From: an uncultured Acidobacteriota bacterium
GTDB taxonomy: Bacteria; Acidobacteriota; Terriglobia; Bryobacterales; Bryobacteraceae
Assembly: GCA_902825945.1 (NCBI GenBank)
Contig: CADECY010000030.1
Span: 1 to 64,000, forward strand
Length of the DNA: 64,000 nt
Direction of reading: 5' to 3'
This document shows, in pieces, positions 1 to 64,000 of this stretch (position 1 is its first letter; each line of letters begins with the position of its first letter). The notes below the pieces were generated by a model. It saw only the letters and a program-made list of their open reading frames with translations. It was not told the origin of the DNA and did no database searches. The position numbers and the translations under genes are program-made.

Positions 1-386
1 TGCCGGTAGCCGTTGGAGTCGAGGTCATGTCTCAATGGCATGGTCCGGAGAACCTCTAGGGTCAAGTCTGGGAATTGCGAGCTCGCGACCCACCGCCAGG
101 CTGCGGAATGCGCAATCGCTGAACGTCCGAATCATCGACCCAGCCAAGCTGAAGGAACTGCCTGGTGCGTAAGCTGGCGGCTGCGTGAGATATGCAACAA
201 CGCGAGCGCGAAGCGCAAGCGCACCCTCATTTTTCCCAGTAACGCGGAATCGAAAAATATTTTCCGCGTGAAATCAACCCATTGCGAGCTAAGGGTGCGG
301 TCAAAATCGAAGCCCCATGTCCATACTGCAACCAGGTCGACGAGCTACGTCAGACCGAATTTCAACAGGAAAGGGAGCAAACAGAC
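1..386. other. No recognisable gene
   Basis: Open frames cross this stretch but none shows a recognisable domain, a convincing ribosome binding site or gene-like composition. I see no tRNA, repeat or transposase. It leads into the small ORF that starts at 387. Confidence 0.4.
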
Positions 387-635
387 ATGACCAGACAAGA
401 AGCTTCGCGAGCCAACGGCGCCCGCTCCAACGGACCCGTCACCCCCGAAGGAAAGGCGAAATCCGCCCTCAATTCCCTCAAACACGGCTCACCTCCAATC
501 ATTTCTGCCGGTGGTTCCGTCGAACGCGAGATCCTTGAGGAGTATCCGGACCTCCAGCCCGCCGACCTGCGCGAGTGCTTGCGGCTCGCCGCTGGTTCCG
601 CACTCGCCCAACTCCGTCACCTAATTTCCGCGTAG
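387..635 (+). CDS. Small chimeric hypothetical protein (DUF433-like C-terminus)
   Basis: 82 codons; the ATG at 387 is preceded by an AAGGGAG purine-rich site about 9 nt upstream, so I prefer it to the upstream in-frame ATG at 282. Residues 1-35 (TRQEASRANGARSNGPVTPEG...LKHG) look like the head of an abundant acidobacterial/planctomycete hypothetical family often found near mobile DNA. Residues from about 47 (EREILEEYPDLQPADLRECL) look like the C-terminal part of DUF433, a family of VapB-like antitoxins. The two halves do not normally occur together, so the ORF looks like a fusion of gene fragments. Its end overlaps the convergent hydrolase by 15 bp. Function is not assignable; it may be non-functional. 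Confidence 0.4.
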   Translation: MTRQEASRANGARSNGPVTPEGKAKSALNSLKHGSPPIISAGGSVEREILEEYPDLQPADLRECLRLAAGSALAQLRHLISA

Positions 636-2675
636 AAGCCGCTCCGCCAGCGCATCCTCTGACTCGACGGCCACCACCTTGCGTGGCAACAGGCGCCGCG
701 CCGCCGCCGCGTTCATCCGCTTCCAATCGCCATCGATCGGATCGAGCACCGCCCCGGAGCCGGGCGACACCGCCAACAGATCCCCCAGATCGAACACACG
801 CAGCACATCGAACGGAACGTACCAGAAGGGAATCTCGCGATCCCAGGTCGTGAACCGGCGCTCGCGTTCGTCCTTCTCCATCAGGCGGAAAGAGGCTTCG
901 TGCGAGGCCGGCCGGTCGAGAAACTGGCGATAGCTGAGGAAGCCTTCGCGTAGCGCCCACGCACGAATGGGCAGGCCCGCCCGCGCGGCTTCGGCGATGG
1001 CGTATGTCGAGGCCAGCGCCATGTTGTCCCCGCGCGCATACCAGGCAAGCGGCGCTCGCGCGTATTCCGGCGCCGCGTGGACAGCCCGTGCCACCGCGAA
1101 CAGGTCACCGGCCTGACGCCACACGAAGTGATCGCCAGCCAGCAGACTCACCGCGGCCGTCCAACCGCGCTTCTCCGTCCGTAACTCGCCGATCCCCCGC
1201 GCATCGATCGCGAGCACGCTCCAGCCGCGTTCCCTTGCCGTTCGTGCCACCGGATCGGCCGTCACGGAATCCTTGCCGGCATCGAGCGCGGCCACCAGCA
1301 GCCCCTTCGGCGCGCCGCCGGACCGCAACAGCAGCGCCGGAATCGTCACCTCTCCCATCGTAACCGCCAGCCGCTGCTCGGGCTGCGTATTCAATGGCGG
1401 CGTCGCGGCAACCGGTGGCTCGCTGCCGAAGAACGCCGACGGTACCGCTGGTCCGCGCGCCCGGATGCCCGCCGCCAGCTTACGCACGAACATCTCCATC
1501 CCCGGACCCGCCGCGCGCTTGCCTTCGGCGAAGCATCGCAGTTCGGCCGCATCCGGCGGTGCGATCTGCACCGGACCTTCGGGCGAAGGCGACCCGTCAC
1601 CACGGTCCATCAAATACCGCAAGAACCAGCCGTATGCCGCCTCGCGCTTGCGCTGCTGATAGCCGTGGCCCGACGACGGATCGTTGAAGTAGCCGAACCG
1701 CTCAGGTCTGCCGAATGCCTTGTACAAGTCGTGGCCGTAATCGGTGACCGTGCCCGCGACGAACCCGGCATCGGTGGTCGAGTTGATCACCAGCAGCGGA
1801 CGCGGCGCGATCATCGCCAGTAACTCGTGGTTATCGGCGAACGTGATCAGCCCCGGGACGAAGTGGCAGTGTTCGGCCGCGTGGTACCAATCGCCCGTGC
1901 GCGTGAAGCTGATCTGCAGCGCGAACTGGCTGGTGCCGACCACCGGAACCGCGACCCGGATACGATCGTCCAGGCTGGCCGTGATCCACGTGTTGTAGCC
2001 GCCGCCGGAGGCGCCGGTCATGCCGATGCGCGTTGCATCTACTTCGGGCCGCGAGAGCAGGTACTCGAGCGCGCACTGCGTCTCGTACTCTGCGAAGCCC
2101 TGCTGCGAAACGCCCGCGAGCAGCGATGAGACGCGCCGGTGATCGCGCGTGGAGACGCCGCGTTCGCCCTGGCCGAACGGGTCGAAGCTGAACACGGCGA
2201 ATCCGCTGCGCGCCATGTGGATGGCGAACGCCTGATGATCCGGCAGCATCTTACTCGCCTCATACCAGTGCCCGTTGTAGAACAGGATCGCGGGTACGCG
2301 CCCGGCCGCGCCCTCCGGCAGATAGAGGTGTCCAGGAACCGAAACTCCGGGTAGCGACTCGAACACCACCTTGTCGATCCGATAGCCGTTGCGCCGAACC
2401 GTGCCCACCACGCGGCCCTTTGGCTTCGGCGGCCACGGCATCTGCTTGTGTCCGAGAGCGTGCTCCAGCCGGCGGCGCAACTCGGGCCGGGCTGCCGCTG
2501 CCTCTTCCGGCGTGCGCGCATGGCGGATCGATTCCAGGCTTCGCGCGGCCCGCCGTTCCAACTCGTCGAGCGAGCCGAACAAGGGCAGCGCCGCCAAGAG
2601 CGCCAGCGGCGCGTAGCTGCGCGTTCCGGTGGACGGTTGCGTCTGGCGGGTAACTGTGACCGCTTTCGGATCCAT
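621..2675 (-). CDS. Alpha/beta hydrolase (acetyl-xylan-esterase/dipeptidyl-peptidase-like)
   Basis: 684 aa. Two alpha/beta-hydrolase-like halves. The N-terminal half carries the nucleophile elbow GASGGG (Ser223), an acid in LVINSTTDAGF (Asp302) and a His in SSGHGY (His337), the order and spacing of a Ser-Asp-His esterase, so ester or peptide-ester hydrolysis is the likely activity. The second half (about residues 400-680) has hydrolase-like strands but no clear nucleophile motif and is probably a degenerate repeat. A hydrophobic stretch at 22-34 could be a weak export signal, but it sits behind 20 polar residues. The gene is transcribed alone, away from the 2939 operon. Substrate unknown; related acidobacterial proteins are usually annotated acetylxylan esterase or S9-like peptidase. 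Confidence 0.75.
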   Translation of the reverse strand: MDPKAVTVTRQTQPSTGTRSYAPLALLAALPLFGSLDELERRAARSLESIRHARTPEEAAAARPELRRRLEHALGHKQMPWPPKPKGRVVGTVRRNGYRIDKVVFESLPGVSVPGHLYLPEGAAGRVPAILFYNGHWYEASKMLPDHQAFAIHMARSGFAVFSFDPFGQGERGVSTRDHRRVSSLLAGVSQQGFAEYETQCALEYLLSRPEVDATRIGMTGASGGGYNTWITASLDDRIRVAVPVVGTSQFALQISFTRTGDWYHAAEHCHFVPGLITFADNHELLAMIAPRPLLVINSTTDAGFVAGTVTDYGHDLYKAFGRPERFGYFNDPSSGHGYQQRKREAAYGWFLRYLMDRGDGSPSPEGPVQIAPPDAAELRCFAEGKRAAGPGMEMFVRKLAAGIRARGPAVPSAFFGSEPPVAATPPLNTQPEQRLAVTMGEVTIPALLLRSGGAPKGLLVAALDAGKDSVTADPVARTARERGWSVLAIDARGIGELRTEKRGWTAAVSLLAGDHFVWRQAGDLFAVARAVHAAPEYARAPLAWYARGDNMALASTYAIAEAARAGLPIRAWALREGFLSYRQFLDRPASHEASFRLMEKDERERRFTTWDREIPFWYVPFDVLRVFDLGDLLAVSPGSGAVLDPIDGDWKRMNAAAARRLLPRKVVAVESEDALAERLLRGN

Positions 2676-2844
2676 CGAACGATCTTATCGTGCCCGCCTC
2701 GCGGCCTGCCGCCCGCTGCATGAACCGAGTCGGATTCGCTCGCGGCAGCCACCCATCCCGCACCCGGAAAGTGATCGTCGCCACGCTCGGACCCTTCGCT
2801 CAGCATCCGATCGGCGCCAATAACCGGTACCCCGGGCCCCTGAA

Positions 2845-2858
2845 TTGAACAGGTTCAA
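2845..2858. promoter_or_regulatory. Palindromic operator, upstream copy
   Basis: TTGAACAGGTTCAA has arms TTGAAC and GTTCAA around a 2-bp centre. It matches the arms of the second site 55 bp downstream (centre to centre) and lies just before the -35-like TTGACC at 2867. A TetR-family gene lies in the operon that follows, so it is a plausible dimer binding site for that protein. Confidence 0.6.
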
Positions 2859-2866
2859 AATTGTTC

Positions 2867-2895
2867 TTGACCACAGGGCCGCTTCGACGTACTCT
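2867..2895 (+). promoter_or_regulatory. Candidate promoter of the DCC/TetR operon
   Basis: TTGACC (2867-2872) is a good -35 (5 of 6 with TTGACA). With a 17-bp spacer the -10 would be TACTCT (2890-2895), which matches the consensus at only 3 positions. The pair lies between the two 14-bp palindromes, the geometry expected for repression, but the -10 assignment is weak. Confidence 0.35.
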
Positions 2896-2899
2896 GTAG

Positions 2900-2913
2900 T
2901 TGAACATGTTCAA
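2900..2913. promoter_or_regulatory. Palindromic operator, downstream copy
   Basis: TTGAACATGTTCAA is a perfect 14-bp palindrome. It would overlap the transcription start region of the candidate promoter and ends 25 bp before the ATG at 2939. It shares both arms with the site at 2845. Likely target: the TetR protein encoded at 3769-4431 (autoregulation), by inference from proximity. Confidence 0.65.
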
Positions 2914-2938
2914 AACCAGAATGGAGCTATGAGACCCA

Positions 2939-3340
2939 ATGTACGTTGAAACCGCCTACCTCACTTATCTCGCGATCAGCGCCGCAGCCACGGTGTTTGT
3001 CGCCCGCACCCTCGCGCAACACGGCGAAGTGTTCCTGATTGCCTCCTACTCCGGAGACACCGCCATGGCCCGGGCCGTAAACCGCCTGCTGGTGATGGGC
3101 TTCTACCTGATCAACGCCGGCTACTTCCTGTTTCAGATGCGGACCGGCGGAGCCGTTCCCGAACTTCGCGACGCGCTCGAACTTCTGTCGCAAAAGCTCG
3201 GCATGGTGTTCCTGGTATTGGGCGTGATGCACCTCTTCAACCTCTATCTCTTCAGCCGGATCCGTGGCCGCGCTTCCGAGCGGATGGAGCCGCCGCCCCT
3301 GCCGCACGACTCTTATCTCCAGGGAGGCCCGGTGCGATGA
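2939..3340 (+). CDS. Small integral membrane protein, first gene of TetR operon
   Basis: 133 aa. About three hydrophobic segments (near residues 5-22, 50-65 and 90-108) with charged connectors, and a proline-rich C-terminal tail. No catalytic motif is visible. GGAG at 2923-2926 is the possible ribosome binding site for the ATG at 2939. The stop overlaps the start of the DCC-family gene by 4 nt (ATGA at 3337), so the two are very probably translationally coupled. Being first behind the paired palindromes, it should be the most tightly regulated gene of the group. Function unknown; a membrane partner for the neighbouring DCC oxidoreductase is a reasonable guess. Confidence 0.7.
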   Translation: MYVETAYLTYLAISAAATVFVARTLAQHGEVFLIASYSGDTAMARAVNRLLVMGFYLINAGYFLFQMRTGGAVPELRDALELLSQKLGMVFLVLGVMHLFNLYLFSRIRGRASERMEPPPLPHDSYLQGGPVR

Positions 3341-3759
3341 CCGCGCTCTACGTGCTCTACGACAATCGCTGCGGCCTGTGTACGTGGCTCTCTGAATGGC
3401 TGGGCTTTCAACGCGTCTACATTCCGGTGATGACGATCGCGGCCGCGTCGAGCGAAGGGCAGTCGCTGGCATCGCGAATCCCGCGCCATGATCCGGATGA
3501 GTTGATCGCCATCGCGGCCGACGGACGGATCTGGCGCAACCATGCCGCTTGGCTCGCCGTGCTGTGGGCGCTGCGCGATTACCGGAGGTGGGCGCGCCGG
3601 CTCGCGAGCCCGGCGATGCTGCCGCTCGCGCGCCACACCTTCATCGCGATCTCCAAGAATCGCTTGCGGCTGTGGCACGCGTTTAGGGTCAGCAGCGATC
3701 AGGATCTGAAGCGCGAACTCTCCCAAGAGGAGGCAACCGCATGCCAATGGAACGGATAA
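3337..3759 (+). CDS. DCC-family thiol-disulfide oxidoreductase (DUF393)
   Basis: 140 aa. The N-terminus VLYDNRCGLCTW carries the family hallmark YDxxCxxC (Cys12, Cys15), a thioredoxin-like CxxC redox centre. The middle region (residues about 60-90, DGRIWRNHAAWLAVLWAL) fits the conserved second half of DCC proteins. Length is normal for the family (about 120-150). The family is predicted to exchange thiols and disulfides; its substrates are poorly known. It overlaps the membrane protein gene upstream by 4 nt and ends 9 nt before the TetR gene, so all three are probably one transcript. Confidence 0.8.
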   Translation: MTALYVLYDNRCGLCTWLSEWLGFQRVYIPVMTIAAASSEGQSLASRIPRHDPDELIAIAADGRIWRNHAAWLAVLWALRDYRRWARRLASPAMLPLARHTFIAISKNRLRLWHAFRVSSDQDLKRELSQEEATACQWNG

Positions 3760-3768
3760 TCATAGACG

Positions 3769-4431
3769 ATGTCGAAGTCAGCCGAAACGCGAGCGCGAAT
3801 TCTCGATTGCGCGCTCGACCTGTTCCGCGAGCGCGGATTCGCCGAGACCACGATGCGCGATATCGCCACCGCGGCGGGAGTCGCCACCGGAGCGAGCTAC
3901 TACTACTTCCGCTCGAAGGAAGAAATCGTGATGGCCTTCTACGAGAGGGCTTCGTCGGAGATGGCTCCGCTGATGGCCGCGGTACTCGAACGGGAACGCA
4001 AGCTCGAACCCTGCCTGCGCGAATTGATCCGGGCGAAGCTCGCCTATTTCGAGCCCAATCGCAAGTTCTTCGCGGCACTGTTGGGACAGGCGGCCAATCT
4101 CGACAGTCCGCTCTCGCCGTTCGGAGAGGCAACGCGCCAAATCCGCGAACAGGATCAGGCGGCCTTCGCGCGCGCGCTGGAGTTGACCGAGGTTCCGAAA
4201 GACCTCGCGAGTCACCTGCCCAAGCTGCTCTGGCTTTATCAGATGGGCTTGATCTTCTACTGGATCACCGACGAGTCCGCTGGACACCGCCGGACGATGA
4301 ACGTGCTGGACAAGAGTTTGCGCATGGTGATGCGGCTCATGCAGTTGTCGGCGCTGCCGCTGATGAAGCCAGCACGCAAGATGGTGATCGAACTGATCGC
4401 GGCCGTCGAGGGTCGCGATGAGGCAGCGTGA
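3769..4431 (+). CDS. TetR/AcrR-family transcriptional regulator
   Basis: 220 aa. Residues 5-55 form a canonical TetR helix-turn-helix: ARILDCALDLFRERGF, TTMRDIATAAGVATGASYYYF, then SKEEIV. The C-terminal about 150 residues are a helical ligand/dimer domain with no assignable ligand. It is the third gene of the operon that starts at 2939 and overlaps the SRPBCC gene downstream by 14 nt. The paired TTGAAC-N2-GTTCAA palindromes around the promoter at 2845-2913 are the obvious candidate operators, giving autorepression relieved by an unknown ligand (inference). Confidence 0.88.
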   Translation: MSKSAETRARILDCALDLFRERGFAETTMRDIATAAGVATGASYYYFRSKEEIVMAFYERASSEMAPLMAAVLERERKLEPCLRELIRAKLAYFEPNRKFFAALLGQAANLDSPLSPFGEATRQIREQDQAAFARALELTEVPKDLASHLPKLLWLYQMGLIFYWITDESAGHRRTMNVLDKSLRMVMRLMQLSALPLMKPARKMVIELIAAVEGRDEAA

Positions 4432-5344
4432 TTGGGTTGGACTCGCCGCCGCGACGGTGACCAGTACATTGGCGTATGTCTCTTTGCTTGCTTTCGAAAC
4501 CTACGGCGTAGCGCTGTTCGTCGTCTCTCCGCTGTTGATGGGATTCACCGGCGTCATGGCCGCGTCTCGCGTGGAGCGGCGCCCGATGCGATCGGATCTG
4601 TGGCTATCGGCGGCATGCGGCCTGGCACCTTATCTGCTGGCGTGGATGGCGGGTGTGGAAGGCGCCCTGTGTTTGATGATGTTTCTGCCGCTTGCATTTC
4701 CGCTGGCAATGTTCGGTGGTGCGATCGCCCACTGGCTGGCAGAGAAGCGGAAGCTTGTCGCCCTAATCGTGTTGCCGCCCATGCTCGGTTCGGGTGAGGC
4801 GGCGTGGGGCCCATCGGCACCCGTGGTTTCAGCCTCCACTGCAATTGAGATCAATGCCCCTCCTTCCATCGTCTGGAAGAACATCATCTCATTCACGGAA
4901 CTGCCCCCGCCGAACGAACTGATCTTTCGAGCCGGAGTCGCATTCCCCGTCCGTGCCGAGATGGAAGGCGTGGGAGTAGGCGCTGTGCGTCGATGTATCT
5001 TTTCAACCGGTGCGGTGATCGAACCCATTACGGTGTGGGATGAGCCGCGCACACTCGCGTTCGGCATCACGGAACAGCCGCCAACCATGCGAGAGATGAG
5101 CCCCTATGACATCGAACCGCCCCATCTCGAAGGCTACTTTGTCTCGCATCGCGGGCAGTTCGAATTGGTGCCCCTCGCCCGAGGCCGCACGCTTCTGAAA
5201 GGCACCAGTTGGTACAGCAACCGAATGTGGCCGGCGCCTTATTGGCGTCTTTGGACGGACCACATTATGCATAGTGTGCACGGTCGTGTGATGGGTCATA
5301 TCCGGGCAAGGTCCGAGGCCACGCACAGGCGGCGTTCCCGATGA
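4418..5344 (+). CDS. Membrane protein with C-terminal SRPBCC (START-like) domain
   Basis: 308 aa. Residues 1-130 hold about four transmembrane segments (YVSLLAFETYGVALFVVSPLLMGFTGV; LCLMMFLPLAFPLAMFGGAIAHWLA; and others). From about residue 145 (STAIEINAPPSIVWKNIISF) comes an SRPBCC/polyketide-cyclase-like fold, which usually makes a hydrophobic ligand pocket. The ATG overlaps the end of tetR by 14 nt, so the gene belongs to the same transcript. Its last 70 residues are duplicated in the following ORF. A sensor or transporter of a lipophilic compound would fit the TetR context, but there is no direct evidence. Confidence 0.7.
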   Translation: MRQRDWVGLAAATVTSTLAYVSLLAFETYGVALFVVSPLLMGFTGVMAASRVERRPMRSDLWLSAACGLAPYLLAWMAGVEGALCLMMFLPLAFPLAMFGGAIAHWLAEKRKLVALIVLPPMLGSGEAAWGPSAPVVSASTAIEINAPPSIVWKNIISFTELPPPNELIFRAGVAFPVRAEMEGVGVGAVRRCIFSTGAVIEPITVWDEPRTLAFGITEQPPTMREMSPYDIEPPHLEGYFVSHRGQFELVPLARGRTLLKGTSWYSNRMWPAPYWRLWTDHIMHSVHGRVMGHIRARSEATHRRRSR

Positions 5345-5649
5345 CGTGGGCTGCGCCGGGACTGCCAGCCCCGGTGCCTTGCCTTCGGCGTCACAGCACG
5401 CCGCACACCATGCGCGAGTTGAGCCCGTGGAACACTGAGCCGCCGCATCTGGAAGGCTATTTCGCCTCCCATCGAGGGCAGTTAGAACTGATTCCGCTCC
5501 CTGGAAATCGCACGCGTCTCGAAGGCGCCACGTGGCACAGCAAGCGCATGTGGCCGGACCATATCCTACACACGGTCCACCTGCGTGTGTTCCGGCACAT
5601 TCGCGAGCGAACGTTAACAAGTGTGACGGATCAGATGAAGTATCCTTAG
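5341..5649 (+). pseudogene. Truncated tandem duplicate of the SRPBCC gene 3' end
   Basis: 102-codon ORF starting in a 4-nt ATGA overlap with the full-length gene. From residue 24 (MRELSPWNTEPPHLEGYF) it aligns with the upstream protein's MREMSPYDIEPPHLEGYF region: 33 of 49 residues identical by eye up to RMWP. Then about 10 residues present in the parent (APYWRLWT...) are missing, and the match resumes at DHILHTVH. The first 23 residues are unrelated. It lacks the membrane part and most of the SRPBCC fold, so it is probably a decaying partial duplication, although it stays open and could be translated by coupling. Confidence 0.6.
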
Positions 5650-5652
5650 GCC

Positions 5653-6570
5653 ATGTGGGAAGATTTCAAAAATCCTAAGACCAAACGGGACAAGATGGAT
5701 TCCCTCTTGCACCTGTACATTGATGGAGCTTTCGATCGCCGCGAGCTGATCAACCGCCTCACGAAGGTTGCAGGGAGCGCGGCCGTCGCCGCCACCTTCT
5801 TCCAGGAATCCGGTTGGGCGCAAGCGGTGCCTTCGCCATGTCCGGATGGAGTCCGGGTCCCGGTGGACGCGCCCGACATCGTCGCCGAGGACATCCAGTT
5901 CTCTGGCAAGGGCGGCAACATCTTCGCTCACCTCGCCAAGCCGAAGGAGCTCACCGAGGCTCTTCCGGTGATTCTCAACATCCACGAGAATCGCGGACTG
6001 GTGCCGCATCATAAGGATATGACCCGCAGGTTCGCCCGCGCGGGCTTCATCGGCCTCAGCATCGACCTGTTGTCGCGACAGGGCGGCGCCCACGTGATTC
6101 CAGAGGACCAGTTGACGCAGGCCTACGGGCGCACGACCGTCGAGCAGAGACTCGAGGACATGTTGTCGGCGATCGACTACATCAAGTCCGAAGGCTGGGC
6201 ACTCCCGGGGCGCATCGGCGTGACCGGCTTCTGCGCTGGCGGCGCCAATGTCTACCTTCTCGCGTTCAACTCGAAAGACATCGCCGCGGCGGCCCCGTTC
6301 TATGGCGCTCCGGCGATGCCGATTCCCGACATGGCCAACGTCCCGCCGCTCTGCATCTTCATGGGCGATGTCGATCCCGGGACCAACGCCAACATCCCGG
6401 CGCTGTTGATGGGAGTCAACGCGGCGCGGAAATCGATCGAGATGCACATGTGGGCCGGTGCTCGTCACGCCTTCATGAACGATACGGGCGCGGCTTACAA
6501 CGCGGAGGCCGCCTGCGCGTCGTGGGATATCCTGATCCGGTTCTTCCGCCGCGAACTCTTGAAGGCGTAA
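5653..6570 (+). CDS. Dienelactone hydrolase family protein, exported
   Basis: 305 aa. Residues 15-60 (LYIDGAFDRRELINRLTKVAGSAAVAATFF...AQA) look like the Tat-like or signal-anchor leader typical of exported dienelactone hydrolases. The catalytic elbow is GVTGFCAGGAN with Cys in the nucleophile position, as in the classical Cys-His-Asp dienelactone hydrolases; GDVDPGTN supplies the Asp and GARHAFMND the His. Known relatives hydrolyse lactone or ester rings in aromatic degradation, though the substrate here is unknown. An alternative start is the ATG at 5695 (MDSLLHLYIDG), which would shorten the leader by 14 residues. It lies 3 bp behind the truncated duplicate but is unrelated to it. Confidence 0.85.
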   Translation: MWEDFKNPKTKRDKMDSLLHLYIDGAFDRRELINRLTKVAGSAAVAATFFQESGWAQAVPSPCPDGVRVPVDAPDIVAEDIQFSGKGGNIFAHLAKPKELTEALPVILNIHENRGLVPHHKDMTRRFARAGFIGLSIDLLSRQGGAHVIPEDQLTQAYGRTTVEQRLEDMLSAIDYIKSEGWALPGRIGVTGFCAGGANVYLLAFNSKDIAAAAPFYGAPAMPIPDMANVPPLCIFMGDVDPGTNANIPALLMGVNAARKSIEMHMWAGARHAFMNDTGAAYNAEAACASWDILIRFFRRELLKA

Positions 6571-6580
6571 TCACCGCACG

Positions 6581-6616
6581 AGGGTACCGTGCTCCGGCAG
6601 GCGGACATGGTACCCT
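6581..6616. repeat. 8-bp inverted repeat upstream of recO
   Basis: AGGGTACC (6581-6588) and GGTACCCT (6609-6616) are perfect inverted arms around 20 nt, between the hydrolase stop (6570) and the recO start (6631). There is no T-run after it, so it is a weak terminator candidate; it could also be a protein binding site. Confidence 0.4.
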
Positions 6617-6630
6617 GAAACACAGGCGGT

Positions 6631-7272
6631 ATGGCCGCAAGAGTGAGCGAAACCATCATTCTCCGGACGTATCCGCTCAAAGAAGCCGACCTGATCGTGA
6701 GCTTTTTCACTCGCGATCACGGCAAGCTGCGAGGCGTCGCCAAGCGCGCGCGCAAACCCGGCAGCCGGTTCGGCAGCGGGCTCGAACGGCTCTCGCATAT
6801 CCGGCTGTTCTACTTCGCGCGTGAAAACCGCGATTTGGCATCACTCGATTCGTGCGAACTGATCGGCTCCCGATTCGGGCTTTCTTCCGACTACGACCTT
6901 TCCACCGGTCTCGACTTCATGGCCGAAGTGAGTGAACACCTCCTTCCCGCCAACGAGATCAACGAAAAGTACTTCCGCCTGCTTCTCTCCGTGACCGACC
7001 ATCTCCTCAAAACCGGCGTCTCCGGCCTGTGGCCGGCCGTGAACTACTTCACGCTCTGGGCCGTGCGCCTGACCGGAATTCTCTCACCCGTTCACCTGAG
7101 CGACGAGGATCGCGATATCGCGGAAGAGATGCTACGCAAGCCCGTGGGGCAACTGGCGCCGCGCGAATGGTCACGCCAGACACTCTACGGTCTCCGGCGC
7201 CAACTCGTGCGCCTGATCGAGGATCAGGTGGAGCGGAAACTCCTCACCACGCAGTATCTCGAGACGATCTAA
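6631..7272 (+). CDS. recO: DNA repair protein RecO
   Basis: 213 aa. The N-terminal OB-fold is clear ([37 protein letters not shown]), followed by the helical region ([18 protein letters not shown]...[12 protein letters not shown]). RecO anneals single strands and works with RecR to load RecA at gaps. The protein is somewhat shorter than E. coli RecO (242 aa), and the four-cysteine zinc motif found in many RecO proteins is absent: the region after [11 protein letters not shown] has no Cys. It lies 4 nt upstream of glyQ, the housekeeping arrangement recO-glyQ-glyS, and probably shares its transcript. Confidence 0.9.
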
Positions 7273-7276
7273 TCCA

Positions 7277-8164
7277 ATGCTTTCCTTCCAGCAACTGTTA
7301 TTCAACTTGAAGAAATACTGGTCTGAGCGCGGCTGCATCATCCAGGAGCCGTACGACCTCGAAGTGGGCGCGGGCACAATGTGCCCGGAAACGTTCCTTC
7401 GCGTGCTCGGTCCGAAGCCCTACCGCGTCGCCTACGTACAGCCCTCGCGCCGGCCCGCCGATGGCCGCTACGGCGAGAACCCGAACCGTCTCTACAAGCA
7501 CCAGCAGTTGCAGGTGATCCTCAAGCCCACGCCCGCGGACGTGATCGATCTGTACCTGGGCTCGCTCGAAGCGATCGGTATCGATCTCTCCAAACACGAC
7601 ATCAAGTTCGAAGAGGACAACTGGGAATCGCCGACACTCGGCGCCTGGGGCGTCGGCTGGCAAGTCATGCTCGACGGACTCGAGATCACCCAATTCACCT
7701 ACTTCCAACAATGCGGAGGCGTCGATCTCGAACTCGCGCCCGCCGAACTCACCTACGGACTCGAGCGCATCGCGGCGTTCCTCCAGGGCAAGGAGAGCAT
7801 CTACGAAATCGAGTGGGCTCCGGGATACTCGTATGGCGATGTTCGTTTCGCCGACGAGCAGCAGTTCTCCGTCTACAACTTCGAACTCGCGAACATTCCC
7901 ACACTGTGGCAGATGTTCGAACTGAACGAAAAGGAAGCGCAGCGGCTGATCGATGGCTACGGCAAGCTGACCGACAAGGCCCGTTATCCGATTCTCTCGA
8001 TCTACGATCACGTGTTGAAGTGTTCTCACCTGTTCAACCTGCTCGATTCGCGCGGGGCGATCAGTGTCACCGAACGCGTGGCCGTCATTGCACGCGTGCG
8101 CAAGCTGGCTGTGGGAACGGCCCAGATCTGGGTCGACCAGACTCAGGTGAAGGAGGCCGCGTAA
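7277..8164 (+). CDS. glyQ: Glycyl-tRNA synthetase alpha subunit
   Basis: 295 aa, the usual length of the alpha chain of the bacterial alpha2-beta2 GlyRS. The N-terminus ([18 protein letters not shown]) and the signatures [37 protein letters not shown] and [12 protein letters not shown] are diagnostic for this class II catalytic subunit. It charges tRNA-Gly with glycine in the cytoplasm together with GlyS, encoded 1 nt downstream. The spacing to recO (4 nt) and glyS indicates an operon. Confidence 0.98.
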
Positions 8165-8165
8165 C

Positions 8166-10166
8166 ATGGCGAAAGCGACAACCAAGGCCCGCTCGAAGTT
8201 CCTGCTCGAGATCGGAGTCGAAGAGATTCCCGATTGGATGATCGTGCCCGCGCTGGCGCATCTCAAGAAGGCATTCGCGGACAAGCTCGCCGAAAACAGG
8301 CTCGAAGGCGAAGTCGAGTGGGCGGACGCCACAGCGCGCCGGCTCGCGCTCTTCGTGAACTGGCTTCCTAAGGGTCAGGCCGATTCGGTCGAGACGATCA
8401 GCGGACCTCCGAAGGCCGCCGGCGAGGGCGCCGCGCAAGGCTTCGCGCGCAAGCTCGGCGTGACGCCCGAGCAACTCGAAACGATGTCGACGCCGAAGGG
8501 CGAGTACTTCTCCTACAAGAAGTCCGTACCTGGCCGGCCCACGATCGACATTCTGGCGGAGATTCTGCCTCAATTGATCCTCGGCATTCCGTGGCCGAAG
8601 ACCATGTTCTGGACCGTGAAGGGCGGTTCGCGTTTCATTCGTCCGATTCGATGGGTTCTCGCTCTGTTCGATACCGACGTGGTTCCGTTCGAAGTGGCTG
8701 GTGTGAAGTCCGGCAACACGACGAGCGGTCACCGCCGCTTGGGTAAGTCCGGCTTCAAGGTGACCATCTCGAATTATGAGGCCCGCCTGCTTGCCAATCA
8801 CGTGATTCTGCGCGCGGCCGATCGCCGCCAGCGGATTCTCGATGGCATCACCGCCGTTGTGCCCGAAGGGATGCGTGTGAAGGCGGACGAGTCGCTGCTC
8901 GACACACTCACCTACCTGACCGAGTTCCCCACGCCGATCCTCGGTGGATTTGACCCAAGCTATCTTTCACTGCCCGCGGAAGTGCTCGTCACCGTGATGC
9001 GGCATCATCAGAAGAATTTCTCGGTCGAAGCCGCCGACGGCTCGCTGGCGCCGCATTTCGTGGCCGTGATGAACGTTCCGGGCGATCCCGAAGGCTTCGT
9101 GCGGTCGGGCAACGAACGTGTCTTGCGGGCCCGCTTCAACGATGCCCGCTTCTTCTTCGATGTCGATCAGAAGCGCAAACTCGCCGATCGGGTGGACGAT
9201 CTCCGCGCGGTCACCTATCAGAAGCAACTTGCCGATCAGGCGTCCTATTGGCACAAGACACAGCGCAATGTCGCGCTCACGGCGGAACTCGGCGGTAACG
9301 CCAACGCCCAGCGCGCCGCGCTGCTCGCCAAGTGCGATCTTACGAACGAAATGGTGAAGGAGTTCACCGAACTCCAGGGCGTGGTCGGCGGACTCTACTG
9401 CCGCGCGCAAGGCGAGCCGGAAGAAGTCGCAACCGCTGTCTACGATCACTACAAGCCGGTCAGCATGGAAGACTCGGTTCCGCGCACGGAGTCCGGTCAG
9501 ATTGTCGCACTGGCGGACAAGCTCGACACGTTGAAAGAGTGCTTCCGCATCGGACTCGCGCCCACCGGTTCCAAGGACCCGTTCGCCCTGCGCCGTGCCG
9601 CGCAGGGCGTGCTGAAGGTGCTGATCGAAGGCCAGATCGACAAGCCACTCGTGCCGCTGCTCGGTGGCGACAAGACGCTCGTCGACTTCTTCGAGGATCG
9701 CGTGCGCTACTACTTCCGCGAAGTCCGCGGTTATCGCTATGACGAAGTGAACGCGGCGATGGCTCCGGGCTGGAGCGATCTGAAGGATCTGGCGCGGCGG
9801 CTCGAGGCGTTGTCGGCCGTGCGTCCGACGGAGAACTTCGAACCGCTCGCGGCGAGCTTCAAGCGCATCCGCAATATCCTGAAGCAATCGAACTTCGCCG
9901 GGGGCCCGTTCACCGAGACGTTGCTCGAGGTGGGTCCGGAGCGCGAACTCTTCGAGGCCTCGAACGCGCTGCAGCTTTCCGGGTCGGACTATCGCTCGGA
10001 CCTCGCGCTGATTGGGACGCTGCGTCCGCATGTCGATCTCTTTTTCGACAAGGTGCTCGTGAATGCGCAGGATCCGGCGGTTCGTGCCAACCGTCTGGCG
10101 TTGCTCGACGGGATGCTGACGAAGTTCTCGAAGATCGCGGACTTTTCGGAGATCGCTACCGCGTAG
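8166..10166 (+). CDS. glyS: Glycyl-tRNA synthetase beta subunit
   Basis: 666 aa (typical 680-720). It starts LLEIGVEEIPDWMIVPALAHLKKAF, the hallmark opening of GlyS, and contains FDTDVVPFEVAGVKSGNTTSGHR, LPAEVLVTVMRHHQKNF and LADKLDTLKECFRIG, ending with the anticodon-binding helical domain (KVLVNAQDPAVRANRLALL). The beta chain is needed for tRNA recognition and activity of the heterotetramer with GlyQ. It ends 6 bp from the convergent SDR gene, leaving no room for a conventional terminator. Confidence 0.97.
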   Translation: MAKATTKARSKFLLEIGVEEIPDWMIVPALAHLKKAFADKLAENRLEGEVEWADATARRLALFVNWLPKGQADSVETISGPPKAAGEGAAQGFARKLGVTPEQLETMSTPKGEYFSYKKSVPGRPTIDILAEILPQLILGIPWPKTMFWTVKGGSRFIRPIRWVLALFDTDVVPFEVAGVKSGNTTSGHRRLGKSGFKVTISNYEARLLANHVILRAADRRQRILDGITAVVPEGMRVKADESLLDTLTYLTEFPTPILGGFDPSYLSLPAEVLVTVMRHHQKNFSVEAADGSLAPHFVAVMNVPGDPEGFVRSGNERVLRARFNDARFFFDVDQKRKLADRVDDLRAVTYQKQLADQASYWHKTQRNVALTAELGGNANAQRAALLAKCDLTNEMVKEFTELQGVVGGLYCRAQGEPEEVATAVYDHYKPVSMEDSVPRTESGQIVALADKLDTLKECFRIGLAPTGSKDPFALRRAAQGVLKVLIEGQIDKPLVPLLGGDKTLVDFFEDRVRYYFREVRGYRYDEVNAAMAPGWSDLKDLARRLEALSAVRPTENFEPLAASFKRIRNILKQSNFAGGPFTETLLEVGPERELFEASNALQLSGSDYRSDLALIGTLRPHVDLFFDKVLVNAQDPAVRANRLALLDGMLTKFSKIADFSEIATA

Positions 10167-10172
10167 ACAGGA

Positions 10173-10892
10173 CTACCGGAGGTTCAAACCACCGTCGACG
10201 GCGATCAACTCCCCGGTAACGAAGTTCGAGGACTTCAGGAAGAACACCACCGCGTCCGCGATCTCGTCCGCCGTGCCCGGCCGCTTGGCCGGTGTTGCCT
10301 CGACCATCGGAATGCTGTACTGATCGAGGTCATTGAAGGGGATTACCCCCGGTGCGACCGAGTTCACCGTGATGTGCGGCGCGAGTGCCTTGGCCAGTGC
10401 GCGCGTCATGTGGATCACGCCAGCATTCGATGCGCAGTAATGGGCATGTTCGGCCCAAGGCCTGATTCCGCCGAGCGAGCTGATGTTGACGATCCGGCCT
10501 CCGCCGTTGCGCATCATGAGCTTTCCACCTTGCTGGCAACAAAAGAAGGTGGCTTTGAGATTCACGTTGTGGATGAAGTCCCAATCCTTCTCGGTGACAT
10601 CGAACGGATGGAAGCGCGTGAAGCGGGCGGCGTTGTTCACGAGTCCATCGAGCCGGCCGAAGTGTTCGCCAACGGCCGCGAAGAGCGACTCGATCTCGGA
10701 GACCTTTTCGAGGTCCGCGCGGAAGATGGGAGCGTTGCCGCATTCAGCCGCGGTCGCACGGGCGTCGGATTCCGAACTCGAGTAGTGGATCGCAACGCGC
10801 GCGCCTTCGCGCGCCAATCGCAGCGCGATTCCGCGGCCGATCCGCTTCGCCGCTCCGGTTACGAGAACAGCCTTGCCCCTGAGATCAGACAT
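10173..10892 (-). CDS. SDR-family protein with YxxxN instead of YxxxK
   Basis: 239 aa from the ATG at 10892, which overlaps the MFS gene end by 8 nt; an in-frame upstream start at 10919 would add 9 poorly fitting residues. Rossmann motif TGAAKRIGRG (residues 12-21), NNAA (87-90), Asn111 and NISS (136-139) are intact. The active-site Tyr152 is followed by CASN, so the general-base Lys of YxxxK is Asn156. The DNA reads TAC TGC GCA TCG AAT. The FolM/pteridine-reductase-like TGAAKRIG motif suggests NADP binding. With the Lys missing it may be a non-reductase or altered enzyme. It is the last gene of the block mazG-GNAT-enolase-EamA-MFS-SDR. Confidence 0.8.
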   Translation of the reverse strand: MSDLRGKAVLVTGAAKRIGRGIALRLAREGARVAIHYSSSESDARATAAECGNAPIFRADLEKVSEIESLFAAVGEHFGRLDGLVNNAARFTRFHPFDVTEKDWDFIHNVNLKATFFCCQQGGKLMMRNGGGRIVNISSLGGIRPWAEHAHYCASNAGVIHMTRALAKALAPHITVNSVAPGVIPFNDLDQYSIPMVEATPAKRPGTADEIADAVVFFLKSSNFVTGELIAVDGGLNLR

Positions 10893-12183
10893 TGGGGTCT
10901 CCATGCACCTCGACATCATCCGGATCGATGCCCATTTCCGGTGGTTCGGGAATCTTCTTTCTCCATACGGCCCACGCCCAGACGATCGTCGTCGATCCGC
11001 TGACGATGCCGGACCAGAGTCCGATCACGCGCGGGCTGTGGTGGTCGGAAGCGATTCCCGCCGCCGTCATCGAGATCATCATCGTGGCCCACGTGACCGA
11101 CTCCATCGTGGAGAAGACGCGGCCTCGATATCCGTCCTCGACATGCCGCAGCAACTGGCCCATGTTGAGCACTGAACTCACACCCACCGACGCGCGCGAG
11201 GCCGCGATGAAGAACAGCGCCGCGGCGTAGTGCTCCATCTGGCTGAAGATCGCATAGGTGAGTCCGTGGAAGAAGTAGCAGATTGCTACGGTCCAGAGAT
11301 ATCCATTGAACGAGATGCGCTTGCCGAGCCAGTGCGCGAACGTCCCTCCCACGAGCAGTCCGGCGGCCGCGATTCCCCAGATCTCGCCGATTCCGGACGC
11401 GCCGCGGTTGAATACCCTTTCGCCGAACAACGTGAACAGGACCTGCGCCGCGCCTCCCCCCGACGCCCAGCCGGCGTTCAATAGCGTGAGGCCAAAAATG
11501 AGCGGTACCGAGCGGATGTAGCTCAGGCCCTCCTTGTAGTCGTGCCACGGCCGGACCACGCGCTGTTCAGTGAGCGCTTCGTTCTTGGGCTTGGGCGCGA
11601 ATCCCGAAGGCGCGTGCAGCCTCGAAATGCAAAGCGCCGAGAATCCGAACGACAGAGCGTTCACCAGGAAGGCCCACTCATAGCCGAACTGCACCACACT
11701 CGCGCCGCCGAGCATCGTGCCGATGGCGAGCGTGGTCCATTGCGTGGTCTGCGTAAGCGCGTTCGCGGTATGCAATTCCTCCTTGCTCGCGATCGTGGGC
11801 AGAATCGCCGCACGCCCGCTCGTGAAGAACGGTGAGGCGAACATGAGGAGGAAGCTCAGAAGATAGAGCACCCAGAGCTTCGGATAGAGCAGGCACAGCG
11901 AGAACCCGATCGCTACCCCCCCACGCACCACACCGCTCCCCATCATCAATTCGCCGCGGCCCACCCTGTCTAACACCCCACCCCCCACCGGCCCCGCCGC
12001 GAGCACCGCCACACCGCGCGCCAGCAGCACGCCGCTGACCGCCATGCCTGAATTCGTCATCTTCATCACCAGGCTGAAGACGGCGATGTTGTTGAAGTGA
12101 TCACCGATCTCGCTGACGATCTGCCCGGTCCAAGTGTTGCGGTAGTTCGGATTGGTGCGAAGCAGCGCCGTGAACGCGGACAT
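10885..12183 (-). CDS. MFS transporter
   Basis: 432 aa from the ATG at 12183; the longer in-frame ORF upstream only shadows the EamA gene. Residues 1-60 (SAFTALLRTNPNYRNTWTGQIVSEIGDHFNNIAV) and the MFS loop GGVLDRVGRGELMMGSG match drug/macrolide-efflux-type MFS proteins (MefA/TetV-like), with about 12 transmembrane segments. It is predicted to move small molecules by proton coupling; substrate unknown. It overlaps the EamA stop by one base (TGATG) and the SDR start by 8 nt, so these minus-strand genes are translationally linked. Confidence 0.85.
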   Translation of the reverse strand: MSAFTALLRTNPNYRNTWTGQIVSEIGDHFNNIAVFSLVMKMTNSGMAVSGVLLARGVAVLAAGPVGGGVLDRVGRGELMMGSGVVRGGVAIGFSLCLLYPKLWVLYLLSFLLMFASPFFTSGRAAILPTIASKEELHTANALTQTTQWTTLAIGTMLGGASVVQFGYEWAFLVNALSFGFSALCISRLHAPSGFAPKPKNEALTEQRVVRPWHDYKEGLSYIRSVPLIFGLTLLNAGWASGGGAAQVLFTLFGERVFNRGASGIGEIWGIAAAGLLVGGTFAHWLGKRISFNGYLWTVAICYFFHGLTYAIFSQMEHYAAALFFIAASRASVGVSSVLNMGQLLRHVEDGYRGRVFSTMESVTWATMMISMTAAGIASDHHSPRVIGLWSGIVSGSTTIVWAWAVWRKKIPEPPEMGIDPDDVEVHGDPNV

Positions 12184-13046
12184 CAGGCGCGCTCCGTCCA
12201 AATGACGCCCAGAATCACGAGTACTCCGCCGAGGATTACCGATTGGCTGATCCGTTCGCCGAGCGCTGCCATCGCGAAAACAGTCGCCAGCAGGGGCTGG
12301 GCGTAGGCGACCATGGAGATGCGGGTGGCGGGCATGTAGCGCATCGCGTGGAAATAGATTGCCACGCCGACGAGTGTCGGAAAGGTTGCCATGTAAAGCA
12401 GGCTGCCCCATGCTCCCCAACTCAGCCCACCGAAATCGACGTTCCGGCCGAACCACAGCGTCATCGGAGCAAAGACCAGCGCGGTTCCGCCGTAGGTGAT
12501 CGTGTTCATCGTGAGTCCGTCGAATCGCTCGCGCGCGGCTTTCGAAGCGACGGTGTAGGCCGCCCACAGGATCGACGCGATCAGAATCAGGACGTCCCCC
12601 AATACGGTGGACGTATTTCCCGCGGAATGGCGAGCTTGCAACACGCCGACGCCGGCGACCGCGATCGCGAATCCAGTGAGCTTGGCCGCCGTAATCGCTT
12701 CATGGCCGAGAATCCGCGACATGAGAAGCACCCAAACGGGCGTTAGCGCGAGAATCAGCGCCGAATGCGCGACGCTCGTGCGGCTCAACCCCTGCACGAA
12801 CGCGAGTTGATTGCCGCCGATGCTGAGGGCGGAGATGACTAGGAAAAACCAATCCTGCTTGCTCAGCCATGTGGGCACGCCGCGCTTCCACAGGTAGACA
12901 GGCAGGATGATGACACCCGCGAGCGAGAAGCGCAGCATCGCGAGCGACATCGCGTCGAGCTCGCGCAAGGCGATCTTCGCGAAGATGAAGTTGGCGGACC
13001 ATACCACTGCCAGCAGCGCGATCAGGCCCCAGAGGCGCGCTGGCAT
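12183..13046 (-). CDS. EamA/DMT-family transporter
   Basis: 287 aa from the ATG at 13046 (ARLWGLIALLAVVWSANFIFAKIAL), which sits 17 nt after the enolase stop with a GAAGG-like ribosome binding site; the longer ORF reads into the upstream gene out of frame. Two EamA repeats of about five transmembrane helices each are visible, the second starting near GDVLILIASILWAAYTVASKAA. DMT-superfamily members of this type mainly export amino acids or metabolites. Its position directly behind the racemase-like enolase and GNAT makes an amino-acid-derivative exporter attractive (inference only). Confidence 0.85.
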   Translation of the reverse strand: MPARLWGLIALLAVVWSANFIFAKIALRELDAMSLAMLRFSLAGVIILPVYLWKRGVPTWLSKQDWFFLVISALSIGGNQLAFVQGLSRTSVAHSALILALTPVWVLLMSRILGHEAITAAKLTGFAIAVAGVGVLQARHSAGNTSTVLGDVLILIASILWAAYTVASKAARERFDGLTMNTITYGGTALVFAPMTLWFGRNVDFGGLSWGAWGSLLYMATFPTLVGVAIYFHAMRYMPATRISMVAYAQPLLATVFAMAALGERISQSVILGGVLVILGVIWTERA

Positions 13047-13063
13047 CCGTTGTTCGCCTTCGA

Positions 13064-14179
13064 TCAACTCAATTCCTCCTTGCGAGCGGTGATCGACTCG
13101 AGAAACTCGTGGTCGATCTCGTAGCCGAAGCCGGGATCGTCGCGGATCTCGATCGTTCCGCGCGGCGTCGTCTCGACCCACGGTTTGATGATGTCGCGTT
13201 TCCAGTAGCGCTTGCTCGCCGAGACGTCGCCCGGCAGCACGAAGTTCGGAAGCGTCGCCAGCGCGATGTTATGCGCGCGGCCGATTCCCGCTTCGAGCAT
13301 GCCGCCGCACCACACCGGGACGTTCGCTTTCTGGCACACGTCGTGGACGCGCTTCGCTTCGCCGAATCCGCCTACTCGGCCAAGTTTGATGTTGATGATC
13401 CGGCAGGCACCCATGCGGATGGCCTGCGCCGCCTGATGCGCCGAGCGAATGCACTCGTCAAGGCAGATCGGCGTCTGGAGTTTCGCCTGCAACTCCACGT
13501 GGTCGATGATCTCGTCGTGGGCTAGCGGCTGTTCGATCATCATCAGGTAGAACTCGTCGAGCGCCTTCAGTCGATCCGCGTCCGCCAACGTGTAGGCCGA
13601 GTTCGCGTCGCCCATCAGCTTGATCGACGGGAAGCGCTTGCGAACCTCGCGGATCACATCCACGTCCCAGCCGGGTTTGATCTTGATCTTGATGCGCTGA
13701 TAGCCGTCGTTGATCTCGGTTTCGATTTTGCGGAGCAGATCGTCCACGGTGTCCTGAATGCCGATCGAAACGCCGCACGGAATCTCCCGCCGCGCGCCGC
13801 CGCCGATCTCCTGATGCAACGGACGTCCGTTGCGGCGGGCCTGCAAATCCCAAACGGCGGCTTCGAGCCCGCCGCGAGCCATGTTGTGGCCGCGGATGTG
13901 CGCGGTCCGCTTGTCGACGTCTTCCGCGCTCGCGAGTTCGTAATTCAGCACACGCGGACCCGCGTAGTCGCGGACGATGCGCCAAGCCGACTCGGTCCAT
14001 TCCTCGTTGTAGAATGGATTCTCGCCGGCCGTGACTTCGCCCCAGCCGGATAATCCTTCCGAGCGGACCTCCACCAGAACCATGGCGCGCTCGTAGGTGC
14101 GCCCGAAGCTGGTCTCGAAGAAGTGAACCAGCGGCATCCGGATCTCCCGGAGAACGATGCGATCGATTACGATTCCCAT
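13064..14179 (-). CDS. MenC-type enolase superfamily enzyme, candidate N-acylamino acid racemase
   Basis: 371 aa. Enolase superfamily, o-succinylbenzoate synthase/N-acylamino acid racemase group: RIKIKIKPG (Lys164/Lys166), metal ligands in GDANSAY (Asp191), IEQPL (Glu216) and LDECI (Asp241), and the second catalytic Lys in [10 protein letters not shown] (Lys265). All catalytic residues are present. MenC makes o-succinylbenzoate for menaquinone; close relatives racemise N-succinyl amino acids. No other men gene is here, and the gene overlaps an acetyltransferase-like GNAT gene by 13 nt, the pairing described for N-succinylamino acid racemase in Geobacillus kaustophilus. I therefore favour the racemase role, but sequence alone cannot separate the two. 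Confidence 0.8.
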
Positions 14180-14904
14180 TTTGTGAACAAGTAGACGCCG
14201 GCCGCGTCTGTCCTTTCAACTCCTGTCGCGGCGAGCCCGTCGCGTGTGTGCTCCTGGAACTGGCGGCTCACTTCGGCTTGGATTTCCCGCGCGCGTTTCG
14301 GGTCTGCCTTGCGGATCTGGTCGATGTCCGAGGGGACAGCGATGCGAGCCAGGACTTCTCCGCGCGGTAGCGGCTTGCCGTCGAGCATCGCGCGGACACG
14401 CTCGCTCGTCAGATGCCACTCGCAAATGCAGCGATCCGTCGGGAGCCCGGCATGGAGCGCGCTCGTGGTCACGCCGTAGAAGTTGAGCACGAAGCGGCGC
14501 ACCACCGCGCCCAGCCGCTCCATGTTGAAATAGGCGTTCTTGATTTCGAGCGGATCGAAGGTCCACTCCATGATTTCGATTCCGCGCGCCACCGCGTCCT
14601 CGCGCTGGGCGAGCTTCAGCAGCCGGCCCACACCCGCGTTGCGATAGCCATCGGTTACGCCCAGCATGTTGCTGTGCAGATACATCCCGCCGCCGGGGCC
14701 GTGATGAAGCGCGGGCAGAGCCACGCAGAATCCGATCATGCGATCGCCGTCGAAGGCGCCGAACGCCTGCCCGCCGATCTTCTTGCAGACCACGAACAGC
14801 CGTACGGGCAGCACGTCCACTTCGGCGAAGCCCCAGATCTCCTGCTGCAGCCGGACCGCATCCTTGAACTCGGGGATCTCCGTGAGGCTCCGGACCTTGA
14901 TCAT
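14167..14904 (-). CDS. GNAT-family N-acyltransferase (COG3375-like)
   Basis: 245 aa from the ATG at 14904, chosen because ATG and the mazG stop form a 4-nt ATGA overlap; an in-frame start 8 codons earlier exists. The GNAT acyl-CoA site is seen around [20 protein letters not shown] (R/QxxGxG/A-type loop), preceded by the strand [13 protein letters not shown]. The extended form with [21 protein letters not shown] is typical of COG3375. It overlaps the MenC-type gene by 13 nt. The pair suggests amino acid N-acylation (perhaps N-succinylation) followed by racemisation. Confidence 0.78.
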
Positions 14905-15698
14905 TTGGCTTGTTTCGCTTCCAGCCATTTTCCTTCCATTTGCTCGAGTGTTGCGGTTCCCAGCGGGATTCCATCCGCGGCGAGCGAGTTCTCGACGAAC
15001 TCGAATCGCTTGCGGAACTTCGCGTTCGCTTTGCGAAGCGCCTGCTCGGCATCCACCTTCAGATGCCGGGCCAGATTCACGGCGACGAACAACAGGTCGC
15101 CGATCTCCTCCTCGCGATGCGCCGCGTCGTTGGCTTCGCGCACCTCGTGAATCTCTTCGGACAGCTTATCGTAAACTTGCTCGACTTCGGGCCAGTCGAA
15201 ACCCACCTTCGCGACTTTCGACCCAATGTCCTGCGCTTCGGCGAGCGCGGGCAGGGCGCGCGGAACCGAAGAGAGCAGTCCGGCCGGTTCGTGGCCCTTC
15301 GACTTCTTCTCCTCTGCCTTGATCTGGTCCCATCGCTCCTTGACGTCATCGGCGGTGTGCGCCTCGGCCTCTCCGAAAATGTGCGGATGACGGCGGATCA
15401 GCTTCTGATTGATCGCGTCGAGCGCGTCGCCGATCGTGAAATGGCCTTCTTCCGAAGCGATCTGTGCCTGAAACACGGGCTGTAACAGCAGGTCGCCGAG
15501 TTCTTCCGCATGCCCGCCCCAATCGCGTGCGTCGATCGCGTCGAGAACCTCGTAGGTCTCCTCGAGCAGATACTTCTTCAGCGTGTCAAGCGATTGCTCG
15601 CGGTCCCACGGGCAGCCATCGGGCGCGCGCAGGCGGGCCATGATCGCGCACAAATGGTCAAACTTTGCCCCGGGGCGGGACTCACTATCTGAATTCAT
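14901..15698 (-). CDS. mazG: Nucleoside triphosphate pyrophosphohydrolase MazG
   Basis: 265 aa from the ATG at 15698; the longer ORF adds 66 residues without homology. Classical two-domain MazG: MARLRAPDGCPWDREQ, LLEETYEVLDAI, EELGDLLLQPVF in the first domain and GFDWPEVEQVYDKLSEEIHEVREA, EEEIGDLLFVAVNLARHL in the second, each with the ExxE...ExxD magnesium motif. It hydrolyses canonical and aberrant NTPs to NMP and pyrophosphate, house-cleaning or modulating (p)ppGpp. It ends in a 4-nt overlap with the GNAT gene and lies 40 nt downstream of potD. Confidence 0.95.
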   Translation of the reverse strand: MNSDSESRPGAKFDHLCAIMARLRAPDGCPWDREQSLDTLKKYLLEETYEVLDAIDARDWGGHAEELGDLLLQPVFQAQIASEEGHFTIGDALDAINQKLIRRHPHIFGEAEAHTADDVKERWDQIKAEEKKSKGHEPAGLLSSVPRALPALAEAQDIGSKVAKVGFDWPEVEQVYDKLSEEIHEVREANDAAHREEEIGDLLFVAVNLARHLKVDAEQALRKANAKFRKRFEFVENSLAADGIPLGTATLEQMEGKWLEAKQAK

Positions 15699-15738
15699 TG
15701 TCAGGGAAGGGAAGCGGCGAGAGCCTGCCTTCACTCTA

Positions 15739-16764
15739 TCAAGCGGACTTAATCTCCGTCCACATGCGATCACGCAGGCGTTGGGCGGCGGGTGGTAGCG
15801 GCTCGAACCATTGTCCGCGCGCGAGGGTCTCGGGGGGCGGATAAAGAACGCTGTTGTCCCGCAGCACTGGCGGCAGCAACTCTCGCCCCTTGCCATTGCA
15901 GGTGGCGGTTCGCGAGTGTTCCACGATCGTTTTCGCGATGTGCGGTTCCAGCAGGTAGGCGAGGAATCGATGCGCCAGTTCCTGTTGTTCGGACTCGCGT
16001 AGGATTACCGCGCAATCGGCGTAGACGGAGAAGCCCTCCTCGGGAAATACGAAGGCCAAGTCTTGCGAATTCAGCATTGCCTGCGCGGCCGTGGTGGCCC
16101 ACAACTGCGACGCCAGCAGATCGCCCGCGACAAGCTGGTCGCGCGCTTCGGCGTTCAGATAGGCGCGAACGAGAGGCTTCTGACGGATCAGTTCGGACTT
16201 CGCCCGCTCGAGGTGCTCCGCTTCCGGAGAGTTCAGGGGAAGCCCGAGCTCGAGCAGGGCCGCTCCCAGCGCCTCGGCCGCATCGTCGAGCATCGTCATC
16301 CGGCCGTGGAACTTCGGGTCCCAGAGGTCCTTCCATGCGCGCGGCGCTGGAGTCACCTTCCTGTTGTAGGCGATGCCCGCGGCGCCCCACATGTACGGCA
16401 CACACCACTTCAACTCTGGATCCCAGACGGGCCTGCGGGTCCGCTCGTCGAGGTTGTCGAGCGTGTGCAGCTTCGAGTGATCGAGCGGCGCAAGCAGATT
16501 GCTTTGCGCCATCGGCTGCACGTAGTAGTTCGACGGAAACACGACGTCCCAGCCCGAGTTGCCGCTGAACACCTTGGCCAGCATCTCTTCGTTGCTTTCG
16601 TAGACCTGATAGTTCACGTCCACGTTCAAGTCGTGTTCGAAGCGTGGAATCGTGGTGGGCGCGACGTAGTCCGACCAATTGAAGACATTGAGACGCGGCT
16701 TTCGCCGGCCGGTGCATCCGGCGAGTCCGGTGAGGCCGAGGAAGAAGAGAGTGCGGCGCTTCAT
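15739..16764 (-). CDS. potD: Polyamine ABC transporter substrate-binding lipoprotein
   Basis: 341 aa from the ATG at 16764 (ATGA overlap with potC). The N-terminus KRRTLFFLGLTGLAGC is a lipoprotein signal with lipobox LAGC, so it should be a lipid-anchored periplasmic protein. LNVFNWSDYVAPTTIPRFE and YESNEEMLAKVFSGNSGWDVVFPSNYYV are the signatures of PotD/PotF spermidine/putrescine receptors. The closing region (RMWTEIKSA) is normal. It would deliver polyamines to PotB-PotC-PotA encoded just upstream in transcription order. Exact ligand (putrescine or spermidine) not determined. Confidence 0.9.
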   Translation of the reverse strand: MKRRTLFFLGLTGLAGCTGRRKPRLNVFNWSDYVAPTTIPRFEHDLNVDVNYQVYESNEEMLAKVFSGNSGWDVVFPSNYYVQPMAQSNLLAPLDHSKLHTLDNLDERTRRPVWDPELKWCVPYMWGAAGIAYNRKVTPAPRAWKDLWDPKFHGRMTMLDDAAEALGAALLELGLPLNSPEAEHLERAKSELIRQKPLVRAYLNAEARDQLVAGDLLASQLWATTAAQAMLNSQDLAFVFPEEGFSVYADCAVILRESEQQELAHRFLAYLLEPHIAKTIVEHSRTATCNGKGRELLPPVLRDNSVLYPPPETLARGQWFEPLPPAAQRLRDRMWTEIKSA

Positions 16765-17516
16765 TCCTGTAGTTTCTCCGCGACAACGATGAGCCCGCCG
16801 ATCGCGACGACGATGATCGCCGAGATCGCGTTGACGGTAGGGTTGACACCCTTGCGCGCCATTCCGTAGATCACCATTGGTAGCGTCTCGGAGTCGACGC
16901 CCGCGACGAGGCTCGTGATCACGTAGTCGTCGAACGAAATCGTGAACGCGAGCAGCGCCGCCGCCACGATTCCGGGAGTGAGGTTCGGAAGCGTGACACG
17001 CCAGAAGGCCTCGAAGTGCGTGGCGCCGAGATCGAGCGCGGCCTCCTCGAGTGTCGCATCCATCGTACGCAAGCGCGCGGCCACGACGATCAGCACATAG
17101 GCGATCGAGAATCCGATGTGCGCGAGAATCACCGTGTGCATGCCCAGATGGATGTGCAGGTAGTGGAACATCCACTGGAAGAAAGCGAGCAGCGACACGC
17201 CCGTCACGATCTCAGGCGTCACGAGCGACATATAGAGCGAGCCTTCGAGAATGGGCGCCTTCCGCTTCCACATGCCGTAGGCAGCCAGTGTGCCAATCGC
17301 CGTGGCGGCGGCAGTGGAGACGATGGCGATGATCAGCGAGTTCACGGTCGCTTCGATCATTCGATGGTCGGAGAAAACGGCGGCGTACCAGCGGAAAGAG
17401 AAGCCCTTCCATGCCGTAAGCGGCGATTCGTTGAAACTGAACACGGTCAGTACGAGAAGCGGAACGTGCAAGAAAAGATAAACCGCAGCGGCGGTGACGC
17501 CGAGAGCACGCTTCAT
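16761..17516 (-). CDS. potC: Polyamine ABC transporter permease PotC
   Basis: 251 aa from the ATG at 17516; the ORF in front shadows potB. Six transmembrane segments beginning AAAVYLFLHVPLLVLTVFSFNES. The ABC permease EAA loop is EEAALDLGATHFEAFWRVTLPNLTPGI. FDDYVITSLVAG is the PotC-type end. It pairs with PotB to form the inner-membrane channel. 4-nt overlaps on both sides (with potB at 17513-17516 and potD at 16761-16764) imply coupled translation. Confidence 0.92.
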   Translation of the reverse strand: MKRALGVTAAAVYLFLHVPLLVLTVFSFNESPLTAWKGFSFRWYAAVFSDHRMIEATVNSLIIAIVSTAAATAIGTLAAYGMWKRKAPILEGSLYMSLVTPEIVTGVSLLAFFQWMFHYLHIHLGMHTVILAHIGFSIAYVLIVVAARLRTMDATLEEAALDLGATHFEAFWRVTLPNLTPGIVAAALLAFTISFDDYVITSLVAGVDSETLPMVIYGMARKGVNPTVNAISAIIVVAIGGLIVVAEKLQE

Positions 17517-18343
17517 AAATGCTTGGCGCCTCCCTTCTTCACGAACAACCACAGCATCACCATCACGAGCCCCGTCAGCACGAGCGAAAGAGCTGCTCCG
17601 AACGGCCAATCGCGCGCGCTGGTGAACTGATTCTGGACAACGTTGCCGATCATCACGGACTTTCCGCCGCCGAGCAGATCGGGCGTCAGGTAGGCGCCGA
17701 GGCACGGGATGAAGACGAGGATCGAGCCCGCGATGATTCCTGGCAGCGATAGCGGAACGGTGACTTTCCATAGCGCAGTCCAGGGCGTTGCGCCGAGATC
17801 CGCCGCGGCTTCGAGCAGCGCCGGATCGAGCTTTTCGAGGGTCGAATAGATGGGCAGTACCATGAACGGCAGGTATCCGTAGACGAGTCCGAGGACGACG
17901 GCTCCGTCGTTATACAAGAGAGGAAGCGGCTCCCGAATCAAGCCCGCCCACTGGAGGATCGAGTTGATGAGACCCGTGTCGCGCAGCAGGAACATCCACG
18001 CATACGTTCGCACCAGGAACGAGGTCCAGAACGGCAGCATCACGAGATTGAGCCACAGACTTCGATACTTTGGCGAGTTCACGATGAACAGTGCCAGCGG
18101 AAATCCGAATAGCAGCGAGACTGCCGTCGAGATGCCCGCGATCCAGAAGGACTTCAGCAGGATTACGAGATAGAGCGGGTCGGCGAGGCGGATATAGCTC
18201 TCGATGGTGAACGGCGGAGTCTGGCCACCGTAGGGGCCGCGCGTCATGAAGCTGTACAGCACGACGATGCCGAGAGGAATCAGGAACAGGAACGCGTTGA
18301 GGGTCCACGCGGGTGCGAGGAACAACGTCCGCAGCCGGTTCAC
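17513..18343 (-). CDS. potB: Polyamine ABC transporter permease PotB
   Basis: 276 aa from the GTG at 18343, which forms a GTGA overlap with the potA stop; the longer ORF start at 18388 lies inside potA. Six transmembrane segments starting LAPAWTLNAFLFLIPLGIVV. The EAA motif is EAAADLGATPWTALWKVTVPLSLPGI. ETLLGG-like end region (LLGGGKSVMIGNVVQNQF) is as in PotB/PotH. Partner of PotC in the polyamine importer. Confidence 0.92.
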   Translation of the reverse strand: MNRLRTLFLAPAWTLNAFLFLIPLGIVVLYSFMTRGPYGGQTPPFTIESYIRLADPLYLVILLKSFWIAGISTAVSLLFGFPLALFIVNSPKYRSLWLNLVMLPFWTSFLVRTYAWMFLLRDTGLINSILQWAGLIREPLPLLYNDGAVVLGLVYGYLPFMVLPIYSTLEKLDPALLEAAADLGATPWTALWKVTVPLSLPGIIAGSILVFIPCLGAYLTPDLLGGGKSVMIGNVVQNQFTSARDWPFGAALSLVLTGLVMVMLWLFVKKGGAKHL

Positions 18344-19314
18344 TCGTCCGCTCCAGCGGGAAGGTGTAGTTCGTCTTCCCCGTTCCACCAGACATGAACG
18401 TGCTCACCTGGGCGGAACGGATCGTCGACGCGCGACACTTCGGCCACGATGAGTTTTCCGTCGCCGAGCTTGGCATGCACGTGAAAGCAACTGCCGAGAA
18501 ACATCGCATGCTCGACGTTGGCGAATCTCGTGCGCGGGCCCGATTCGATCGGGTCTCGTGTCATGCGCAGTGCCTCAGGCCGCACGCCGAAGCTTCCCAT
18601 CCAGTTGACCGCGCCGAGGAAGTTCGCGACGAATCGATTCGCGGGCCGCAGGTAGATGTCCTCGGGCGTGCCGAGTTGCGCGATCTGGCCCTTGTGCATC
18701 AGCGCGACCTCGTCGGCGAGCATCATCGCTTCTTCCTGGTCATGTGTCACGATCACGAAGGTGATGCCGACGCGCCGCTGCAGGCTCTTCAGTTCCGCGC
18801 GGACCTGCTTGCGCAGTTTCGGATCGAGCGCCGAGAGCGGTTCGTCGAGCAGCAGAACCTCGGGTTCGAGCACCAGCGCTCGCGCAAGCGCCACGCGTTG
18901 CTTCTCACCGCCGGAAAGGCGCGGCGGCTTGCGATCTTCCTTGCCCGCCATCTGCACCAGTTCGAGCATGTCGCGCACGTGCTTGTCGATATCGGTGGCG
19001 CCTTTGCGCCTCAGGCCGAACTCGATGTTCTCGCGAGCGGTCAGGTGCGGGAACAGCGCGTAGCTTTGAAAGACGGTGGTGACGTTGCGCTCGTAGGGCT
19101 CGAGCGGCGCGATGTCCTGCCCGCTCAATAGGATCTGTCCGGACGTCGGTTTATCGAATCCGGCCACCATGCGCAGGGTCGTGGTCTTGCCGCAGCCGCT
19201 CGGCCCGAGCAGCGCAAACAGCTTTCCCCGTTCGATCGACAGTGAGACATCGCTCACGGCTTTGTGGGTGGGGAAGTGCTTCGATACGGATCGCAGCTCG
19301 AGAACGGGCGGCAT
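18340..19314 (-). CDS. potA: Polyamine ABC transporter ATP-binding protein
   Basis: 324 aa from the ATG at 19314 (PPVLELRSVSKHF); a GTG at 19347 would add 11 residues. Walker A GPSGCGKTT, Q-loop VFQSYALFPHLT, signature LSGGEKQRVALARAL, Walker B VLLLDEPLSALD and H-loop IVTHDQEEAM are all intact. The C-terminal TOBE-like region (FGVRPEALRM...VHAKLGDGKLIVAEV) is that of PotA/MalK-type importers. First gene of potABCD; 72 bp separate it from the divergent MBL gene, so both promoters must lie in or near that gap. Confidence 0.93.
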   Translation of the reverse strand: MPPVLELRSVSKHFPTHKAVSDVSLSIERGKLFALLGPSGCGKTTTLRMVAGFDKPTSGQILLSGQDIAPLEPYERNVTTVFQSYALFPHLTARENIEFGLRRKGATDIDKHVRDMLELVQMAGKEDRKPPRLSGGEKQRVALARALVLEPEVLLLDEPLSALDPKLRKQVRAELKSLQRRVGITFVIVTHDQEEAMMLADEVALMHKGQIAQLGTPEDIYLRPANRFVANFLGAVNWMGSFGVRPEALRMTRDPIESGPRTRFANVEHAMFLGSCFHVHAKLGDGKLIVAEVSRVDDPFRPGEHVHVWWNGEDELHLPAGADE

Positions 19315-19386
19315 TTTCTGTTCGATGGTACGCCCAGCTGGGGGCACCGCGCAACGTTGAGGCGCGGTGTGGTAACGTGACCGGTT

Positions 19387-20337
19387 ATGAAACGTACGTG
19401 GTTGATTCTGTTCTTCTCAGTGATGTTGGGCGGCGCCTTCTTCCTCGGCGGGCAACCGAACACCGTCAAGAAGATCGCCGATGGAGTGTGGTTCCGCGAG
19501 GGCGACCTGAAGGGTGAAGGCCATTGCAACAACATCGTGGTCGAGATGAAGGACTATCTGGTCGTGATCGATGCCAACTTCCCGAGCGGCGCCGAAGCGC
19601 TCATCGGCGACATCAAGAAGATCTCGAAAAAGCCCGTGAAGTACGTTTTCGACACCCATCACCACGGCGACCACGCCTACGGAAATCCGGTGTGGACCAA
19701 GATGGGCGCGACCACGCTCGCGCACGCCGGTGTCGCGGCCGAGATGAAGGCTCGCGAACCGCAACGCTGGAAGGAAGCGCAGAGCCGCAAGGATGTGGCG
19801 AAGCTGAATCTGCCCACGGCCGAGCCGCCGAAGCAGACATTCACCACCTCCCCGCATGTGATCACCGACGGCAAGCGCAAGATCGAATTCCATCACTTCG
19901 GCTGGGCGCACACGAAGGGCGACGGATTCGCGTTTCTTCCCGAAGAGAAGATCCTTTGCACGGGTGACGCGGTGGTGAATGGTCCCTACAACTACACCGG
20001 TGACGGAAACGTTCAGAACTGGGTCAACGTGGTCAACGGCGCCAAGAAGCTCGGAGCCAAAACCGTGCTGCCCGCGCACGGTCCGCATGGTGGCACTGAG
20101 ATTCTCGACGGCGAGGCGGCGTTCATGACGGAACTCGTGAAAGCAGTGAAGGCTGCCCGCGCGTCGAACAAGAAGCTTGCCGATGTCGTGAAGATGGATG
20201 GCAAGACGCCGAAGTCCACCACGCTGAAGCTGCCGGATAGCGTCAAGAACTGGGTGGGCGACTTCTTCCCGATGCAGGTTTACGACACGTGGATGGAACT
20301 CGAAAAGAAGACGCCGCGCGGTGATCTGAATCTGTAG
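19387..20337 (+). CDS. Exported MBL-fold metallohydrolase
   Basis: 316 aa. Signal peptide at the N-terminus (KRTWLILFFSVMLGGAFFLGG). The metallo-beta-lactamase metal motif THHHGDHAYG gives His91, His93, Asp95 and His96; further ligands are plausibly the His in FGWAHTKGD, the Asp in LCTGDAV and the His in LPAHGPHGG. Members of this exported subgroup hydrolyse diverse esters or lactams; the substrate cannot be read from the sequence. It is divergent from potA and converges with the UvrC-like gene, with only 3 bp between stop codons. Confidence 0.85.
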   Translation: MKRTWLILFFSVMLGGAFFLGGQPNTVKKIADGVWFREGDLKGEGHCNNIVVEMKDYLVVIDANFPSGAEALIGDIKKISKKPVKYVFDTHHHGDHAYGNPVWTKMGATTLAHAGVAAEMKAREPQRWKEAQSRKDVAKLNLPTAEPPKQTFTTSPHVITDGKRKIEFHHFGWAHTKGDGFAFLPEEKILCTGDAVVNGPYNYTGDGNVQNWVNVVNGAKKLGAKTVLPAHGPHGGTEILDGEAAFMTELVKAVKAARASNKKLADVVKMDGKTPKSTTLKLPDSVKNWVGDFFPMQVYDTWMELEKKTPRGDLNL

Positions 20338-20340
20338 CGA

Positions 20341-21438
20341 TCAGATTCCGGGCAGTGTCAGTTGCGCGCTCTTGGCGCTCGCCACGCGCGAGATCGCGTT
20401 GACTAGACGGCGGTAGGGAATTTGATTCCAGTCTTCGATCAGCAGCCACTCGCCGTCGCGCCAACTCGAGAAGTACCATTTTACGAGCAGCGCGAGATGA
20501 TCCTGCCGCATCGATAACGTGGGCTTGGGTTCGGCGATCGTTTCCACGATTGCGCGCAACCTCTTGTCCAACGGCTCTGGAATGCCGGGCGCGATGCTCA
20601 GTGCGTGTGATCCGGTCCAGCAGCCGGCGCGCAGAAACCAGAGCATCACCTGCTGAGGATCGGAGGCTGGCGTCACCGCGACGCCATGCAGCCGGGTAAT
20701 GTCGCGTGCGAGGTCGCCGCTCAGTTTCACGATCGATTCGATGCGGCTCACGCGGGCGTGCTGGCGCTGCGCCTCTTCGAAATTCAGCTCGTCGCTGCAG
20801 CGATCGCGTGCGGTGGCGGCTGATTCGATCAGATGCGTGCCGCGGGTAGAGAGAAAATCGCGGACCCGTTCGGCCTCGCTCGCATACTCCTGCGCGGAAA
20901 CGGCCTCCTGACAGGGCCGCAGGCACATCCGCATCTCGCCGTAGATGCAACCCGGGTGTTCGGGCGATGGCACGAGATCATCCTGGCAACGCCGGATCTG
21001 GAACAGTTCGAGGAACTGGGCCTCGAACTGATCGGCCGCTGATCGTGACGGGAACGGCCCGTAGAAGACCGACTGTGATCCGCTGAGACGGGTGCCGATA
21101 CGCGTGCGCGGGTACGCGTTCGCCAATAGCAGTTGCACGTACGGAGGCTTCGGAAGCTTAAGAACGCGCGGATAGGTCTCCGGAAACCATTGGCGCGCGA
21201 GCGAGTACGAGATCAGCCATTGCTCGATCTTCGAAGGCGTGAGCCAGTACTCGATGCGCTCGGCGGTTTCAATGAGGTTCCACTTTTGAAAGAGCCGTAT
21301 CAACCGGCGCCGCAGGATGTTTGTACGGCCGAGGTAGGGCTCGCCGCCTTTCGGCCAAATCAGATAGACCGCCGCGCCCGCAGGCAGCGCGTCGAGGTTC
21401 GAGCGTGGATCGAGGACTAACGGCTCGGGCGGAACCAT
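20341..21438 (-). CDS. Stand-alone UvrC-like GIY-YIG/UVR-domain nuclease
   Basis: 365 aa. The N-terminal domain resembles the GIY-YIG module of UvrC/Cho (AAVYLIWPKGGEPYLGRTNILRRRLIRL), and FYGPFPSRSAADQFEAQFLELFQIRRC plus CLRPC follow as in UvrC, with a central UVR-like motif (DRCSDELNFEEAQRQHARVSRIE). The C-terminal RNase H-like endonuclease and HhH domains of UvrC (about 600 aa in total) are missing. It may be a Cho-like accessory incision enzyme or a non-catalytic paralogue, since the first GIY-like motif is diverged (VYL/YLG). Start overlaps the aldo/keto reductase end by 22 nt. Confidence 0.7.
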   Translation of the reverse strand: MVPPEPLVLDPRSNLDALPAGAAVYLIWPKGGEPYLGRTNILRRRLIRLFQKWNLIETAERIEYWLTPSKIEQWLISYSLARQWFPETYPRVLKLPKPPYVQLLLANAYPRTRIGTRLSGSQSVFYGPFPSRSAADQFEAQFLELFQIRRCQDDLVPSPEHPGCIYGEMRMCLRPCQEAVSAQEYASEAERVRDFLSTRGTHLIESAATARDRCSDELNFEEAQRQHARVSRIESIVKLSGDLARDITRLHGVAVTPASDPQQVMLWFLRAGCWTGSHALSIAPGIPEPLDKRLRAIVETIAEPKPTLSMRQDHLALLVKWYFSSWRDGEWLLIEDWNQIPYRRLVNAISRVASAKSAQLTLPGI

Positions 21439-22472
21439 GCCGAAAGATTCGCCGGGCTCACGCCCGCGAGTTTCAGATTCTCCGCGACGTGCAGCGGATT
21501 GCTCATTCCCACCAGTGCCGTGGTGATTCCGGGAGCCGATCGCGCGAACTGAATCGCGCGCTGCGCGTCGGTGTCGAGTCCGGGCAATCGTTCGCGGATT
21601 TGATCGGGCAATCCGTTGGCGAGCCGCGTTTGCAAGGTGCTCGCGCTTGCGATCGCGGTGATGCCCAGTCGCGAGGCGGCGTCGAGCGTCGAGATGGGTC
21701 CGGCTTCCCCCGGTTCGCGCAAGAGCGAGGCGCCCTCGAGCATCGCGAGGTTGAGCGGGAGCTGAATGAAACGGAAGCAGTGATTCGCGCCACCCACTTC
21801 TGCCGCCAATTCGGCGAGACGCGTGAGGACGACTCCTTCGTCCGCGCTGACGCGAAGTCCGCTCCAGGTGGCGATTCCGTAATAGCGGATGGCACTCTGG
21901 CGGTGAAATCCTTCCAGAGCGAGAAATGCCGTGCTCATGCGGCTTTCGAACCGATCGCGCGGGACATATTGCAACTGCGTCTCGGGGTTGTGCAAATAGA
22001 AGACATCGATCCCCGCGACTCCGAGGTTCTTCTGGCTGCGCGACAGTTGATCGGTGAGAAAGCCCGGGTCCATGCAGTGCATTCGCCCGGCGATCTCGGC
22101 TGGATCGAGTCCGCCCTCGGGCAAAGCGTTCGGCACCAGGTATCCGGCCTTGGTGCAGATCACGATCTCGTCGCGTTGAAACTCTCCGGAATCGAAGAGA
22201 GCCGCCAGAGCCTCGCCGATGTTCCGCTCCGACAACTGATGGCGATAGTTGAGCGAGGTGTCGATGAAGTTAATTCCGCCACGCACCGCCGCCTTCACGC
22301 TCTCGGTGTAGCCGCGAGAGGTGACCTCATCCATTTCCCCGAGGTAGGAGCCAAGTCCGATACTCGACACCACGAGTCCCTGCGCGTTGCGATAAAACTG
22401 ATGAGGAGCGTGTTGCGGAAACCGTTGGCGGTATCGCGCGGTTCCTTCCGCGGTAGCGAACGAAGATGGCAT
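21417..22472 (-). CDS. Aldo/keto reductase
   Basis: 351 aa. (beta/alpha)8 NAD(P)H-dependent reductase: IGLGSYLG at the start, the tetrad visible as Asp and Tyr in FIDTSLNYRHQLSERNIGEAL, Lys in VICTKAGY and His in VFYLHNPE. The C-terminal ALVGMSNPLHVAENL binds cofactor phosphate. Substrate unknown; the L-fucose dehydrogenase/YghZ-like class is nearest by motif. The start codon overlaps the divergent start at 22466 within ATGGCAT, so one of the two true starts may be slightly internal. It is followed with a 22-nt overlap by the UvrC-like gene. Confidence 0.85.
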   Translation of the reverse strand: MPSSFATAEGTARYRQRFPQHAPHQFYRNAQGLVVSSIGLGSYLGEMDEVTSRGYTESVKAAVRGGINFIDTSLNYRHQLSERNIGEALAALFDSGEFQRDEIVICTKAGYLVPNALPEGGLDPAEIAGRMHCMDPGFLTDQLSRSQKNLGVAGIDVFYLHNPETQLQYVPRDRFESRMSTAFLALEGFHRQSAIRYYGIATWSGLRVSADEGVVLTRLAELAAEVGGANHCFRFIQLPLNLAMLEGASLLREPGEAGPISTLDAASRLGITAIASASTLQTRLANGLPDQIRERLPGLDTDAQRAIQFARSAPGITTALVGMSNPLHVAENLKLAGVSPANLSAWFRPSR

Positions 22473-23311
22473 TCCCTCGATTGTACCGGGCGGTGGCTTT
22501 AGCGGTTCTCACGACGCCGGCATGGGCCGGTCTGAAAGAGGCCATTGCGTACCTCGAAGACGAGGTGCCACGGTGGAAGCGCGAGAACAAGTGCTTCTCC
22601 TGCCACAACAATGGTGACGGGGCTCGCGCGCTGTTCGCGCTGAAGGCAACCGGCTTCGCCGTGAAGCCCGAGGCGCTCGAGGATTCGCTCGAGAATCTGC
22701 GGACACCGAAGAATTGGGAGCAGAAGACACTCGCCATCGTGCAATACGCCTCGGCGCTGCGCGAAGCGAAGGGAGCGGGCTTGATTCGATCCACCGGGGA
22801 AGCCGCCTCGCTGCTCGAGAAGTGGCAGGAGCCGGATGGGCGGTGGAAGGTCGACGAAGAAAAGGGTGAGGGCGCCGCGGCGACCTACGGGCCCGAACTC
22901 GGAACCGCGTTGGCGCTCGGAGTGATCGAGCCCGCGAGCGAATCGGTCTCGAAGGCGAAGCGCTGGCTGGCATCGCGGCCCCCGTCGAGCATCGTCGCCG
23001 CAGCAGGCATTCTGTTCGGGGGAATCGAGAGCGAAGCCGCGGAGCGCGCGCTACTCGACCGGCAGTTGGCGGACGGAAGCTGGAACCACGAAGCGTTCGA
23101 CACCGCGATCGCGATGCTTGCTCTGAAACGGGTGGGCAAAGCGGACGAGGCGATTGCGCGCGGCCGGGCCTACTTGTTGAAGACGCAGCTTTCCGGTGGC
23201 GGCTGGGCGGGGACCACCAGGCCCGCGGGCGGCACCAGCTACGCTCAGCACATCTCGACTACGGCTTGGGCTGCGCTGGCGCTGGCGGCGGCGGAACCGG
23301 CGCGCCGATAG
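22466..23311 (+). CDS. Secreted squalene-cyclase-fold protein with a CxxCH haem motif
   Basis: 281 aa. Signal peptide FPRLYRAVALAVLTTPAWAG. CFSCH (Cys43, Cys46, His47) is a c-type haem attachment motif. The rest is built of alpha-alpha repeats ending in QW-like or cyclase repeats (RQLADGSWNHEAFDTAIAMLALKRV; KTQLSGGGWAGT), as in squalene-hopene cyclases and prenyltransferases, but no DxDD catalytic motif is present. It is therefore probably a periplasmic binding or redox-linked protein, not a cyclase. Its 3' end overlaps the convergent Ig-like gene by 53 bp, and its start overlaps the divergent aldo/keto reductase start. Confidence 0.65.
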   Translation: MAFPRLYRAVALAVLTTPAWAGLKEAIAYLEDEVPRWKRENKCFSCHNNGDGARALFALKATGFAVKPEALEDSLENLRTPKNWEQKTLAIVQYASALREAKGAGLIRSTGEAASLLEKWQEPDGRWKVDEEKGEGAAATYGPELGTALALGVIEPASESVSKAKRWLASRPPSSIVAAAGILFGGIESEAAERALLDRQLADGSWNHEAFDTAIAMLALKRVGKADEAIARGRAYLLKTQLSGGGWAGTTRPAGGTSYAQHISTTAWAALALAAAEPARR

Positions 23312-24383
23312 TGAACTCGAGCGAACGCGTTTCCGGCGTGACTTGCGCTTGCACCTGATCGAACTTATCGACGTCGAAAGCCCGCCCGACGCGGTTGCCG
23401 GCGAGGTCTTCGAGTCCAGCGAGAACCTCGAGGTTGTACTTGCCCGCGGCCCAAGGTGCGGCGGGGCGGAACACCCAGCGCCGCTCCTCCTGCTCGACCG
23501 TGACCGCGCCCTTGACGACCGCGCCGGACGGGTCCACGACATCAATGAACCGCCGCACCAGAGCCGAATCGAGAGCCTCTGGGAAATCGACAGCCACCGG
23601 ATCGGTGGTGCCCGGAGCGGGAATGCCGAGTCTCCAGTTCGCCGTGTCGAGCGGAGTGCGATCGGCTGGCTCAACTTCGAATTGCTTGCGAAAGGCCGAC
23701 TTCAAGGGTACGCCTTTTGCATCCTTCCAATCGGCATCGATCACGAGAGAGTACTTCTTGCCGGCTTTTAGCGGCGGACCCACTTCCTTGTTAGGAACGA
23801 GGTCTCGCTTGATGCGGCCCGGGTCGAACAGAATGGTCAGGCGCTTGAACTCGCGATCCCAGAGTTCCTCCGCGATCTCGAGAAACGGCAGGCTGACCTC
23901 GGCTCCGCTCTCCTCGAGCAGATGGATCCGCTTGAACGCTTCGCCCTTGCTCATCGGCGCCGAGAAGTGCAGGTAGAGCTTGAGCAGATTTTCGGGCAGC
24001 TTCGCGGTGGAGGGATAGACATGCTCGACCGTGGTGGTCGCCACCACCACGGGCTTCGGCATCATGTATGAGAATTCGGCCTTCTCGTTCACGAGAGAGA
24101 AAACGGCGCGATAAGAGACGCCGGGTTCCAGCGGATACTTCGGGCGAAAGTAGAGCGCACCGCCCTCGACCGTGTGTTCGCCCGCGAGCGCCTGGGCATC
24201 GGGCTTATCCACTCTCACCTGGAACATCGCGGGGAGGTTCGGTGATCCGAGGCGGGGCAGAATCCCGGACTGAATCACCTTGAAATAGGGGGGCGTTCCC
24301 TCCACCGAGATGACTGGTTGGGGCTGGGCGAGCAGGGCCGCGGCCCCAACCATCATGATACTGGCGTATCGAAACAAGCTCAC
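23259..24383 (-). CDS. Secreted SbsA-type Ig-like domain protein
   Basis: 374 aa. Signal peptide SLFRYASIMMVGAAALLA. Two to three Ig-like modules of the SbsA/Big_5 type are suggested by LYLHFSAPMSKGEAFKRIHLLEESG and WVFRPAAPWAAGKYNLEVLAGLEDLAGN, the latter being the hallmark motif. The proline-rich end (APVPPPPAPAQPKP) may cross the cell wall or be a linker. No enzyme motif. It probably acts as an extracellular binding or structural protein. Its C-terminal coding part overlaps the convergent gene by 53 bp. It starts 4 bp after the neighbouring secreted-protein gene, suggesting one transcript with 24388-25479. Confidence 0.6.
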   Translation of the reverse strand: MSLFRYASIMMVGAAALLAQPQPVISVEGTPPYFKVIQSGILPRLGSPNLPAMFQVRVDKPDAQALAGEHTVEGGALYFRPKYPLEPGVSYRAVFSLVNEKAEFSYMMPKPVVVATTTVEHVYPSTAKLPENLLKLYLHFSAPMSKGEAFKRIHLLEESGAEVSLPFLEIAEELWDREFKRLTILFDPGRIKRDLVPNKEVGPPLKAGKKYSLVIDADWKDAKGVPLKSAFRKQFEVEPADRTPLDTANWRLGIPAPGTTDPVAVDFPEALDSALVRRFIDVVDPSGAVVKGAVTVEQEERRWVFRPAAPWAAGKYNLEVLAGLEDLAGNRVGRAFDVDKFDQVQAQVTPETRSLEFTIGAPVPPPPAPAQPKP

Positions 24384-24387
24384 CGCT

Positions 24388-25479
24388 CTAGGGTAGCGCG
24401 AGCTTCTTCAACTGCAACGCGCCATTTTCCTGCTTGACGAGCATGAGCGCGTTGTTGGCGTCGAGGCGGTCCAGGTGCTCGACACCCTTCAGATCCTTGA
24501 GCGTCTCATAGGGCACTCCCGCCACTTCGGTCTGGGCGGTGATCGCCGGATAGGATTCCAGGCCGTCTCCCTTGATCTTCATGACGCCGCGCGATGAGTT
24601 GTTCATGAGAATGAAGTGCTGCTTGCCTTTCTCGTAAACGACCATGTCGAGCGGTCGATTGCGGTTGCCGAGTTCGGCGATGGTGCGTCCACCGACCTTC
24701 TTGCCGGGTTGGAGATCCGACATTGGAATCGTGACGAGCGGCGTGCAGGTATAGGCGGCGAGGAGGTGTGGCTTATTGGCGATCTTGTACGAGGTGAACG
24801 TGCGCACCGGGGAGTTGGTTTCGAAGCGGCCGTGGTTGCCGTGATAAATCTCGACGGCGGCGCCGCGATCGGCCGACTGGAAGGGGAAGGGAATCGCGCG
24901 CAGGTTGGAGGAGAATTCCTCGTTCGAAAGCCCTGCGACGAGCACCTTGCCATCGACAAAGGCAAGGTCGGTGATTGCGTCCATGCGGAGCAGAGAACCC
25001 CGGCGGTCTTTCGCATCGGCGGCGGGAGCGTTCGGGAGAGAGATACTCGAATGGGCGATGTTTGCAAGGTTGACTTCTTCGACCTTGCCTCCGCTCACCT
25101 TGAGTAGCACCGGAATCGCCTCGGGTCCGCGGCCGCGCGAAACCGAAAGATACGCGTTCTTGGAGGCGGGGTTGACGGCCATGTCGTTGACGAGGATCTG
25201 GTCGGCGGACGTACCCAGAAGGTTCGCGATCTTGTCCTGCAGTCCATCGACGTCAGCGGCGCAGTTCGAGCCAACGCACGGTTTGGCGTCGCCGGTCGAG
25301 ATGGCGAAGACGGATGCGCCCATCGGGTCACCGACGAACAGGATTCCCTGGGGTCCGAAGGCGAGCGGACCAGCGGACTTCAAGGCAGCTTTCCCAGGCT
25401 TGAGGCTATCGGTCAGGCTGGCCGCGTAGGCGGAAGCCGAAATCGTTGCAAGGATCGTGACAGCAATGTGGCGTGTCAT
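24388..25479 (-). CDS. Secreted hypothetical protein (propeller-like)
   Basis: 363 aa from the ATG at 25479, which gives a clean signal peptide (TRHIAVTILATISASAYA); an upstream GTG would add 5 residues. Repeated short blocks such as LAFGPQGILFVGD, MAVNPASKNAYLSVSRG and DLAFVDGKVLVAGLS resemble blades of a seven- or six-bladed beta-propeller of the NHL/lactonase type. No catalytic residues can be named. It is probably cotranscribed with the Ig-like protein gene 4 bp downstream. Confidence 0.55.
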   Translation of the reverse strand: MTRHIAVTILATISASAYAASLTDSLKPGKAALKSAGPLAFGPQGILFVGDPMGASVFAISTGDAKPCVGSNCAADVDGLQDKIANLLGTSADQILVNDMAVNPASKNAYLSVSRGRGPEAIPVLLKVSGGKVEEVNLANIAHSSISLPNAPAADAKDRRGSLLRMDAITDLAFVDGKVLVAGLSNEEFSSNLRAIPFPFQSADRGAAVEIYHGNHGRFETNSPVRTFTSYKIANKPHLLAAYTCTPLVTIPMSDLQPGKKVGGRTIAELGNRNRPLDMVVYEKGKQHFILMNNSSRGVMKIKGDGLESYPAITAQTEVAGVPYETLKDLKGVEHLDRLDANNALMLVKQENGALQLKKLALP

Positions 25480-25509
25480 AGGTGTTAGGAACACGATGGC
25501 ACCGGCGGG

Positions 25510-25965
25510 ATGCCGGCGTCAAGTCGCGGGCAGGCGAGATTCGCTCTCGAGATGGCAAGGCCCGCCGATGAGATTGTCGTGAACTCCAACCCCGCCTCTC
25601 CCCGCGTTCTGCTCGCCGAGGACAGCCCCGTCAGTCAACGAATCGAGGCGGGGCTACTGAGAGGCCTCGGGTTTGATGTGATCGCATGCGCTGACGGCCT
25701 GGAAGCTGTCGAGCAGTTCCAGTCTCAGGCATTCGACTTGGTGTTGCTGGACTGTCAGATGCCACGGATGAGCGGGATCGAGGCCGCGGCCGCGATCCGC
25801 GCCCACGAGACCGATCGCGAACTGCGGACACCGATCATTGCGCTTTCGGCTTCGGTCTCCGGTGAGGATCGGGACCGGTGCGAGGCCGTCGGAATCGACT
25901 ACGTGTTGACGAAGCCATTCGATCAGGATCAGCTTTGGGATGCAGTCATGTCAGCGAAGGAATGA
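25510..25965 (+). CDS. Single-domain response regulator (CheY-like)
   Basis: 151 aa with the ATG at 25510; an ATG at 25552 would give 137 aa. A complete receiver domain: acidic pocket LLAEDSP (Glu37-Asp38), phosphoacceptor Asp81 in VLLDCQMPRMSG, Ser113 in ALSAS and Lys135 in LTKPF. There is no output domain, so it acts through protein contact, as a CheY or phosphorelay element. MPRMSG and the long GEDRDRCEAVGIDYVLTKPF resemble the receiver modules of hybrid histidine kinases. No kinase gene is next to it. Confidence 0.85.
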   Translation: MPASSRGQARFALEMARPADEIVVNSNPASPRVLLAEDSPVSQRIEAGLLRGLGFDVIACADGLEAVEQFQSQAFDLVLLDCQMPRMSGIEAAAAIRAHETDRELRTPIIALSASVSGEDRDRCEAVGIDYVLTKPFDQDQLWDAVMSAKE

Positions 25966-26043
25966 GGGGACGGAAGGGTAAAGCAAGAGCCGGACCGATT
26001 CGCGATACAATGAAAAATTCCTATCCAAGTCCTGGAGAATCCT

Positions 26044-26175
26044 TTGGCAGACGAAAAACTCTATCAAGCCGAATACCTCGGCAGCGGCACCTTTGTGATC
26101 ACCAAGCCCAAGCGCAAGAATCACAAGAAGCGGCAGACCAAGCTCAAGAACCCGCAACGCGGCGCCCGCCGTTAG
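26044..26175 (+). CDS. 43-residue basic protein, TTG start
   Basis: Starts with TTG at 26044, reading ADEKLYQAEYLGSGTFVITKPK and ending in a Lys/Arg-rich tail (RKNHKKRQTKLKNPQRGARR), with GGAG 9 nt upstream of the TTG. The composition is strongly amphipathic and basic, like small nucleic-acid or ribosome-binding proteins. A TACAAT -10-like box lies at 26006-26011. It ends 15 nt before gudD, so it may head that transcript. No family assignment. Confidence 0.5.
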   Translation: MADEKLYQAEYLGSGTFVITKPKRKNHKKRQTKLKNPQRGARR

Positions 26176-26190
26176 CTCCGGGTTCGCCCG

Positions 26191-27504
26191 ATGAAAATTT
26201 CCGAGTTCCGCATCCACCCGGTCGCGATCGCGGACGGGCCGTTGCGCAGTTCCTACGGGCGACACGCGCCTTATGCCCTTCGCACGATCGTCGAACTGAA
26301 AACCACCGACGGGCTCACCGGAATCAGTGAGACCTACGGTGGCGATGGCCCGATCGCGGCGCTCGAGTCCGCGCGTCCGAACGTCGAAGGGCGTGATCCC
26401 TTCCAGTTGACCGGACTCTGGCAGTTGATGGCCGCGCGCGCCGAGCGGGACCGCAAGGGCGGCGACCGTAGCCAGACTTATCTCGTCCCCGGCGAGAATC
26501 CGTTTGACGTGCATTCCCGCACGTTCGGTGCCCTCGAAGTCGCCTGTCTCGACATCATTGGCAAAGCCGTTGGCAAGCCGGTCTGCGATGTCGTGGGTGG
26601 GCGTGCGCGAAGCTCGCCTCCGTTTTCCGCGTACCTGTTCTACAAGCATGGTGGCGGCGGCGGTGAAGGGGCCGATGCTCGCGAAGACGAGTATGGCGAA
26701 TGTCTCGACGCCGAGTCGATGGTCCGTCAGGCGAAGCAGATGGTCGCCAAGTACGGATTCAAGGAGATCAAACTGAAAGGCGGCGTGCTCGATCCGGACG
26801 AAGAGATTCGCACGATCAAGCTGCTGCGCGAGGAGTTCGGATCCGCCTATCCGCTACGCATTGACCCCAACTGTGCCTGGTCGGTCGAAACGTCGGTGCG
26901 CGTTGGACGCGAGCTGAAGGATGAGCTTGCCGACGGCGGATACCTCGAGGATCCGGCGGCCGGACTTGACGGCATGGCCGAGGTCCGGAAGCGGCTGCTC
27001 GCGGAAGGAAACGATACTCCGCTCGCGAGTAATGTCGCGACCACGGCGTTTGAACATCTGCCCGTGGCCAAGCATCTCGACTCGGTGCAGATCGTGCTGT
27101 CGGACCCGCACTACTGGGGCGGCATTCGCAATCAGCAGCACCTGTCGAAGTTCTGCGAAGTGCTCGGGATGGGCCTTTCGATGCACTCGAACAATCACCT
27201 CGGCGTGAGCATGATGATCATGGCGCATGCCTCGGCTGCGTGTCCGCACCTCACCTACGCGTGCGACACGCACTATCCGTGGCAAACGGAAGTGGACGAA
27301 GTGGTGCTCGGCGGGCGCGTTCCGATCACCGATGGCAGCGTACATATCGGCGACAGGCCGGGCCTCGGAGTCGAACTCGACTACGATCAACTGGCGCGCG
27401 GAACCGAGCGTTACAACAAGCTGCCGTATCGCAAGCGCGACGACGAAGCGGAGATGCGCAAGCACGTCGACCCCAACTGGAAGCGCGTCCTCCCGCGCTG
27501 GTAA
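26191..27504 (+). CDS. gudD: Glucarate dehydratase
   Basis: 437 aa, close to the family length (about 445). Mandelate-racemase branch of the enolase superfamily: FKEIKLKGG (Lys194/Lys196), Asp225 in RIDPNCAW, Glu253 in YLEDPAAG, Asn281 in ASNVATT and the His in GLSMHSNNH. EVACLDIIGKAVGKPVCDVVGG and HYPWQTEVDEVVLGGR are typical of GudD. It dehydrates D-glucarate to 5-keto-4-deoxyglucarate. The next gene uses that product. Its start follows the 43-residue ORF by 15 nt. Confidence 0.9.
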   Translation: MKISEFRIHPVAIADGPLRSSYGRHAPYALRTIVELKTTDGLTGISETYGGDGPIAALESARPNVEGRDPFQLTGLWQLMAARAERDRKGGDRSQTYLVPGENPFDVHSRTFGALEVACLDIIGKAVGKPVCDVVGGRARSSPPFSAYLFYKHGGGGGEGADAREDEYGECLDAESMVRQAKQMVAKYGFKEIKLKGGVLDPDEEIRTIKLLREEFGSAYPLRIDPNCAWSVETSVRVGRELKDELADGGYLEDPAAGLDGMAEVRKRLLAEGNDTPLASNVATTAFEHLPVAKHLDSVQIVLSDPHYWGGIRNQQHLSKFCEVLGMGLSMHSNNHLGVSMMIMAHASAACPHLTYACDTHYPWQTEVDEVVLGGRVPITDGSVHIGDRPGLGVELDYDQLARGTERYNKLPYRKRDDEAEMRKHVDPNWKRVLPRW

Positions 27505-27518
27505 AGAAAAGGAAGCAA

Positions 27519-28415
27519 ATGAGTCTCGCACAGAAGTTCACCGGCGTGTTCGGATTTCCCATTACGCCCTTCAAGAAGGATTTGTCGCTCGATCTGGATG
27601 GTCTGGCCAAGAACGTGGATGAGATGACGAAGTTCCCATTCTGCGCCATCGTGGCCGCGGGCGGAACCGGCGAGATCTACTCGATGTCGGTCGCCGAGAA
27701 CATCGAAGTCGTGAAGCGCTCGGTCGAAGCCACAGCGGGCCGGATGCCGGTGGTGGCGGGTGTGGGTTACAACACGCCAATGGGTGTCGAGATGGCGAAG
27801 GGCATGGAGAAGGCTGGTGCGCAGGCGCTGCTGATCATGCCTCCCTACTACACCAACGCGCCGTTCGAGGGACTCGTGAGCTACTACTCGACGATCTCCG
27901 CCGCGACCGGGCTCGAAGTGTCGCTCTACAGCCGCGACTGGGCCGCCTTCAGCGCCGATCAAGTCGCGCGCCTCGCCGAGAAGATCCCGAACCTCACCTT
28001 CTGGAAAGATGGCCAGGGCGACGCTCGCAAGTATCAACGGATCATGGGCGCGGTTGGCGACCGTCTCTGCTGGATCGGCGGCATCGGCGACGATTGCGTG
28101 TCCGCCTATTTCGCGGTGGGGGTGCAATCCTACACGTCGTCAATCTCGAGTGTCGCGCCGAAGCTGTCGCTCGCTATGGCGGAAGCCGGAATGAAGCGTG
28201 ACTTTGCGACGCTCGACCAGCTCGTGAAGAAGTACGTCCATCCGCTCTATGCCTTGCGCGATCGCATGAAGGGGTACGAAGTTTCCGTGATGAAGACGTT
28301 CATGGAACTGATGGGCAAGCCTGCTGGTCCGGTGCGGCCGCCGTTGGTGGATACGAAGCCTTCGGAAGAGGCGGACATCCGGAAGCTGGTGGAGTTGTAC
28401 AAGGACTGGGCGTAA
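27519..28415 (+). CDS. kdgD: 5-dehydro-4-deoxyglucarate dehydratase
   Basis: 298 aa. DHDPS/NAL class I aldolase-like family: GGTGEIYSMS near the substrate-binding loop, Tyr137 in VSLYSRD and the Schiff-base Lys163 in LTFWKDG. The YSRDWA and FWKDGQGD forms are typical of the 5-keto-4-deoxyglucarate dehydratases that release CO2 and water to give 2,5-dioxopentanoate. Starts 14 nt after gudD. Together they convert glucarate to alpha-ketoglutarate semialdehyde; the dehydrogenase that completes the path is not in the window. Confidence 0.88.
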   Translation: MSLAQKFTGVFGFPITPFKKDLSLDLDGLAKNVDEMTKFPFCAIVAAGGTGEIYSMSVAENIEVVKRSVEATAGRMPVVAGVGYNTPMGVEMAKGMEKAGAQALLIMPPYYTNAPFEGLVSYYSTISAATGLEVSLYSRDWAAFSADQVARLAEKIPNLTFWKDGQGDARKYQRIMGAVGDRLCWIGGIGDDCVSAYFAVGVQSYTSSISSVAPKLSLAMAEAGMKRDFATLDQLVKKYVHPLYALRDRMKGYEVSVMKTFMELMGKPAGPVRPPLVDTKPSEEADIRKLVELYKDWA

Positions 28416-28430
28416 CGGGATCCAATCCCG
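28416..28430 (+). terminator. Hairpin immediately after kdgD
   Basis: CGGGAT (28416-28421) and ATCCCG (28425-28430) form a perfect 6-bp stem with a 3-nt loop, starting on the base after the TAA stop. No T-run follows, so it is either a weak intrinsic terminator or a 3'-end stabilising hairpin. Confidence 0.35.
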
Positions 28431-28765
28431 GGTCGCGCCGTTCCCATTCCCGGCGACGCTCCGTCCCCGCCCAAGTGAGCGTCTTGCTGCTCGACATGAA
28501 TGTCGTGTCGATTCTGTTCGTCTCGTTGATGACTCGTGGCGAACTTTCGCTTTCGCCCATGGTCAATCTGGTAGGGATCGCCGCGGCGCCAGGGGTGTCC
28601 GGGCACACCTGTTCCTGGACGACGGCAAATGCGGCCTCCCCTCGTTACGACCATGGCGCATACTGGAGCAGGGAACCGGGCTTGGTTCGATGCTGGCGCC
28701 GGACCCGCGAAGGCCGCCCGATGGACGCGTCAGGGCTCACGCTGAATGAGGTATCGGGGAGCTGC
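28431..28765. other. Intergenic region with no recognised gene
   Basis: It separates kdgD from the convergent yceH. Open frames on both strands run through it, including one hydrophobic stretch on the plus strand near 28475, but they have no family resemblance or ribosome binding site. No RNA gene recognised. Confidence 0.4.
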
Positions 28766-29395
28766 CTACTCGAACTGCTTTCGAAACTCCGCAAACTGAG
28801 CCTTCAGGGATTCGACTTCCGCTTCGAGTTTCGCCACCCGCTCCGCCAACCCAGGATCGGTGCGCGCCGATGGAGGTGCCGTGATCGCGGCTTCCACGGC
28901 AGTTACGTCCACCGGCCCTGAAAGCAGATGCATCCAGCGCGGCTCGCGCGTTCCGGCCAGTCGCGGCAACTGCACGGTCATCTCCCGTTCGGCCAGCTTC
29001 AGCAGCACCCCCTCGATCGATTCGAGATCGTCGAACGCGTACAGCCTCTCGGTCCGCGTCTTCAACTCGCCGAGCGTTTGCGCGCCGCGCAGCAGCAATA
29101 CGCAGATTACCGCCAGTTCGCGATTGTTGAGGTTCAACGTCTCCGATGCGCGATGGCCATACTTGGCGACGCGTTCGCCGGTCAGCACCGTAGTGAGCCG
29201 CTTGAAACGCAATCCGTCGAGCGCCGATTGCACGATGTCTTCCGAGTAGTTCACCATCGGATCGCGGTTCGACCTCTGATTGCACGCATTCATGAGCGCG
29301 TTGAGCGACAGCGGATAGTACTCCGGCGTCGCCATGTCTTTTTCGATCAGCGAGCCGAGCACTCGCGATTCTTCGGGATTCAGAATGAGAGACAT
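28766..29395 (-). CDS. yceH: YceH family protein (DUF480)
   Basis: 209 aa. The N-terminus LNPEESRVLGSLIEKDMATPEYYPLSLNALMNACNQRSNRDP is the hallmark of YceH, which folds as tandem winged helices. NLNNRELAVICVLLLRGAQTLGELKTRTERL is the second wing. The last 30 residues (LAERVAKLEAEVESLKAQFAEFRKQFE) are a heptad coiled coil. Function unknown in the family, possibly DNA binding. The ATG overlaps the rnr stop by one base (TGATG), so it is expressed with ribonuclease R. Confidence 0.9.
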   Translation of the reverse strand: MSLILNPEESRVLGSLIEKDMATPEYYPLSLNALMNACNQRSNRDPMVNYSEDIVQSALDGLRFKRLTTVLTGERVAKYGHRASETLNLNNRELAVICVLLLRGAQTLGELKTRTERLYAFDDLESIEGVLLKLAEREMTVQLPRLAGTREPRWMHLLSGPVDVTAVEAAITAPPSARTDPGLAERVAKLEAEVESLKAQFAEFRKQFE

Positions 29396-31491
29396 CAGCG
29401 ATTCTTTTTGCTCTTCCTCGGAACCAGCACCGAGAACTGCAGTTTCTTTTCGACGCCGTCGATTCGATCCAGCCGTACACGCACGCGGTCTCCGATGCGA
29501 AATTCCTGACGGGTGCGGCGGCCCACGATCCGGCGCGAATTCTCATGATACCCGTACGAATCGCCGGGAAGCGTATCCATGGGAACCAGCCCTTCGACAA
29601 ACAGTTCCTCGAGTTCGACGAAGAAGCCGTACTTCGTAGTCGAGATAATGAGCGCCGCGAAATCGTCGCCCACGCGATCGGCCATGAACTTGACCTTCTT
29701 CCACTCGACCAGTTCGCGCTCGGCTTCAGCCGCGGTCCGTTCGGTTTGCGAGGAGCGGTCGGCGAATTGCGCCAATTGTTCGATTCCGTGAGTCGGCGCC
29801 GTGCCGTCGAGCAGAGCGCCGAGCGCCCGGTGTACCAGCAGATCCGGATAGCGGCGGATCGGTGATGTGAAGTGGCAGTAGCAATCGGAGGCAAGCGCGA
29901 AGTGGCCCTGATTGTCGACGCTATAGCGGGCCTGCTTGAGCGAGCGCAGCATCAGATAGGAGAGGATGCGCTCGAGCGGCGAGCCTTCGATCTTCGCGAT
30001 CAGCTTTTGGTAGTGCCGCGACGAGATTCGGAAATCGGGCTGTGCGATCTGGACCTGGCGTTGCGACTTGCGGCCGTCACGATGCCGTGTGGTCATCTGG
30101 AACCGCTTGTGCTCGGAGGCTCGCAGGCCGAGCGAGGCGCCGAACTGCGAAGCGACTTCCTCGAAGTCGAGCACCTTCTTCGGGTCCGGCGTTTCGTGGA
30201 TCCGGTAGACCATCGGCACAGCCGCGTCGGTAATATGCGCGGCCACGGCTTCGTTCGCGGCCAGCATGAACTCTTCGATGATGCGGTGCGCGAAGTTGCG
30301 TGGGCTTCGTTTGATGCCCGTCATCTCGCCGAATTCGTCGAACTCGATCAGCGGTTCGGGCAAGTCGAAATCGATCGATCCACGCCGCACGCGCTTTCGA
30401 TTGAGGATGAGCGCCAGTTCCCGCATCAGTTCGAAGCGAGGAACCAGCGGCGCGTACCGTTCGCGCATCGCCGCGTCACCATCGAGCAGCGCGTGCACCG
30501 ACGTGTAGGTCATGCGCTCGCAACTCCGGATCACGCCCCGGCACATCTCCTGCGAGACGATGTCGCCGCGATGATCGATTTCGAGCAGTGCCGACATCAC
30601 CAGACGGTCGGCCTTCGGCTTCAGCGAACAGATCTCGGTCGAAAGTTCGAGCGGAAGCATCGGCACCGCGCGATCGGGAAAGTAGACGCTGGTGCCACGC
30701 GCGGCCGCCTCGCGGTCGATCGGCGATCCGGGAGTCACGTAGTGCGAGACATCCGCGATGTGGACGTGCAGCGCGAAGTTCCCGTTGGCGAGCCGGTCCA
30801 CCCAGACCGCGTCGTCGAAATCGCGAGCCGTCTCACCGTCGATGGTGACGATCTCGTAGTCGCGAAAGTCGCGGCGGTTCGACGGGTCGACGGTCCGCTG
30901 TGTTGCCTGCGCCTGCTCGATCACCTGCGGCGGGAAGCGGTGCGCGATATGGAACTTGCGGATGATGATCTCGACATCGACGCCGAAGTCATCCGGATGT
31001 CCGAGGATCTCGACCACGCGGCCGATCGGCGTCGCTCCATCATCGGGGTACTCGACGATCTCCGCGTTGACGATCATGCCGTCGAGATCCTCGAGCGTCT
31101 TGACGCCATGCGCGAGCACGCCCACGCGATCGACCTGGGCCGTGTCGATCCTGGGAATCGCCATGCCCTCCGGGATCAAGAGCCACTGCGCGATGCGAGA
31201 GTCGTGGGGTTGCACCCATCCGTTTCGCCGCTTCAGCCGGAAGGTTCCGGCTATCGTCGCGTTTGCCCTTTCGAGGACCTTGGCAATGTCACCCTCGGCA
31301 CGCCCTTCGCGATTCAACCGTGTGATCCGGACCGCAACGCGATCGCCGTGCATCGCCTTCGCGGCGGCATCCGGTGGAAGAAAAATGTCACCATCGATTC
31401 CTTCGACGGGCTGATCGGGAATTAGGAAGCCGAATCCGTCCCGGTGGACTTGCAACCGGCCGTGAATCAATTTGGGCGAAGGTCGTGGCAT
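29395..31491 (-). CDS. rnr: Ribonuclease R
   Basis: 698 aa. Two N-terminal cold-shock-like domains (LQVHRDGFGFLIPD; DRVAVRITRLNREGRAEGDI), the RNB catalytic domain with DFDDAVWVDRLANGNFALHVHIADVSHYV and YFPDRAVPMLPLELS, and a C-terminal S1 domain (YGFFVELEELFVEGLVPM) plus the basic end PRKSKKNR. The four-Asp site in DFDDAV/HIADVSH supports 3'-5' processive exoribonuclease activity on structured RNA. A possible -10 box (TATACT on the minus strand, 31512-31517) sits 20 nt before the ATG. The stop is shared by one base with yceH. Confidence 0.96.
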   Translation of the reverse strand: MPRPSPKLIHGRLQVHRDGFGFLIPDQPVEGIDGDIFLPPDAAAKAMHGDRVAVRITRLNREGRAEGDIAKVLERANATIAGTFRLKRRNGWVQPHDSRIAQWLLIPEGMAIPRIDTAQVDRVGVLAHGVKTLEDLDGMIVNAEIVEYPDDGATPIGRVVEILGHPDDFGVDVEIIIRKFHIAHRFPPQVIEQAQATQRTVDPSNRRDFRDYEIVTIDGETARDFDDAVWVDRLANGNFALHVHIADVSHYVTPGSPIDREAAARGTSVYFPDRAVPMLPLELSTEICSLKPKADRLVMSALLEIDHRGDIVSQEMCRGVIRSCERMTYTSVHALLDGDAAMRERYAPLVPRFELMRELALILNRKRVRRGSIDFDLPEPLIEFDEFGEMTGIKRSPRNFAHRIIEEFMLAANEAVAAHITDAAVPMVYRIHETPDPKKVLDFEEVASQFGASLGLRASEHKRFQMTTRHRDGRKSQRQVQIAQPDFRISSRHYQKLIAKIEGSPLERILSYLMLRSLKQARYSVDNQGHFALASDCYCHFTSPIRRYPDLLVHRALGALLDGTAPTHGIEQLAQFADRSSQTERTAAEAERELVEWKKVKFMADRVGDDFAALIISTTKYGFFVELEELFVEGLVPMDTLPGDSYGYHENSRRIVGRRTRQEFRIGDRVRVRLDRIDGVEKKLQFSVLVPRKSKKNR

Positions 31492-31747
31492 CGGCGAATC
31501 AAGGTCTCTTCAGTATAAGGTGGGACGCGGACGCCGCTTGGCATTGGAGTTGCACCTCGAGATGTCACAGCTCCCTTTCTCGCTGATCATCCTGTTCGCG
31601 GCCGAGTACGGGCGGATGATTCTCTCTACGCCGTTATCGACGGCGAGAGCACGAACTGCCGTTCCCAGACGCGTTCGTGGAGCTTGGACGGGACTGTTCG
31701 CCCCGATCGTTTCGTGGCGCAGGATCGCTACCAGCTTGCCCTACACC

Positions 31748-34243
31748 CTAGAGTGCGCCCTCGATCAGGAAAAGGTTGCCGGTAGAGCGCGGAGCCGTGT
31801 AGATCGCCCAGCGGAGATCCGGCGTCGCCCGGACTTCGCCCACGGTCTCGCCATGGGAGCGCGATTGGATTTCGGTCACTTTCTGCTCGGTACAATCGGC
31901 CAAATCGAGCGTGATGATTTCGACTCGCGCGGGACCGGCCGGCCGCCGGTCGAGTGGACGGTACCCGATCAGTTTACGCGAGTCCGCCGTGATGGGTCCG
32001 TGCGGGAATCTTCCGATCTCGCACGAAGGTGTCGCTGTCCATGAATTCGTGTCGTACCGCACGAGGCGGCCATCTTGCTCTCCGTAGGCGACCCGGCCGC
32101 CTGGCGCGAACCACTTCGGGTGCACGCCGGCGCGAAGAGGCTGTCGGGAGTTGTCCGTCTTGACGAGGATCGACTCCACACCCTGCTTGCCACGCCCCGC
32201 CAGGCAGACGGACCCGGAGTCAGGCAGCCACGTCAGGCCGATCGGTTCCCATGGGGTCTTCCAAAACTCCAGTTTTCCCGATCGCAGTGAGTAAATCTGC
32301 AGGAAGTGTCCGTCTGGTTCCAGTCGAAGCGCGGCGAGCCAGGCCCCATCTGGAGAGATCTGCGGGAAGTTGGCGAACGCCACGTGGGTGGTCCGGCGCC
32401 CCGCGCGCCAAACATAAATCGGATCGGACGCTTGAGTGGCGGTGGTGTTGCCTTGCAGCATTTCGCTGAACGCCGCCACTGCCGCGTCATCGGACACCGA
32501 AGGCCGGCGGGCCAGTTGGAAGAGGTTGACGTTGGCCGTCTGGCCCGTGCTGTCCCGCAACAGGACGGGCGCGTAGTTGTGAGAGAGCTGGACGAGGATA
32601 CGGCCCGCGGCGTCGATGTCCTCGACCGTGACATCCGCCCCCAAGGAGGCCAGTTCGCGGATCTCCCCCGTCATCGACGCCGACCTGAGGGCGGGATAGG
32701 CCGCATGGTTTGCCGCTCCGAAGACGACCTCTCTTCCGTTCCGGTGCCAGGCGATTCCGCGGGCGAACTGCCACATCTCGGGCAGTGCCTTTCGCTCGCC
32801 CCGCCGGTTGGCGAACACGAGTTGGTGGGAGTCTGTGGCGGGCCGGTACTCGAAGAACGCGACCCAAGCCGCATCCGGGGAGATTCGCAGTCCGCTGATG
32901 GGAGCGGGCGCCGAATAGACTGGTGTGCCCTCGGGGAATTCGAGGACGTAATCGCGGCCGGAATGGCGCACCCGGGCAGTGTAGGGCTCGCCGGGCGGGA
33001 TGAGGTCCGCGGAGAGAACATCGGCGCCGAGCGGGATGCGGCCTTCGTTCAACAGGCCCCTGGTCAGGACTGCCGAGCCGTTTTCTCGCACCAATACCCG
33101 CGAGCCCTGAAGCGCGACGATTTCGCCCCGCTCTCCGGTCGGCTGGGGAGTGGGATCCCCAAGCGTGAGCCTTTGGATCTCCGATGGTGCGCCGTTCCAC
33201 GACGCGCTGAACACGACCGTGCCGTCACCCGCGAATCGCGCGCCGGTGATGACGCCGTCGCCATGGGTGAGGGGCACGATTCGCGGTGCCCTTGCCCGAT
33301 GGCGAATGCCGCGCAAACCATAGCCGGCCAATCCGGCGAGCAGGATGCCGGTCACCACCGCGGCTGCCGCGCCGATCCGCCAGCCACGTGCTGGCCGCGC
33401 CGCTGTGTCGAATTCGCGTAGCGTGCGCGACAAGTCCGCGGCGGACTGCCAGCGGCGCGCCGGTTCTTTCTCTAGGCACCGCGCGATCGCGCGCCAAATC
33501 GCCGAGTCGACTCCTTGCGGCCGCGCGGGCGACTCCGTTAGCACTGAGGCGGCGACGGCCAGCGGGTTCTGGCCCTGGAACGGCCGCCGTCCCGCGAACA
33601 TCTCGTACAGGATTACGCCGAGCGAGAACACGTCGGCGCGCCAATCCACCGCCCGCCCGGCGACCTGCTCGGGTGACAGGTAGTGGCAGGTTCCGACAAG
33701 TTGACCGGATGTATCGGACAACGCGATCGTCGTCGTCACCGTCGAGACGGCACCCGAGGTGGCGCGATGCCGCGAGATTCCGAAGTCGAGGATGCGCGGC
33801 GTTCCTTCGCGATCGAGAATGATATTGGACGGCTTGAGATCGCAATGAACCAAACCGGCCGCGTGGGAAGCGGCAAGGCCTTCGGCGATCCCAGCGCCGA
33901 TTCCGAGGATTTGCCGCCGGGAGAGATCGCCCCCGCCAATCCGCCGGTCCAGCGTCACGCCATCGACGAACTCCGAGGCGATGAAGGGAAGGTCCGGCGA
34001 GACGCCCACCTCAAGCGTCCGGACGACATTGGGATGATTCAGCAGTAGCGCGGCCCGGCTCTCGACGCCCAGCCGCCGGCGGGTTTCCTCCTCGCTCAGG
34101 CCTGCCGTCTTGAGCAGCTTGAGGGCGATCACGGTGTTGGAGGCGGTGTCGCGCGCCTTGTAGACCGCGCCCATGCCGCCTTCCCCGAGGAACTCGAGGA
34201 TCTCGAACCGGCCGGCCATGGTGCCCGGTACGAGTCTACTCAT
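31748..34243 (-). CDS. Ser/Thr protein kinase with C-terminal beta-propeller-like domain
   Basis: 831 aa from the ATG at 34243, chosen because it overlaps the sigma54 gene stop by 8 nt. Kinase at residues 13-280: glycine loop LGEGGMGAVY, Lys42 in ALKLLK, HCDLKPSN (His133, Cys134, Asp135), DFGIS (Asp153), SPEQVAG. It has HCD where HRD is usual, so activation-loop control may differ. One transmembrane helix follows near residue 305 (AAAAVVTGILLAGLAGYGLRG). From about residue 330 to the end come repeats with PD40/TolB-like SPDAAWVAF, SPDGAWLAAL blocks, a predicted extracytoplasmic sensor propeller. Coupled to the FHA-sigma54 regulator. Confidence 0.88.
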   Translation of the reverse strand: MSRLVPGTMAGRFEILEFLGEGGMGAVYKARDTASNTVIALKLLKTAGLSEEETRRRLGVESRAALLLNHPNVVRTLEVGVSPDLPFIASEFVDGVTLDRRIGGGDLSRRQILGIGAGIAEGLAASHAAGLVHCDLKPSNIILDREGTPRILDFGISRHRATSGAVSTVTTTIALSDTSGQLVGTCHYLSPEQVAGRAVDWRADVFSLGVILYEMFAGRRPFQGQNPLAVAASVLTESPARPQGVDSAIWRAIARCLEKEPARRWQSAADLSRTLREFDTAARPARGWRIGAAAAVVTGILLAGLAGYGLRGIRHRARAPRIVPLTHGDGVITGARFAGDGTVVFSASWNGAPSEIQRLTLGDPTPQPTGERGEIVALQGSRVLVRENGSAVLTRGLLNEGRIPLGADVLSADLIPPGEPYTARVRHSGRDYVLEFPEGTPVYSAPAPISGLRISPDAAWVAFFEYRPATDSHQLVFANRRGERKALPEMWQFARGIAWHRNGREVVFGAANHAAYPALRSASMTGEIRELASLGADVTVEDIDAAGRILVQLSHNYAPVLLRDSTGQTANVNLFQLARRPSVSDDAAVAAFSEMLQGNTTATQASDPIYVWRAGRRTTHVAFANFPQISPDGAWLAALRLEPDGHFLQIYSLRSGKLEFWKTPWEPIGLTWLPDSGSVCLAGRGKQGVESILVKTDNSRQPLRAGVHPKWFAPGGRVAYGEQDGRLVRYDTNSWTATPSCEIGRFPHGPITADSRKLIGYRPLDRRPAGPARVEIITLDLADCTEQKVTEIQSRSHGETVGEVRATPDLRWAIYTAPRSTGNLFLIEGAL

Positions 34244-35600
34244 CCTCGTCCAGCCGTCCGGCCCGCGCCGACGGACCGCGCTCACGAAGGCGGAGATTGC
34301 TCATTAGCCGGTGCAGGTAGGTCGGGTTGAGCCCGAGACCCGCCGCGGCGGCGCTGACATTGCCACCGCTGCCGCGCAACGCATCGGTGATGATGCGTAC
34401 CTTCATGGCTCTCACCTCTTCGTGATAGGCGCCACTCTGCGCGGCGGGTGCGCCCGGCCAGAGGTCTTCCGACAGGTCCTCGAGCGAGACGGCCGATCCC
34501 TCGGCGAACACCGCCGCACGTTCGATCGTGTTCGCCAGTTCGCGGATGTTACCCGGCCATGTGTGGGCCTCGAGCGCGGCGAGCGCTTCAGCGGAAAGTG
34601 TGAGCCGGGGACGATGCAGTTCCGCCGTGCACTTGTCCAGAAAGTGGGCCGCCAGAAGCGGGATGTCGCCCGTCCGCTCGCGCAACGCGGGGGCCCGAAC
34701 GGTGATCACGCTCAGACGGTGATACAGGTCGAGACGGAACTTGCCCTCCGCGACCATCGCCGACAAATCGCGGTTGGTCGCCGCCAACACGCGGATATCG
34801 ACCTTGACCGGGCCGGTGGCGCCCAGCCGCTCGATCTCGTGCTCCTGCACCACGCGCAACAGCTTACTTTGCAGAGCTAGCGGCAACTCGCCGATCTCGT
34901 CGAGAAAAATCGCGCCGCCGGTAGCACGCTCGAACCGGCCGGCCTTGGCCGATGTGGCACCAGTAAAGGCTCCCCGCTGGTATCCGAACAACTCGCCTTC
35001 AAGTAACGCCTCCGGAATCGCGGCGCAGTTGACGGCGACGAACGGCCGGTCCCGCCTGTTGCTCGCCTCGTGCAGCGCGCGGGCCACCAGTTCCTTTCCT
35101 GTACCGCTCTCGCCGGTAATGAGAACGGTGGAGTTGGTGGGCCCAGCCTTGCGGATTGCCCCAAGCATGCGTTGCACCGGCGGGCTGTTCCCAGCGATGC
35201 CGTAAGGCGCGACCGGGCTGCCCATCTCCTGTGGTTGAGCCAGTTCGAGCCGGTCTACATTCTCGAGCGCCGCGGAAGCGAGTAGAGCCAGTGTGCGAAT
35301 CACTCGGTCCACCCGATTCGGGTTGACCCGCGTGCCCGGCGGCGGTTCCGCACCTGCGGGCGCCTCGATGTATAGGACGCCCCCGGGAGTCCGGCGGCTG
35401 GCGAGCGGCGCGGCTCGCACGATGAATTCGCCGTTGCGGCGGGAGAGGATTTCTCCGCTTGCTAGTTTTGCCGTGGCGGCCGCGTCGAAAAGACGCGCGG
35501 CTCCCCGGGCGTCGAGCAAGGTGGCGGAGGCGTCCGGTAAGACGGACCGCAAAGCGTCCGATGCCAGGCGCTCGAGCTCGCCCGCCGACCGGGCGCGCAA
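34236..35600 (-). CDS. Sigma54-dependent activator, AAA+ and Fis-type HTH part
   Basis: 454 aa in this frame, starting with an alternative TTG codon that is probably internal. About residues 1-110 are a GAF-like segment; residues 130-370 carry the sigma54-activator AAA+ core: ITGESGTGKELVARAL (Walker A), GAFTGA loop, GGAIFLDEIGELPLALQSKLL (Walker B), and NRDLSAMV. The C-terminal HTH is GGNVSAAAAGLGLNPTYLHRLM. The FHA-containing N-terminus lies in another frame just upstream, so the whole protein is split by one base near 35591-35640. It overlaps the kinase start by 8 nt, implying a kinase-to-FHA signalling pair. Confidence 0.85.
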   Translation of the reverse strand: MRARSAGELERLASDALRSVLPDASATLLDARGAARLFDAAATAKLASGEILSRRNGEFIVRAAPLASRRTPGGVLYIEAPAGAEPPPGTRVNPNRVDRVIRTLALLASAALENVDRLELAQPQEMGSPVAPYGIAGNSPPVQRMLGAIRKAGPTNSTVLITGESGTGKELVARALHEASNRRDRPFVAVNCAAIPEALLEGELFGYQRGAFTGATSAKAGRFERATGGAIFLDEIGELPLALQSKLLRVVQEHEIERLGATGPVKVDIRVLAATNRDLSAMVAEGKFRLDLYHRLSVITVRAPALRERTGDIPLLAAHFLDKCTAELHRPRLTLSAEALAALEAHTWPGNIRELANTIERAAVFAEGSAVSLEDLSEDLWPGAPAAQSGAYHEEVRAMKVRIITDALRGSGGNVSAAAAGLGLNPTYLHRLMSNLRLRERGPSARAGRLDEDE

Positions 35601-36045
35601 AGCGCTCGCGCTGAATTGCAGGCATCGCCGCCAGATCCAGAACCACTGGGCCGGCCTCGGCGCGTCCGGCTTCGCTCAGTCCCTCGAGGACGCCGATCGC
35701 GGCGGTCTCGCTGATTTCACCGGTGTGGATCGAGTAGCGAAAACTGACGGCGCCGGCCGTGATTTCGTCTCCGTTCTCCAGGCGCACCGCTTCGGCGGCT
35801 GGGCGGCCGTTCACCAATGTCCGGTTGCGGCTGCCAAGGTCGCGCACCGTCACCAAGTCGCCCTCGCGCACGAAGGCACAATGGCGCCGGGAAATGGTGG
35901 CGTCGTTCAAACACAGAACATTGTCCGCGTCGCGGCCGAGCGTGATTTCCCCCGGCGGAAGGTAGAGGACCAATCCGCGCAACGGACCCGCAGACGCCTC
36001 AATCACTGGCTGCAATGGAGGGCCCTCGCTGAATGAGAATAGCAA
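35591..36045 (-). pseudogene. FHA-domain N-terminal part of the sigma54 activator, frameshifted
   Basis: Starts LFSFSEGPPLQPVIEAS; the FHA fold is clear (LGRDADNVLCLNDATISRRHCAF, VRDLGSRNRTLVNGR), reading a phosphothreonine-binding domain. In this frame the protein stays homologous until about AIQRERFAR and then becomes nonsense, although the frame stays open to 34999. The adjacent frame continues with ARSAGELERLASDALRSVLPD. Dropping one base at the CCC run (plus-strand GGG, 35591-35593) joins FHA to the activator, so this is one gene of about 600 codons with a +1 base, either a sequencing error, a mutation, or less likely programmed frameshifting. Confidence 0.6.
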
Positions 36046-36085
36046 CAGGCTTCGACGAGGGTCAAGGGACCGGTATTGCTCGGTT

Positions 36086-37207
36086 TCAGCGCTGGAGCCG
36101 TGCGTCCAACTCCTTCAACCGGAATCGAACGCTCGCAACATAGGGCTGCTCGCCCTGCGTCCAGTGCCCATACGTCGTGGTCACGAACGTCCCGTTACGC
36201 AGCACCTCGACTCCGGCATAGCAACAATCCGCGCCCTTGTAGTTCCGCATGATCCGGACGCGATACTGTCCCTCGCGTCCCTGAGCGATGTCGTCGTAGC
36301 GGCCGACCCAGCCCACCCAGTCACCGCGGGTCTTGCTCTCGAGCGTCGTATCGCGGAAGGTGATGAACAGCCTGCCATCGGGAGCGTAGCGTGCCACGTG
36401 CCGGTCGCCGGTGAGCGCTCCCGGCAATTCGCGAGGGTCCGACCACGTCGCACCCTCGTCATTGCTGAAAATCACGAAGGAGTTCTGTTTGCGGCTGTTC
36501 TCGCGCAGCAGTACGGCGATCTGGCGGCCATCGGGTGAACGAACCGCGCCGGGCTCGCAAAGGTGCGCGGAGGCGTGCTTTGCGATGATCGTGGGTTCGC
36601 TCCACGTCAGTCCGCCATCCGAGGAGATCGACTTGTAGACCTCGAACGGGCCCTTCTGATTCGACCCGCGCAGGAATCGCCCGTCGTCATGGAAGAGCGC
36701 CATGTAGCGGCCATCCTTCAGCCGCACGAGATCCGACATCGCGACGATCCCGCCGAAATCGCCGATTTTGGCGAGCGGACTCCAACTCGCGCCGTCGTCC
36801 TCCGACACCGACATCCGGATCGGATAGAGCCCCGAGAAGAGGATCAGCCGCTTCACGCCCTTCGGATCGATCACGCGATGAATGGTGGGAGTCTCGAGCG
36901 ATGTCGCCCAGCTTTCGGGCACCGGCAGCCGATCGGACCATGTGCGGCCCGCATCTCTGCTGCGGCGCATTTGAATCGCCCCCTTGCCGTGGCCCTTCGG
37001 GTACACGACGATCATCGTGCGTCCATCCTCGAGCAGCACAGTGGTGGGATGGCCGATGTACTGGCCCGGCTCGCGATCGATGATCGTCTGGCGCTTCGTC
37101 TCGGTCGAGATGTCGGCGATCGGGATCGTGTAACCGCGTGGCTGCTGGGCGAAAGCGGAAATCGCGATCACGCTGAGCGAGATCGCACGGATGGCGAAGC
37201 GAGTCAT
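36086..37207 (-). CDS. Exported sialidase-fold (BNR/Asp-box) protein
   Basis: 373 aa from the ATG at 37207, with signal peptide TRFAIRAISLSVIAISAFAQ; the longer ORF start lies in non-coding sequence. Four Asp-box motifs are visible: SRDAGRTWS, SEDDGASWS, SSDGGLTWS, SNDEGATWS. GQYIGHPTTVLLEDGRTMIVVYPKGHGKG is a familiar sialidase-like opening, and FRDTTLESKTRGDWVGWVGRYDD is a conserved end. It is a six-bladed exo-alpha-sialidase-type propeller, predicted to act on glycans outside the cytoplasm. True sialidase activity cannot be claimed. Confidence 0.8.
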   Translation of the reverse strand: MTRFAIRAISLSVIAISAFAQQPRGYTIPIADISTETKRQTIIDREPGQYIGHPTTVLLEDGRTMIVVYPKGHGKGAIQMRRSRDAGRTWSDRLPVPESWATSLETPTIHRVIDPKGVKRLILFSGLYPIRMSVSEDDGASWSPLAKIGDFGGIVAMSDLVRLKDGRYMALFHDDGRFLRGSNQKGPFEVYKSISSDGGLTWSEPTIIAKHASAHLCEPGAVRSPDGRQIAVLLRENSRKQNSFVIFSNDEGATWSDPRELPGALTGDRHVARYAPDGRLFITFRDTTLESKTRGDWVGWVGRYDDIAQGREGQYRVRIMRNYKGADCCYAGVEVLRNGTFVTTTYGHWTQGEQPYVASVRFRLKELDARLQR

Positions 37208-37592
37208 CTTCACCAATATGGCATGCCTCACCGCCATGCGGGAGCGAACGTCAGTGATACTCCGGCCAGCAAACGCACGGGCATCTCCTCCCGCGCTCGT
37301 GGCCGCGCGGGAGTTCGCCCAACGCGCCTCTTCACCTGTCACCTGGAGAAAGCTCGAGCACGGCCCAGAGTCGCTACGCTTCCCAAGCGCCGGTCTTGCG
37401 GGAACCGGGATTGTCGATGCGCAACGGCACCTGCAAAGGGGCATTGGGGGTTGGGGCTCGGCTCTGCACAGCCTCGAGTGGACAAGCGTGTCCGGGCTTG
37501 GTCCCCGCTCGTCTGGGTTGACAAGACTTCGAGCCGGATACGCCCGGAGCGTGTATACTTGTTCAATCCAACTAGGAGGACATTCACTCGTC
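37208..37592. other. Divergent intergenic region of the sialidase-like and protease genes
   Basis: About 385 bp with no gene I can support. Promoters for both neighbours should lie here. TATACT at 37554-37559 is a good -10 for the plus-strand gene, and AGGAGG at 37574-37579 is its ribosome binding site. A TTGACA at 37518 is 30 bp from that -10, too far to be its -35. Open frames on both strands look like shadows. Confidence 0.4.
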
Positions 37593-38714
37593 ATGAAAAC
37601 ATCGCACGCCGCTTTGCTTGCTGCCGCGAGCCTCGCCTCAGTGCCCCTCGCCTTTTCAGCCGAAAAGAGATTGGCCACCAGCCCAGCGCCCGAGGTGTCC
37701 GCACAAGGAGCGCGAGATCTCCAGCCTCGGCCGATTCCGATGGGGGTCTCGATCGGCAACACACCGAGTTTGCCCTTCATTTACGCGGGTACGGCGGGCT
37801 TGTTGGTTCGCTCGCTGGCCCAACCCAACACCAAGTTCATTCTGAGCAACAATCACGTCCTCGGAACCAAGGGACCTGGCCTGTGTCCCAACCAGGCGAC
37901 GCCCGGTGGCACAATCACCTTGCAACCGGGTACGCTCGATATCGGGAGCGATCCCGGCCCCAGCGCCACCTACGTGGCAGGCTTGGTGGCAGGCTTTCAG
38001 CCGCTAGCCGCCGGGAGCCCGAACCTGATTGACGCCGCGCTCTCGGTTACCACGCCCGCGCTGGCGCGGACGACCCAGTTCGGAATCGGCGAGCCGAATC
38101 CCGCGGTGGGCATCGCGCTTCCGGGCATGGCGGTAACCAAGTCGGGCCGTACCACTGGGGTGACGAACGGAACCGTGGATGCAATCAATGTGACGATCAA
38201 TGTGAACTACGGCACGGGCTGCGCGACGTACAATTTCATCGGCCAAACGATCATCACGCCCGGTACCTTTTCGGATGGTGGCGACTCCGGCTCCGCGATT
38301 CTCGAGACGGCAACGAAGACGCCGGTCGGTTTGCTGTTTGCCGGCAGCACCACCTTCACGGCGGCCAACCAGATCTTGTGGGCGTATCTCACCTTTGGCG
38401 TGGTGCCCGAGGTGCCTGCCGGGGGGGCTTCGGCCTTCAACTCGATAGCGGACGTGCAGCAGGCCCGCGCGGCGGCCGAGTCGAAGATCGACGCGCGGCT
38501 CAGGGCCACAATGGCGGCTCAACACGCTCACCAGCCGCGCCTGCTGAGCTTGCCGGGCGTGACGGCAGTTGGGGTCGGCAAGTCCGGTGGCGATTACGTG
38601 ATCAAGGTGTACGGCACAGGGGCCCAAGCGGCTTCGATCCGGGGGGCGATGCCAGCCCAGGTGGACGGTGTGCGCGTCGTGTTCGCTGAATCCGAGCAGT
38701 TCTTCGCACGGTAA
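37593..38714 (+). CDS. Secreted trypsin-like serine protease
   Basis: 373 aa from the ATG at 37593, preceded by AGGAGG 13 nt upstream, with signal peptide KTSHAALLAAASLASVPLAFSA. Chymotrypsin-fold triad: His in FILSNNHVLG, Asp in LIDAALSV, Ser in GDSGSAIL. The middle SGRTTGVTNGTVDAINVTINVNYG matches the beta-barrel of S1-like proteases. The C-terminal 60 residues (LPGVTAVGVGKSGGDYVIKVY...) are a small alpha/beta module often attached to this group. Predicted secreted peptidase; substrate unknown. Confidence 0.8.
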   Translation: MKTSHAALLAAASLASVPLAFSAEKRLATSPAPEVSAQGARDLQPRPIPMGVSIGNTPSLPFIYAGTAGLLVRSLAQPNTKFILSNNHVLGTKGPGLCPNQATPGGTITLQPGTLDIGSDPGPSATYVAGLVAGFQPLAAGSPNLIDAALSVTTPALARTTQFGIGEPNPAVGIALPGMAVTKSGRTTGVTNGTVDAINVTINVNYGTGCATYNFIGQTIITPGTFSDGGDSGSAILETATKTPVGLLFAGSTTFTAANQILWAYLTFGVVPEVPAGGASAFNSIADVQQARAAAESKIDARLRATMAAQHAHQPRLLSLPGVTAVGVGKSGGDYVIKVYGTGAQAASIRGAMPAQVDGVRVVFAESEQFFAR

Positions 38715-38879
38715 ACCGTTCAGCGGGCCCGGCGGCGTCCGTGGCTTTTTGAACCCACGGTTCAATTGCCGTTGCGATGGCTCGCAGCGCGCCTGTTGCC
38801 CTCGTCACGACTCTAAGTGCTTCCGCGCTGCTCGGGGCTCATGATGACGGTGCCCGGCGAGGTTGGCTAGATGTACGGA

Positions 38880-39743
38880 TCAACCGGCGAAAAGCGATTT
38901 CCATGTGGTCACCACCATTGCGTGCGTAACCATCGCCGCGCGCACGCCGCGGGCGGAAAGATACGCCTGCCCGTAGAACATGCCAGCCACCGACGCGAGC
39001 GCGACCATCTTCCAGTTCGGAAAGCGTTGATCGTACCAGAAGTGCACGGAGCCGAATAGCAGGCTGCTCACGATCAGTGCGGGCACGGTGCCCCACGCCG
39101 CTTTCAACCGCTCGAGCATGACACCACGAAAGAGTACCTCTTCGGCCAGCGCAACTACCCAGAGGATTCCGAGGAAGGTAAGCGGAGCCTTCCACCACAC
39201 TCCCGGTGCCATCCGGAACTTCGCGGCCTCGAGCGCATACATGAGAATCACCAGCAATGGCATGCAGAACAAGTACCAGCGCGCTCCCGTCCGCCATTCA
39301 GCCGGCTTCGGAACGAACCCGAAGCCCACGCTCTTGCCCGCCCGGTGCAGCAGAATTGATGTGAGTCCGAGGCGGAACCACAGCAGTTGCCCGAGCGTCT
39401 CCACCGGAAGGCCTTCGATCGGAGTGCGGAAGATTTGCTTCGGCAAGCCGGCGATGTAAACCGCGGCGGCGAATCCGAGATAGAGCAGGTCCGCTGCTGG
39501 CCACTTGTGTGTCAGGGGAAGCCAGAGGCAGATCACCGCGCTGAGCGCAGCAAGCATCAGCAGCGAATCGAGCCGGAACACACCCGAGGGAACGCTATAG
39601 ACCAGGAATGGCACGAATGCGCTCGCCAGCAGGCGTCCACTCGACCAGAGTCCGCGCCGCCCCATCGAAAAGTAGAACGTCAATTCGAGAATCAGCGCGG
39701 CGCCAACCGCCCAGAGTACTTGTGGAGGTACACTCGAACTCAT
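38880..39743 (-). CDS. CPBP family intramembrane glutamic endopeptidase (CAAX-like)
   Basis: 287 aa from the ATG at 39743 (SSSVPPQVLWAVGAALILEL); an upstream start at 39797 would overlap the divergent gene by 56 bp. About eight transmembrane helices. The Abi/CAAX motif set is present: EEVLFRG with two consecutive Glu residues and Arg, LLFGSVHFWYD (His) and VTHAMVVT (His). Predicted membrane-embedded glutamic peptidase. Its start codon overlaps the divergent start at 39742 within CATGATG. Confidence 0.85.
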   Translation of the reverse strand: MSSSVPPQVLWAVGAALILELTFYFSMGRRGLWSSGRLLASAFVPFLVYSVPSGVFRLDSLLMLAALSAVICLWLPLTHKWPAADLLYLGFAAAVYIAGLPKQIFRTPIEGLPVETLGQLLWFRLGLTSILLHRAGKSVGFGFVPKPAEWRTGARWYLFCMPLLVILMYALEAAKFRMAPGVWWKAPLTFLGILWVVALAEEVLFRGVMLERLKAAWGTVPALIVSSLLFGSVHFWYDQRFPNWKMVALASVAGMFYGQAYLSARGVRAAMVTHAMVVTTWKSLFAG

Positions 39744-40488
39744 GATGGCGTTCAGGGCTTTTTGCATGGCCGTTCTCATCGTAGCATCGCCGCTCACGAT
39801 GGCCGCGCTGGCTCAACCGGCGAATCTCGCGAAGCTGGTGGCCGGGAGGGAGAAGGCGGCGCGCGACGCTCGCGCACAATACACGTACCGTCAGGAAGTG
39901 CTGGTCGAAGAGATGGACAACAAGGGCGGCCGCGCCGGATTCTACAAGGAAACGCGCGATATCGTGTTTCTTGCAAACGGCGAGCGGTCTGAGAAGATGC
40001 TCGGCAAACCCTATCACCAGTTCGTCCGGCTGCGGCTAACCGATGAGGACTTTCGCGATATGCGCGAGGTCCAGCCGTTCCTGTTTACTACCGATGAGCT
40101 CTGGCTCTACGAGACCAAGTTCCGCGGGGATGAAGTCGCGGACGGGATCGATTGCTGGGTGCTGCAGGTCCGGCCGAGGCAGACACATCAGGGGCAGCGT
40201 CTGTTCGACGGCATGTTTTGGGTCGACAAGCGGGACCATTCGGTGGTGAAGAGCGAAGGGGTCGCCGTACCGCAGATCTTCAATCGCAAGGAGGAGAACC
40301 TCTTCCCACGATTTACCACGTTTCGCGAGAAGGTGGATGGCCACTGGTTCCCGATTCACACACACTCCGACGACGTGCTGCCGTTCTCCACCGGTCCGCT
40401 GCGGACCCGGACCAGCATCAAGTACCTGAACTATCGCAAGTTCGGAGCCGAGTCGACGGTGACTTTCGCCGGACCGGAAGCAAAGTAG
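39742..40488 (+). CDS. Exported LolA/LppX-like lipoprotein-sorting fold protein
   Basis: 248 aa from 39742; an ATG at 39745 is equally possible. Signal peptide AFRAFCMAVLIVASPLTMAALA. ARAQYTYRQEVLVEEMDN, VDKRDHSVVKSEGVAVPQI and HWFPIHTHSDDVLPF are the features of the outer-membrane lipoprotein-sorting/DUF2092-like fold, a half-barrel that carries lipids or lipoproteins across the periplasm. No metal or catalytic motif. Neighbours give no pathway hint. Confidence 0.65.
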   Translation: MMAFRAFCMAVLIVASPLTMAALAQPANLAKLVAGREKAARDARAQYTYRQEVLVEEMDNKGGRAGFYKETRDIVFLANGERSEKMLGKPYHQFVRLRLTDEDFRDMREVQPFLFTTDELWLYETKFRGDEVADGIDCWVLQVRPRQTHQGQRLFDGMFWVDKRDHSVVKSEGVAVPQIFNRKEENLFPRFTTFREKVDGHWFPIHTHSDDVLPFSTGPLRTRTSIKYLNYRKFGAESTVTFAGPEAK

Positions 40489-40619
40489 TCCAAACCGCCA
40501 TGTCCGAAACGCCGCCGTTCTGATTGCTCCGGCGCGTGGAGGGCGAGCGTTCATATGCCGCGAGTCGATGAGTCAGCCCAGGCTGTCCGTGCCGCGTCAT
40601 TCTCTCCCCAGGCGAATCG

Positions 40620-40915
40620 CGTTCCCTCCTCGTGGCGGGTGATTCCGGGAGCTGCCGTGTTCGACATCGAGTTCAGGCCGGAATGGGCTTCCGGAAAGTG
40701 GCACCGCCCCCTGCCTCCAGGAGACGCGCTTCTCAACGGTGCTTCGCTGCGGATCGAAGACTTGGCGCGCCAGATCCGGCCCGAGTCCCACGCAACCGAT
40801 ACCGCCGCCCTGCTTGCGCTCGAGGCCGGTTTCTGCGACCAGAGCCACCTTGCGCGCGTGATCAAGCGATTCACGGACCGACTCCGGCAGAGTTCCGCCG
40901 GAACTCGAGTTCCGT
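40620..40915 (+). pseudogene. AraC-family regulator remnant
   Basis: One frame contains ALLALEAGFCDQSHLARVIKRFT, the second helix-turn-helix of an AraC/XylS DNA-binding domain; the normal ending GPTPAEFRRNS appears one base out of frame, so a single-base deletion near 40870-40875 breaks the domain. Upstream, VFDIEFRPEWA and RIEDLARQI look like compressed pieces of the sensor half. The ORF of 171 codons in this frame ends without family sequence. It is a decayed regulator, not a working gene. Confidence 0.55.
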
Positions 40916-40972
40916 GCATGGATTGCGAGACTGTCCAAGACGTGACCCCGGGAGTCGCCGTATCCTCGTCAC

Positions 40973-41416
40973 ATGAACAATCTTGCCGCAAAAGTCGACT
41001 TCGCAATATTCATTCGCACCACACCCGAGCGTTGCTACGACGCGCTGGCGACCGCCAACGGACTCGATAGCTGGTTCACCCACGGAACCCTCCTCGACCC
41101 GGCGCCGGGAGGTGAAATCCTGTTCCGGTGGAAGGATTGGGGGTACGAAGCATACACCGGTGAAATTCCGGGAGCCGTGATTGCGTACGAACGGCCTGGC
41201 AAGTTCGCTTTTCGCTGGCGTGCGGACTCTGGCGGATACGATTCCGTGGCCGAGGTCACCTTCGAACCTGTCCCGGCCGGCACACTCGTGAGGATGGTCG
41301 AGCAGGGCTATGAGGATTCTCCCGCCGGTCTGCAGGATCTGGTCAATCGGGCCAGCGGTTGGGCTCAGGCGCTCACGTTGATGAGGTTCTACCTCGAGCA
41401 CGGTGTGCGCTACTGA
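40973..41416 (+). CDS. SRPBCC (AHSA1-type) domain protein
   Basis: 147 aa. Begins VDFAIFIRTTPERCYDALATANGLDSWFTHG, followed by GGEILFRWKDWG and LVRMVEQGYEDSPAGLQDLVNRASGWAQALTLMRFYLEHG, the classic AHSA1/CalC-like START-fold pattern that binds hydrophobic ligands. Such genes often follow ArsR or AraC regulators, and the decayed AraC remnant is next to it, so it may have lost its regulator. It converges with the CBM2 gene, 5 bp between stop codons. Confidence 0.85.
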   Translation: MNNLAAKVDFAIFIRTTPERCYDALATANGLDSWFTHGTLLDPAPGGEILFRWKDWGYEAYTGEIPGAVIAYERPGKFAFRWRADSGGYDSVAEVTFEPVPAGTLVRMVEQGYEDSPAGLQDLVNRASGWAQALTLMRFYLEHGVRY

Positions 41417-41421
41417 CAGCG

Positions 41422-43656
41422 TCAGCGCCGCATGATGTAGCGTTGCGTTTTGCTGATCCACCAGTAGCCATCGGACGGTGGATCGCCCACTGAATTCGTG
41501 CTCGCGCCCACGCCTGCTCCGAAAAGAATCGCGGCCACGCCGGCACGGGCCGCGTCATCCATGTGCGAGGGCCAAGTGATCTCGCCCTCGCCCGGCCTTT
41601 CGGAGAAGTGTTCGAATCGCGCTCCGCTTGCCATGAAGGTGTCACCGAAGAAGAACGGGGCGGCGGAGTCTTCATAGCTCTGAACGGAGTTCTTCAGGTC
41701 GTCGAACTTGCCGGAGGCCGAGTAGGGATTCGCTTCGTGCGTCGAGTTAATACGGCCCACCGGAAGCTGCCAGAGAACCGCTGGAAGTCCGAGTGTTTCC
41801 GACGCCGACCGCGTAAAGGCGAGATAGTTCCACCACTGATCACGATTCCAGAACCAAGTGGAGGCCGCCGGGTCTTCCGCGGCTTTCGGCTCGAATCCGG
41901 TGGCGTCCAGCCCATACTTGTCGAGCGCGAAGAAGCGGGCGCCGTGCGACGCGATTCCGGCGTCGAGATAGAACTTGGCGATCGCCGCCGCCTCCACCGG
42001 AATCGCCGCCGGATCGGGGTGATACATCAGTCCGCGCACCGGAGCCGGCGTTGTGAAGCCTCCGGGCGGTGACGCCCAAAGGTTCATTTGCCAACCGAAG
42101 ACAACGTTCGGTGCGTGCTTGGAGACCGCGAAGTTGATGGCCTCGACGAGCCCCCTGACCGTGTCCGGGAATTTTGGATCGCTGTCCGCGAGGACTCCCG
42201 TGTCGTAAATCGCCCGGACCGCCGCCGGAATCTCCGCAGCCGGCCGTCCCGCGTTCTGCGCCAAGTAGCCCAGAAAGTCCGGTTCGAGGATCAACCCCAC
42301 CATCTCGTCCGGCGATTCACGTCGCGCGATCTCGAGAAACATCCGCAAATTCGTGAAATACGCGGACATGTAAGAAAGGCTCTGGACATGTTGGAGGTCG
42401 AGGTCGTAGCTTTCCGTGCCATCGGGAACGTTGTAGAAGACGAAGTACGGAATCATTCCCAGCATCTGGCTGTTCCGGATGAACTGGACCGCGCGTCCAC
42501 CCGGCTCGAAGCTCCAGGTGTCCCACCCATTGACCGGACCCCCGTTCAGGTAGATGTACCGGGCATCGACGCGCTTGTTCCTCGGACCCACGTCGATCGC
42601 GCGCCAGAAGTTCAGGTGCGCGGGCGAATCGTCGCTTACCGAGCCGATCGCGACGTGCGGCGGGAGTCCAGGTGCGGTTCCGTCCGTGTGGTTGACCCGG
42701 ACCCCGACTATCCGCGTGGCGCCCGTGACGGCCTCGTCCATCCGGATCGCGGCCCGGCCGGCCGCAAGCGTGCTGATGCGCAGCGTGTCTCCGTTCACCG
42801 CAACCGTCGCGACCGATGGGTTGCTCGAGATGGCGCGGAACGAACTGGGAGTGGCTGCACGGAGCCGATAGGTGTGATCTCCGCGGCCCAGCCGCAACAG
42901 CGTCGCGGGAGCGCCCGAGGGTTCGCCTTCAATCGCGATCGGCCCCGCCGGAACCGCGGATGCCGCGAACGGAGTCACCGTGATCGCGCACGGTTCGCCG
43001 TTGAAGCGACACTCACCGGCCGAGTCCGCCGAAAGCCGGCCTGAACCGGTGAAGCCCATGAGCACGGAACCGCCCGGTCCGATTGGCGCGGCGCCCGCCG
43101 GCGGCGTGATTACCCAAAGCGAGCCTTCCCGCCGGAAATCGGCATTCCAGAATCCGCCGAACGGGGCATCCATCTTGAAGGAGAGCCTCCAGGCGCTCAG
43201 ATCCTCGGCTCCTGAGTTGGTAAGCAGCAGCGTCGCAATGAAACCATCCACCGAGCGGGACGTCTCTCGAATCGAGACCGAAGCCTTTGGCCCGGGAAGC
43301 ACGGAGCCTTCCACCAAGCGGAAGCCTTTCGGACCCTCCGTGAGGTTCCCCGGCGACCCGCCGAAGCCGAACGTGACCTTGCCGCCGGGTTCGATTCGCT
43401 CATTCCAGCCCACCGGCCGGATCACGTATCGCGCGCCGGTTCGCGATGCGATGCGCGCATCCCAGATCGAAGTAAGGTCCCGGCTGAAGTCAAACTCAAC
43501 ACTCCACCCGATCCATGGCGTTGTTCCATCGTTCCGGATCGAGATCTCTCCATTGAAACCCGTGCCCCAATCGGAGGTGGTCTTGTATTCGAATACCGCG
43601 CCGAACGCGTTTGATCCCGTCAGCAAGCCCATCATGATCAAGATCTTACGGATCAT
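41422..43656 (-). CDS. Secreted two-CBM2 protein with unassigned C-terminal catalytic-like domain
   Basis: 744 aa from the ATG at 43656 (IRKILIMMGLLTGSNAFGA signal peptide). Residues about 20-125 and 125-240 are two family-2 carbohydrate-binding modules (YKTTSDWGTGFNGEISIRNDG...PWIGWSVEFDF; FIATLLLTNSGAEDLSAWRLSF). An Ig-like or Big_2 segment (SSNPSVATVAVNGDTLRI) follows near 290. From about 370 to the end is a large TIM-barrel-like region (IPYFVFYNVPDGTESYDLDL; EMVGLILEPDFLGYLAQ; NVVFGWQMNLWASPPGG; FALDKYGLDATGF) that I cannot assign to a glycoside hydrolase family. Predicted polysaccharide-targeting enzyme or binder, exported. Confidence 0.6.
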   Translation of the reverse strand: MIRKILIMMGLLTGSNAFGAVFEYKTTSDWGTGFNGEISIRNDGTTPWIGWSVEFDFSRDLTSIWDARIASRTGARYVIRPVGWNERIEPGGKVTFGFGGSPGNLTEGPKGFRLVEGSVLPGPKASVSIRETSRSVDGFIATLLLTNSGAEDLSAWRLSFKMDAPFGGFWNADFRREGSLWVITPPAGAAPIGPGGSVLMGFTGSGRLSADSAGECRFNGEPCAITVTPFAASAVPAGPIAIEGEPSGAPATLLRLGRGDHTYRLRAATPSSFRAISSNPSVATVAVNGDTLRISTLAAGRAAIRMDEAVTGATRIVGVRVNHTDGTAPGLPPHVAIGSVSDDSPAHLNFWRAIDVGPRNKRVDARYIYLNGGPVNGWDTWSFEPGGRAVQFIRNSQMLGMIPYFVFYNVPDGTESYDLDLQHVQSLSYMSAYFTNLRMFLEIARRESPDEMVGLILEPDFLGYLAQNAGRPAAEIPAAVRAIYDTGVLADSDPKFPDTVRGLVEAINFAVSKHAPNVVFGWQMNLWASPPGGFTTPAPVRGLMYHPDPAAIPVEAAAIAKFYLDAGIASHGARFFALDKYGLDATGFEPKAAEDPAASTWFWNRDQWWNYLAFTRSASETLGLPAVLWQLPVGRINSTHEANPYSASGKFDDLKNSVQSYEDSAAPFFFGDTFMASGARFEHFSERPGEGEITWPSHMDDAARAGVAAILFGAGVGASTNSVGDPPSDGYWWISKTQRYIMRR

Positions 43657-43708
43657 TCCAGTACATGAATCGGCAGGCCTCGACGCCGGGCATACCACCC
43701 TTTGGTAC

Positions 43709-43757
43709 TAGCCGTTGCCTGCACCTTCCTGCCTACAATCCCCGAACCAAACGGCTA
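43709..43757 (+). promoter_or_regulatory. Inverted repeat around a -10-like box before the exopolysaccharide-type operon
   Basis: TAGCCGTT (43709-43716) and AACGGCTA (43750-43757) are perfect 8-bp inverted arms, 33 bp apart, with TACAAT (43734-43739) between them. It is the only notable structure in the short gap between the CBM2 gene and the operon. A -35 is not clear. Possible regulator site. Confidence 0.3.
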
Positions 43758-43855
43758 AGGTTCTTGCCGTAGCCGGCCGATAAACGGTTGTCTACCCACT
43801 TCTTGGAACTCGCTTCGCTGCGCCCGGGACCCCGAGGAGCGTGACTTCGTCGCGT

Positions 43856-45349
43856 ATGAAAGAGACTGGAATCAATACTTTAGATCGCGCCACCGGAGGG
43901 TTGCTCTCGCACGGCGCTTACCTGTTGTCGGGCGATCCCGCGACCGGAAAGTCATCGGTCTGTTTGAACTTTCTCCAGCGCGGATTGTCCGCCGGCGAGA
44001 CCGCCGCCATGATCACCTCGAGACCACCCGATCAGGTGATCGAGCATTCCAAGGCAATCGGTTGCGATGTGTCGGCGCATGTCGCCGATCGCACGCTTTT
44101 GATATTCGAATATCCCGAGAACATCGCCGAGGCTGTCGCCACACTCGAGGATCATCAGCACATGCTCGATGAGTTCGTGCAACTGCTCGGGGGGCGGCAG
44201 GTGGACCGGCTGGTGTTCGACACGGCGAGTCCGCTGGTCAGCTCCAATGGCCAGCTCGACGGACGGCGCCTGCGGTCGATGCTGCAAGCGTTCGCCGCGC
44301 TGGAATATTGCGTGATCTATGTGCTCGACACGAATTCGCCCGCGCCTCTGCTGAACTATTGCCGCGACATCGTCTCAGGTTCGATTTGGCTCCAGCGCGA
44401 TCAAATGACGCTCGAGGGATTCGACGGAATGTCGCTGCCCCGGACCGTCGGGTTCGACTCCTCGCCTACCAGCGAGCAGACGCCGCCCACCCCGATCCTG
44501 CCCGAGCGAGCGCCCTCGATCCTGGTGATTGAATCCGACCCGACCCGGCGCATGTTGCTCCGTTCGCAGCTCGAGCGATCCTTCACCGTGCTCGAGGCGA
44601 GCAACGCGATCGTCGCGTCCAATCTGGCGCGAGTGGGCGAACCGCGCGCGATCGTGATCTCGGCCGAAGTCCCCGGGTCGAGCGGCAAGCAACTTGCCGC
44701 GGCGCTCCGTCAGGTAGCGCCCAGCGCGTTGATCGCCGGACTTACCGATTGCTTTCCGCGGCAAACTGATCAGATCTCCGCTCTCGCGGGCGGTGTCGAC
44801 GTCTGCCTGCCCTATGGCGGCGACGATCGAGTCCTTCGTCTGTCCTTATTGAAACTGCTCGAGCGTTTGGGCCCCACGCGCTCGCCGGAGGTTGCGGCGG
44901 AGGCGGGGCGGATCGCGCGGCCTGTCGAACAGGAAACCTTTGCCTTCACCAATGATTTCAAGGCGTTCTGCGGGCGGATCGCGCGCGAAGCTCTCTACGC
45001 GCGTCAGAATGGGATTCCGTTCGCCGTGCTGGCGTTCCGGCTGCCCGAGATTCCGGAGGCGATCGACGAACTTGCCGCCACGCTCGCGAGCCTGATGCAA
45101 TCGCCGGCCGCCGTCTACGCGGGTCCGGCCGGTGTCGCGTGTTTGCTGCCGGAGACCGATTCGACTTCCGCGTTCCTGACGCAATTCTGGAACCGATGGG
45201 AAGGCGCGGTCGCACCGGCGGTGGAAGAAATTCACTACGCGAACCAGGACGCATTCCTGCACAAGGCGCGCGAGTTCGTGCGAACGCGCGTGGCCGCCAA
45301 GTCCAGTGAAACGCGTCCCGCGTTCGCCAGAAGGGCGGTGGGAGCATGA
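43856..45349 (+). CDS. KaiC-like RecA-family ATPase with degenerate receiver domain
   Basis: 497 aa from the ATG at 43856; a GTG at 43841 is in frame. Residues 1-200 are a single KaiC/RAD55-type domain: Walker A GDPATGKSS (residues 26-34), ITSRPPDQVIEHSKAIG, and a Walker B-like RLVFDTASPL. Residues about 222-345 look like a receiver domain (SILVIESDPTRRMLL...IVISAEVPGSSG) in which the phosphoacceptor Asp is replaced (Ser) and the KPF Lys is lost, so it cannot be phosphorylated in the standard way. The last 130 residues are unassigned. Its stop overlaps the TPR gene by 4 nt. Likely a regulator of the operon. Confidence 0.75.
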   Translation: MKETGINTLDRATGGLLSHGAYLLSGDPATGKSSVCLNFLQRGLSAGETAAMITSRPPDQVIEHSKAIGCDVSAHVADRTLLIFEYPENIAEAVATLEDHQHMLDEFVQLLGGRQVDRLVFDTASPLVSSNGQLDGRRLRSMLQAFAALEYCVIYVLDTNSPAPLLNYCRDIVSGSIWLQRDQMTLEGFDGMSLPRTVGFDSSPTSEQTPPTPILPERAPSILVIESDPTRRMLLRSQLERSFTVLEASNAIVASNLARVGEPRAIVISAEVPGSSGKQLAAALRQVAPSALIAGLTDCFPRQTDQISALAGGVDVCLPYGGDDRVLRLSLLKLLERLGPTRSPEVAAEAGRIARPVEQETFAFTNDFKAFCGRIAREALYARQNGIPFAVLAFRLPEIPEAIDELAATLASLMQSPAAVYAGPAGVACLLPETDSTSAFLTQFWNRWEGAVAPAVEEIHYANQDAFLHKAREFVRTRVAAKSSETRPAFARRAVGA

Positions 45350-48297
45350 AGATCCAACTGACGGGTCTGCTGTTCACTTTCATGGCCGCGGGCCCGCTAC
45401 GGGCCGACGATACGCTGGTCAAGGCACTCGAGTTCTATCGCAAGGGGAACTGCCAGGAGGCCAAGCCGTTGCTCGAGCAGGTGCTCGCGCGGCAGCCGAA
45501 AAACGAATCGGTCAAGAAGCTATTGACGATGTGCGTGACGCCGCCGCCCAAGCGTCACGTGGAAACGGCACGCGCGGCGCGCAAGGGGGGACGGGGCGCC
45601 AAGCCGAGTCCGTTGGGCGCGAAACCCGGTGAAGCAGCGAATGTGCCCGCGGCGGGTCCAGCGATAACAGCCGTGCCGGAACCGGCGAGGGTGACCGAGC
45701 GCGATCTTGCTGGTCCCGCGTTCGCGGAAGCCGAGATGCTCATCAAGGCGCATCGCTACGCGAGCGCGGAGAAGCTGCTCATTCCCGTGGTCACTGAAAA
45801 GCCCCGCCTGATTCAGCCGAGGCTGCGTCTCGCCGAGATCTACAGCGCCACGGGCCGCTTCAAGGAAGCCGCGGAACAGTACAAAATCCTGTCGATCCTG
45901 CCTGATGCACAGCCAGAATACACGCTGCGGATCGCCCAGAATCTGATGTGGGCGAAGGACCTACCGGCCGCGACGGACGCGTTCCGGTCGCATCTCGACC
46001 GCCGTGCCAACGATCCCGAGGCGATGGGCGGCCTGGCGAACGTTCTTTTCTGGCAAAACCGCCTCGACGAATCGATTCCGGCCTACCAAAGGTACTTGGC
46101 CACCAGACCTTCCGACAGCGAAGCCCGGCGGAATCTCGCGAAAGCCTTGATGTGGGGCGGCAAGTACACCGAAGCACTCCCTGAGTTCCTCGCCGTGCAG
46201 AAGGCGGCCACATCGAGGGATCCGGTGCTCGAACTTGCGATCGCTCAGTGCTACGAACAGATGGAGAAGCCCGAGGAGGCGCTGGCCGCGTTCGAGCGGG
46301 CGGTGAAGGAAAAGCCCGATCAGAAGGAAGCCGTGGAAGGGCGTGACCGCGTGGCGAAACTCGTGCTGCTGCGCAAAGCATACGAGTTGCAGGAGAAGGG
46401 CGAGTACAAGGCCGCCAGCAAGGAGTTTCTCGGATACCTGGAACGGAATCCTGACGCGGATGAGGTGTTGCTGCAAGTGGCGCGGCTGCACTCCTGGGGA
46501 CAAGATTCGCAGCGGGCTATCACCTACTACGAAGCCTACCTGACCAAGAAGGCGGACGACATCGGGGCGCGGCGAGAACTCGCCAAGATCCAGATGTCGA
46601 TTCCCGACTTCGAAGGAGCCCGCCGTTCCTTCGCGTCGATCATCGAATCCGGCTCGCCGGTGCCAGCCGACTATGAAGGCATGGTGAACGCGAATCTGTG
46701 GGAAGGCCACTACGACGCTCTGCTGCCGTTCCTCGAGCAATTGAACCGCCTCGATCCGGACAGCGAAGTGGCGCGGAACGCGAACTCGGTGATCGGCTCG
46801 CGGTTGCGCGCGCAGGAGCTCGACAAGGCGCGGGTTCTCGCTTCGACCGGCAAGTTCTCCGACTCGCTTCAGGCCTACCGGAAGTTCGTGCAATCCTACG
46901 GAGCCGATCGCGAGATCGAACTCGCGATGGCACGGTTACTCGCCTGGGACGGTCAGGCGGCGAAGTCGATTCAGGCCTATCAAGAGTATCTGCATCGCTA
47001 CAGTCTGGATCATTCCGCGCGGCTCGAACTCGCCGATCTCGAACGCTGGAACGGAAAGCCGAAGGAAGCCGAATTCGAATACAACGAAGTGCTGAAGTCC
47101 GATCCATCGAGCACGCAGGCCAAATTCGGCTTGGCGCAGATCTCCGATCAGCGGGGCGACGACCGCTTCCTGGTCTACAACTCCTATCGCGACATTCTCG
47201 GCACGGATCCGGCGCACCGGGTCTCGCGCGACCGCCTCGGCGACATCGCGCCGCGCGTGTCACCCGCGGTCCGGTATGGCCAGCTCAACTTTCACGACTC
47301 CGACCAATTCAGCCGATCCATCAACACCCTCGAGGCGATGTTCCCGCTGCGCGGCGGTTTACGGATCTCGCCGCTCGTCCGCTATGGGCAATTCAATCAG
47401 TTCCGCCAAGTGGGCGGCGCCAACTGCGATGCCGGACCACAGGGACTCCAGGGTGCCTCGATCCGCCAGATCTCGGAGACGATCTGCTCGTCGAAGGGCA
47501 ACATGAAGGGGCTCGGCGGCGGGATGCGGCTCGATCTGGCTCCCAAGGAATCGGTGCTGCTTTCGCTCGAAGCGGCCAGCATGCAGCTCGATCGCGTCAC
47601 ACTGAAGCGTTGGACCCCGATGGTCTTCGCGGAACTCGTGGTGAGCCCGAAGCCGCGTACTCGCATGGTGCTCGCCTTCCGCCACCGCGACGCGATCTAT
47701 GACGTGAATACGCTTTCGACTCTGGTCGCGGGTATCACGTCGACGACCGCGGAAGCGAGCTTCGAAGTTCCGTTGAACGAGCGCTGGAACTTCTGGGTCT
47801 CGGGCGGCGGAGCGCGGTTCTCGCGCGGGCGTCTTCCGGGTTTCGACGACAATACGCAGCGCCGAGTCACGGCGCGTGCCAACTATCAGATCACCGACTT
47901 CATCACCGCCGGCTACTACGTTCGCGCCAGCGGATTCCGCCGATACTCGCCGCTCTATTTCAGCCCCGAGTTCTACGGCACCACGGGAGTTTCCTGGACA
48001 TGGGACAAACCCATGTCCAAAACCTTTCGGCTGGTAGGTGACCTCGAAATCGGCTACGGCCGGATCAACCGCTACGACACCGGCGGCGTCGGCAATATGG
48101 AGATTTCGCTCTATCCGGCCTTCGTCTGGGATGTCCGCCAGGACCTCTCCCTGCGCCTCGGCTACCGCTTCGGACGGGGCCGTTCGAGCGCGTTCGGTTC
48201 ACCCTCCTACACGACGGGAAACCTCGATCTCGGGTTGACGAACTACTTCGTTCCCCTCATGCCCCGAGCCAATCCGAACCGAATCGAGATCCGCTAG
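45346..48297 (+). CDS. TPR and outer-membrane beta-barrel protein (PgaA/BcsC-like export porin)
   Basis: 983 aa. Signal peptide KIQLTGLLFTFMAAGPLRAD. From about residue 120 to 620 run roughly twelve tetratricopeptide-like repeats (ARLRLAEIYSATGRFKEAAEQYK, GGLANVLFWQNRLDESIPAYQRYL and others). From about 640 to the end come alternating aromatic/polar strands (ISPLVRYGQFNQF; RWNFWVSGGGARFSRGRL; FITAGYYVRASGFRRYSPL; LSLRLGYRFGRGRS), a C-terminal beta-barrel ending in LGLTNYF. That architecture is PgaA/BcsC/AlgK-E: periplasmic TPR scaffold plus export barrel for exopolysaccharide. Next to the synthase, 16 nt downstream. Confidence 0.75.
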   Translation: MKIQLTGLLFTFMAAGPLRADDTLVKALEFYRKGNCQEAKPLLEQVLARQPKNESVKKLLTMCVTPPPKRHVETARAARKGGRGAKPSPLGAKPGEAANVPAAGPAITAVPEPARVTERDLAGPAFAEAEMLIKAHRYASAEKLLIPVVTEKPRLIQPRLRLAEIYSATGRFKEAAEQYKILSILPDAQPEYTLRIAQNLMWAKDLPAATDAFRSHLDRRANDPEAMGGLANVLFWQNRLDESIPAYQRYLATRPSDSEARRNLAKALMWGGKYTEALPEFLAVQKAATSRDPVLELAIAQCYEQMEKPEEALAAFERAVKEKPDQKEAVEGRDRVAKLVLLRKAYELQEKGEYKAASKEFLGYLERNPDADEVLLQVARLHSWGQDSQRAITYYEAYLTKKADDIGARRELAKIQMSIPDFEGARRSFASIIESGSPVPADYEGMVNANLWEGHYDALLPFLEQLNRLDPDSEVARNANSVIGSRLRAQELDKARVLASTGKFSDSLQAYRKFVQSYGADREIELAMARLLAWDGQAAKSIQAYQEYLHRYSLDHSARLELADLERWNGKPKEAEFEYNEVLKSDPSSTQAKFGLAQISDQRGDDRFLVYNSYRDILGTDPAHRVSRDRLGDIAPRVSPAVRYGQLNFHDSDQFSRSINTLEAMFPLRGGLRISPLVRYGQFNQFRQVGGANCDAGPQGLQGASIRQISETICSSKGNMKGLGGGMRLDLAPKESVLLSLEAASMQLDRVTLKRWTPMVFAELVVSPKPRTRMVLAFRHRDAIYDVNTLSTLVAGITSTTAEASFEVPLNERWNFWVSGGGARFSRGRLPGFDDNTQRRVTARANYQITDFITAGYYVRASGFRRYSPLYFSPEFYGTTGVSWTWDKPMSKTFRLVGDLEIGYGRINRYDTGGVGNMEISLYPAFVWDVRQDLSLRLGYRFGRGRSSAFGSPSYTTGNLDLGLTNYFVPLMPRANPNRIEIR

Positions 48298-48313
48298 GTA
48301 AAACGCAGGGTCC

Positions 48314-49627
48314 ATGCTCAGAAAGACAGTCCAGATCGCCGCGATCGCCATCTTGGCGCTACTCGTATTGGGCATCGTGACGGCTGTCTACTTCGATGTC
48401 TACGTTTCGCGGCTTCTCGTTACCGACCTGTTCGTCAAGGTGGCGGGAACCCTGTTTCTGGTTTTTCTCATCGTGATGCTGCTCCGCTACACGACTCTGT
48501 TGGTGCTCGCGCTGATCTACCAGATCAAGAATCCGCCGCTCATGGCCGAACTCAGCGCGTATCCGATGGTCACGATGATCCTGCCCGCGCACAACGAGGG
48601 TCCGGTGATTCAATCGTCGATTCGCGGCGCCATGGAGATGGACTATCCGAACTTCGAGGTCCTCGTGCTCGACGACGGATCGACGGACGATACCTACGCC
48701 CGCGCGCTCGAGCTGGTGCCCGACTATGGCGGAAAACTCCAGGTGATCACGCAGAAGAACGGCGGCAAGTCCACCGCGCTGAACAATGGGATCTCGCGGG
48801 CCCGGGGCGAGTTCGTGCTGTGCACCGACGCCGACTCGCGCCTGGAACCGCAGACGCTGCGCGAGGCAATCAAGCATTTCGACGATCCGGAAGTGGTGGC
48901 GGTGGCGGGCAACGTCAAGATCGCGAATCGCCTCAACATCCTCACGAAACTGCAGACCCTCGAATACATCCAGGGACTGAACCTCGTGCGCGCGGCGCAG
49001 GCCCTGCTCCAGAAAATCACCGTGATCCCGGGGCCCTCCGGCGTATTCCGCAAGCAGGAGGTCATCGATATCGGCGGCTACCTGACCGACACCTTCGCCG
49101 AGGATTGCGACCTCACCCTCCGGCTCATGCTTGCGGGCAAGCGCATCAAGTACGAGCCGCGCTGTGTCGCGTGGACCGAGGCGCCCGAAAAGCCGCATGC
49201 GCTGTTCAAGCAGCGCTACCGTTGGGGGCGGGGAATTCTCCAGGCGATACTCAAGCATCGCGTGGCGCTGTTCAGCCCGCGGCGGGACTTTCTCGCGTGG
49301 GTGATGCTGTGGAACATGGTCTTCGAGAGCATCGTGATGGTGGGAATGAACTTCAGCGGTATCCTGATGTTCTTCCTGATGGCTTTGGGCGGCGGACTCT
49401 CGTCGCTGGTGTTCCTGTGGTGGGTCGTGTTGACACTGCTCGACGTATTGGCGGCGGTGTTTTGCATTACGGCCGAGGAGGAAGATTACTCACTCGTGCC
49501 CTACGCGATTTTTTACCGCCTTTTCTTCATCCCTTACGTCGACTCGATGCGGTTTTTCGCGACTTTGGACGAACTATTCAAGGTGCGGATGGGCTGGTTC
49601 ACGCAGCAGCGGATGGGAAGGATCTAG
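48314..49627 (+). CDS. Processive family-2 glycosyltransferase (PgaC-like)
   Basis: 437 aa. Two N-terminal transmembrane helices (residues 8-27, 43-67), GT2 domain and C-terminal helices (about 330-410). Processive synthase motifs are complete: VLDDGSTDDT (Asp120-Asp121), DAD (172-174), the base-bearing AEDCDL (262-264) and QRYRWGRG (300-307, QxxRW). HNEGPVI, SGVFRK and GGYLTDTFAEDC are as in PgaC/IcaA-type N-acetylglucosamine synthases. It polymerises a beta-linked sugar in the inner membrane and extrudes it; exact sugar not determined. Between the barrel protein and a small membrane gene 3 nt away. Confidence 0.85.
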   Translation: MLRKTVQIAAIAILALLVLGIVTAVYFDVYVSRLLVTDLFVKVAGTLFLVFLIVMLLRYTTLLVLALIYQIKNPPLMAELSAYPMVTMILPAHNEGPVIQSSIRGAMEMDYPNFEVLVLDDGSTDDTYARALELVPDYGGKLQVITQKNGGKSTALNNGISRARGEFVLCTDADSRLEPQTLREAIKHFDDPEVVAVAGNVKIANRLNILTKLQTLEYIQGLNLVRAAQALLQKITVIPGPSGVFRKQEVIDIGGYLTDTFAEDCDLTLRLMLAGKRIKYEPRCVAWTEAPEKPHALFKQRYRWGRGILQAILKHRVALFSPRRDFLAWVMLWNMVFESIVMVGMNFSGILMFFLMALGGGLSSLVFLWWVVLTLLDVLAAVFCITAEEEDYSLVPYAIFYRLFFIPYVDSMRFFATLDELFKVRMGWFTQQRMGRI

Positions 49628-49630
49628 ACC

Positions 49631-49966
49631 GTGGACATCGAAATCTATTCACTTCTGGCGACATCGATCCTGTTGATCAGTCTGGCGACGATCGTGTTCT
49701 CGATCTACTCCTACATTCTGTTCCGGGTGCGGGAAGGCAGAAAGCTGAAGAAGTCCGGCGGCCACGGCCACGCCAGCGCGGCGCCTGACCCGGCCGAGGC
49801 GGAGCCTGAAGTCATTCCGTTCGAAACGGCCAGCGCTCCTGAGTCTGCCGGCTTGGCCTCGTTGGCGGCCGCGGTGGGCACCGGTGTGCCACCGCGACGG
49901 GCGGAGCCAGCGAAGGTCTCGAGCGCTTCCGGACGCTTCTTCAAGCCGTACGACCCGGGGACATAG
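49631..49966 (+). CDS. Small membrane protein of the synthase operon
   Basis: 111 aa from a GTG start at 49631. One transmembrane helix (residues 8-30, LLATSILLISLATIVFSIYSYIL), then a basic cytoplasmic boundary (RVREGRKLKKSG) and an Ala/Pro/Glu-rich, probably disordered tail ending RFFKPYDP. By position it parallels the PgaD/BcsB-type companion of a GT2 synthase, but no sequence similarity is apparent, and PgaD has two helices. Gap to the next gene is 3 nt. Confidence 0.55.
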   Translation: MDIEIYSLLATSILLISLATIVFSIYSYILFRVREGRKLKKSGGHGHASAAPDPAEAEPEVIPFETASAPESAGLASLAAAVGTGVPPRRAEPAKVSSASGRFFKPYDPGT

Positions 49967-49969
49967 ATC

Positions 49970-51814
49970 GTGAACAAGAAGCGGCGAATCCCGTTCGGCG
50001 TTTGGCTGGGCCTTTCGTGCCCGGCCATCTTCGCCATTCAGGTGGTCGCCTATATGAATATCGTCGATCGTACGGTGGGTGCCTTCCCGCTCAGCAAGCG
50101 GCTGAACTGGATGGGCGCCGAGGAGGTTCCGGCCAAGGCGGCGGTGCTGAAGTCCGCGTTCAGCTCCGTTCGAAGCCAGCGTCCGGAAGACTACTACGAT
50201 CTCGCCTCCTTCTGGCAACACCAGTTGAAAGCGGAAACGATGGAGTTCGCCGTGATCGACGACGCGCAACTGGCCAAGGGGCTCGGGAAGTCGTTCAGTG
50301 TGCTGATTCTGCCGTGGACGGTCTGCATGAGCGACGAGCAGCGGCGCGCGGTGCGCGAGTTCGTGCGCGCGGGGAATGGACTGGTGGCTTCGGGAGCGGT
50401 GGGCGCTCGCAACTCCGACTGCAGTTGGCATGGCTGGGATTTCGCGCAGGAGATCACCGGGCTCGACGATTTTCAAAGTGTCACGCCCGAGGCCGGAACA
50501 TTCGCCGGATTCCGGGGTGGCCAGTTCTACTCGGCCGGCGTGCCCGCCGGGCTGCGGTTGGACCTTCCCTTGCAGGAGATCACCTACGGCTGGTCGGACA
50601 ATCCCGATGCCTATTGGTCTGATCCGCGCTCCCGGCCGAAGGAAGGAACGCTTCCCTCGGAGGTGGGCCTCGCGGTGCACACGGAATGGGGAGCGGGACG
50701 GGTCGTGTGGATGGGCTTCAACGAACGGATGACCGGCGCGAAGGAGCCCAATCTGACGAAGTTCCGTGACAACTACGCGCGTGCCTCCATCCGCTGGGTG
50801 AGCCGGCAGCCGATGATCGTGGTGGGCGAATGGCCGAATCGAATGGCCTCGGCCGCGATGATCGCCGCCGACGCGGGCGACGATGCCTCGGCGGCCTCGC
50901 GCCTGGTTGATGCGTTCGCTGCGCAGCGTGCCGCCGCGACTCTGTTCGTTTCGCCCGGCGGTGCACCGAATTCCGATGATCTGAAGAAGAGCCCCTGGAC
51001 CGAGGTTGCCGCCGCGCACGATCCCGAGAGTCTCGTCACCGACAGCAACGTGATCAACCAGGTGAAGGCGTTGACCGATTCGCGCCAGACGCTCGAATCG
51101 CATCTGAAGCGCCCGGTCGCCGGATACAAACCGCCGCAGGATTTCTGGACCATCGACACGCTGGTCGCGCTTCGGACATCCGGTTATCGCTACTTCCTCG
51201 ATCGAACCGGTAATCACCGTTCCGCGCCCGAGATTGTCGAGTTCCCTTCCACCACGTGGTTCGGAAGCAAGGTGGAGGTGATGAAAATCGCCTCGGGCTG
51301 GGCCGGTGAACTCGAGACCATCGCCGATTACGATGGCCCCTCGCCTTGGCAGGACGACATGGGTGATTCATTCGTTCGCGACGTCGATCTGAATGGCTAT
51401 CTCGGTGGAGCCTATGTGTTCAATTTCAGCTCGCGGCTGCTCGGTTCGGAATCGCATGAGCACATCGTACGCTCGGTGATTTCGCGTATCCAGCAGAAGC
51501 CGGTGTGGCTTGCGACCGGGAGCTGGATCGGTTCCTGGTGGTCGGCTCGTGAGAAGGTCCGCGTCGAGGCGCGCCAACTGCACCAGCATCGAATCCGGGT
51601 GTCGGTGGTGAACCGTGGCCGGTCGACGATGGATAACGTCAACGTCTATCTGCATCTGCCCTACCGGCCCGACAAGGTCCGTTTGATCTCGGAGTTCATC
51701 GACAAGACACCTCCGTCGAGCGAACTCGTTCCGGGAGCCGACGTCTTGCGTCTCGATTTTCCGAAGCTCGAAAAGGAGAGCAGCCACGTCTTTCTCGTGG
51801 CATTGGACGAATGA
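49970..51814 (+). CDS. Membrane-anchored NodB-like deacetylase-like protein, degenerate
   Basis: 614 aa from a GTG. Signal anchor at 9-28. Residues about 60-280 look like a GATase1/ThuA-type Rossmann-like domain (SVLILPWTVCMSDEQRRAVREFVRAGNGLVASGA; GAGRVVWMGFNERM). Residues about 285-430 resemble a NodB polysaccharide deacetylase: MIAADAGDD (Asp301, Asp304, Asp305) for the metal Asp, AAHDPES (His350) for one metal ligand, KPPQDFWTIDTLVALRTSGYRYFLDR for motif 3. The usual HxxxH pair is reduced to a single His, so catalysis may be lost or altered. The C-terminal 150 aa are a beta-rich part. It overlaps the GH18-like gene by 4 nt. Confidence 0.65.
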   Translation: MNKKRRIPFGVWLGLSCPAIFAIQVVAYMNIVDRTVGAFPLSKRLNWMGAEEVPAKAAVLKSAFSSVRSQRPEDYYDLASFWQHQLKAETMEFAVIDDAQLAKGLGKSFSVLILPWTVCMSDEQRRAVREFVRAGNGLVASGAVGARNSDCSWHGWDFAQEITGLDDFQSVTPEAGTFAGFRGGQFYSAGVPAGLRLDLPLQEITYGWSDNPDAYWSDPRSRPKEGTLPSEVGLAVHTEWGAGRVVWMGFNERMTGAKEPNLTKFRDNYARASIRWVSRQPMIVVGEWPNRMASAAMIAADAGDDASAASRLVDAFAAQRAAATLFVSPGGAPNSDDLKKSPWTEVAAAHDPESLVTDSNVINQVKALTDSRQTLESHLKRPVAGYKPPQDFWTIDTLVALRTSGYRYFLDRTGNHRSAPEIVEFPSTTWFGSKVEVMKIASGWAGELETIADYDGPSPWQDDMGDSFVRDVDLNGYLGGAYVFNFSSRLLGSESHEHIVRSVISRIQQKPVWLATGSWIGSWWSAREKVRVEARQLHQHRIRVSVVNRGRSTMDNVNVYLHLPYRPDKVRLISEFIDKTPPSSELVPGADVLRLDFPKLEKESSHVFLVALDE

Positions 51815-52836
51815 CCCGCGCTCTCCTGCTTTTCAGTTCCGTTGTCGCCGCGGCCGCCGATACGCGCCCCTCGGCGCATTTCTACTTCGTGGGTGACGTT
51901 GCCGGAACCCAATCGCTCGAATTGAACGCCGAGCATATCCGGGTCTTGTCGCCCGTCTGGATTTTCGTGCGTCCCAACGGCGAGTTGAAGGTGAACGTCG
52001 ATCCGAAGGTGTTGGGGCTCGCCGCCGCCTACAAGATCGAACTCTGGCCGGTCGTCATGAATCAGGACTTCCGCCTCGACATCGCGCGAGCCGTTCTGAG
52101 CGATCCGAAGAAGGTGGATGCGCTTGCCGGCAAGCTCGCCTCGACCGCGGCAGTGCACCGGTTCCAAGGGTTGCAACTCGACTTCGAGAACATCGAAACT
52201 CCCGAACGGGCGGGCTACACGAGATTGACGCAGAAGCTGCGCCACGCTCTCGGCCGGCATGAAATCGGGCTCAGTGTTGCTGTCGCCGCGCCCCTCTATT
52301 CGACCGGTGGCAAGGATGGCAAGCCGCTCGAATGGCACGAAACGAAGCGCTCGGAGGCGTTCGACTACGAGCAGCTCGGCGCGGCTTCGGACTTTCTCAC
52401 GCTGATGTCGTATGACCAGTACGCGACACCCGAAGCGCCGGGTCCGGTGGCCGGAATCTCGTGGATGGAAGCCTGTGTCAGGAAGCTGCTCGAATCGGTT
52501 CCGGCGCAAAAGATCCAATTGGGACTGCCGCTCTATCACCGTCGCTGGAGCGGATCGGTGATCTCGACTGGAAGCTGGGCGGAAGCGCAAACAGCCGCTA
52601 TCAAGGCGGGCGTTCCCTGGAAGCTCGACCCGCTGCATGACGAGCCGGTCGTCCGGTTCCAGGAGGGCACGGTCCAGCACACGATCTGGTTCGAGGATGC
52701 GCGCAGCCTGGCCCGCCGGATGGAGTTGATCCACCGGTATTCACTGCGTGGATTCTCGGCGTGGCGCCTCGGCCAGGAAGACCCTTCGGTATGGCCGGTG
52801 CTGTTTGCCGGCCGCGGCTCGGGAGGCTGCCGGTGA
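51811..52836 (+). CDS. Secreted GH18-like glycosidase/PgaB-C-like protein
   Basis: 341 aa with signal peptide TRALLLFSSVVAAAAD. A GH18-type TIM barrel: LQLDFENIE (Asp124, Glu126; the DxxDxDxE catalytic strand, with the first Asp of the motif replaced by Gln), LTLMSYDQYATPEAPGP (the YDxY strand) and IQLGLPLYHRRW. GH18 cleaves chitin-like beta-1,4-GlcNAc; the PgaB C-terminal domain is a related, degenerate barrel binding PNAG. Together with the preceding gene it makes a split PgaB. The stop overlaps the PEGA gene by 4 nt. Confidence 0.7.
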   Translation: MTRALLLFSSVVAAAADTRPSAHFYFVGDVAGTQSLELNAEHIRVLSPVWIFVRPNGELKVNVDPKVLGLAAAYKIELWPVVMNQDFRLDIARAVLSDPKKVDALAGKLASTAAVHRFQGLQLDFENIETPERAGYTRLTQKLRHALGRHEIGLSVAVAAPLYSTGGKDGKPLEWHETKRSEAFDYEQLGAASDFLTLMSYDQYATPEAPGPVAGISWMEACVRKLLESVPAQKIQLGLPLYHRRWSGSVISTGSWAEAQTAAIKAGVPWKLDPLHDEPVVRFQEGTVQHTIWFEDARSLARRMELIHRYSLRGFSAWRLGQEDPSVWPVLFAGRGSGGCR

Positions 52837-53717
52837 TCGGACCCAAGCTTCCTTTGTTCGCTGTGCTGACGGGGATCCTGCTCGTGCCGGCGGATCTGGT
52901 GATCGAAGCCCGGCGCGACACCGTCTTCGTGCGGGCTGACGCCGATCTTCAATTGCGCCTGCTGCACACCGTTTCATCCTCGGAGTCGCGCTTGAACGAA
53001 CATGTCGATTTCGAGGTGGTCGAAGACCTCGTGCAGGACGACATGGTCGTTATTCCGCGCGGCAGCAAAGCCTGGGGTGTGGTGACGGCGGTCGAGCCGA
53101 AGAGCCGGCTGCGCAGGAACGGCAAGCTCGATATCGACTTGCAGGCCGTCTGCCTGCCTGATGGATCCGGAGCGGCGCTACGTGCCTACCGCCGTGGTTC
53201 GACGCAGGTGCCGGGCGATCAGCCTTCCGCGGGCGACAGTCTGTTCGCGCTGCCCGCGCTGCCGGTGCTGGTGTTCCTGTACGGCAAGGATGTCACGATT
53301 CCGAAGGGTCGCGAGTTCACCGCCTACCTCGGCGAAGATATCGACGTGAAACGCACGCGCGGACGTCCCGCGCCGTCGGGCAACTGCTCGTCTCCGGCCG
53401 AACGCGAAGCGGCGCGCAAGGCGCCGGTGATCGTGCAGCCGGACCTATCGTCAGTCATCGTGCGATCGAAACCCGAAGGTGCCGAGATTCTGCTGAATGA
53501 CCGGTTCATGGGGCAGACGCCCGCGACACTGCGTCTCCAGCCGGGCGAATACAAACTGCGTCTGTCATTGCCGAACAAAGCCAAGTGGGAGCGGACGGTA
53601 GTGATCACGCCCGGTGGCGACAGCACGATTCAGGCGTCGCTCGAAAGCACGGTGCCCGACCGCGTGACGGACCCGGCGCCGTGGCGCAAAACCACCGAAA
53701 AGGCCGCTCAACGATGA
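52833..53717 (+). CDS. Exported PEGA-domain protein
   Basis: 294 aa from the GTG at 52833, overlapping the previous stop by 4 nt, with GGGAGG upstream. The N-terminal hydrophobic stretch (LPLFAVLTGILLVPADLVI) is a signal or anchor. Residues about 45-160 have a beta-rich fold (SSESRLNEHVDFEVVEDLVQDDMVVIPRGSKAWGVV) seen in acidobacterial PEGA proteins. The C-terminal PEGA domain is SSVIVRSKPEGAEILLNDRFMGQTPATLRLQPGEYKLRLS. PEGA modules bind surface layers or glycans. Part of the operon. Confidence 0.7.
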   Translation: MIGPKLPLFAVLTGILLVPADLVIEARRDTVFVRADADLQLRLLHTVSSSESRLNEHVDFEVVEDLVQDDMVVIPRGSKAWGVVTAVEPKSRLRRNGKLDIDLQAVCLPDGSGAALRAYRRGSTQVPGDQPSAGDSLFALPALPVLVFLYGKDVTIPKGREFTAYLGEDIDVKRTRGRPAPSGNCSSPAEREAARKAPVIVQPDLSSVIVRSKPEGAEILLNDRFMGQTPATLRLQPGEYKLRLSLPNKAKWERTVVITPGGDSTIQASLESTVPDRVTDPAPWRKTTEKAAQR

Positions 53718-53727
53718 GGAGTATCAC

Positions 53728-54309
53728 ATGAAAGCCATCGTCTCCGTCTTTCTTTCCTTCCTTCTGTGTACCGCTGGTTTCGGCCAAACGGGCGACCTCA
53801 CGATCGTCGTCCACGATGGCGAAGGCGCGGTCCACAATCTGCGCCGCAAGGCTGTCAGCCCGGTCGCCGTCGAGGTGCGCGATGAGCGCAATCGTCCGGT
53901 GCCGGAAGCCAAGGTGCGCTTCGTGATGCCCGAAATCGGGCCCGGCGGACGCTTCGTCGATGGCAGCCGGACGCTCGAGACCTTCACTGATGAACAGGGC
54001 CGCGCGGGATTCTCGTCGTTCGTGCTGAACGAACACGAGGGACGCTTCAGCGTCACCGTCACCGCGATCGCGAAGGGCCGCGAGGCAGGCACCGCGATTA
54101 CGCAAATCGCAAGCCGTTTCCTCGAGCCGAGTGCCCGCCCGGAGCAACCGGCGATTCATCGCCGTTCGAGCAAAGGCCTGGCGATCGTGCTGGGAATCGG
54201 CGCGGCGGCCACGCTGGCCGGAGTGCTGGCGAGCCGTGGTGGCGCGGGTCCGGGAACGCCTCCTGTTTCGATCGGAGTGGGCGGAGTACAAGTGGGAGGG
54301 CCTCGTTGA
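53728..54309 (+). CDS. Exported Ig-like (Big_1/carboxypeptidase-regulatory-like) membrane protein
   Basis: 193 aa. Signal peptide KAIVSVFLSFLLCTAGFG. An Ig-like or carboxypeptidase-regulatory-type domain (SPVAVEVRDERNRPVPEAKVRFVMPE, TFTDEQGRAGFSSFVLNEHEGRFSVTVTA), then a C-terminal hydrophobic helix (LAIVLGIGAAATLAGVLAS) and a glycine-rich tail. GAGGAG upstream of the ATG. Probably an anchored extracytoplasmic structural protein. The stop overlaps the next gene by 4 nt (TTGA). Confidence 0.6.
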   Translation: MKAIVSVFLSFLLCTAGFGQTGDLTIVVHDGEGAVHNLRRKAVSPVAVEVRDERNRPVPEAKVRFVMPEIGPGGRFVDGSRTLETFTDEQGRAGFSSFVLNEHEGRFSVTVTAIAKGREAGTAITQIASRFLEPSARPEQPAIHRRSSKGLAIVLGIGAAATLAGVLASRGGAGPGTPPVSIGVGGVQVGGPR

Positions 54310-55277
54310 ACCGGCTTCTTGCCGCTTCGATTCTGATTGCATCTTCCACGTCCGCTCAGGTTCAGTTGTCCGGCATGCGATCCGGGTACGTGGTGGATGA
54401 AGCCACGAGTGTGCTTCGTCCCATTGTCGGACTGCCGGGCTCGGCTTATCTCGGCCGCGCGATTCCGTTGCCTTTCCTGGCCGCCTCGGCGATTGCCGTT
54501 GCCGGTGGCAGTTCGCTGATCGTCAATTCCACCGGAGACGAGCCGCATGCTTATCTCGTTCGCAAGCTCGATGAGCCCGAGCCGGAGGCGATCCGGCTTG
54601 CACCCGCCGATCGTGTCTTTGCGGGAATCCGCGCCAACACGGCGCTCCTCTATTCGGCGCGAGAGGGAATCGTGAGGCTCGTCTTCGCGCTCGACAAGGC
54701 TCCTTCCACCGGCCCCGAAGTCCGCGAGGCTGCCCTCGGAGGAAAGCCTGTAGCGGGCGCGATCGACGAAGAGTCCGGCTGTGCCTGGCTCGCGGTGCGT
54801 TCGGAGGACACCGCGATCGTGTCGCTGTGTCCGGACCGGCCCGGCGAGCCGCGCGTGCAACGGCAACTCGGTCCGATCGATATCACCACGATGACCTATT
54901 GGAAGCGTAACGGGCTTCTCTTCGCCCAACGTAAGGAACATCGCGTGTCGATCCTGCGAGCACCGATCGCGACCGGGATGCAATCGATCGTCGCGTCGGC
55001 GGGCGACGGACTCGCCGATCCGGCCGGGATACAGCCCGCGCCTGGGGCACGTATCGTGATCGTGCAAGGCGAGCCGGCGCGGTTGATGATCGCCGATCCG
55101 TCACGCAAGGACCCGCCCGTGTTCGCGGATCTTCCGGTCGCCGCCGAACTGCTCGACTATCTTTCGCCCGATCGAATTCTGTCGGTGAATCGAGTGAGCG
55201 CATCGCCACTGGTAGTGCTCGATGCCGAGCAGGAGTTCGCATCCTACTACATTCCTCCAGCGGGGGATCCGGAATGA
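54306..55277 (+). CDS. Exported propeller-like hypothetical protein
   Basis: 323 aa from a TTG start in a TTGA overlap. Signal peptide NRLLAASILIASSTSA. Repeated blade-like strands (SSLIVNSTGDEPHAYLV; SREGIVRLVF; SGCAWLAVRSEDTAIVSL; NGLLFAQRKEHRVSIL) suggest a beta-propeller of LVIVD/NHL style, but no motif fixes the family. Probably an extracytoplasmic recognition protein. Overlaps the following gene by 4 nt, ATGA. Confidence 0.5.
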   Translation: MNRLLAASILIASSTSAQVQLSGMRSGYVVDEATSVLRPIVGLPGSAYLGRAIPLPFLAASAIAVAGGSSLIVNSTGDEPHAYLVRKLDEPEPEAIRLAPADRVFAGIRANTALLYSAREGIVRLVFALDKAPSTGPEVREAALGGKPVAGAIDEESGCAWLAVRSEDTAIVSLCPDRPGEPRVQRQLGPIDITTMTYWKRNGLLFAQRKEHRVSILRAPIATGMQSIVASAGDGLADPAGIQPAPGARIVIVQGEPARLMIADPSRKDPPVFADLPVAAELLDYLSPDRILSVNRVSASPLVVLDAEQEFASYYIPPAGDPE

Positions 55278-57430
55278 GGCCGCGCGCCGCCATCTTCGCG
55301 CTTGCGCTTTCGATGCCGCTTTCGGCTCAGATCGGCGGACTCTCGTTCTCCTACCAAACCGCGCCCACCGTGGGTGCCATCGCTCTTGCTCCGGGTGGAA
55401 CCGTCCCGTTCCCGCAGACGCAGCAAGGCTTCACTTCGACGGTGACGTTCCTGGTCTCCAATCGTGACCAGAATCCGTGGACGCTTTCCGAAGCTCAGGC
55501 GGAAGGTGCCGGATTCACGCTTACCTGGCAAACCGGACCCATCATCAACGGCGGCACGCGATTCCTGTCGATCCACTTCTCTCCTGCCGCCGCCGGTTCG
55601 ACCGCGGGGATTCTGACGCTGCGCTTGAGCGGATCCAATGGAGCCACGGCCACGCCGTCGTTCCAACTCGCGGTGCGCGGCGAATCGGGCCAGACATCTC
55701 CGCAAAACGCCGCGATCATCAGCTTCATCAACTACAACGGCGGCAATCAGACGATTCTCAACAACGGCGACACGATCCAGTTTCCCGCGACGACGGTTGG
55801 CGTACGCGGGTCACTCGCGGTCGTGGTGAACAATCGCAACGTCACCGGGCCGATCGCCCTCGAATCGGTCGCGGTGACCGGCTCGTACTTCGACTCGTCG
55901 GGCGTGACGCTTCTTCCCGCATCGATCGTTGGCGGCGGCGAGATGCGTTTCAGCATCGGATTCATCCCGATCGAGCCCGGTGAGTTCACTGGAACGATCG
56001 CGATCAAGGTGAGCGGCGTCACCCACGTCTTCTTCCTGCGCGCGCTCGCCCAGGCGGCAATCCTCGAACTCGAGATGATGGCAGGCGACGCGATCACGCG
56101 CGTCACTCCGAACGACACCATCGAATTTCCGCGCACGAGCACGGCGGGCGGGCGTAACGTGATCCGCTTCCGTCTGCGAAACAGCGGTAACGCGGAGGGG
56201 CGTTGGGGAGTCATCGCGGTGAGTGGATCTTCGTTCCAACTCATCGACCCACCCGCGCCGGGCATCATTCGCCCGGGCGAGATTCTGCCATTCTCGATCG
56301 CTTTCACGCCGCGAGAAGTGGGCGACCATCGCGGACAACTCCGCCTCGATAACACGCAGTGGGGTCTCGCGGGGAAAAGCTCGGGTCCGCAACTGCTCAT
56401 GTCGCTGGTGTTCGGCGATGTCGTCGTGGCGCTGAAGCCCACCGGCTTCTCGGTGATTCCGAACACCGATATCGGCGGGCGCCGCACCTTCTGGATCGAG
56501 GTGGCGAACACGGGCGATGAGGTGGGATTTCTCGCCGCGGTGTCGATCGTGGGTGAAGGATTCGCGCTGAGCCGCTCGCAGCAGTTCCCGATGCCGGTTC
56601 CGGCCGGACAGGCCGTGCGGATCGAGGCGCTCTTCGCACCCACCCAGATCGGAACGGTGGAAGGCAAGCTAGTGGTCCACGACACTTCCTACAACGTGAT
56701 CGGAGTCGCGAACGAACCGCCGCCGCTTCCCGCCGCGACCTTCGTGGGGATCCCGCGCCTCGCCGAAGCGCTTCAGCAGCCCGCCGCCGCGCTCGAACTC
56801 GCCGAGCCGTATCCGTACGATCTCACCGGCAGACTGATCCTGAGCTTCTCTTCCGAGTCGCTGATCGACGATCCCGCCGTGCAGTTCGTCAGCGGTAATC
56901 GCACGGTTGACTTCCGCATCCCCGCGCGCACCACGCGGGCCATCTTCGGATCGTCGCTGCGCGAGATTCGCTTTCAGACCGGGAGTCTCGCCGGAACGAT
57001 TACGCTGGTGGCGCAGATCTCGGTCGGGAAGTATGACTTGACGCGTGCCACGCCGCCGCTTGCCACGATCGACGTTCCGGCCGGACCGCCGGTGATTCGA
57101 AGCGTGCTGATCTCGCCACGGTCGGGACGCGCCATCGATGTGATCATCAGCGGGGCTTCTCCGGCGCGATCGGTGTCGCGGCTGTTGCTCGGATTCACGC
57201 CATCGCCCGGCGCCCGACTGCAGGTGACGTCGCTCACCGTCGATGTCGGGGCGCAGTTCGAAACGTGGTATCAGAGTTCGAACTCGCGGCCCTACGGTGG
57301 ACAATTTACAGTGAATCTGACGCTCGAGTTTTCGAGCGACTACAGCGCCGTCGCGTCAATGGCGGTGCGCGCTGCCAATGGACTGGGGACTTCCGCGGCC
57401 AAGACGGTGACGGTTACCTCGCGCGATTGA
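55274..57430 (+). CDS. Large secreted protein with repeated ASH/choice-of-anchor-D domains
   Basis: 718 aa. Signal peptide RPRAAIFALALSMPLSAQ. At least three immunoglobulin-like ASH (ASPM/SPD-2/Hydin) repeats, each built of TVTFLVSNRDQNPWTL / SIHFSPAAAGSTAGILTLRLSG-type strands, near residues 40-135, 155-265, 280-390 and 405-500; then a beta-rich C-terminal part with RSVLISPRSGRAIDVIIS. ASH modules are adhesive and structural. Last gene of the operon, in a 4-nt overlap with the previous gene. Candidate surface or matrix protein. Confidence 0.65.
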   Translation: MRPRAAIFALALSMPLSAQIGGLSFSYQTAPTVGAIALAPGGTVPFPQTQQGFTSTVTFLVSNRDQNPWTLSEAQAEGAGFTLTWQTGPIINGGTRFLSIHFSPAAAGSTAGILTLRLSGSNGATATPSFQLAVRGESGQTSPQNAAIISFINYNGGNQTILNNGDTIQFPATTVGVRGSLAVVVNNRNVTGPIALESVAVTGSYFDSSGVTLLPASIVGGGEMRFSIGFIPIEPGEFTGTIAIKVSGVTHVFFLRALAQAAILELEMMAGDAITRVTPNDTIEFPRTSTAGGRNVIRFRLRNSGNAEGRWGVIAVSGSSFQLIDPPAPGIIRPGEILPFSIAFTPREVGDHRGQLRLDNTQWGLAGKSSGPQLLMSLVFGDVVVALKPTGFSVIPNTDIGGRRTFWIEVANTGDEVGFLAAVSIVGEGFALSRSQQFPMPVPAGQAVRIEALFAPTQIGTVEGKLVVHDTSYNVIGVANEPPPLPAATFVGIPRLAEALQQPAAALELAEPYPYDLTGRLILSFSSESLIDDPAVQFVSGNRTVDFRIPARTTRAIFGSSLREIRFQTGSLAGTITLVAQISVGKYDLTRATPPLATIDVPAGPPVIRSVLISPRSGRAIDVIISGASPARSVSRLLLGFTPSPGARLQVTSLTVDVGAQFETWYQSSNSRPYGGQFTVNLTLEFSSDYSAVASMAVRAANGLGTSAAKTVTVTSRD

Positions 57431-57529
57431 TCCGGCGCTTCAGCGGAAGTGGCCTTTACGGTCCATTTTCACCGCTTGTGATGGACGGAGGTACACCGAT
57501 GCCCCCCGACAGTCAAAGGAGCGAGTCAC

Positions 57530-58882
57530 ATGACCCTCGAGAAATACCGCCAGACGATACCCGTCGCGGGTCTACTGATGGCCGCCGCCATTTGCAGGCG
57601 TCAGGATCTTTCGCAAAACAAGCCTCCGGCCAATTCCAAGGCCACGGCCGTCTCCGAACCCTGCCTCGCCGATCCGAACTGGATTCAGTCGCCGAGCCAA
57701 CCTGACTTCCAATCGGACCCAATGAGCGTGTGCGCCTTCCATCAGTACGCGTGGCGGTCGTTTCTCTTCCTGACGAGTCCGTCGCCCGTAGGGGATCTGA
57801 TTTTCGAGACGTTTCCGTCGATCGATGACGTGTTCGGACGCAAGGCCTCGCCCTCCGCGAAGACTCTCGTGAGCGCCAACACGAAAAAGGTCCGCTCGTT
57901 CGTGCCCCGCGTGAACAAGCCCAGCCGCGTCGAGCCGTTTACCGATGACCTGCAGGCAGGGCCGGGTGGAGTTCTCGTTGCTCAGAGCAATGACGTTACC
58001 TACTATGAGCAACTGCTCGATCCCACAGGCGTGGGCTTCGTGAAGAGCTGCGACCTGACGGTTTTCGATTGCCAAGCGCAACCGGCGGCGAAGGATCTGC
58101 GGTTACCGGCCGGCGCAATCGAGGTCAAGGCCTCGTGGGTGCCGATGTCGAAGTCGCACCCGAACGCGAATCTCTTTTACAAAATCAACGGTTTCGCAGT
58201 GCAGAGGCCGGATGGTTCCACCTATGTGCCAGACTTCATGGCGCTCACCGGCTTCCACCTGGTTTTCGCCACCAAGGGCCATCCGGAATTGATCTGGGCG
58301 ACCTTCGAGCATGTTGCCAACGCTCCGGACGGGCCCTGTGTTCCGGGCGCACCGCCACCCGCGCCGTTTCAAAGCTGGACGTTCAACAACCTGAAGGACA
58401 CCGATTGCTCGCCGACGCACATCAACCAGTTCGTCAAAGGCGCCAAACCAGGTTCGAAACCGCCTCCTCCAATCAATCAAGTGGTACGGGTGACACCGTC
58501 CGGGGGCGGAGACCCGGAGAATGTGGGCGACATCAAGTCGCTCAACGCCTCCGTGCTCGCCCAACTGTCCGCCGAGTCCGTCTGGCGGAACTACTTCCTC
58601 GTTGGTACGATCTGGACGAAGGGCGGCAACCTTCCTCCCTCGACATCGAACGAAGCCGGTTCGACGTTGCTCGCCAATGCCACGATGGAGACGTTCCGGC
58701 AGAACAAGAACTGCTTCGACTGCCACACGAACGCGACCGGTTCCAGCCAGGCCGCGCCGCCCTTCCTCGTCAGTCACGCCTTCCCGTTCCAGGGCAGTTC
58801 CAAGCCAGCGTGCTCATACACGTCGACTCTGCCGAAGGCCTGCGCGGCGACTCAGCCTCCCCCATCGCCTCCGGCGAAATGA
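57530..58882 (+). CDS. Exported CxxCH-motif (mono-haem-like) protein
   Basis: 450 aa. AAAGGAG lies 10 nt before the ATG. N-terminal hydrophobic stretch (IPVAGLLMAAAIC) is a signal; a Cys near residue 22 may be lipidated, but the lipobox is poor. The C-terminal half ends with NKNCFDCHTNATGS (Cys395, Cys398, His399), a c-type haem motif. Upstream CAFHQYAWRSFLFLTSPSP and FMALTGFHLVFATKGHPELIWATFEH are conserved-looking but unassigned. Possibly an outer-surface redox protein; its specific partner is unknown. Confidence 0.6.
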   Translation: MTLEKYRQTIPVAGLLMAAAICRRQDLSQNKPPANSKATAVSEPCLADPNWIQSPSQPDFQSDPMSVCAFHQYAWRSFLFLTSPSPVGDLIFETFPSIDDVFGRKASPSAKTLVSANTKKVRSFVPRVNKPSRVEPFTDDLQAGPGGVLVAQSNDVTYYEQLLDPTGVGFVKSCDLTVFDCQAQPAAKDLRLPAGAIEVKASWVPMSKSHPNANLFYKINGFAVQRPDGSTYVPDFMALTGFHLVFATKGHPELIWATFEHVANAPDGPCVPGAPPPAPFQSWTFNNLKDTDCSPTHINQFVKGAKPGSKPPPPINQVVRVTPSGGGDPENVGDIKSLNASVLAQLSAESVWRNYFLVGTIWTKGGNLPPSTSNEAGSTLLANATMETFRQNKNCFDCHTNATGSSQAAPPFLVSHAFPFQGSSKPACSYTSTLPKACAATQPPPSPPAK

Positions 58883-58899
58883 GCTCGCGGGCATGATCC

Positions 58900-58926
58900 T
58901 TGCCGATGCCCGCGGCGCGGTATGAT
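58900..58926 (+). promoter_or_regulatory. Candidate promoter of the CehA/McbA gene, possibly leaderless
   Basis: TTGCCG (58900-58905) and TATGAT (58921-58926) with a 15-bp spacer. TATGAT is a good -10 and ends 8 bp before the GTG at 58935, so transcription could begin on or near the start codon. There is no ribosome binding site upstream of either the TTG (58926) or the GTG. Confidence 0.3.
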
Positions 58927-58934
58927 TGGGCGCT

Positions 58935-60443
58935 GTGTGGATCATCATTCTCCTTTCGGCGCTCGACATTTCAGCGGCTGAACTCCGCATCAACCTGGTG
59001 GACCAGAAGCGCCTGCCGGTCACGGCGAGGCTCGAGGTCCATGGCCCGGATGGCAAGGCGCACCAGCCGGCGGAGGGTTCGATTCCGAGCCTTCCGCCCG
59101 GCCGTTCCCCAACCGGATCGCCTTATCTGCGATCCTTCGTGACACGAACCGGGCAAGTCACTCTCCAGGTTCCCGAGGGGCGCTACAAGATCGTCGCCGA
59201 ACGCGGACTCGAACACGAGCGAGTGACGGTCGAAGCCGATACCGCGCGGCCGGGCCCGATCGAGATCCGGATGCGGCCTTGGATCGACATGCGCCGCCGA
59301 GGCTGGTGGAGCGGTGACTTGCATGTGCATCGTCCGATGGCGGACGTGCCCGCCCTGCTCGCCGCCGAGGATCTCTCGTTCGGTGCGGTGTTCACAATGT
59401 GGAACAAGCAGAACATCTGGGGCGATTCACCGCTTCCGGGGGACTGGATTCGCAAGACCGGCCCACGCCAGTGGATGTCGATCACCAATGCGGAAGACGA
59501 ACGCGGCGGCGGCGCTTGGATGCTGCACGGACTCGCGGCTTCGCTCGGCATCGAAAAGGTGCTCGAACCCGCGGCTCGCGCCACCGAAAGTTGGGATCCG
59601 CCGGGCATCGAATTCGTACGTTCCGCGCGCCGACAGAAACAGGTTGGGGGGGTGTTTCCCTGGTTCGATCTCGAGAAGCCGATCTGGTGGGAGGCACCCG
59701 TGATGATGGCACTCGAGCGGCCGGACTCGATGGGATTGCTCCACAATCACTATGACCAGTACGGCATGTACGATAACGAAGCCTGGGGCCGCAAGCGGGA
59801 CCTCGCGAAATTTCCCGGACCCGGCGGGTTCTCCGATTACTCGCTCCACCTGATGTATCGTTACTGGAACCTCGGCTGGCTGGTGACGCCCACGGCGGGA
59901 GCCGCGAGCGGCGTGCTGCCGAATCCGGTTGGTTACAACCGGACGTATGTCCGGATGGACGGCGATTTCGCGGTCGAGAAATGGTACGCCGGACTGCGAG
60001 CGGGTGGCGGGCGCGTGATGGTGTCGAACGGCCCACTGGTGTTCTTGTCGCCGCAGTTCGCGGAGGGGCGGATTGGCGGCGGCACCGTCGAGGTGTTATC
60101 GCGGGAGCCGATCGAGCGGGTGGAGATCGTCGCGAACGGAACCGTGGTTCAAAGCTGGAAACCGGGCGGCCGGCGGTTTCGATCAAAAGTGCGAGTGGAG
60201 GGCGCGGATCGTCACAGTTGGGTTGCGGCCCGAGCCTATTCGGTGAATGACCTTACGGTGCGGCTCGGACACACCTCGCCGGTTGCGATTCCCGGCGGCG
60301 GCTGGGACAAACGTGCCGATGCGCGCTACTTCCGCGAATGGGTCGAGGAACTGGCCCGGAATCCGCGGACGCCCCGCGAATCGAAGGCGGGTAAGCTTTA
60401 TTCCGATGCGCTCGAGGTGTATCGGCTGATGGAGCGGGACTAA
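58935..60443 (+). CDS. CehA/McbA-family metallohydrolase
   Basis: 502 aa from the GTG at 58935; a TTG at 58926 gives three more residues. Signal-like N-terminus (WIIILLSALDISAAE). N-terminal Ig-like region with LVDQKRLPVTARLEVHGPDG, then the PHP-like metal motif WWSGDLHVHRP (Asp, His, His at about residues 128-132) as in CehA/McbA phosphoesterase-like proteins. LHNHYDQYGMYDNEAWG and MVSNGPLVFL are later conserved blocks. CehA and McbA are carbamate hydrolases, so ester or carbamate cleavage is possible. Exported; substrate unknown. Confidence 0.75.
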   Translation: MWIIILLSALDISAAELRINLVDQKRLPVTARLEVHGPDGKAHQPAEGSIPSLPPGRSPTGSPYLRSFVTRTGQVTLQVPEGRYKIVAERGLEHERVTVEADTARPGPIEIRMRPWIDMRRRGWWSGDLHVHRPMADVPALLAAEDLSFGAVFTMWNKQNIWGDSPLPGDWIRKTGPRQWMSITNAEDERGGGAWMLHGLAASLGIEKVLEPAARATESWDPPGIEFVRSARRQKQVGGVFPWFDLEKPIWWEAPVMMALERPDSMGLLHNHYDQYGMYDNEAWGRKRDLAKFPGPGGFSDYSLHLMYRYWNLGWLVTPTAGAASGVLPNPVGYNRTYVRMDGDFAVEKWYAGLRAGGGRVMVSNGPLVFLSPQFAEGRIGGGTVEVLSREPIERVEIVANGTVVQSWKPGGRRFRSKVRVEGADRHSWVAARAYSVNDLTVRLGHTSPVAIPGGGWDKRADARYFREWVEELARNPRTPRESKAGKLYSDALEVYRLMERD

Positions 60444-60476
60444 CGTCTGTCCGGCCGGGCGCCGATAGAACAGGCG

Positions 60477-61424
60477 ATGACGCTTTTCACCGCCGACTGT
60501 CTCCGGCTGCATGCTGGTCTCTGCGAGCATCCCGCGGAAGCGGCCGCTGCCCTCAGTTCGGCGGCACGTGTGCTCGAGTCCCAACCTGAGCGCGAGCCCC
60601 GCGAACTAGCGGAGTTGTACTACCGGATTGGGGTGAATCAGGTGGCTGCGGCCAAGTATCCTGCCGCGATCGCCAACCTGAACATGGCAATCGTGATCGA
60701 CAACCAGCTGACGGTGGACGGTCAAGAACTCGGGTTGGAAGCGGGCGCCCGCCGGCTGCTGGCGGCCGCGAGTCTCGAATACGGCGACGTCGCGGCGGCT
60801 GACCGCCATCTGTTCGCTCCGGCTTGCTTCATCAAACGCGATTCGCCCGAGTGGTCCGTGCTGTGGGCTCGTGTGTTGACGGCCCGCGGCGATATCACGC
60901 TTGCCATCGAGGAACTCGAACAGGCGGTCGAGCACGTGGGCGGCCATTATCCCAGTCTCGCGGAGCGAACCGCCAGCCTTTCGTTAGGGGCCGCGCTGCG
61001 CTTGGCCGGCCGGTCCGATGAGGCTCGCACTCGCCTGCGGTCGACTCTCGCCTGGTGGGAAGCCTCGAAGCACGAAGATGGATTCGACGCGCCCGGCCTG
61101 GGATTGACCCTGCTCGAACTCGGGCGTTGCGAACGCGACTGCGGTGCCGTTCGACAGGCCGATGCCTACCTGCGCCACGCGCAGAGCACACTGTCGGTGC
61201 GGCCCGGCGAACGCCATCCCTACGTGGCGCAGGCGCTGTATGAACGCGCCCTGCTTTCGGAATCGCTCGATCGTTTCGGTGCCGCGCGCCACTTCGCGGG
61301 CAAAGCGGTCGAGATTCAGCGCGCCTGCCTTCCGGCTCGCCATCCCGACCTGGTCGCCTCCCAGGCACTGGCGGCGCGAGTCTCGGCCGCCGCGCAGCCG
61401 GTCCACTACGCTCCGGTCGCCTGA
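60477..61424 (+). CDS. TPR repeat protein
   Basis: 315 aa, no signal peptide. Helical repeats with TPR spacing (RELAELYYRIGVNQVAAAKYPAAIANLNMAIV; WARVLTARGDITLAIEELEQAVEHV; GLTLLELGRCERDCGAVRQADAYLRHA; YVAQALYERALLSESLDRFGAARHFAGKAV). HPDLVASQALAARV is a tetratricopeptide-type ending of the kinesin-light-chain style. Probably a cytoplasmic protein-interaction module. It stands alone 33 nt after the CehA gene. Confidence 0.7.
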   Translation: MTLFTADCLRLHAGLCEHPAEAAAALSSAARVLESQPEREPRELAELYYRIGVNQVAAAKYPAAIANLNMAIVIDNQLTVDGQELGLEAGARRLLAAASLEYGDVAAADRHLFAPACFIKRDSPEWSVLWARVLTARGDITLAIEELEQAVEHVGGHYPSLAERTASLSLGAALRLAGRSDEARTRLRSTLAWWEASKHEDGFDAPGLGLTLLELGRCERDCGAVRQADAYLRHAQSTLSVRPGERHPYVAQALYERALLSESLDRFGAARHFAGKAVEIQRACLPARHPDLVASQALAARVSAAAQPVHYAPVA

Positions 61425-61498
61425 GTGAACGTGCCGGCGCGGTGCCGCGCGGGCGTCGTGCTATCTGGCCAAGGCGAAACGCGACCGCCTGACAGGCT

Positions 61499-61514
61499 CG
61501 CCACGCGGGTGGCG
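61499..61514. terminator. GC-rich hairpin between convergent genes
   Basis: CGCCAC (61499-61504) and GTGGCG (61509-61514) form a perfect 6-bp stem with a 4-nt loop, 12 bp from the protease stop on the minus strand. No T-run on either side, so it is only a candidate bidirectional terminator. Confidence 0.3.
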
Positions 61515-61526
61515 GTGCGTGGCGGT

Positions 61527-63998
61527 TCAGTACGAGTGTGAGCCTCCCGTCCAGGCCTTCACGCTCCCGGGTACCTTGTGGGCCGCCTTCGCTGAAGATG
61601 CGGACTCGCCCATCGTGATCGCCGCCGCCACGGTGCCTTCCGCCGCGCTTCCCGTGCTGTAGAGTACTAGTGAGAAATAGTAAGTGCCTGGAGTGAGCGG
61701 AGGATCGGTGCCTGGGTCGATCACGATCGTCTCTTCGCCGAACGGCCCTTCGGAAGCGAAGTCCGATACGATCTTGCCGTCTGCGATGCGCGGCTCCTGC
61801 TCGAAGCGCGCGTGAACGTCCACATCGACTCCCGGCGATTCCGTCGAGACCGCGAACTCCAGTTTCACCGCTCCAGGCGGAACATACACCCGGTAGACGG
61901 CGTCGCCGCCGAATAACGCGGGCGAGGTGACCTGGGGCAGGGAAAAGCGCTTCGACTCACCCGAGATCATCTCCTGTCCGACCGCAGGCGTAACCGCTGC
62001 CGTGACGGTGCCCGTCGCGGCAACGCCCGTGGTCCAGACCACAAGGGCGATCGAGTAGGTTCCAGGAGCAAGCCCGGGCTCGGACCTCGTCGTGATCGTG
62101 AGGTCCTCGTTTCCTGTATCGCGCGTGGACGACCAGTCCGCCAGGATCGTGTTCTCGCCAAGCTCGACGTCGGCGTCACGGCGCACATACAGGTCCACGT
62201 CAACCGTGTTCGCGTTCGCCGTGCGCAGACGAATATCGAGTTTGGCGGAATTCGGTGGCACGACAATCTTGTACTGGTAGTTGCCACTGAACAACGTCGG
62301 CCGCTCGGTGGCGGGCAACGAGAACGGCGCGGCGCTTCCTGGTGTCAGCGTGAATGGCGCGGATGGAGCCGCCCTAGGCCTGCCCGCGACCGTCGCTGTG
62401 ATCGTGCCGGATGCCTCGCGTCCCGTCGTGTAGACGAGCAGGGAGACATAGTAGGTTCCCGCGCGCAACGGAGGTGTGTTCGATCCCGTGATCGAGATCT
62501 CCTCGTCACCCGTTTCGCCTTCCGAACGGTAGTCAGCGGTGACGGCATTTCCAGCGGTGTTGACACGGTTATCGCGGGCATAGGATACGTAGACATCGAC
62601 ATCGACGCCGGGCGTGTTCGTGGCGAGTTTGACGTCGAGGCGTGTCGCGCCCTCGGGGACATCGATCCGGTAGGAGGAGTCACCGTTGAGCAGCACTGGT
62701 TCGCGGAATGCCGCGAACCGGAACCCGCGCGGCGCGCCCGATTCGAGTTGGATTCCCCCGGCACCTCCGGCCGCCGCCTGCGTGATCGTTGCCACGATGG
62801 TGCCCGTAACCGCGCGCCCCGGGGTCAGAAGTCCGAGGGCGATGAAGTAGGTTCCGGTCCGGAGAGAGGGCGTCGACTGCGGCGTGATCGCGATCAGTTG
62901 CTGGCCCCCCGGCGAGTTGGAAGTGTGGTCGGCGACCACGGACCCACTGCTCACCGTTGGCTCCGACCCGAACCGCGCGAATAGGCTCACGTTCACCGAG
63001 GGAGTCGCGGTGCTCAGGCGGATCTCGAGGCGGCTCGACCCCGAAGGTACTTCGATTTGATAGGCGCTCGATCCGTTGAATAGCGTTCCTCCCGTGACGG
63101 AAGGCAGGCTGAACTCCCGAGCCTGACCGGAGACCAGGGTGCCGCCGACCTGTTGCGACGGGTTGGCGGGCGGCGTGGTGCCGCCGGTGGGATCGAGGAA
63201 GCGGCGCAGCGTCCTGTATTGCACCGAGAAGCGTCCGTAGAAATCGATCGGCTCGATGTCGCACACGGTCTGACCAGGAGGCGCCTTCGGGCCGTGGCTC
63301 AACGTGCCCACCACCTGCTTGCGCGAGTTGAAAATCGGGGAACCCGACGAGCCACCCTCGGTGCGCCCGGCCGACCAGCGCACCGTGTAGAAGTTCTGCT
63401 GCGGAACACTGACGATGCGGCGGTCGCTGTCGCGGACGCCTTGCGAGATCCGTTTGAAGTCGCCGGCCGGATGGTGAATGCCCACCAGTGCCTCGCCGAG
63501 AGCCGGCTCGGCCGCGGTCCATCCGCTGAAGATCACGCCGTTCGGAACGTCGTTGAGTCGAAGCAGCGTGAAGTCCGCGCCCTCGAAATCGCCGCCTGCC
63601 ACAAAGCGCGCGCCGATCGAGACCGGCAATCCGCGCGTGGCGGGTGCGCGTCCATTGCATGTTGGCGTCTGATAGGTCCAATAGGCGACCACTGTTCGCG
63701 CCGTCGCGTCATCGTCCATGCAGTGCTGCGCGGTGAGGAAGTACGGAATCAGGCTGCGATCAGTGGTAGTCAACAGCGATCCGGTGCAGAAGTAGCTGCC
63801 GCCGTCCTTTTCGAACGTGAGCCGCGCCACCGAACGCGCCGCTTCGGCCCAGTCACCCACGCACGTGACATCGACATGGCACGGCGCCACCGCGTTCGGC
63901 TCGGATGTTGCCTTGGTTGGATCCGCCGATTTCCACAGATGGGCAATCTCGGGAACCTCGAACGGAACCGGACCCGCTCCACGCTCTTCCGCTGGCAT
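61527..63998 (-). CDS. Trypsin-like protease with four PPC domains, partial
   Basis: 823 aa in this window; the true start may lie beyond the edge, since no signal peptide is visible and the ORF reaches base 63998. The N-terminal protease domain resembles lysyl endopeptidase-like S1 proteases: CTGSLL...YFLTAQHCMDDD (His), ADFTLLRLN (Asp) and RTEGGSSGSPIFN (Ser). It is followed by four tandem bacterial pre-peptidase C-terminal (PPC) beta-domains beginning near SGQAREFSLPSV, SGAPRGFRFAAF, TPGSAAPFSLPA and SGESKRFSLPQV. PPC modules are usually removed or help secretion. Predicted secreted serine endopeptidase. Confidence 0.82.
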   Translation of the reverse strand: MPAEERGAGPVPFEVPEIAHLWKSADPTKATSEPNAVAPCHVDVTCVGDWAEAARSVARLTFEKDGGSYFCTGSLLTTTDRSLIPYFLTAQHCMDDDATARTVVAYWTYQTPTCNGRAPATRGLPVSIGARFVAGGDFEGADFTLLRLNDVPNGVIFSGWTAAEPALGEALVGIHHPAGDFKRISQGVRDSDRRIVSVPQQNFYTVRWSAGRTEGGSSGSPIFNSRKQVVGTLSHGPKAPPGQTVCDIEPIDFYGRFSVQYRTLRRFLDPTGGTTPPANPSQQVGGTLVSGQAREFSLPSVTGGTLFNGSSAYQIEVPSGSSRLEIRLSTATPSVNVSLFARFGSEPTVSSGSVVADHTSNSPGGQQLIAITPQSTPSLRTGTYFIALGLLTPGRAVTGTIVATITQAAAGGAGGIQLESGAPRGFRFAAFREPVLLNGDSSYRIDVPEGATRLDVKLATNTPGVDVDVYVSYARDNRVNTAGNAVTADYRSEGETGDEEISITGSNTPPLRAGTYYVSLLVYTTGREASGTITATVAGRPRAAPSAPFTLTPGSAAPFSLPATERPTLFSGNYQYKIVVPPNSAKLDIRLRTANANTVDVDLYVRRDADVELGENTILADWSSTRDTGNEDLTITTRSEPGLAPGTYSIALVVWTTGVAATGTVTAAVTPAVGQEMISGESKRFSLPQVTSPALFGGDAVYRVYVPPGAVKLEFAVSTESPGVDVDVHARFEQEPRIADGKIVSDFASEGPFGEETIVIDPGTDPPLTPGTYYFSLVLYSTGSAAEGTVAAAITMGESASSAKAAHKVPGSVKAWTGGSHSY

Positions 63999-64000
63999 GT

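Follow-up and report, generated by a model that had tools for sequence, protein, structure and literature searches.

The window, a 64,000-nucleotide stretch from an uncultured Acidobacteriota bacterium of the family Bryobacteraceae (contig CADECY010000030.1), carries a plus-strand run of ten open frames, denoted A to J, at 43856..57430. A preliminary description had reported ten plus-strand genes spaced by at most 16 nt with five 4-nt overlaps, and the frame coordinates bear this out, the spacing being -4 nt at A/B, 16 nt at B/C, 3 nt at both C/D and D/E, -4 nt at E/F and F/G (G starts with GTG at 52833), 10 nt at G/H, and -4 nt at H/I and I/J. Strong internal promoters or terminators were sought as counter-evidence, and promoter- or terminator-like sites within the ten-gene run show no excess over shuffled sequence. 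While all ten frames are real, an adjacent gene on the opposite strand had been missed. This divergent eleventh gene (41422..43656, minus strand) encodes a secreted protein of 744 aa from its ATG, with two CBM2 modules (E 1.7e-34), an Ig-like stretch and, at the C-terminus, an alpha/beta barrel of glycosidase-like type. In its structure model (pLDDT 65), residues ~315-740 match GH53/GH10/GH26/GH6 barrels with Z scores of 11-13, many GH families being tied, and the barrel is assignable to the superfamily level only.

Two loci from other genera (L081 and L082) contain all ten genes in identical order, and a third, in a genome from another family (L083), keeps A-E, G, H and J, with the GH18 gene missing from the operon. 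Because the gene order recurs in these three loci, a chance arrangement is excluded. Orthologues of the CBM2 gene adjoin the locus in all three, and among the 200 genomes of the order the CBM2 protein occurs in exactly the four that have the locus ("order" and "phylum" are ranks as used by the genome search, which covered 200 and 396 genomes, respectively). The locus is rare (4/200) and not a general trait of the order. Nor do the ten genes form one unit, and we rejected the full set as a conserved entity: other phyla have the core B-C-D, in most cases accompanied by A and E, but not G-J. The core of the system, namely the synthase, D, the exporter and a BcsE-like switch, is found in several bacterial phyla. 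Across 16 loci of the synthase clade, C and D are each present in 16/16, B in 15/15 testable loci, A in 13/15 and E in 15/16; the best relatives to which a name could be attached are uncultured MAGs.

The synthase C (48314..49627, plus strand) is a family-2 glycosyltransferase (PF00535/PF13641/PF13632) with DDG, DAD, AED and QRYRW motifs that are conserved among its relatives, two N-terminal and several C-terminal predicted transmembrane segments, and solved-structure relatives that include hyaluronan and cellulose synthases. Its closest curated model is PgaC_IcaA (TIGR03937), which scores C at 204 bits against a cut-off of 422 and E. coli PgaC at 648. The best match together with the retained motifs supports the earlier proposal that C is a putative processive-type GT2; matches to non-processive transferases were also sought, and those to HpnI and MftF are weaker. 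A GT2 fold alone is no proof of polymerization, and these weaker matches, along with the resemblance of B to Slam-type TPR domains, would be compatible with C being a non-processive transferase that builds a glycolipid or glycoprotein of the cell surface, with B as a surface assembly protein. We regard this as very unlikely, given that QRYRW and the processive-synthase transmembrane layout are kept in the clade, that the best match of C is a processive enzyme, and that the hydrolase, the CBM protein and the PelA-like protein are partners suited to a polymer.

Phylogenetically, C falls in a clade of its own (support 92/99), separate from both E. coli PgaC and the GH18-NodB-GT2 fusion proteins (~1100-1250 aa), which are common in the same phylum and in many others. 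Among the 396 genomes of the phylum, a clear score gap separates stand-alone synthases (at least 518 bits) from fusions (at most 318 bits). The fusions combine the same three domain types as the locus, but do so in a single chain with a canonical TFDDG/HxxxH deacetylase and a separate synthase clade, and in eight loci with such fusions, which served as controls, D, A and E are all absent.

The small protein D (49631..49966, plus strand) has one transmembrane segment, a basic juxtamembrane stretch and a C-terminal (R/K)FFxxYxP motif. It finds no match in Pfam or NCBIfam. Strong matches to D (E<=1e-15) occur in only five of the 396 genomes of the phylum, exactly those with a stand-alone synthase, and this distribution, together with its presence in all clade loci and in none of the eight controls, suggests that D is a new family and a marker of the system. 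The comparison of the D family with E. coli PgaD using hhalign gave a probability of 1.1%, which agrees with the preliminary view that the small inner-membrane partner is not related to PgaD, and that with BcsF (PF11120) gave 0.7-1.0%. By eye only, the tail of D resembles the tails of PgaD and BcsF, with no sequence similarity detected.

The exporter candidate B (45346..48297, plus strand) is a secreted protein with TPRs up to about residue 620, recognized by Pfam, followed by a probable outer-membrane beta-barrel (residues ~631-983), as had been proposed. The amphipathic strands of this C-terminal region exceed the shuffled expectation (p 0.02), a profile of the barrel found no relative among solved structures, and the assignment to an outer-membrane barrel is a weak one, with no porin family above its cut-off. 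Among curated polysaccharide porins the best scores are those of BcsC (47.8 bits) and PgaA (48.1 bits), both far under the cut-offs; the PgaA model (TIGR03939) matches the TPR part only, with 48 bits against a cut-off of 367, whereas E. coli PgaA scores 979.

E (49970..51814, plus strand) comprises an N-terminal transmembrane anchor, a GATase-like/GH42M-like domain (residues 52-280), a CE4 NodB barrel (residues 283-529) and a beta-sandwich. The ThuA-like match is under the Pfam cut-off and the NodB part is invisible to Pfam, but the CE4 fold emerges both when the PDB is searched with a profile and from the structure model (pLDDT 70.7), which matches 3rxz with a Z score of 22.9. Residues 51-529 of the model could be aligned with PelA (PDB identifier 9cgy) with a Z score of 16.2 and an rmsd of 14.1 over 364 residues, which means that the domains of the two proteins match one by one. 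Like PelA, E has an alpha/beta domain, a deacetylase fold and a beta-rich region in this order; it differs from the Pel system in that PelA's hydrolase domain and metal triad are missing and the synthase is a GT2, not PelF, and PelG was not found in the gene set. Both metal-binding histidines of motif 2 are lost in the window, where the residues are A and E, and in L081-L083, and the motif-5 histidine is lost in the window, L081 and L082 and kept in L083. PelA requires the residues of this site (PMC12022489), and its set of catalytic Asp and metal Asp/His/His is incomplete in E. An active deacetylase was rejected because of the lost histidines, and E is predicted to be a membrane-anchored PelA-like pseudo-deacetylase devoid of metal ligands in the window's lineage. 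In other lineages the NodB domain is missing altogether, and in L084 and L086 the E protein retains the ligands. One contig scan with E as query gave no match.

The neighbouring F (51811..52836, plus strand) is a secreted GH18 domain protein (Glyco_hydro_18, E 1e-19) that retains the DFE catalytic motif with invariant D124 and E126, in agreement with its description as a GH18-like, putatively polymer-hydrolysing protein. The suggestion that E and F represent a split PgaB is too simple, since E is PelA-like, with two domains behind an N-terminal anchor, and GH18 is not PgaB's hydrolase family.

These features bear on the possibility that the locus is a divergent pga operon making poly-beta-1,6-GlcNAc, in which E and F would replace PgaB and D would replace PgaD. 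PgaABCD/IcaABD likewise pairs a PgaC-like GT2 with a small membrane protein and has a TPR-plus-barrel exporter, a CE4 fold and a glycosidase, and among curated models PgaC_IcaA matches C best; to this extent the pgaABCD logic invoked earlier is recognizable. Here, however, the synthase reaches half the PgaC cut-off and forms its own clade, B stays far under the PgaA cut-off, D is unrelated to PgaD, the regulator is BcsE-like, the CE4 part is anchored, inactive and preceded by a GATase-like domain, and GH18 replaces PgaB's own hydrolase domain. Moreover, the deacetylase site is lost, though partial deacetylation belongs to PNAG export. An E. coli-type pga operon was rejected, and we consider the divergent form quite unlikely.

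The first gene of the run, A (43856..45349, plus strand), encodes a RecA/KaiC-like domain, a pseudo-receiver and a degenerate GGDEF domain. Pfam detects KaiC (E 2.5e-15), with Response_reg and GGDEF_2 below cut-off, and the "KaiC-like ATPase" of the preliminary description is better read as BcsE-like than as clock-like; a KaiC clock function was rejected, as a single RecA domain is fused to the pseudo-receiver and degenerate GGDEF and the run holds no Kai partners. For BcsE, an E. coli regulator of cellulose secretion, the anatomy, the binding of c-di-GMP and the recruitment by the small protein BcsF have been described (PMC7439463). The three domains of A recur in BcsE in identical order, and hhalign of the two families gave probabilities of 95.9 and, in global mode, 98.0 over 443-498 columns, whereas domain-swapped controls gave 0.1-0.3 and column-shuffled controls a maximum score of 25.6 against the real 51.8. 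The family profile is needed for this match: a single BcsE sequence had no significant match to A, and the Pfam model PF10995 found none at E<=1 in the genome from which the window comes. Based on these comparisons, A is predicted to be a BcsE-like three-domain regulator, remotely alike over its whole length, though the resemblance could also have arisen if these widely shared domains had been joined independently in the two families. A profile of its degenerate GGDEF domain retrieves GGDEF and PelD structures, a further likeness to Pel. The I-site is RxxD in 6/12 A members, L082 and L088 being RxxD bearers, and R-x4-D in 5; the window's A has QSPA in place of RxxD, and its c-di-GMP sensing may have been lost.

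The E. coli-type (type II) Bcs system shares with the locus this regulator architecture, a TPR-barrel exporter and a regulator encoded together with a one-helix membrane protein of ~60-110 aa. It differs in that BcsA/PilZ, BcsB, BcsQ, BcsR and BcsG are missing here and the synthase is different, in that the Walker A loop is kept in many A proteins, and in that no similarity between D and BcsF could be detected. A cellulose-like system, in which C makes a beta-1,4-glucan under BcsE-like control and the tandem CBM2 protein binds it, would accord with A, with the one CBM2 module closest to the cellulose-binding Cex modules, and with the resemblance of the CBM2-protein barrel to GH53/GH10/GH26/GH6 enzymes. 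Against it, C scores only 68 bits for CelA (cut-off 699), below the threshold for BcsA-type cellulose synthases, BcsB, PilZ and GH8 are missing, the first of the two CBM2 modules has its nearest counterparts in chitinases, and GH18 and the CE4 fold point to N-acetylated sugars. In our view such a system is unlikely.

Taken from the sequences, the gene set, its synteny, the synthase clade, the domain make-up, the ligand loss and the BcsE-like profile are in our judgement best explained, with fair probability, by a hitherto undescribed form of exopolysaccharide secretion of the synthase-dependent type. We infer the export route, the A-D contact, the c-di-GMP control and the order of events to be as follows. 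C, with its one-helix partner D, would polymerize sugar from a nucleotide donor and thread the polymer through the inner membrane. On the periplasmic face, the anchored E would receive it as a scaffold, its role as deacetylase having presumably gone in the window's lineage, and the TPR part of B would guide it to the barrel in the outer membrane. F may trim the polymer, and the secreted CBM2 protein may bind or cut exported chains. The cytoplasmic A would act as the switch, probably as a c-di-GMP receptor in most relatives, and by analogy with BcsE and BcsF it perhaps docks on the synthase via the cytoplasmic FFxxYxP tail of D. As the product, we slightly favour an N-acetylglucosamine polymer. 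Counting against the scheme, the gene set has no BcsB-like, PilZ or acetylation gene. More tentatively, and with some doubt on our part, the loci could represent a new class of exopolysaccharide machine spanning several phyla, in which a stand-alone PgaC-like synthase is coupled by the one-helix adaptor D to a BcsE-like regulator that carries an ATPase-like loop, and in which, in the window's lineage, the deacetylase has turned into a scaffold and the matrix polymer produced is chitin-like and fully acetylated.

Synthase-dependent systems (cellulose, PNAG, Pel and alginate) are the best-studied machines for biofilm polymers. A 2020 survey of their operons, which used known seeds, names neither Acidobacteria nor Gemmatimonadota in its main text (PMC7112194). 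Consistent with the earlier remark that no described system has this gene set, none turned up in open-licence titles and abstracts, nor inside PMC7112194 or PMC7439463, and no experiment on any member was found. The gene set would bring in one more synthase clade, marked by a new small protein, suggests that control of the BcsE type extends beyond cellulose, and offers a case in which a conserved export protein sees its deacetylase domain decay and, elsewhere, disappear. For the way in which a regulator docks on a synthase, D and its pairing with A give a concrete, testable prediction.

The four secreted proteins G-J are a local addition. I (54306..55277, plus strand), putatively propeller-like in the preliminary description, has no Pfam match, its orthologues in L081 and L082 are weak (26-30% identity), and its weak match in L083 lies outside the operon order. 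H (53728..54309, plus strand), with a C-terminal hydrophobic stretch and a VGGVxVGGPR end, does match the Ig-like Big_1 model, but under the Pfam cut-off, and its relatives occur in 178/200 genomes of the order; H is therefore not locus-specific, and a role of these products as built-in matrix proteins would be speculative. The PEGA and ASH-repeat assignments were confirmed by Pfam: G (52833..53717, plus strand) has a PEGA domain (E 2e-13), and J (55274..57430, plus strand) has ASH/HYDIN-like and choice-of-anchor-D repeats (ASH, E 8e-11; choice_anch_D, 84 bits against a cut-off of 45), both genes being syntenic in L081-L083.

The ten plus-strand genes at 43856-57430 (A to J) are present as claimed in the preliminary description, with five 4-nt overlaps and no gap larger than 16 nt, and candidate internal promoters or terminators are no more numerous than in shuffled sequence. 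The same gene order is found in three other genomes of the window's order, of which two (loci L081 and L082) carry all ten genes and the third (L083) keeps A-E, G, H and J, the GH18 gene F being missing from the operon. Within the order the locus is rare, occurring in 4 of 200 genomes, and is absent from the one other genome of the window's genus that was searched. The closest named relatives of the window are MAGs, the loci L089 and L091 are interrupted by contig ends, and the trees and profiles comprise few sequences each. Two further plus-strand genes lie 3' of J (57530-58882 and 58926-60443, with spacings of 99 and 43 nt); they have no significant Pfam match and are not conserved with the locus.

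Among curated models, PgaC_IcaA matches the predicted GT2 synthase C best, although the score of 204 bits is below the cut-off of 422 (E. coli PgaC reaches 648 bits with this model); NodC, MftF and CelA follow far lower. The DDG, D-x-D, AED and QRYRW motifs of C are kept across its relatives. A tree of 114 GT2 domains places C within a 13-member clade (support 92/99), which includes, from the window's phylum, three relatives from its order and L084, and otherwise four loci titled Gemmatimonadota or Gemmatimonadetes, one near them, one from Verrucomicrobia and two Proteobacteria MAG loci. Single-chain GH18-NodB-GT2 fusions (60 rows, 97/99) and E. coli PgaC lie outside this clade. Among 396 genomes of the phylum, five stand-alone synthases score at least 518 bits, and the fused proteins (about 1100-1250 aa) or their fragments at most 318; loci from three of these five genomes (L197-L199) were added, giving a comparison set of 16 loci. 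The putative small partner D has a single predicted TM helix and a basic stretch and carries an (R/K)FFxxYxP motif at its C-terminus; it has no match in Pfam or NCBIfam and no detectable relationship to PgaD or BcsF. Its profile matches next to the synthase in 16/16 clade loci and in 0/8 control loci with fused synthases. Phylum-wide, D is found at E <= 1e-15 only in the five stand-alone-synthase genomes, each time adjoining the synthase (next match 8.5e-4); the model was built partly from those five loci, so that presence there is by construction and absence elsewhere is informative. In L084, D is extended at its C-terminus by about 70 residues.

Protein A, found in 13 of 15 testable loci, contains in order a RecA/KaiC-like domain, a receiver-like domain (without the phosphorylatable Asp in the window) and a degenerate GGDEF domain. 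E. coli BcsE consists of a RecA-like domain and a degenerate REC-GGDEF tandem; RxxD is the site at which it binds c-di-GMP, and the short protein BcsF recruits it to the membrane (PMC7439463). In a single pairwise profile comparison with controls, as distinct from a database search, the A family matches the BcsE family (nine aligned sequences) with a probability of 95.9 over 443 columns (98.0 global); the C-terminal halves alone give 90, the N-terminal halves 20-43 and swapped halves 0.1-0.3, and the score of 51.8 compares with a maximum of 25.6 in 60 column shuffles. PDB matches to the degenerate GGDEF profile of A are GGDEF proteins and PelD. The predicted architecture of A is thus the same as that of BcsE, which both shared descent and independent joining of common domains would fit. 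The I-site reads RxxD in 6/12 and R-x4-D in 5/12 members of the A family, and the window's A has neither; we therefore infer c-di-GMP control for the family and regard it as doubtful for the window's copy. The Walker A loop is degraded in several lineages (GAPGPEKM, GNAQEAKS; L090:6023-7552, L091:6053-7570, L082:3379-5124) with the remainder of A intact, and ATP hydrolysis therefore seems dispensable.

The model of E (pLDDT 70.7) comprises a helix at the N-terminus, a GATase/GH42M-like domain (52-280), a CE4 barrel (283-529) and a beta-sandwich. Its top structural match is 3rxz (Z 22.9), and superimposition on PelA (9cgy) covers both domains with a Z of 16.2 and an rmsd of 14.1; as modelled, the two proteins thus agree domain by domain and differ in mutual domain placement. 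PelA requires Asp/Asp/His/His (PMC12022489). The motif-1 Asp and HxxxH of E are intact in L084 (two copies), L086, L087 and L089; both His are lost in the window (A..E there), L081, L082 and L083, and the deacetylase motifs are partly eroded in L090, L092 and L095. In L088, L197 and L198, E is shorter and lacks the NodB domain, its N-terminal part matching by profile (probability 97.4), and no E was found in L199. Given these losses, the conserved part of E is, judging from sequence, the anchored alpha/beta domain, and deacetylation is dispensable. The two E copies of L084, both with intact motifs, stand in tandem (8549-10474 and 10929-12857).

The putative exporter B has TPRs and a conserved C-terminal region, likely an outer-membrane barrel. 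Amphipathic strands are abundant in this region in the window (p 0.02) and in several, though not all, relatives. The GH18 D-x-E residues of F are intact. G, H, I and J are secreted or envelope proteins, and of the loci compared, none outside the window's order has them next to the core. H (53728-54309) comes from a family, often multi-copy, whose members combine an Ig-like domain with a hydrophobic C-terminal stretch and an end of the VGGVxVGGPR type; since 178 of the order's 200 genomes contain this family (E<=1e-3), H does not mark the locus. A tandem-CBM2 protein, absent from the earlier gene list, is encoded at 41422-43656 on the strand opposite to the operon. Its gene adjoins the operon divergently in L081 and L082 and downstream in L083, and at E <= 1e-40 the protein is confined to the four locus-bearing genomes among 200 of the order. 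The first CBM2 domain has its closest counterparts in chitinases and the second in Cex, and the model (pLDDT 65) contains a barrel similar to many glycosidase families. The L081 genome has a second copy, convergent to the first (L081:16661-18967 and G476:C389:21997-24267).

These comparisons support reading the locus as a so far undescribed form of synthase-dependent exopolysaccharide secretion. Its putative core is A-B-C-D-E, and F, G-J and the CBM2 protein make up a lineage-specific set. A literature search found no publication describing this gene set; a systematic survey from known seeds reported GT-PgaB fusions, and its main text names neither Acidobacteria nor Gemmatimonadota (PMC7112194). 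In the mechanism we propose, C and D would make and translocate the polymer, E would retain the growing product at the inner membrane, F would trim it and B would export it, while the CBM2 protein would work outside the cell and A would dock via D and gate the synthase. Four features favour an N-acetylglucosamine polymer, presumably still acetylated here: the GH18 protein, E's CE4 ancestry, the CBM2 of chitinase type and the PgaC-like score of C. A glucan is possible in view of the BcsE-like switch and the second CBM2.

L197 and L198, which come from two further genomes of the phylum, encode next to the core a LytR_cpsA_psr protein (L197:6682-7743, L198:14671-15729) and an NAGPA phosphodiester glycosidase (L198:13779-14672), the latter being fused to B in L197 (N-terminus of 7995-11450). 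This suggests that the polymer is attached to the envelope in these genomes.
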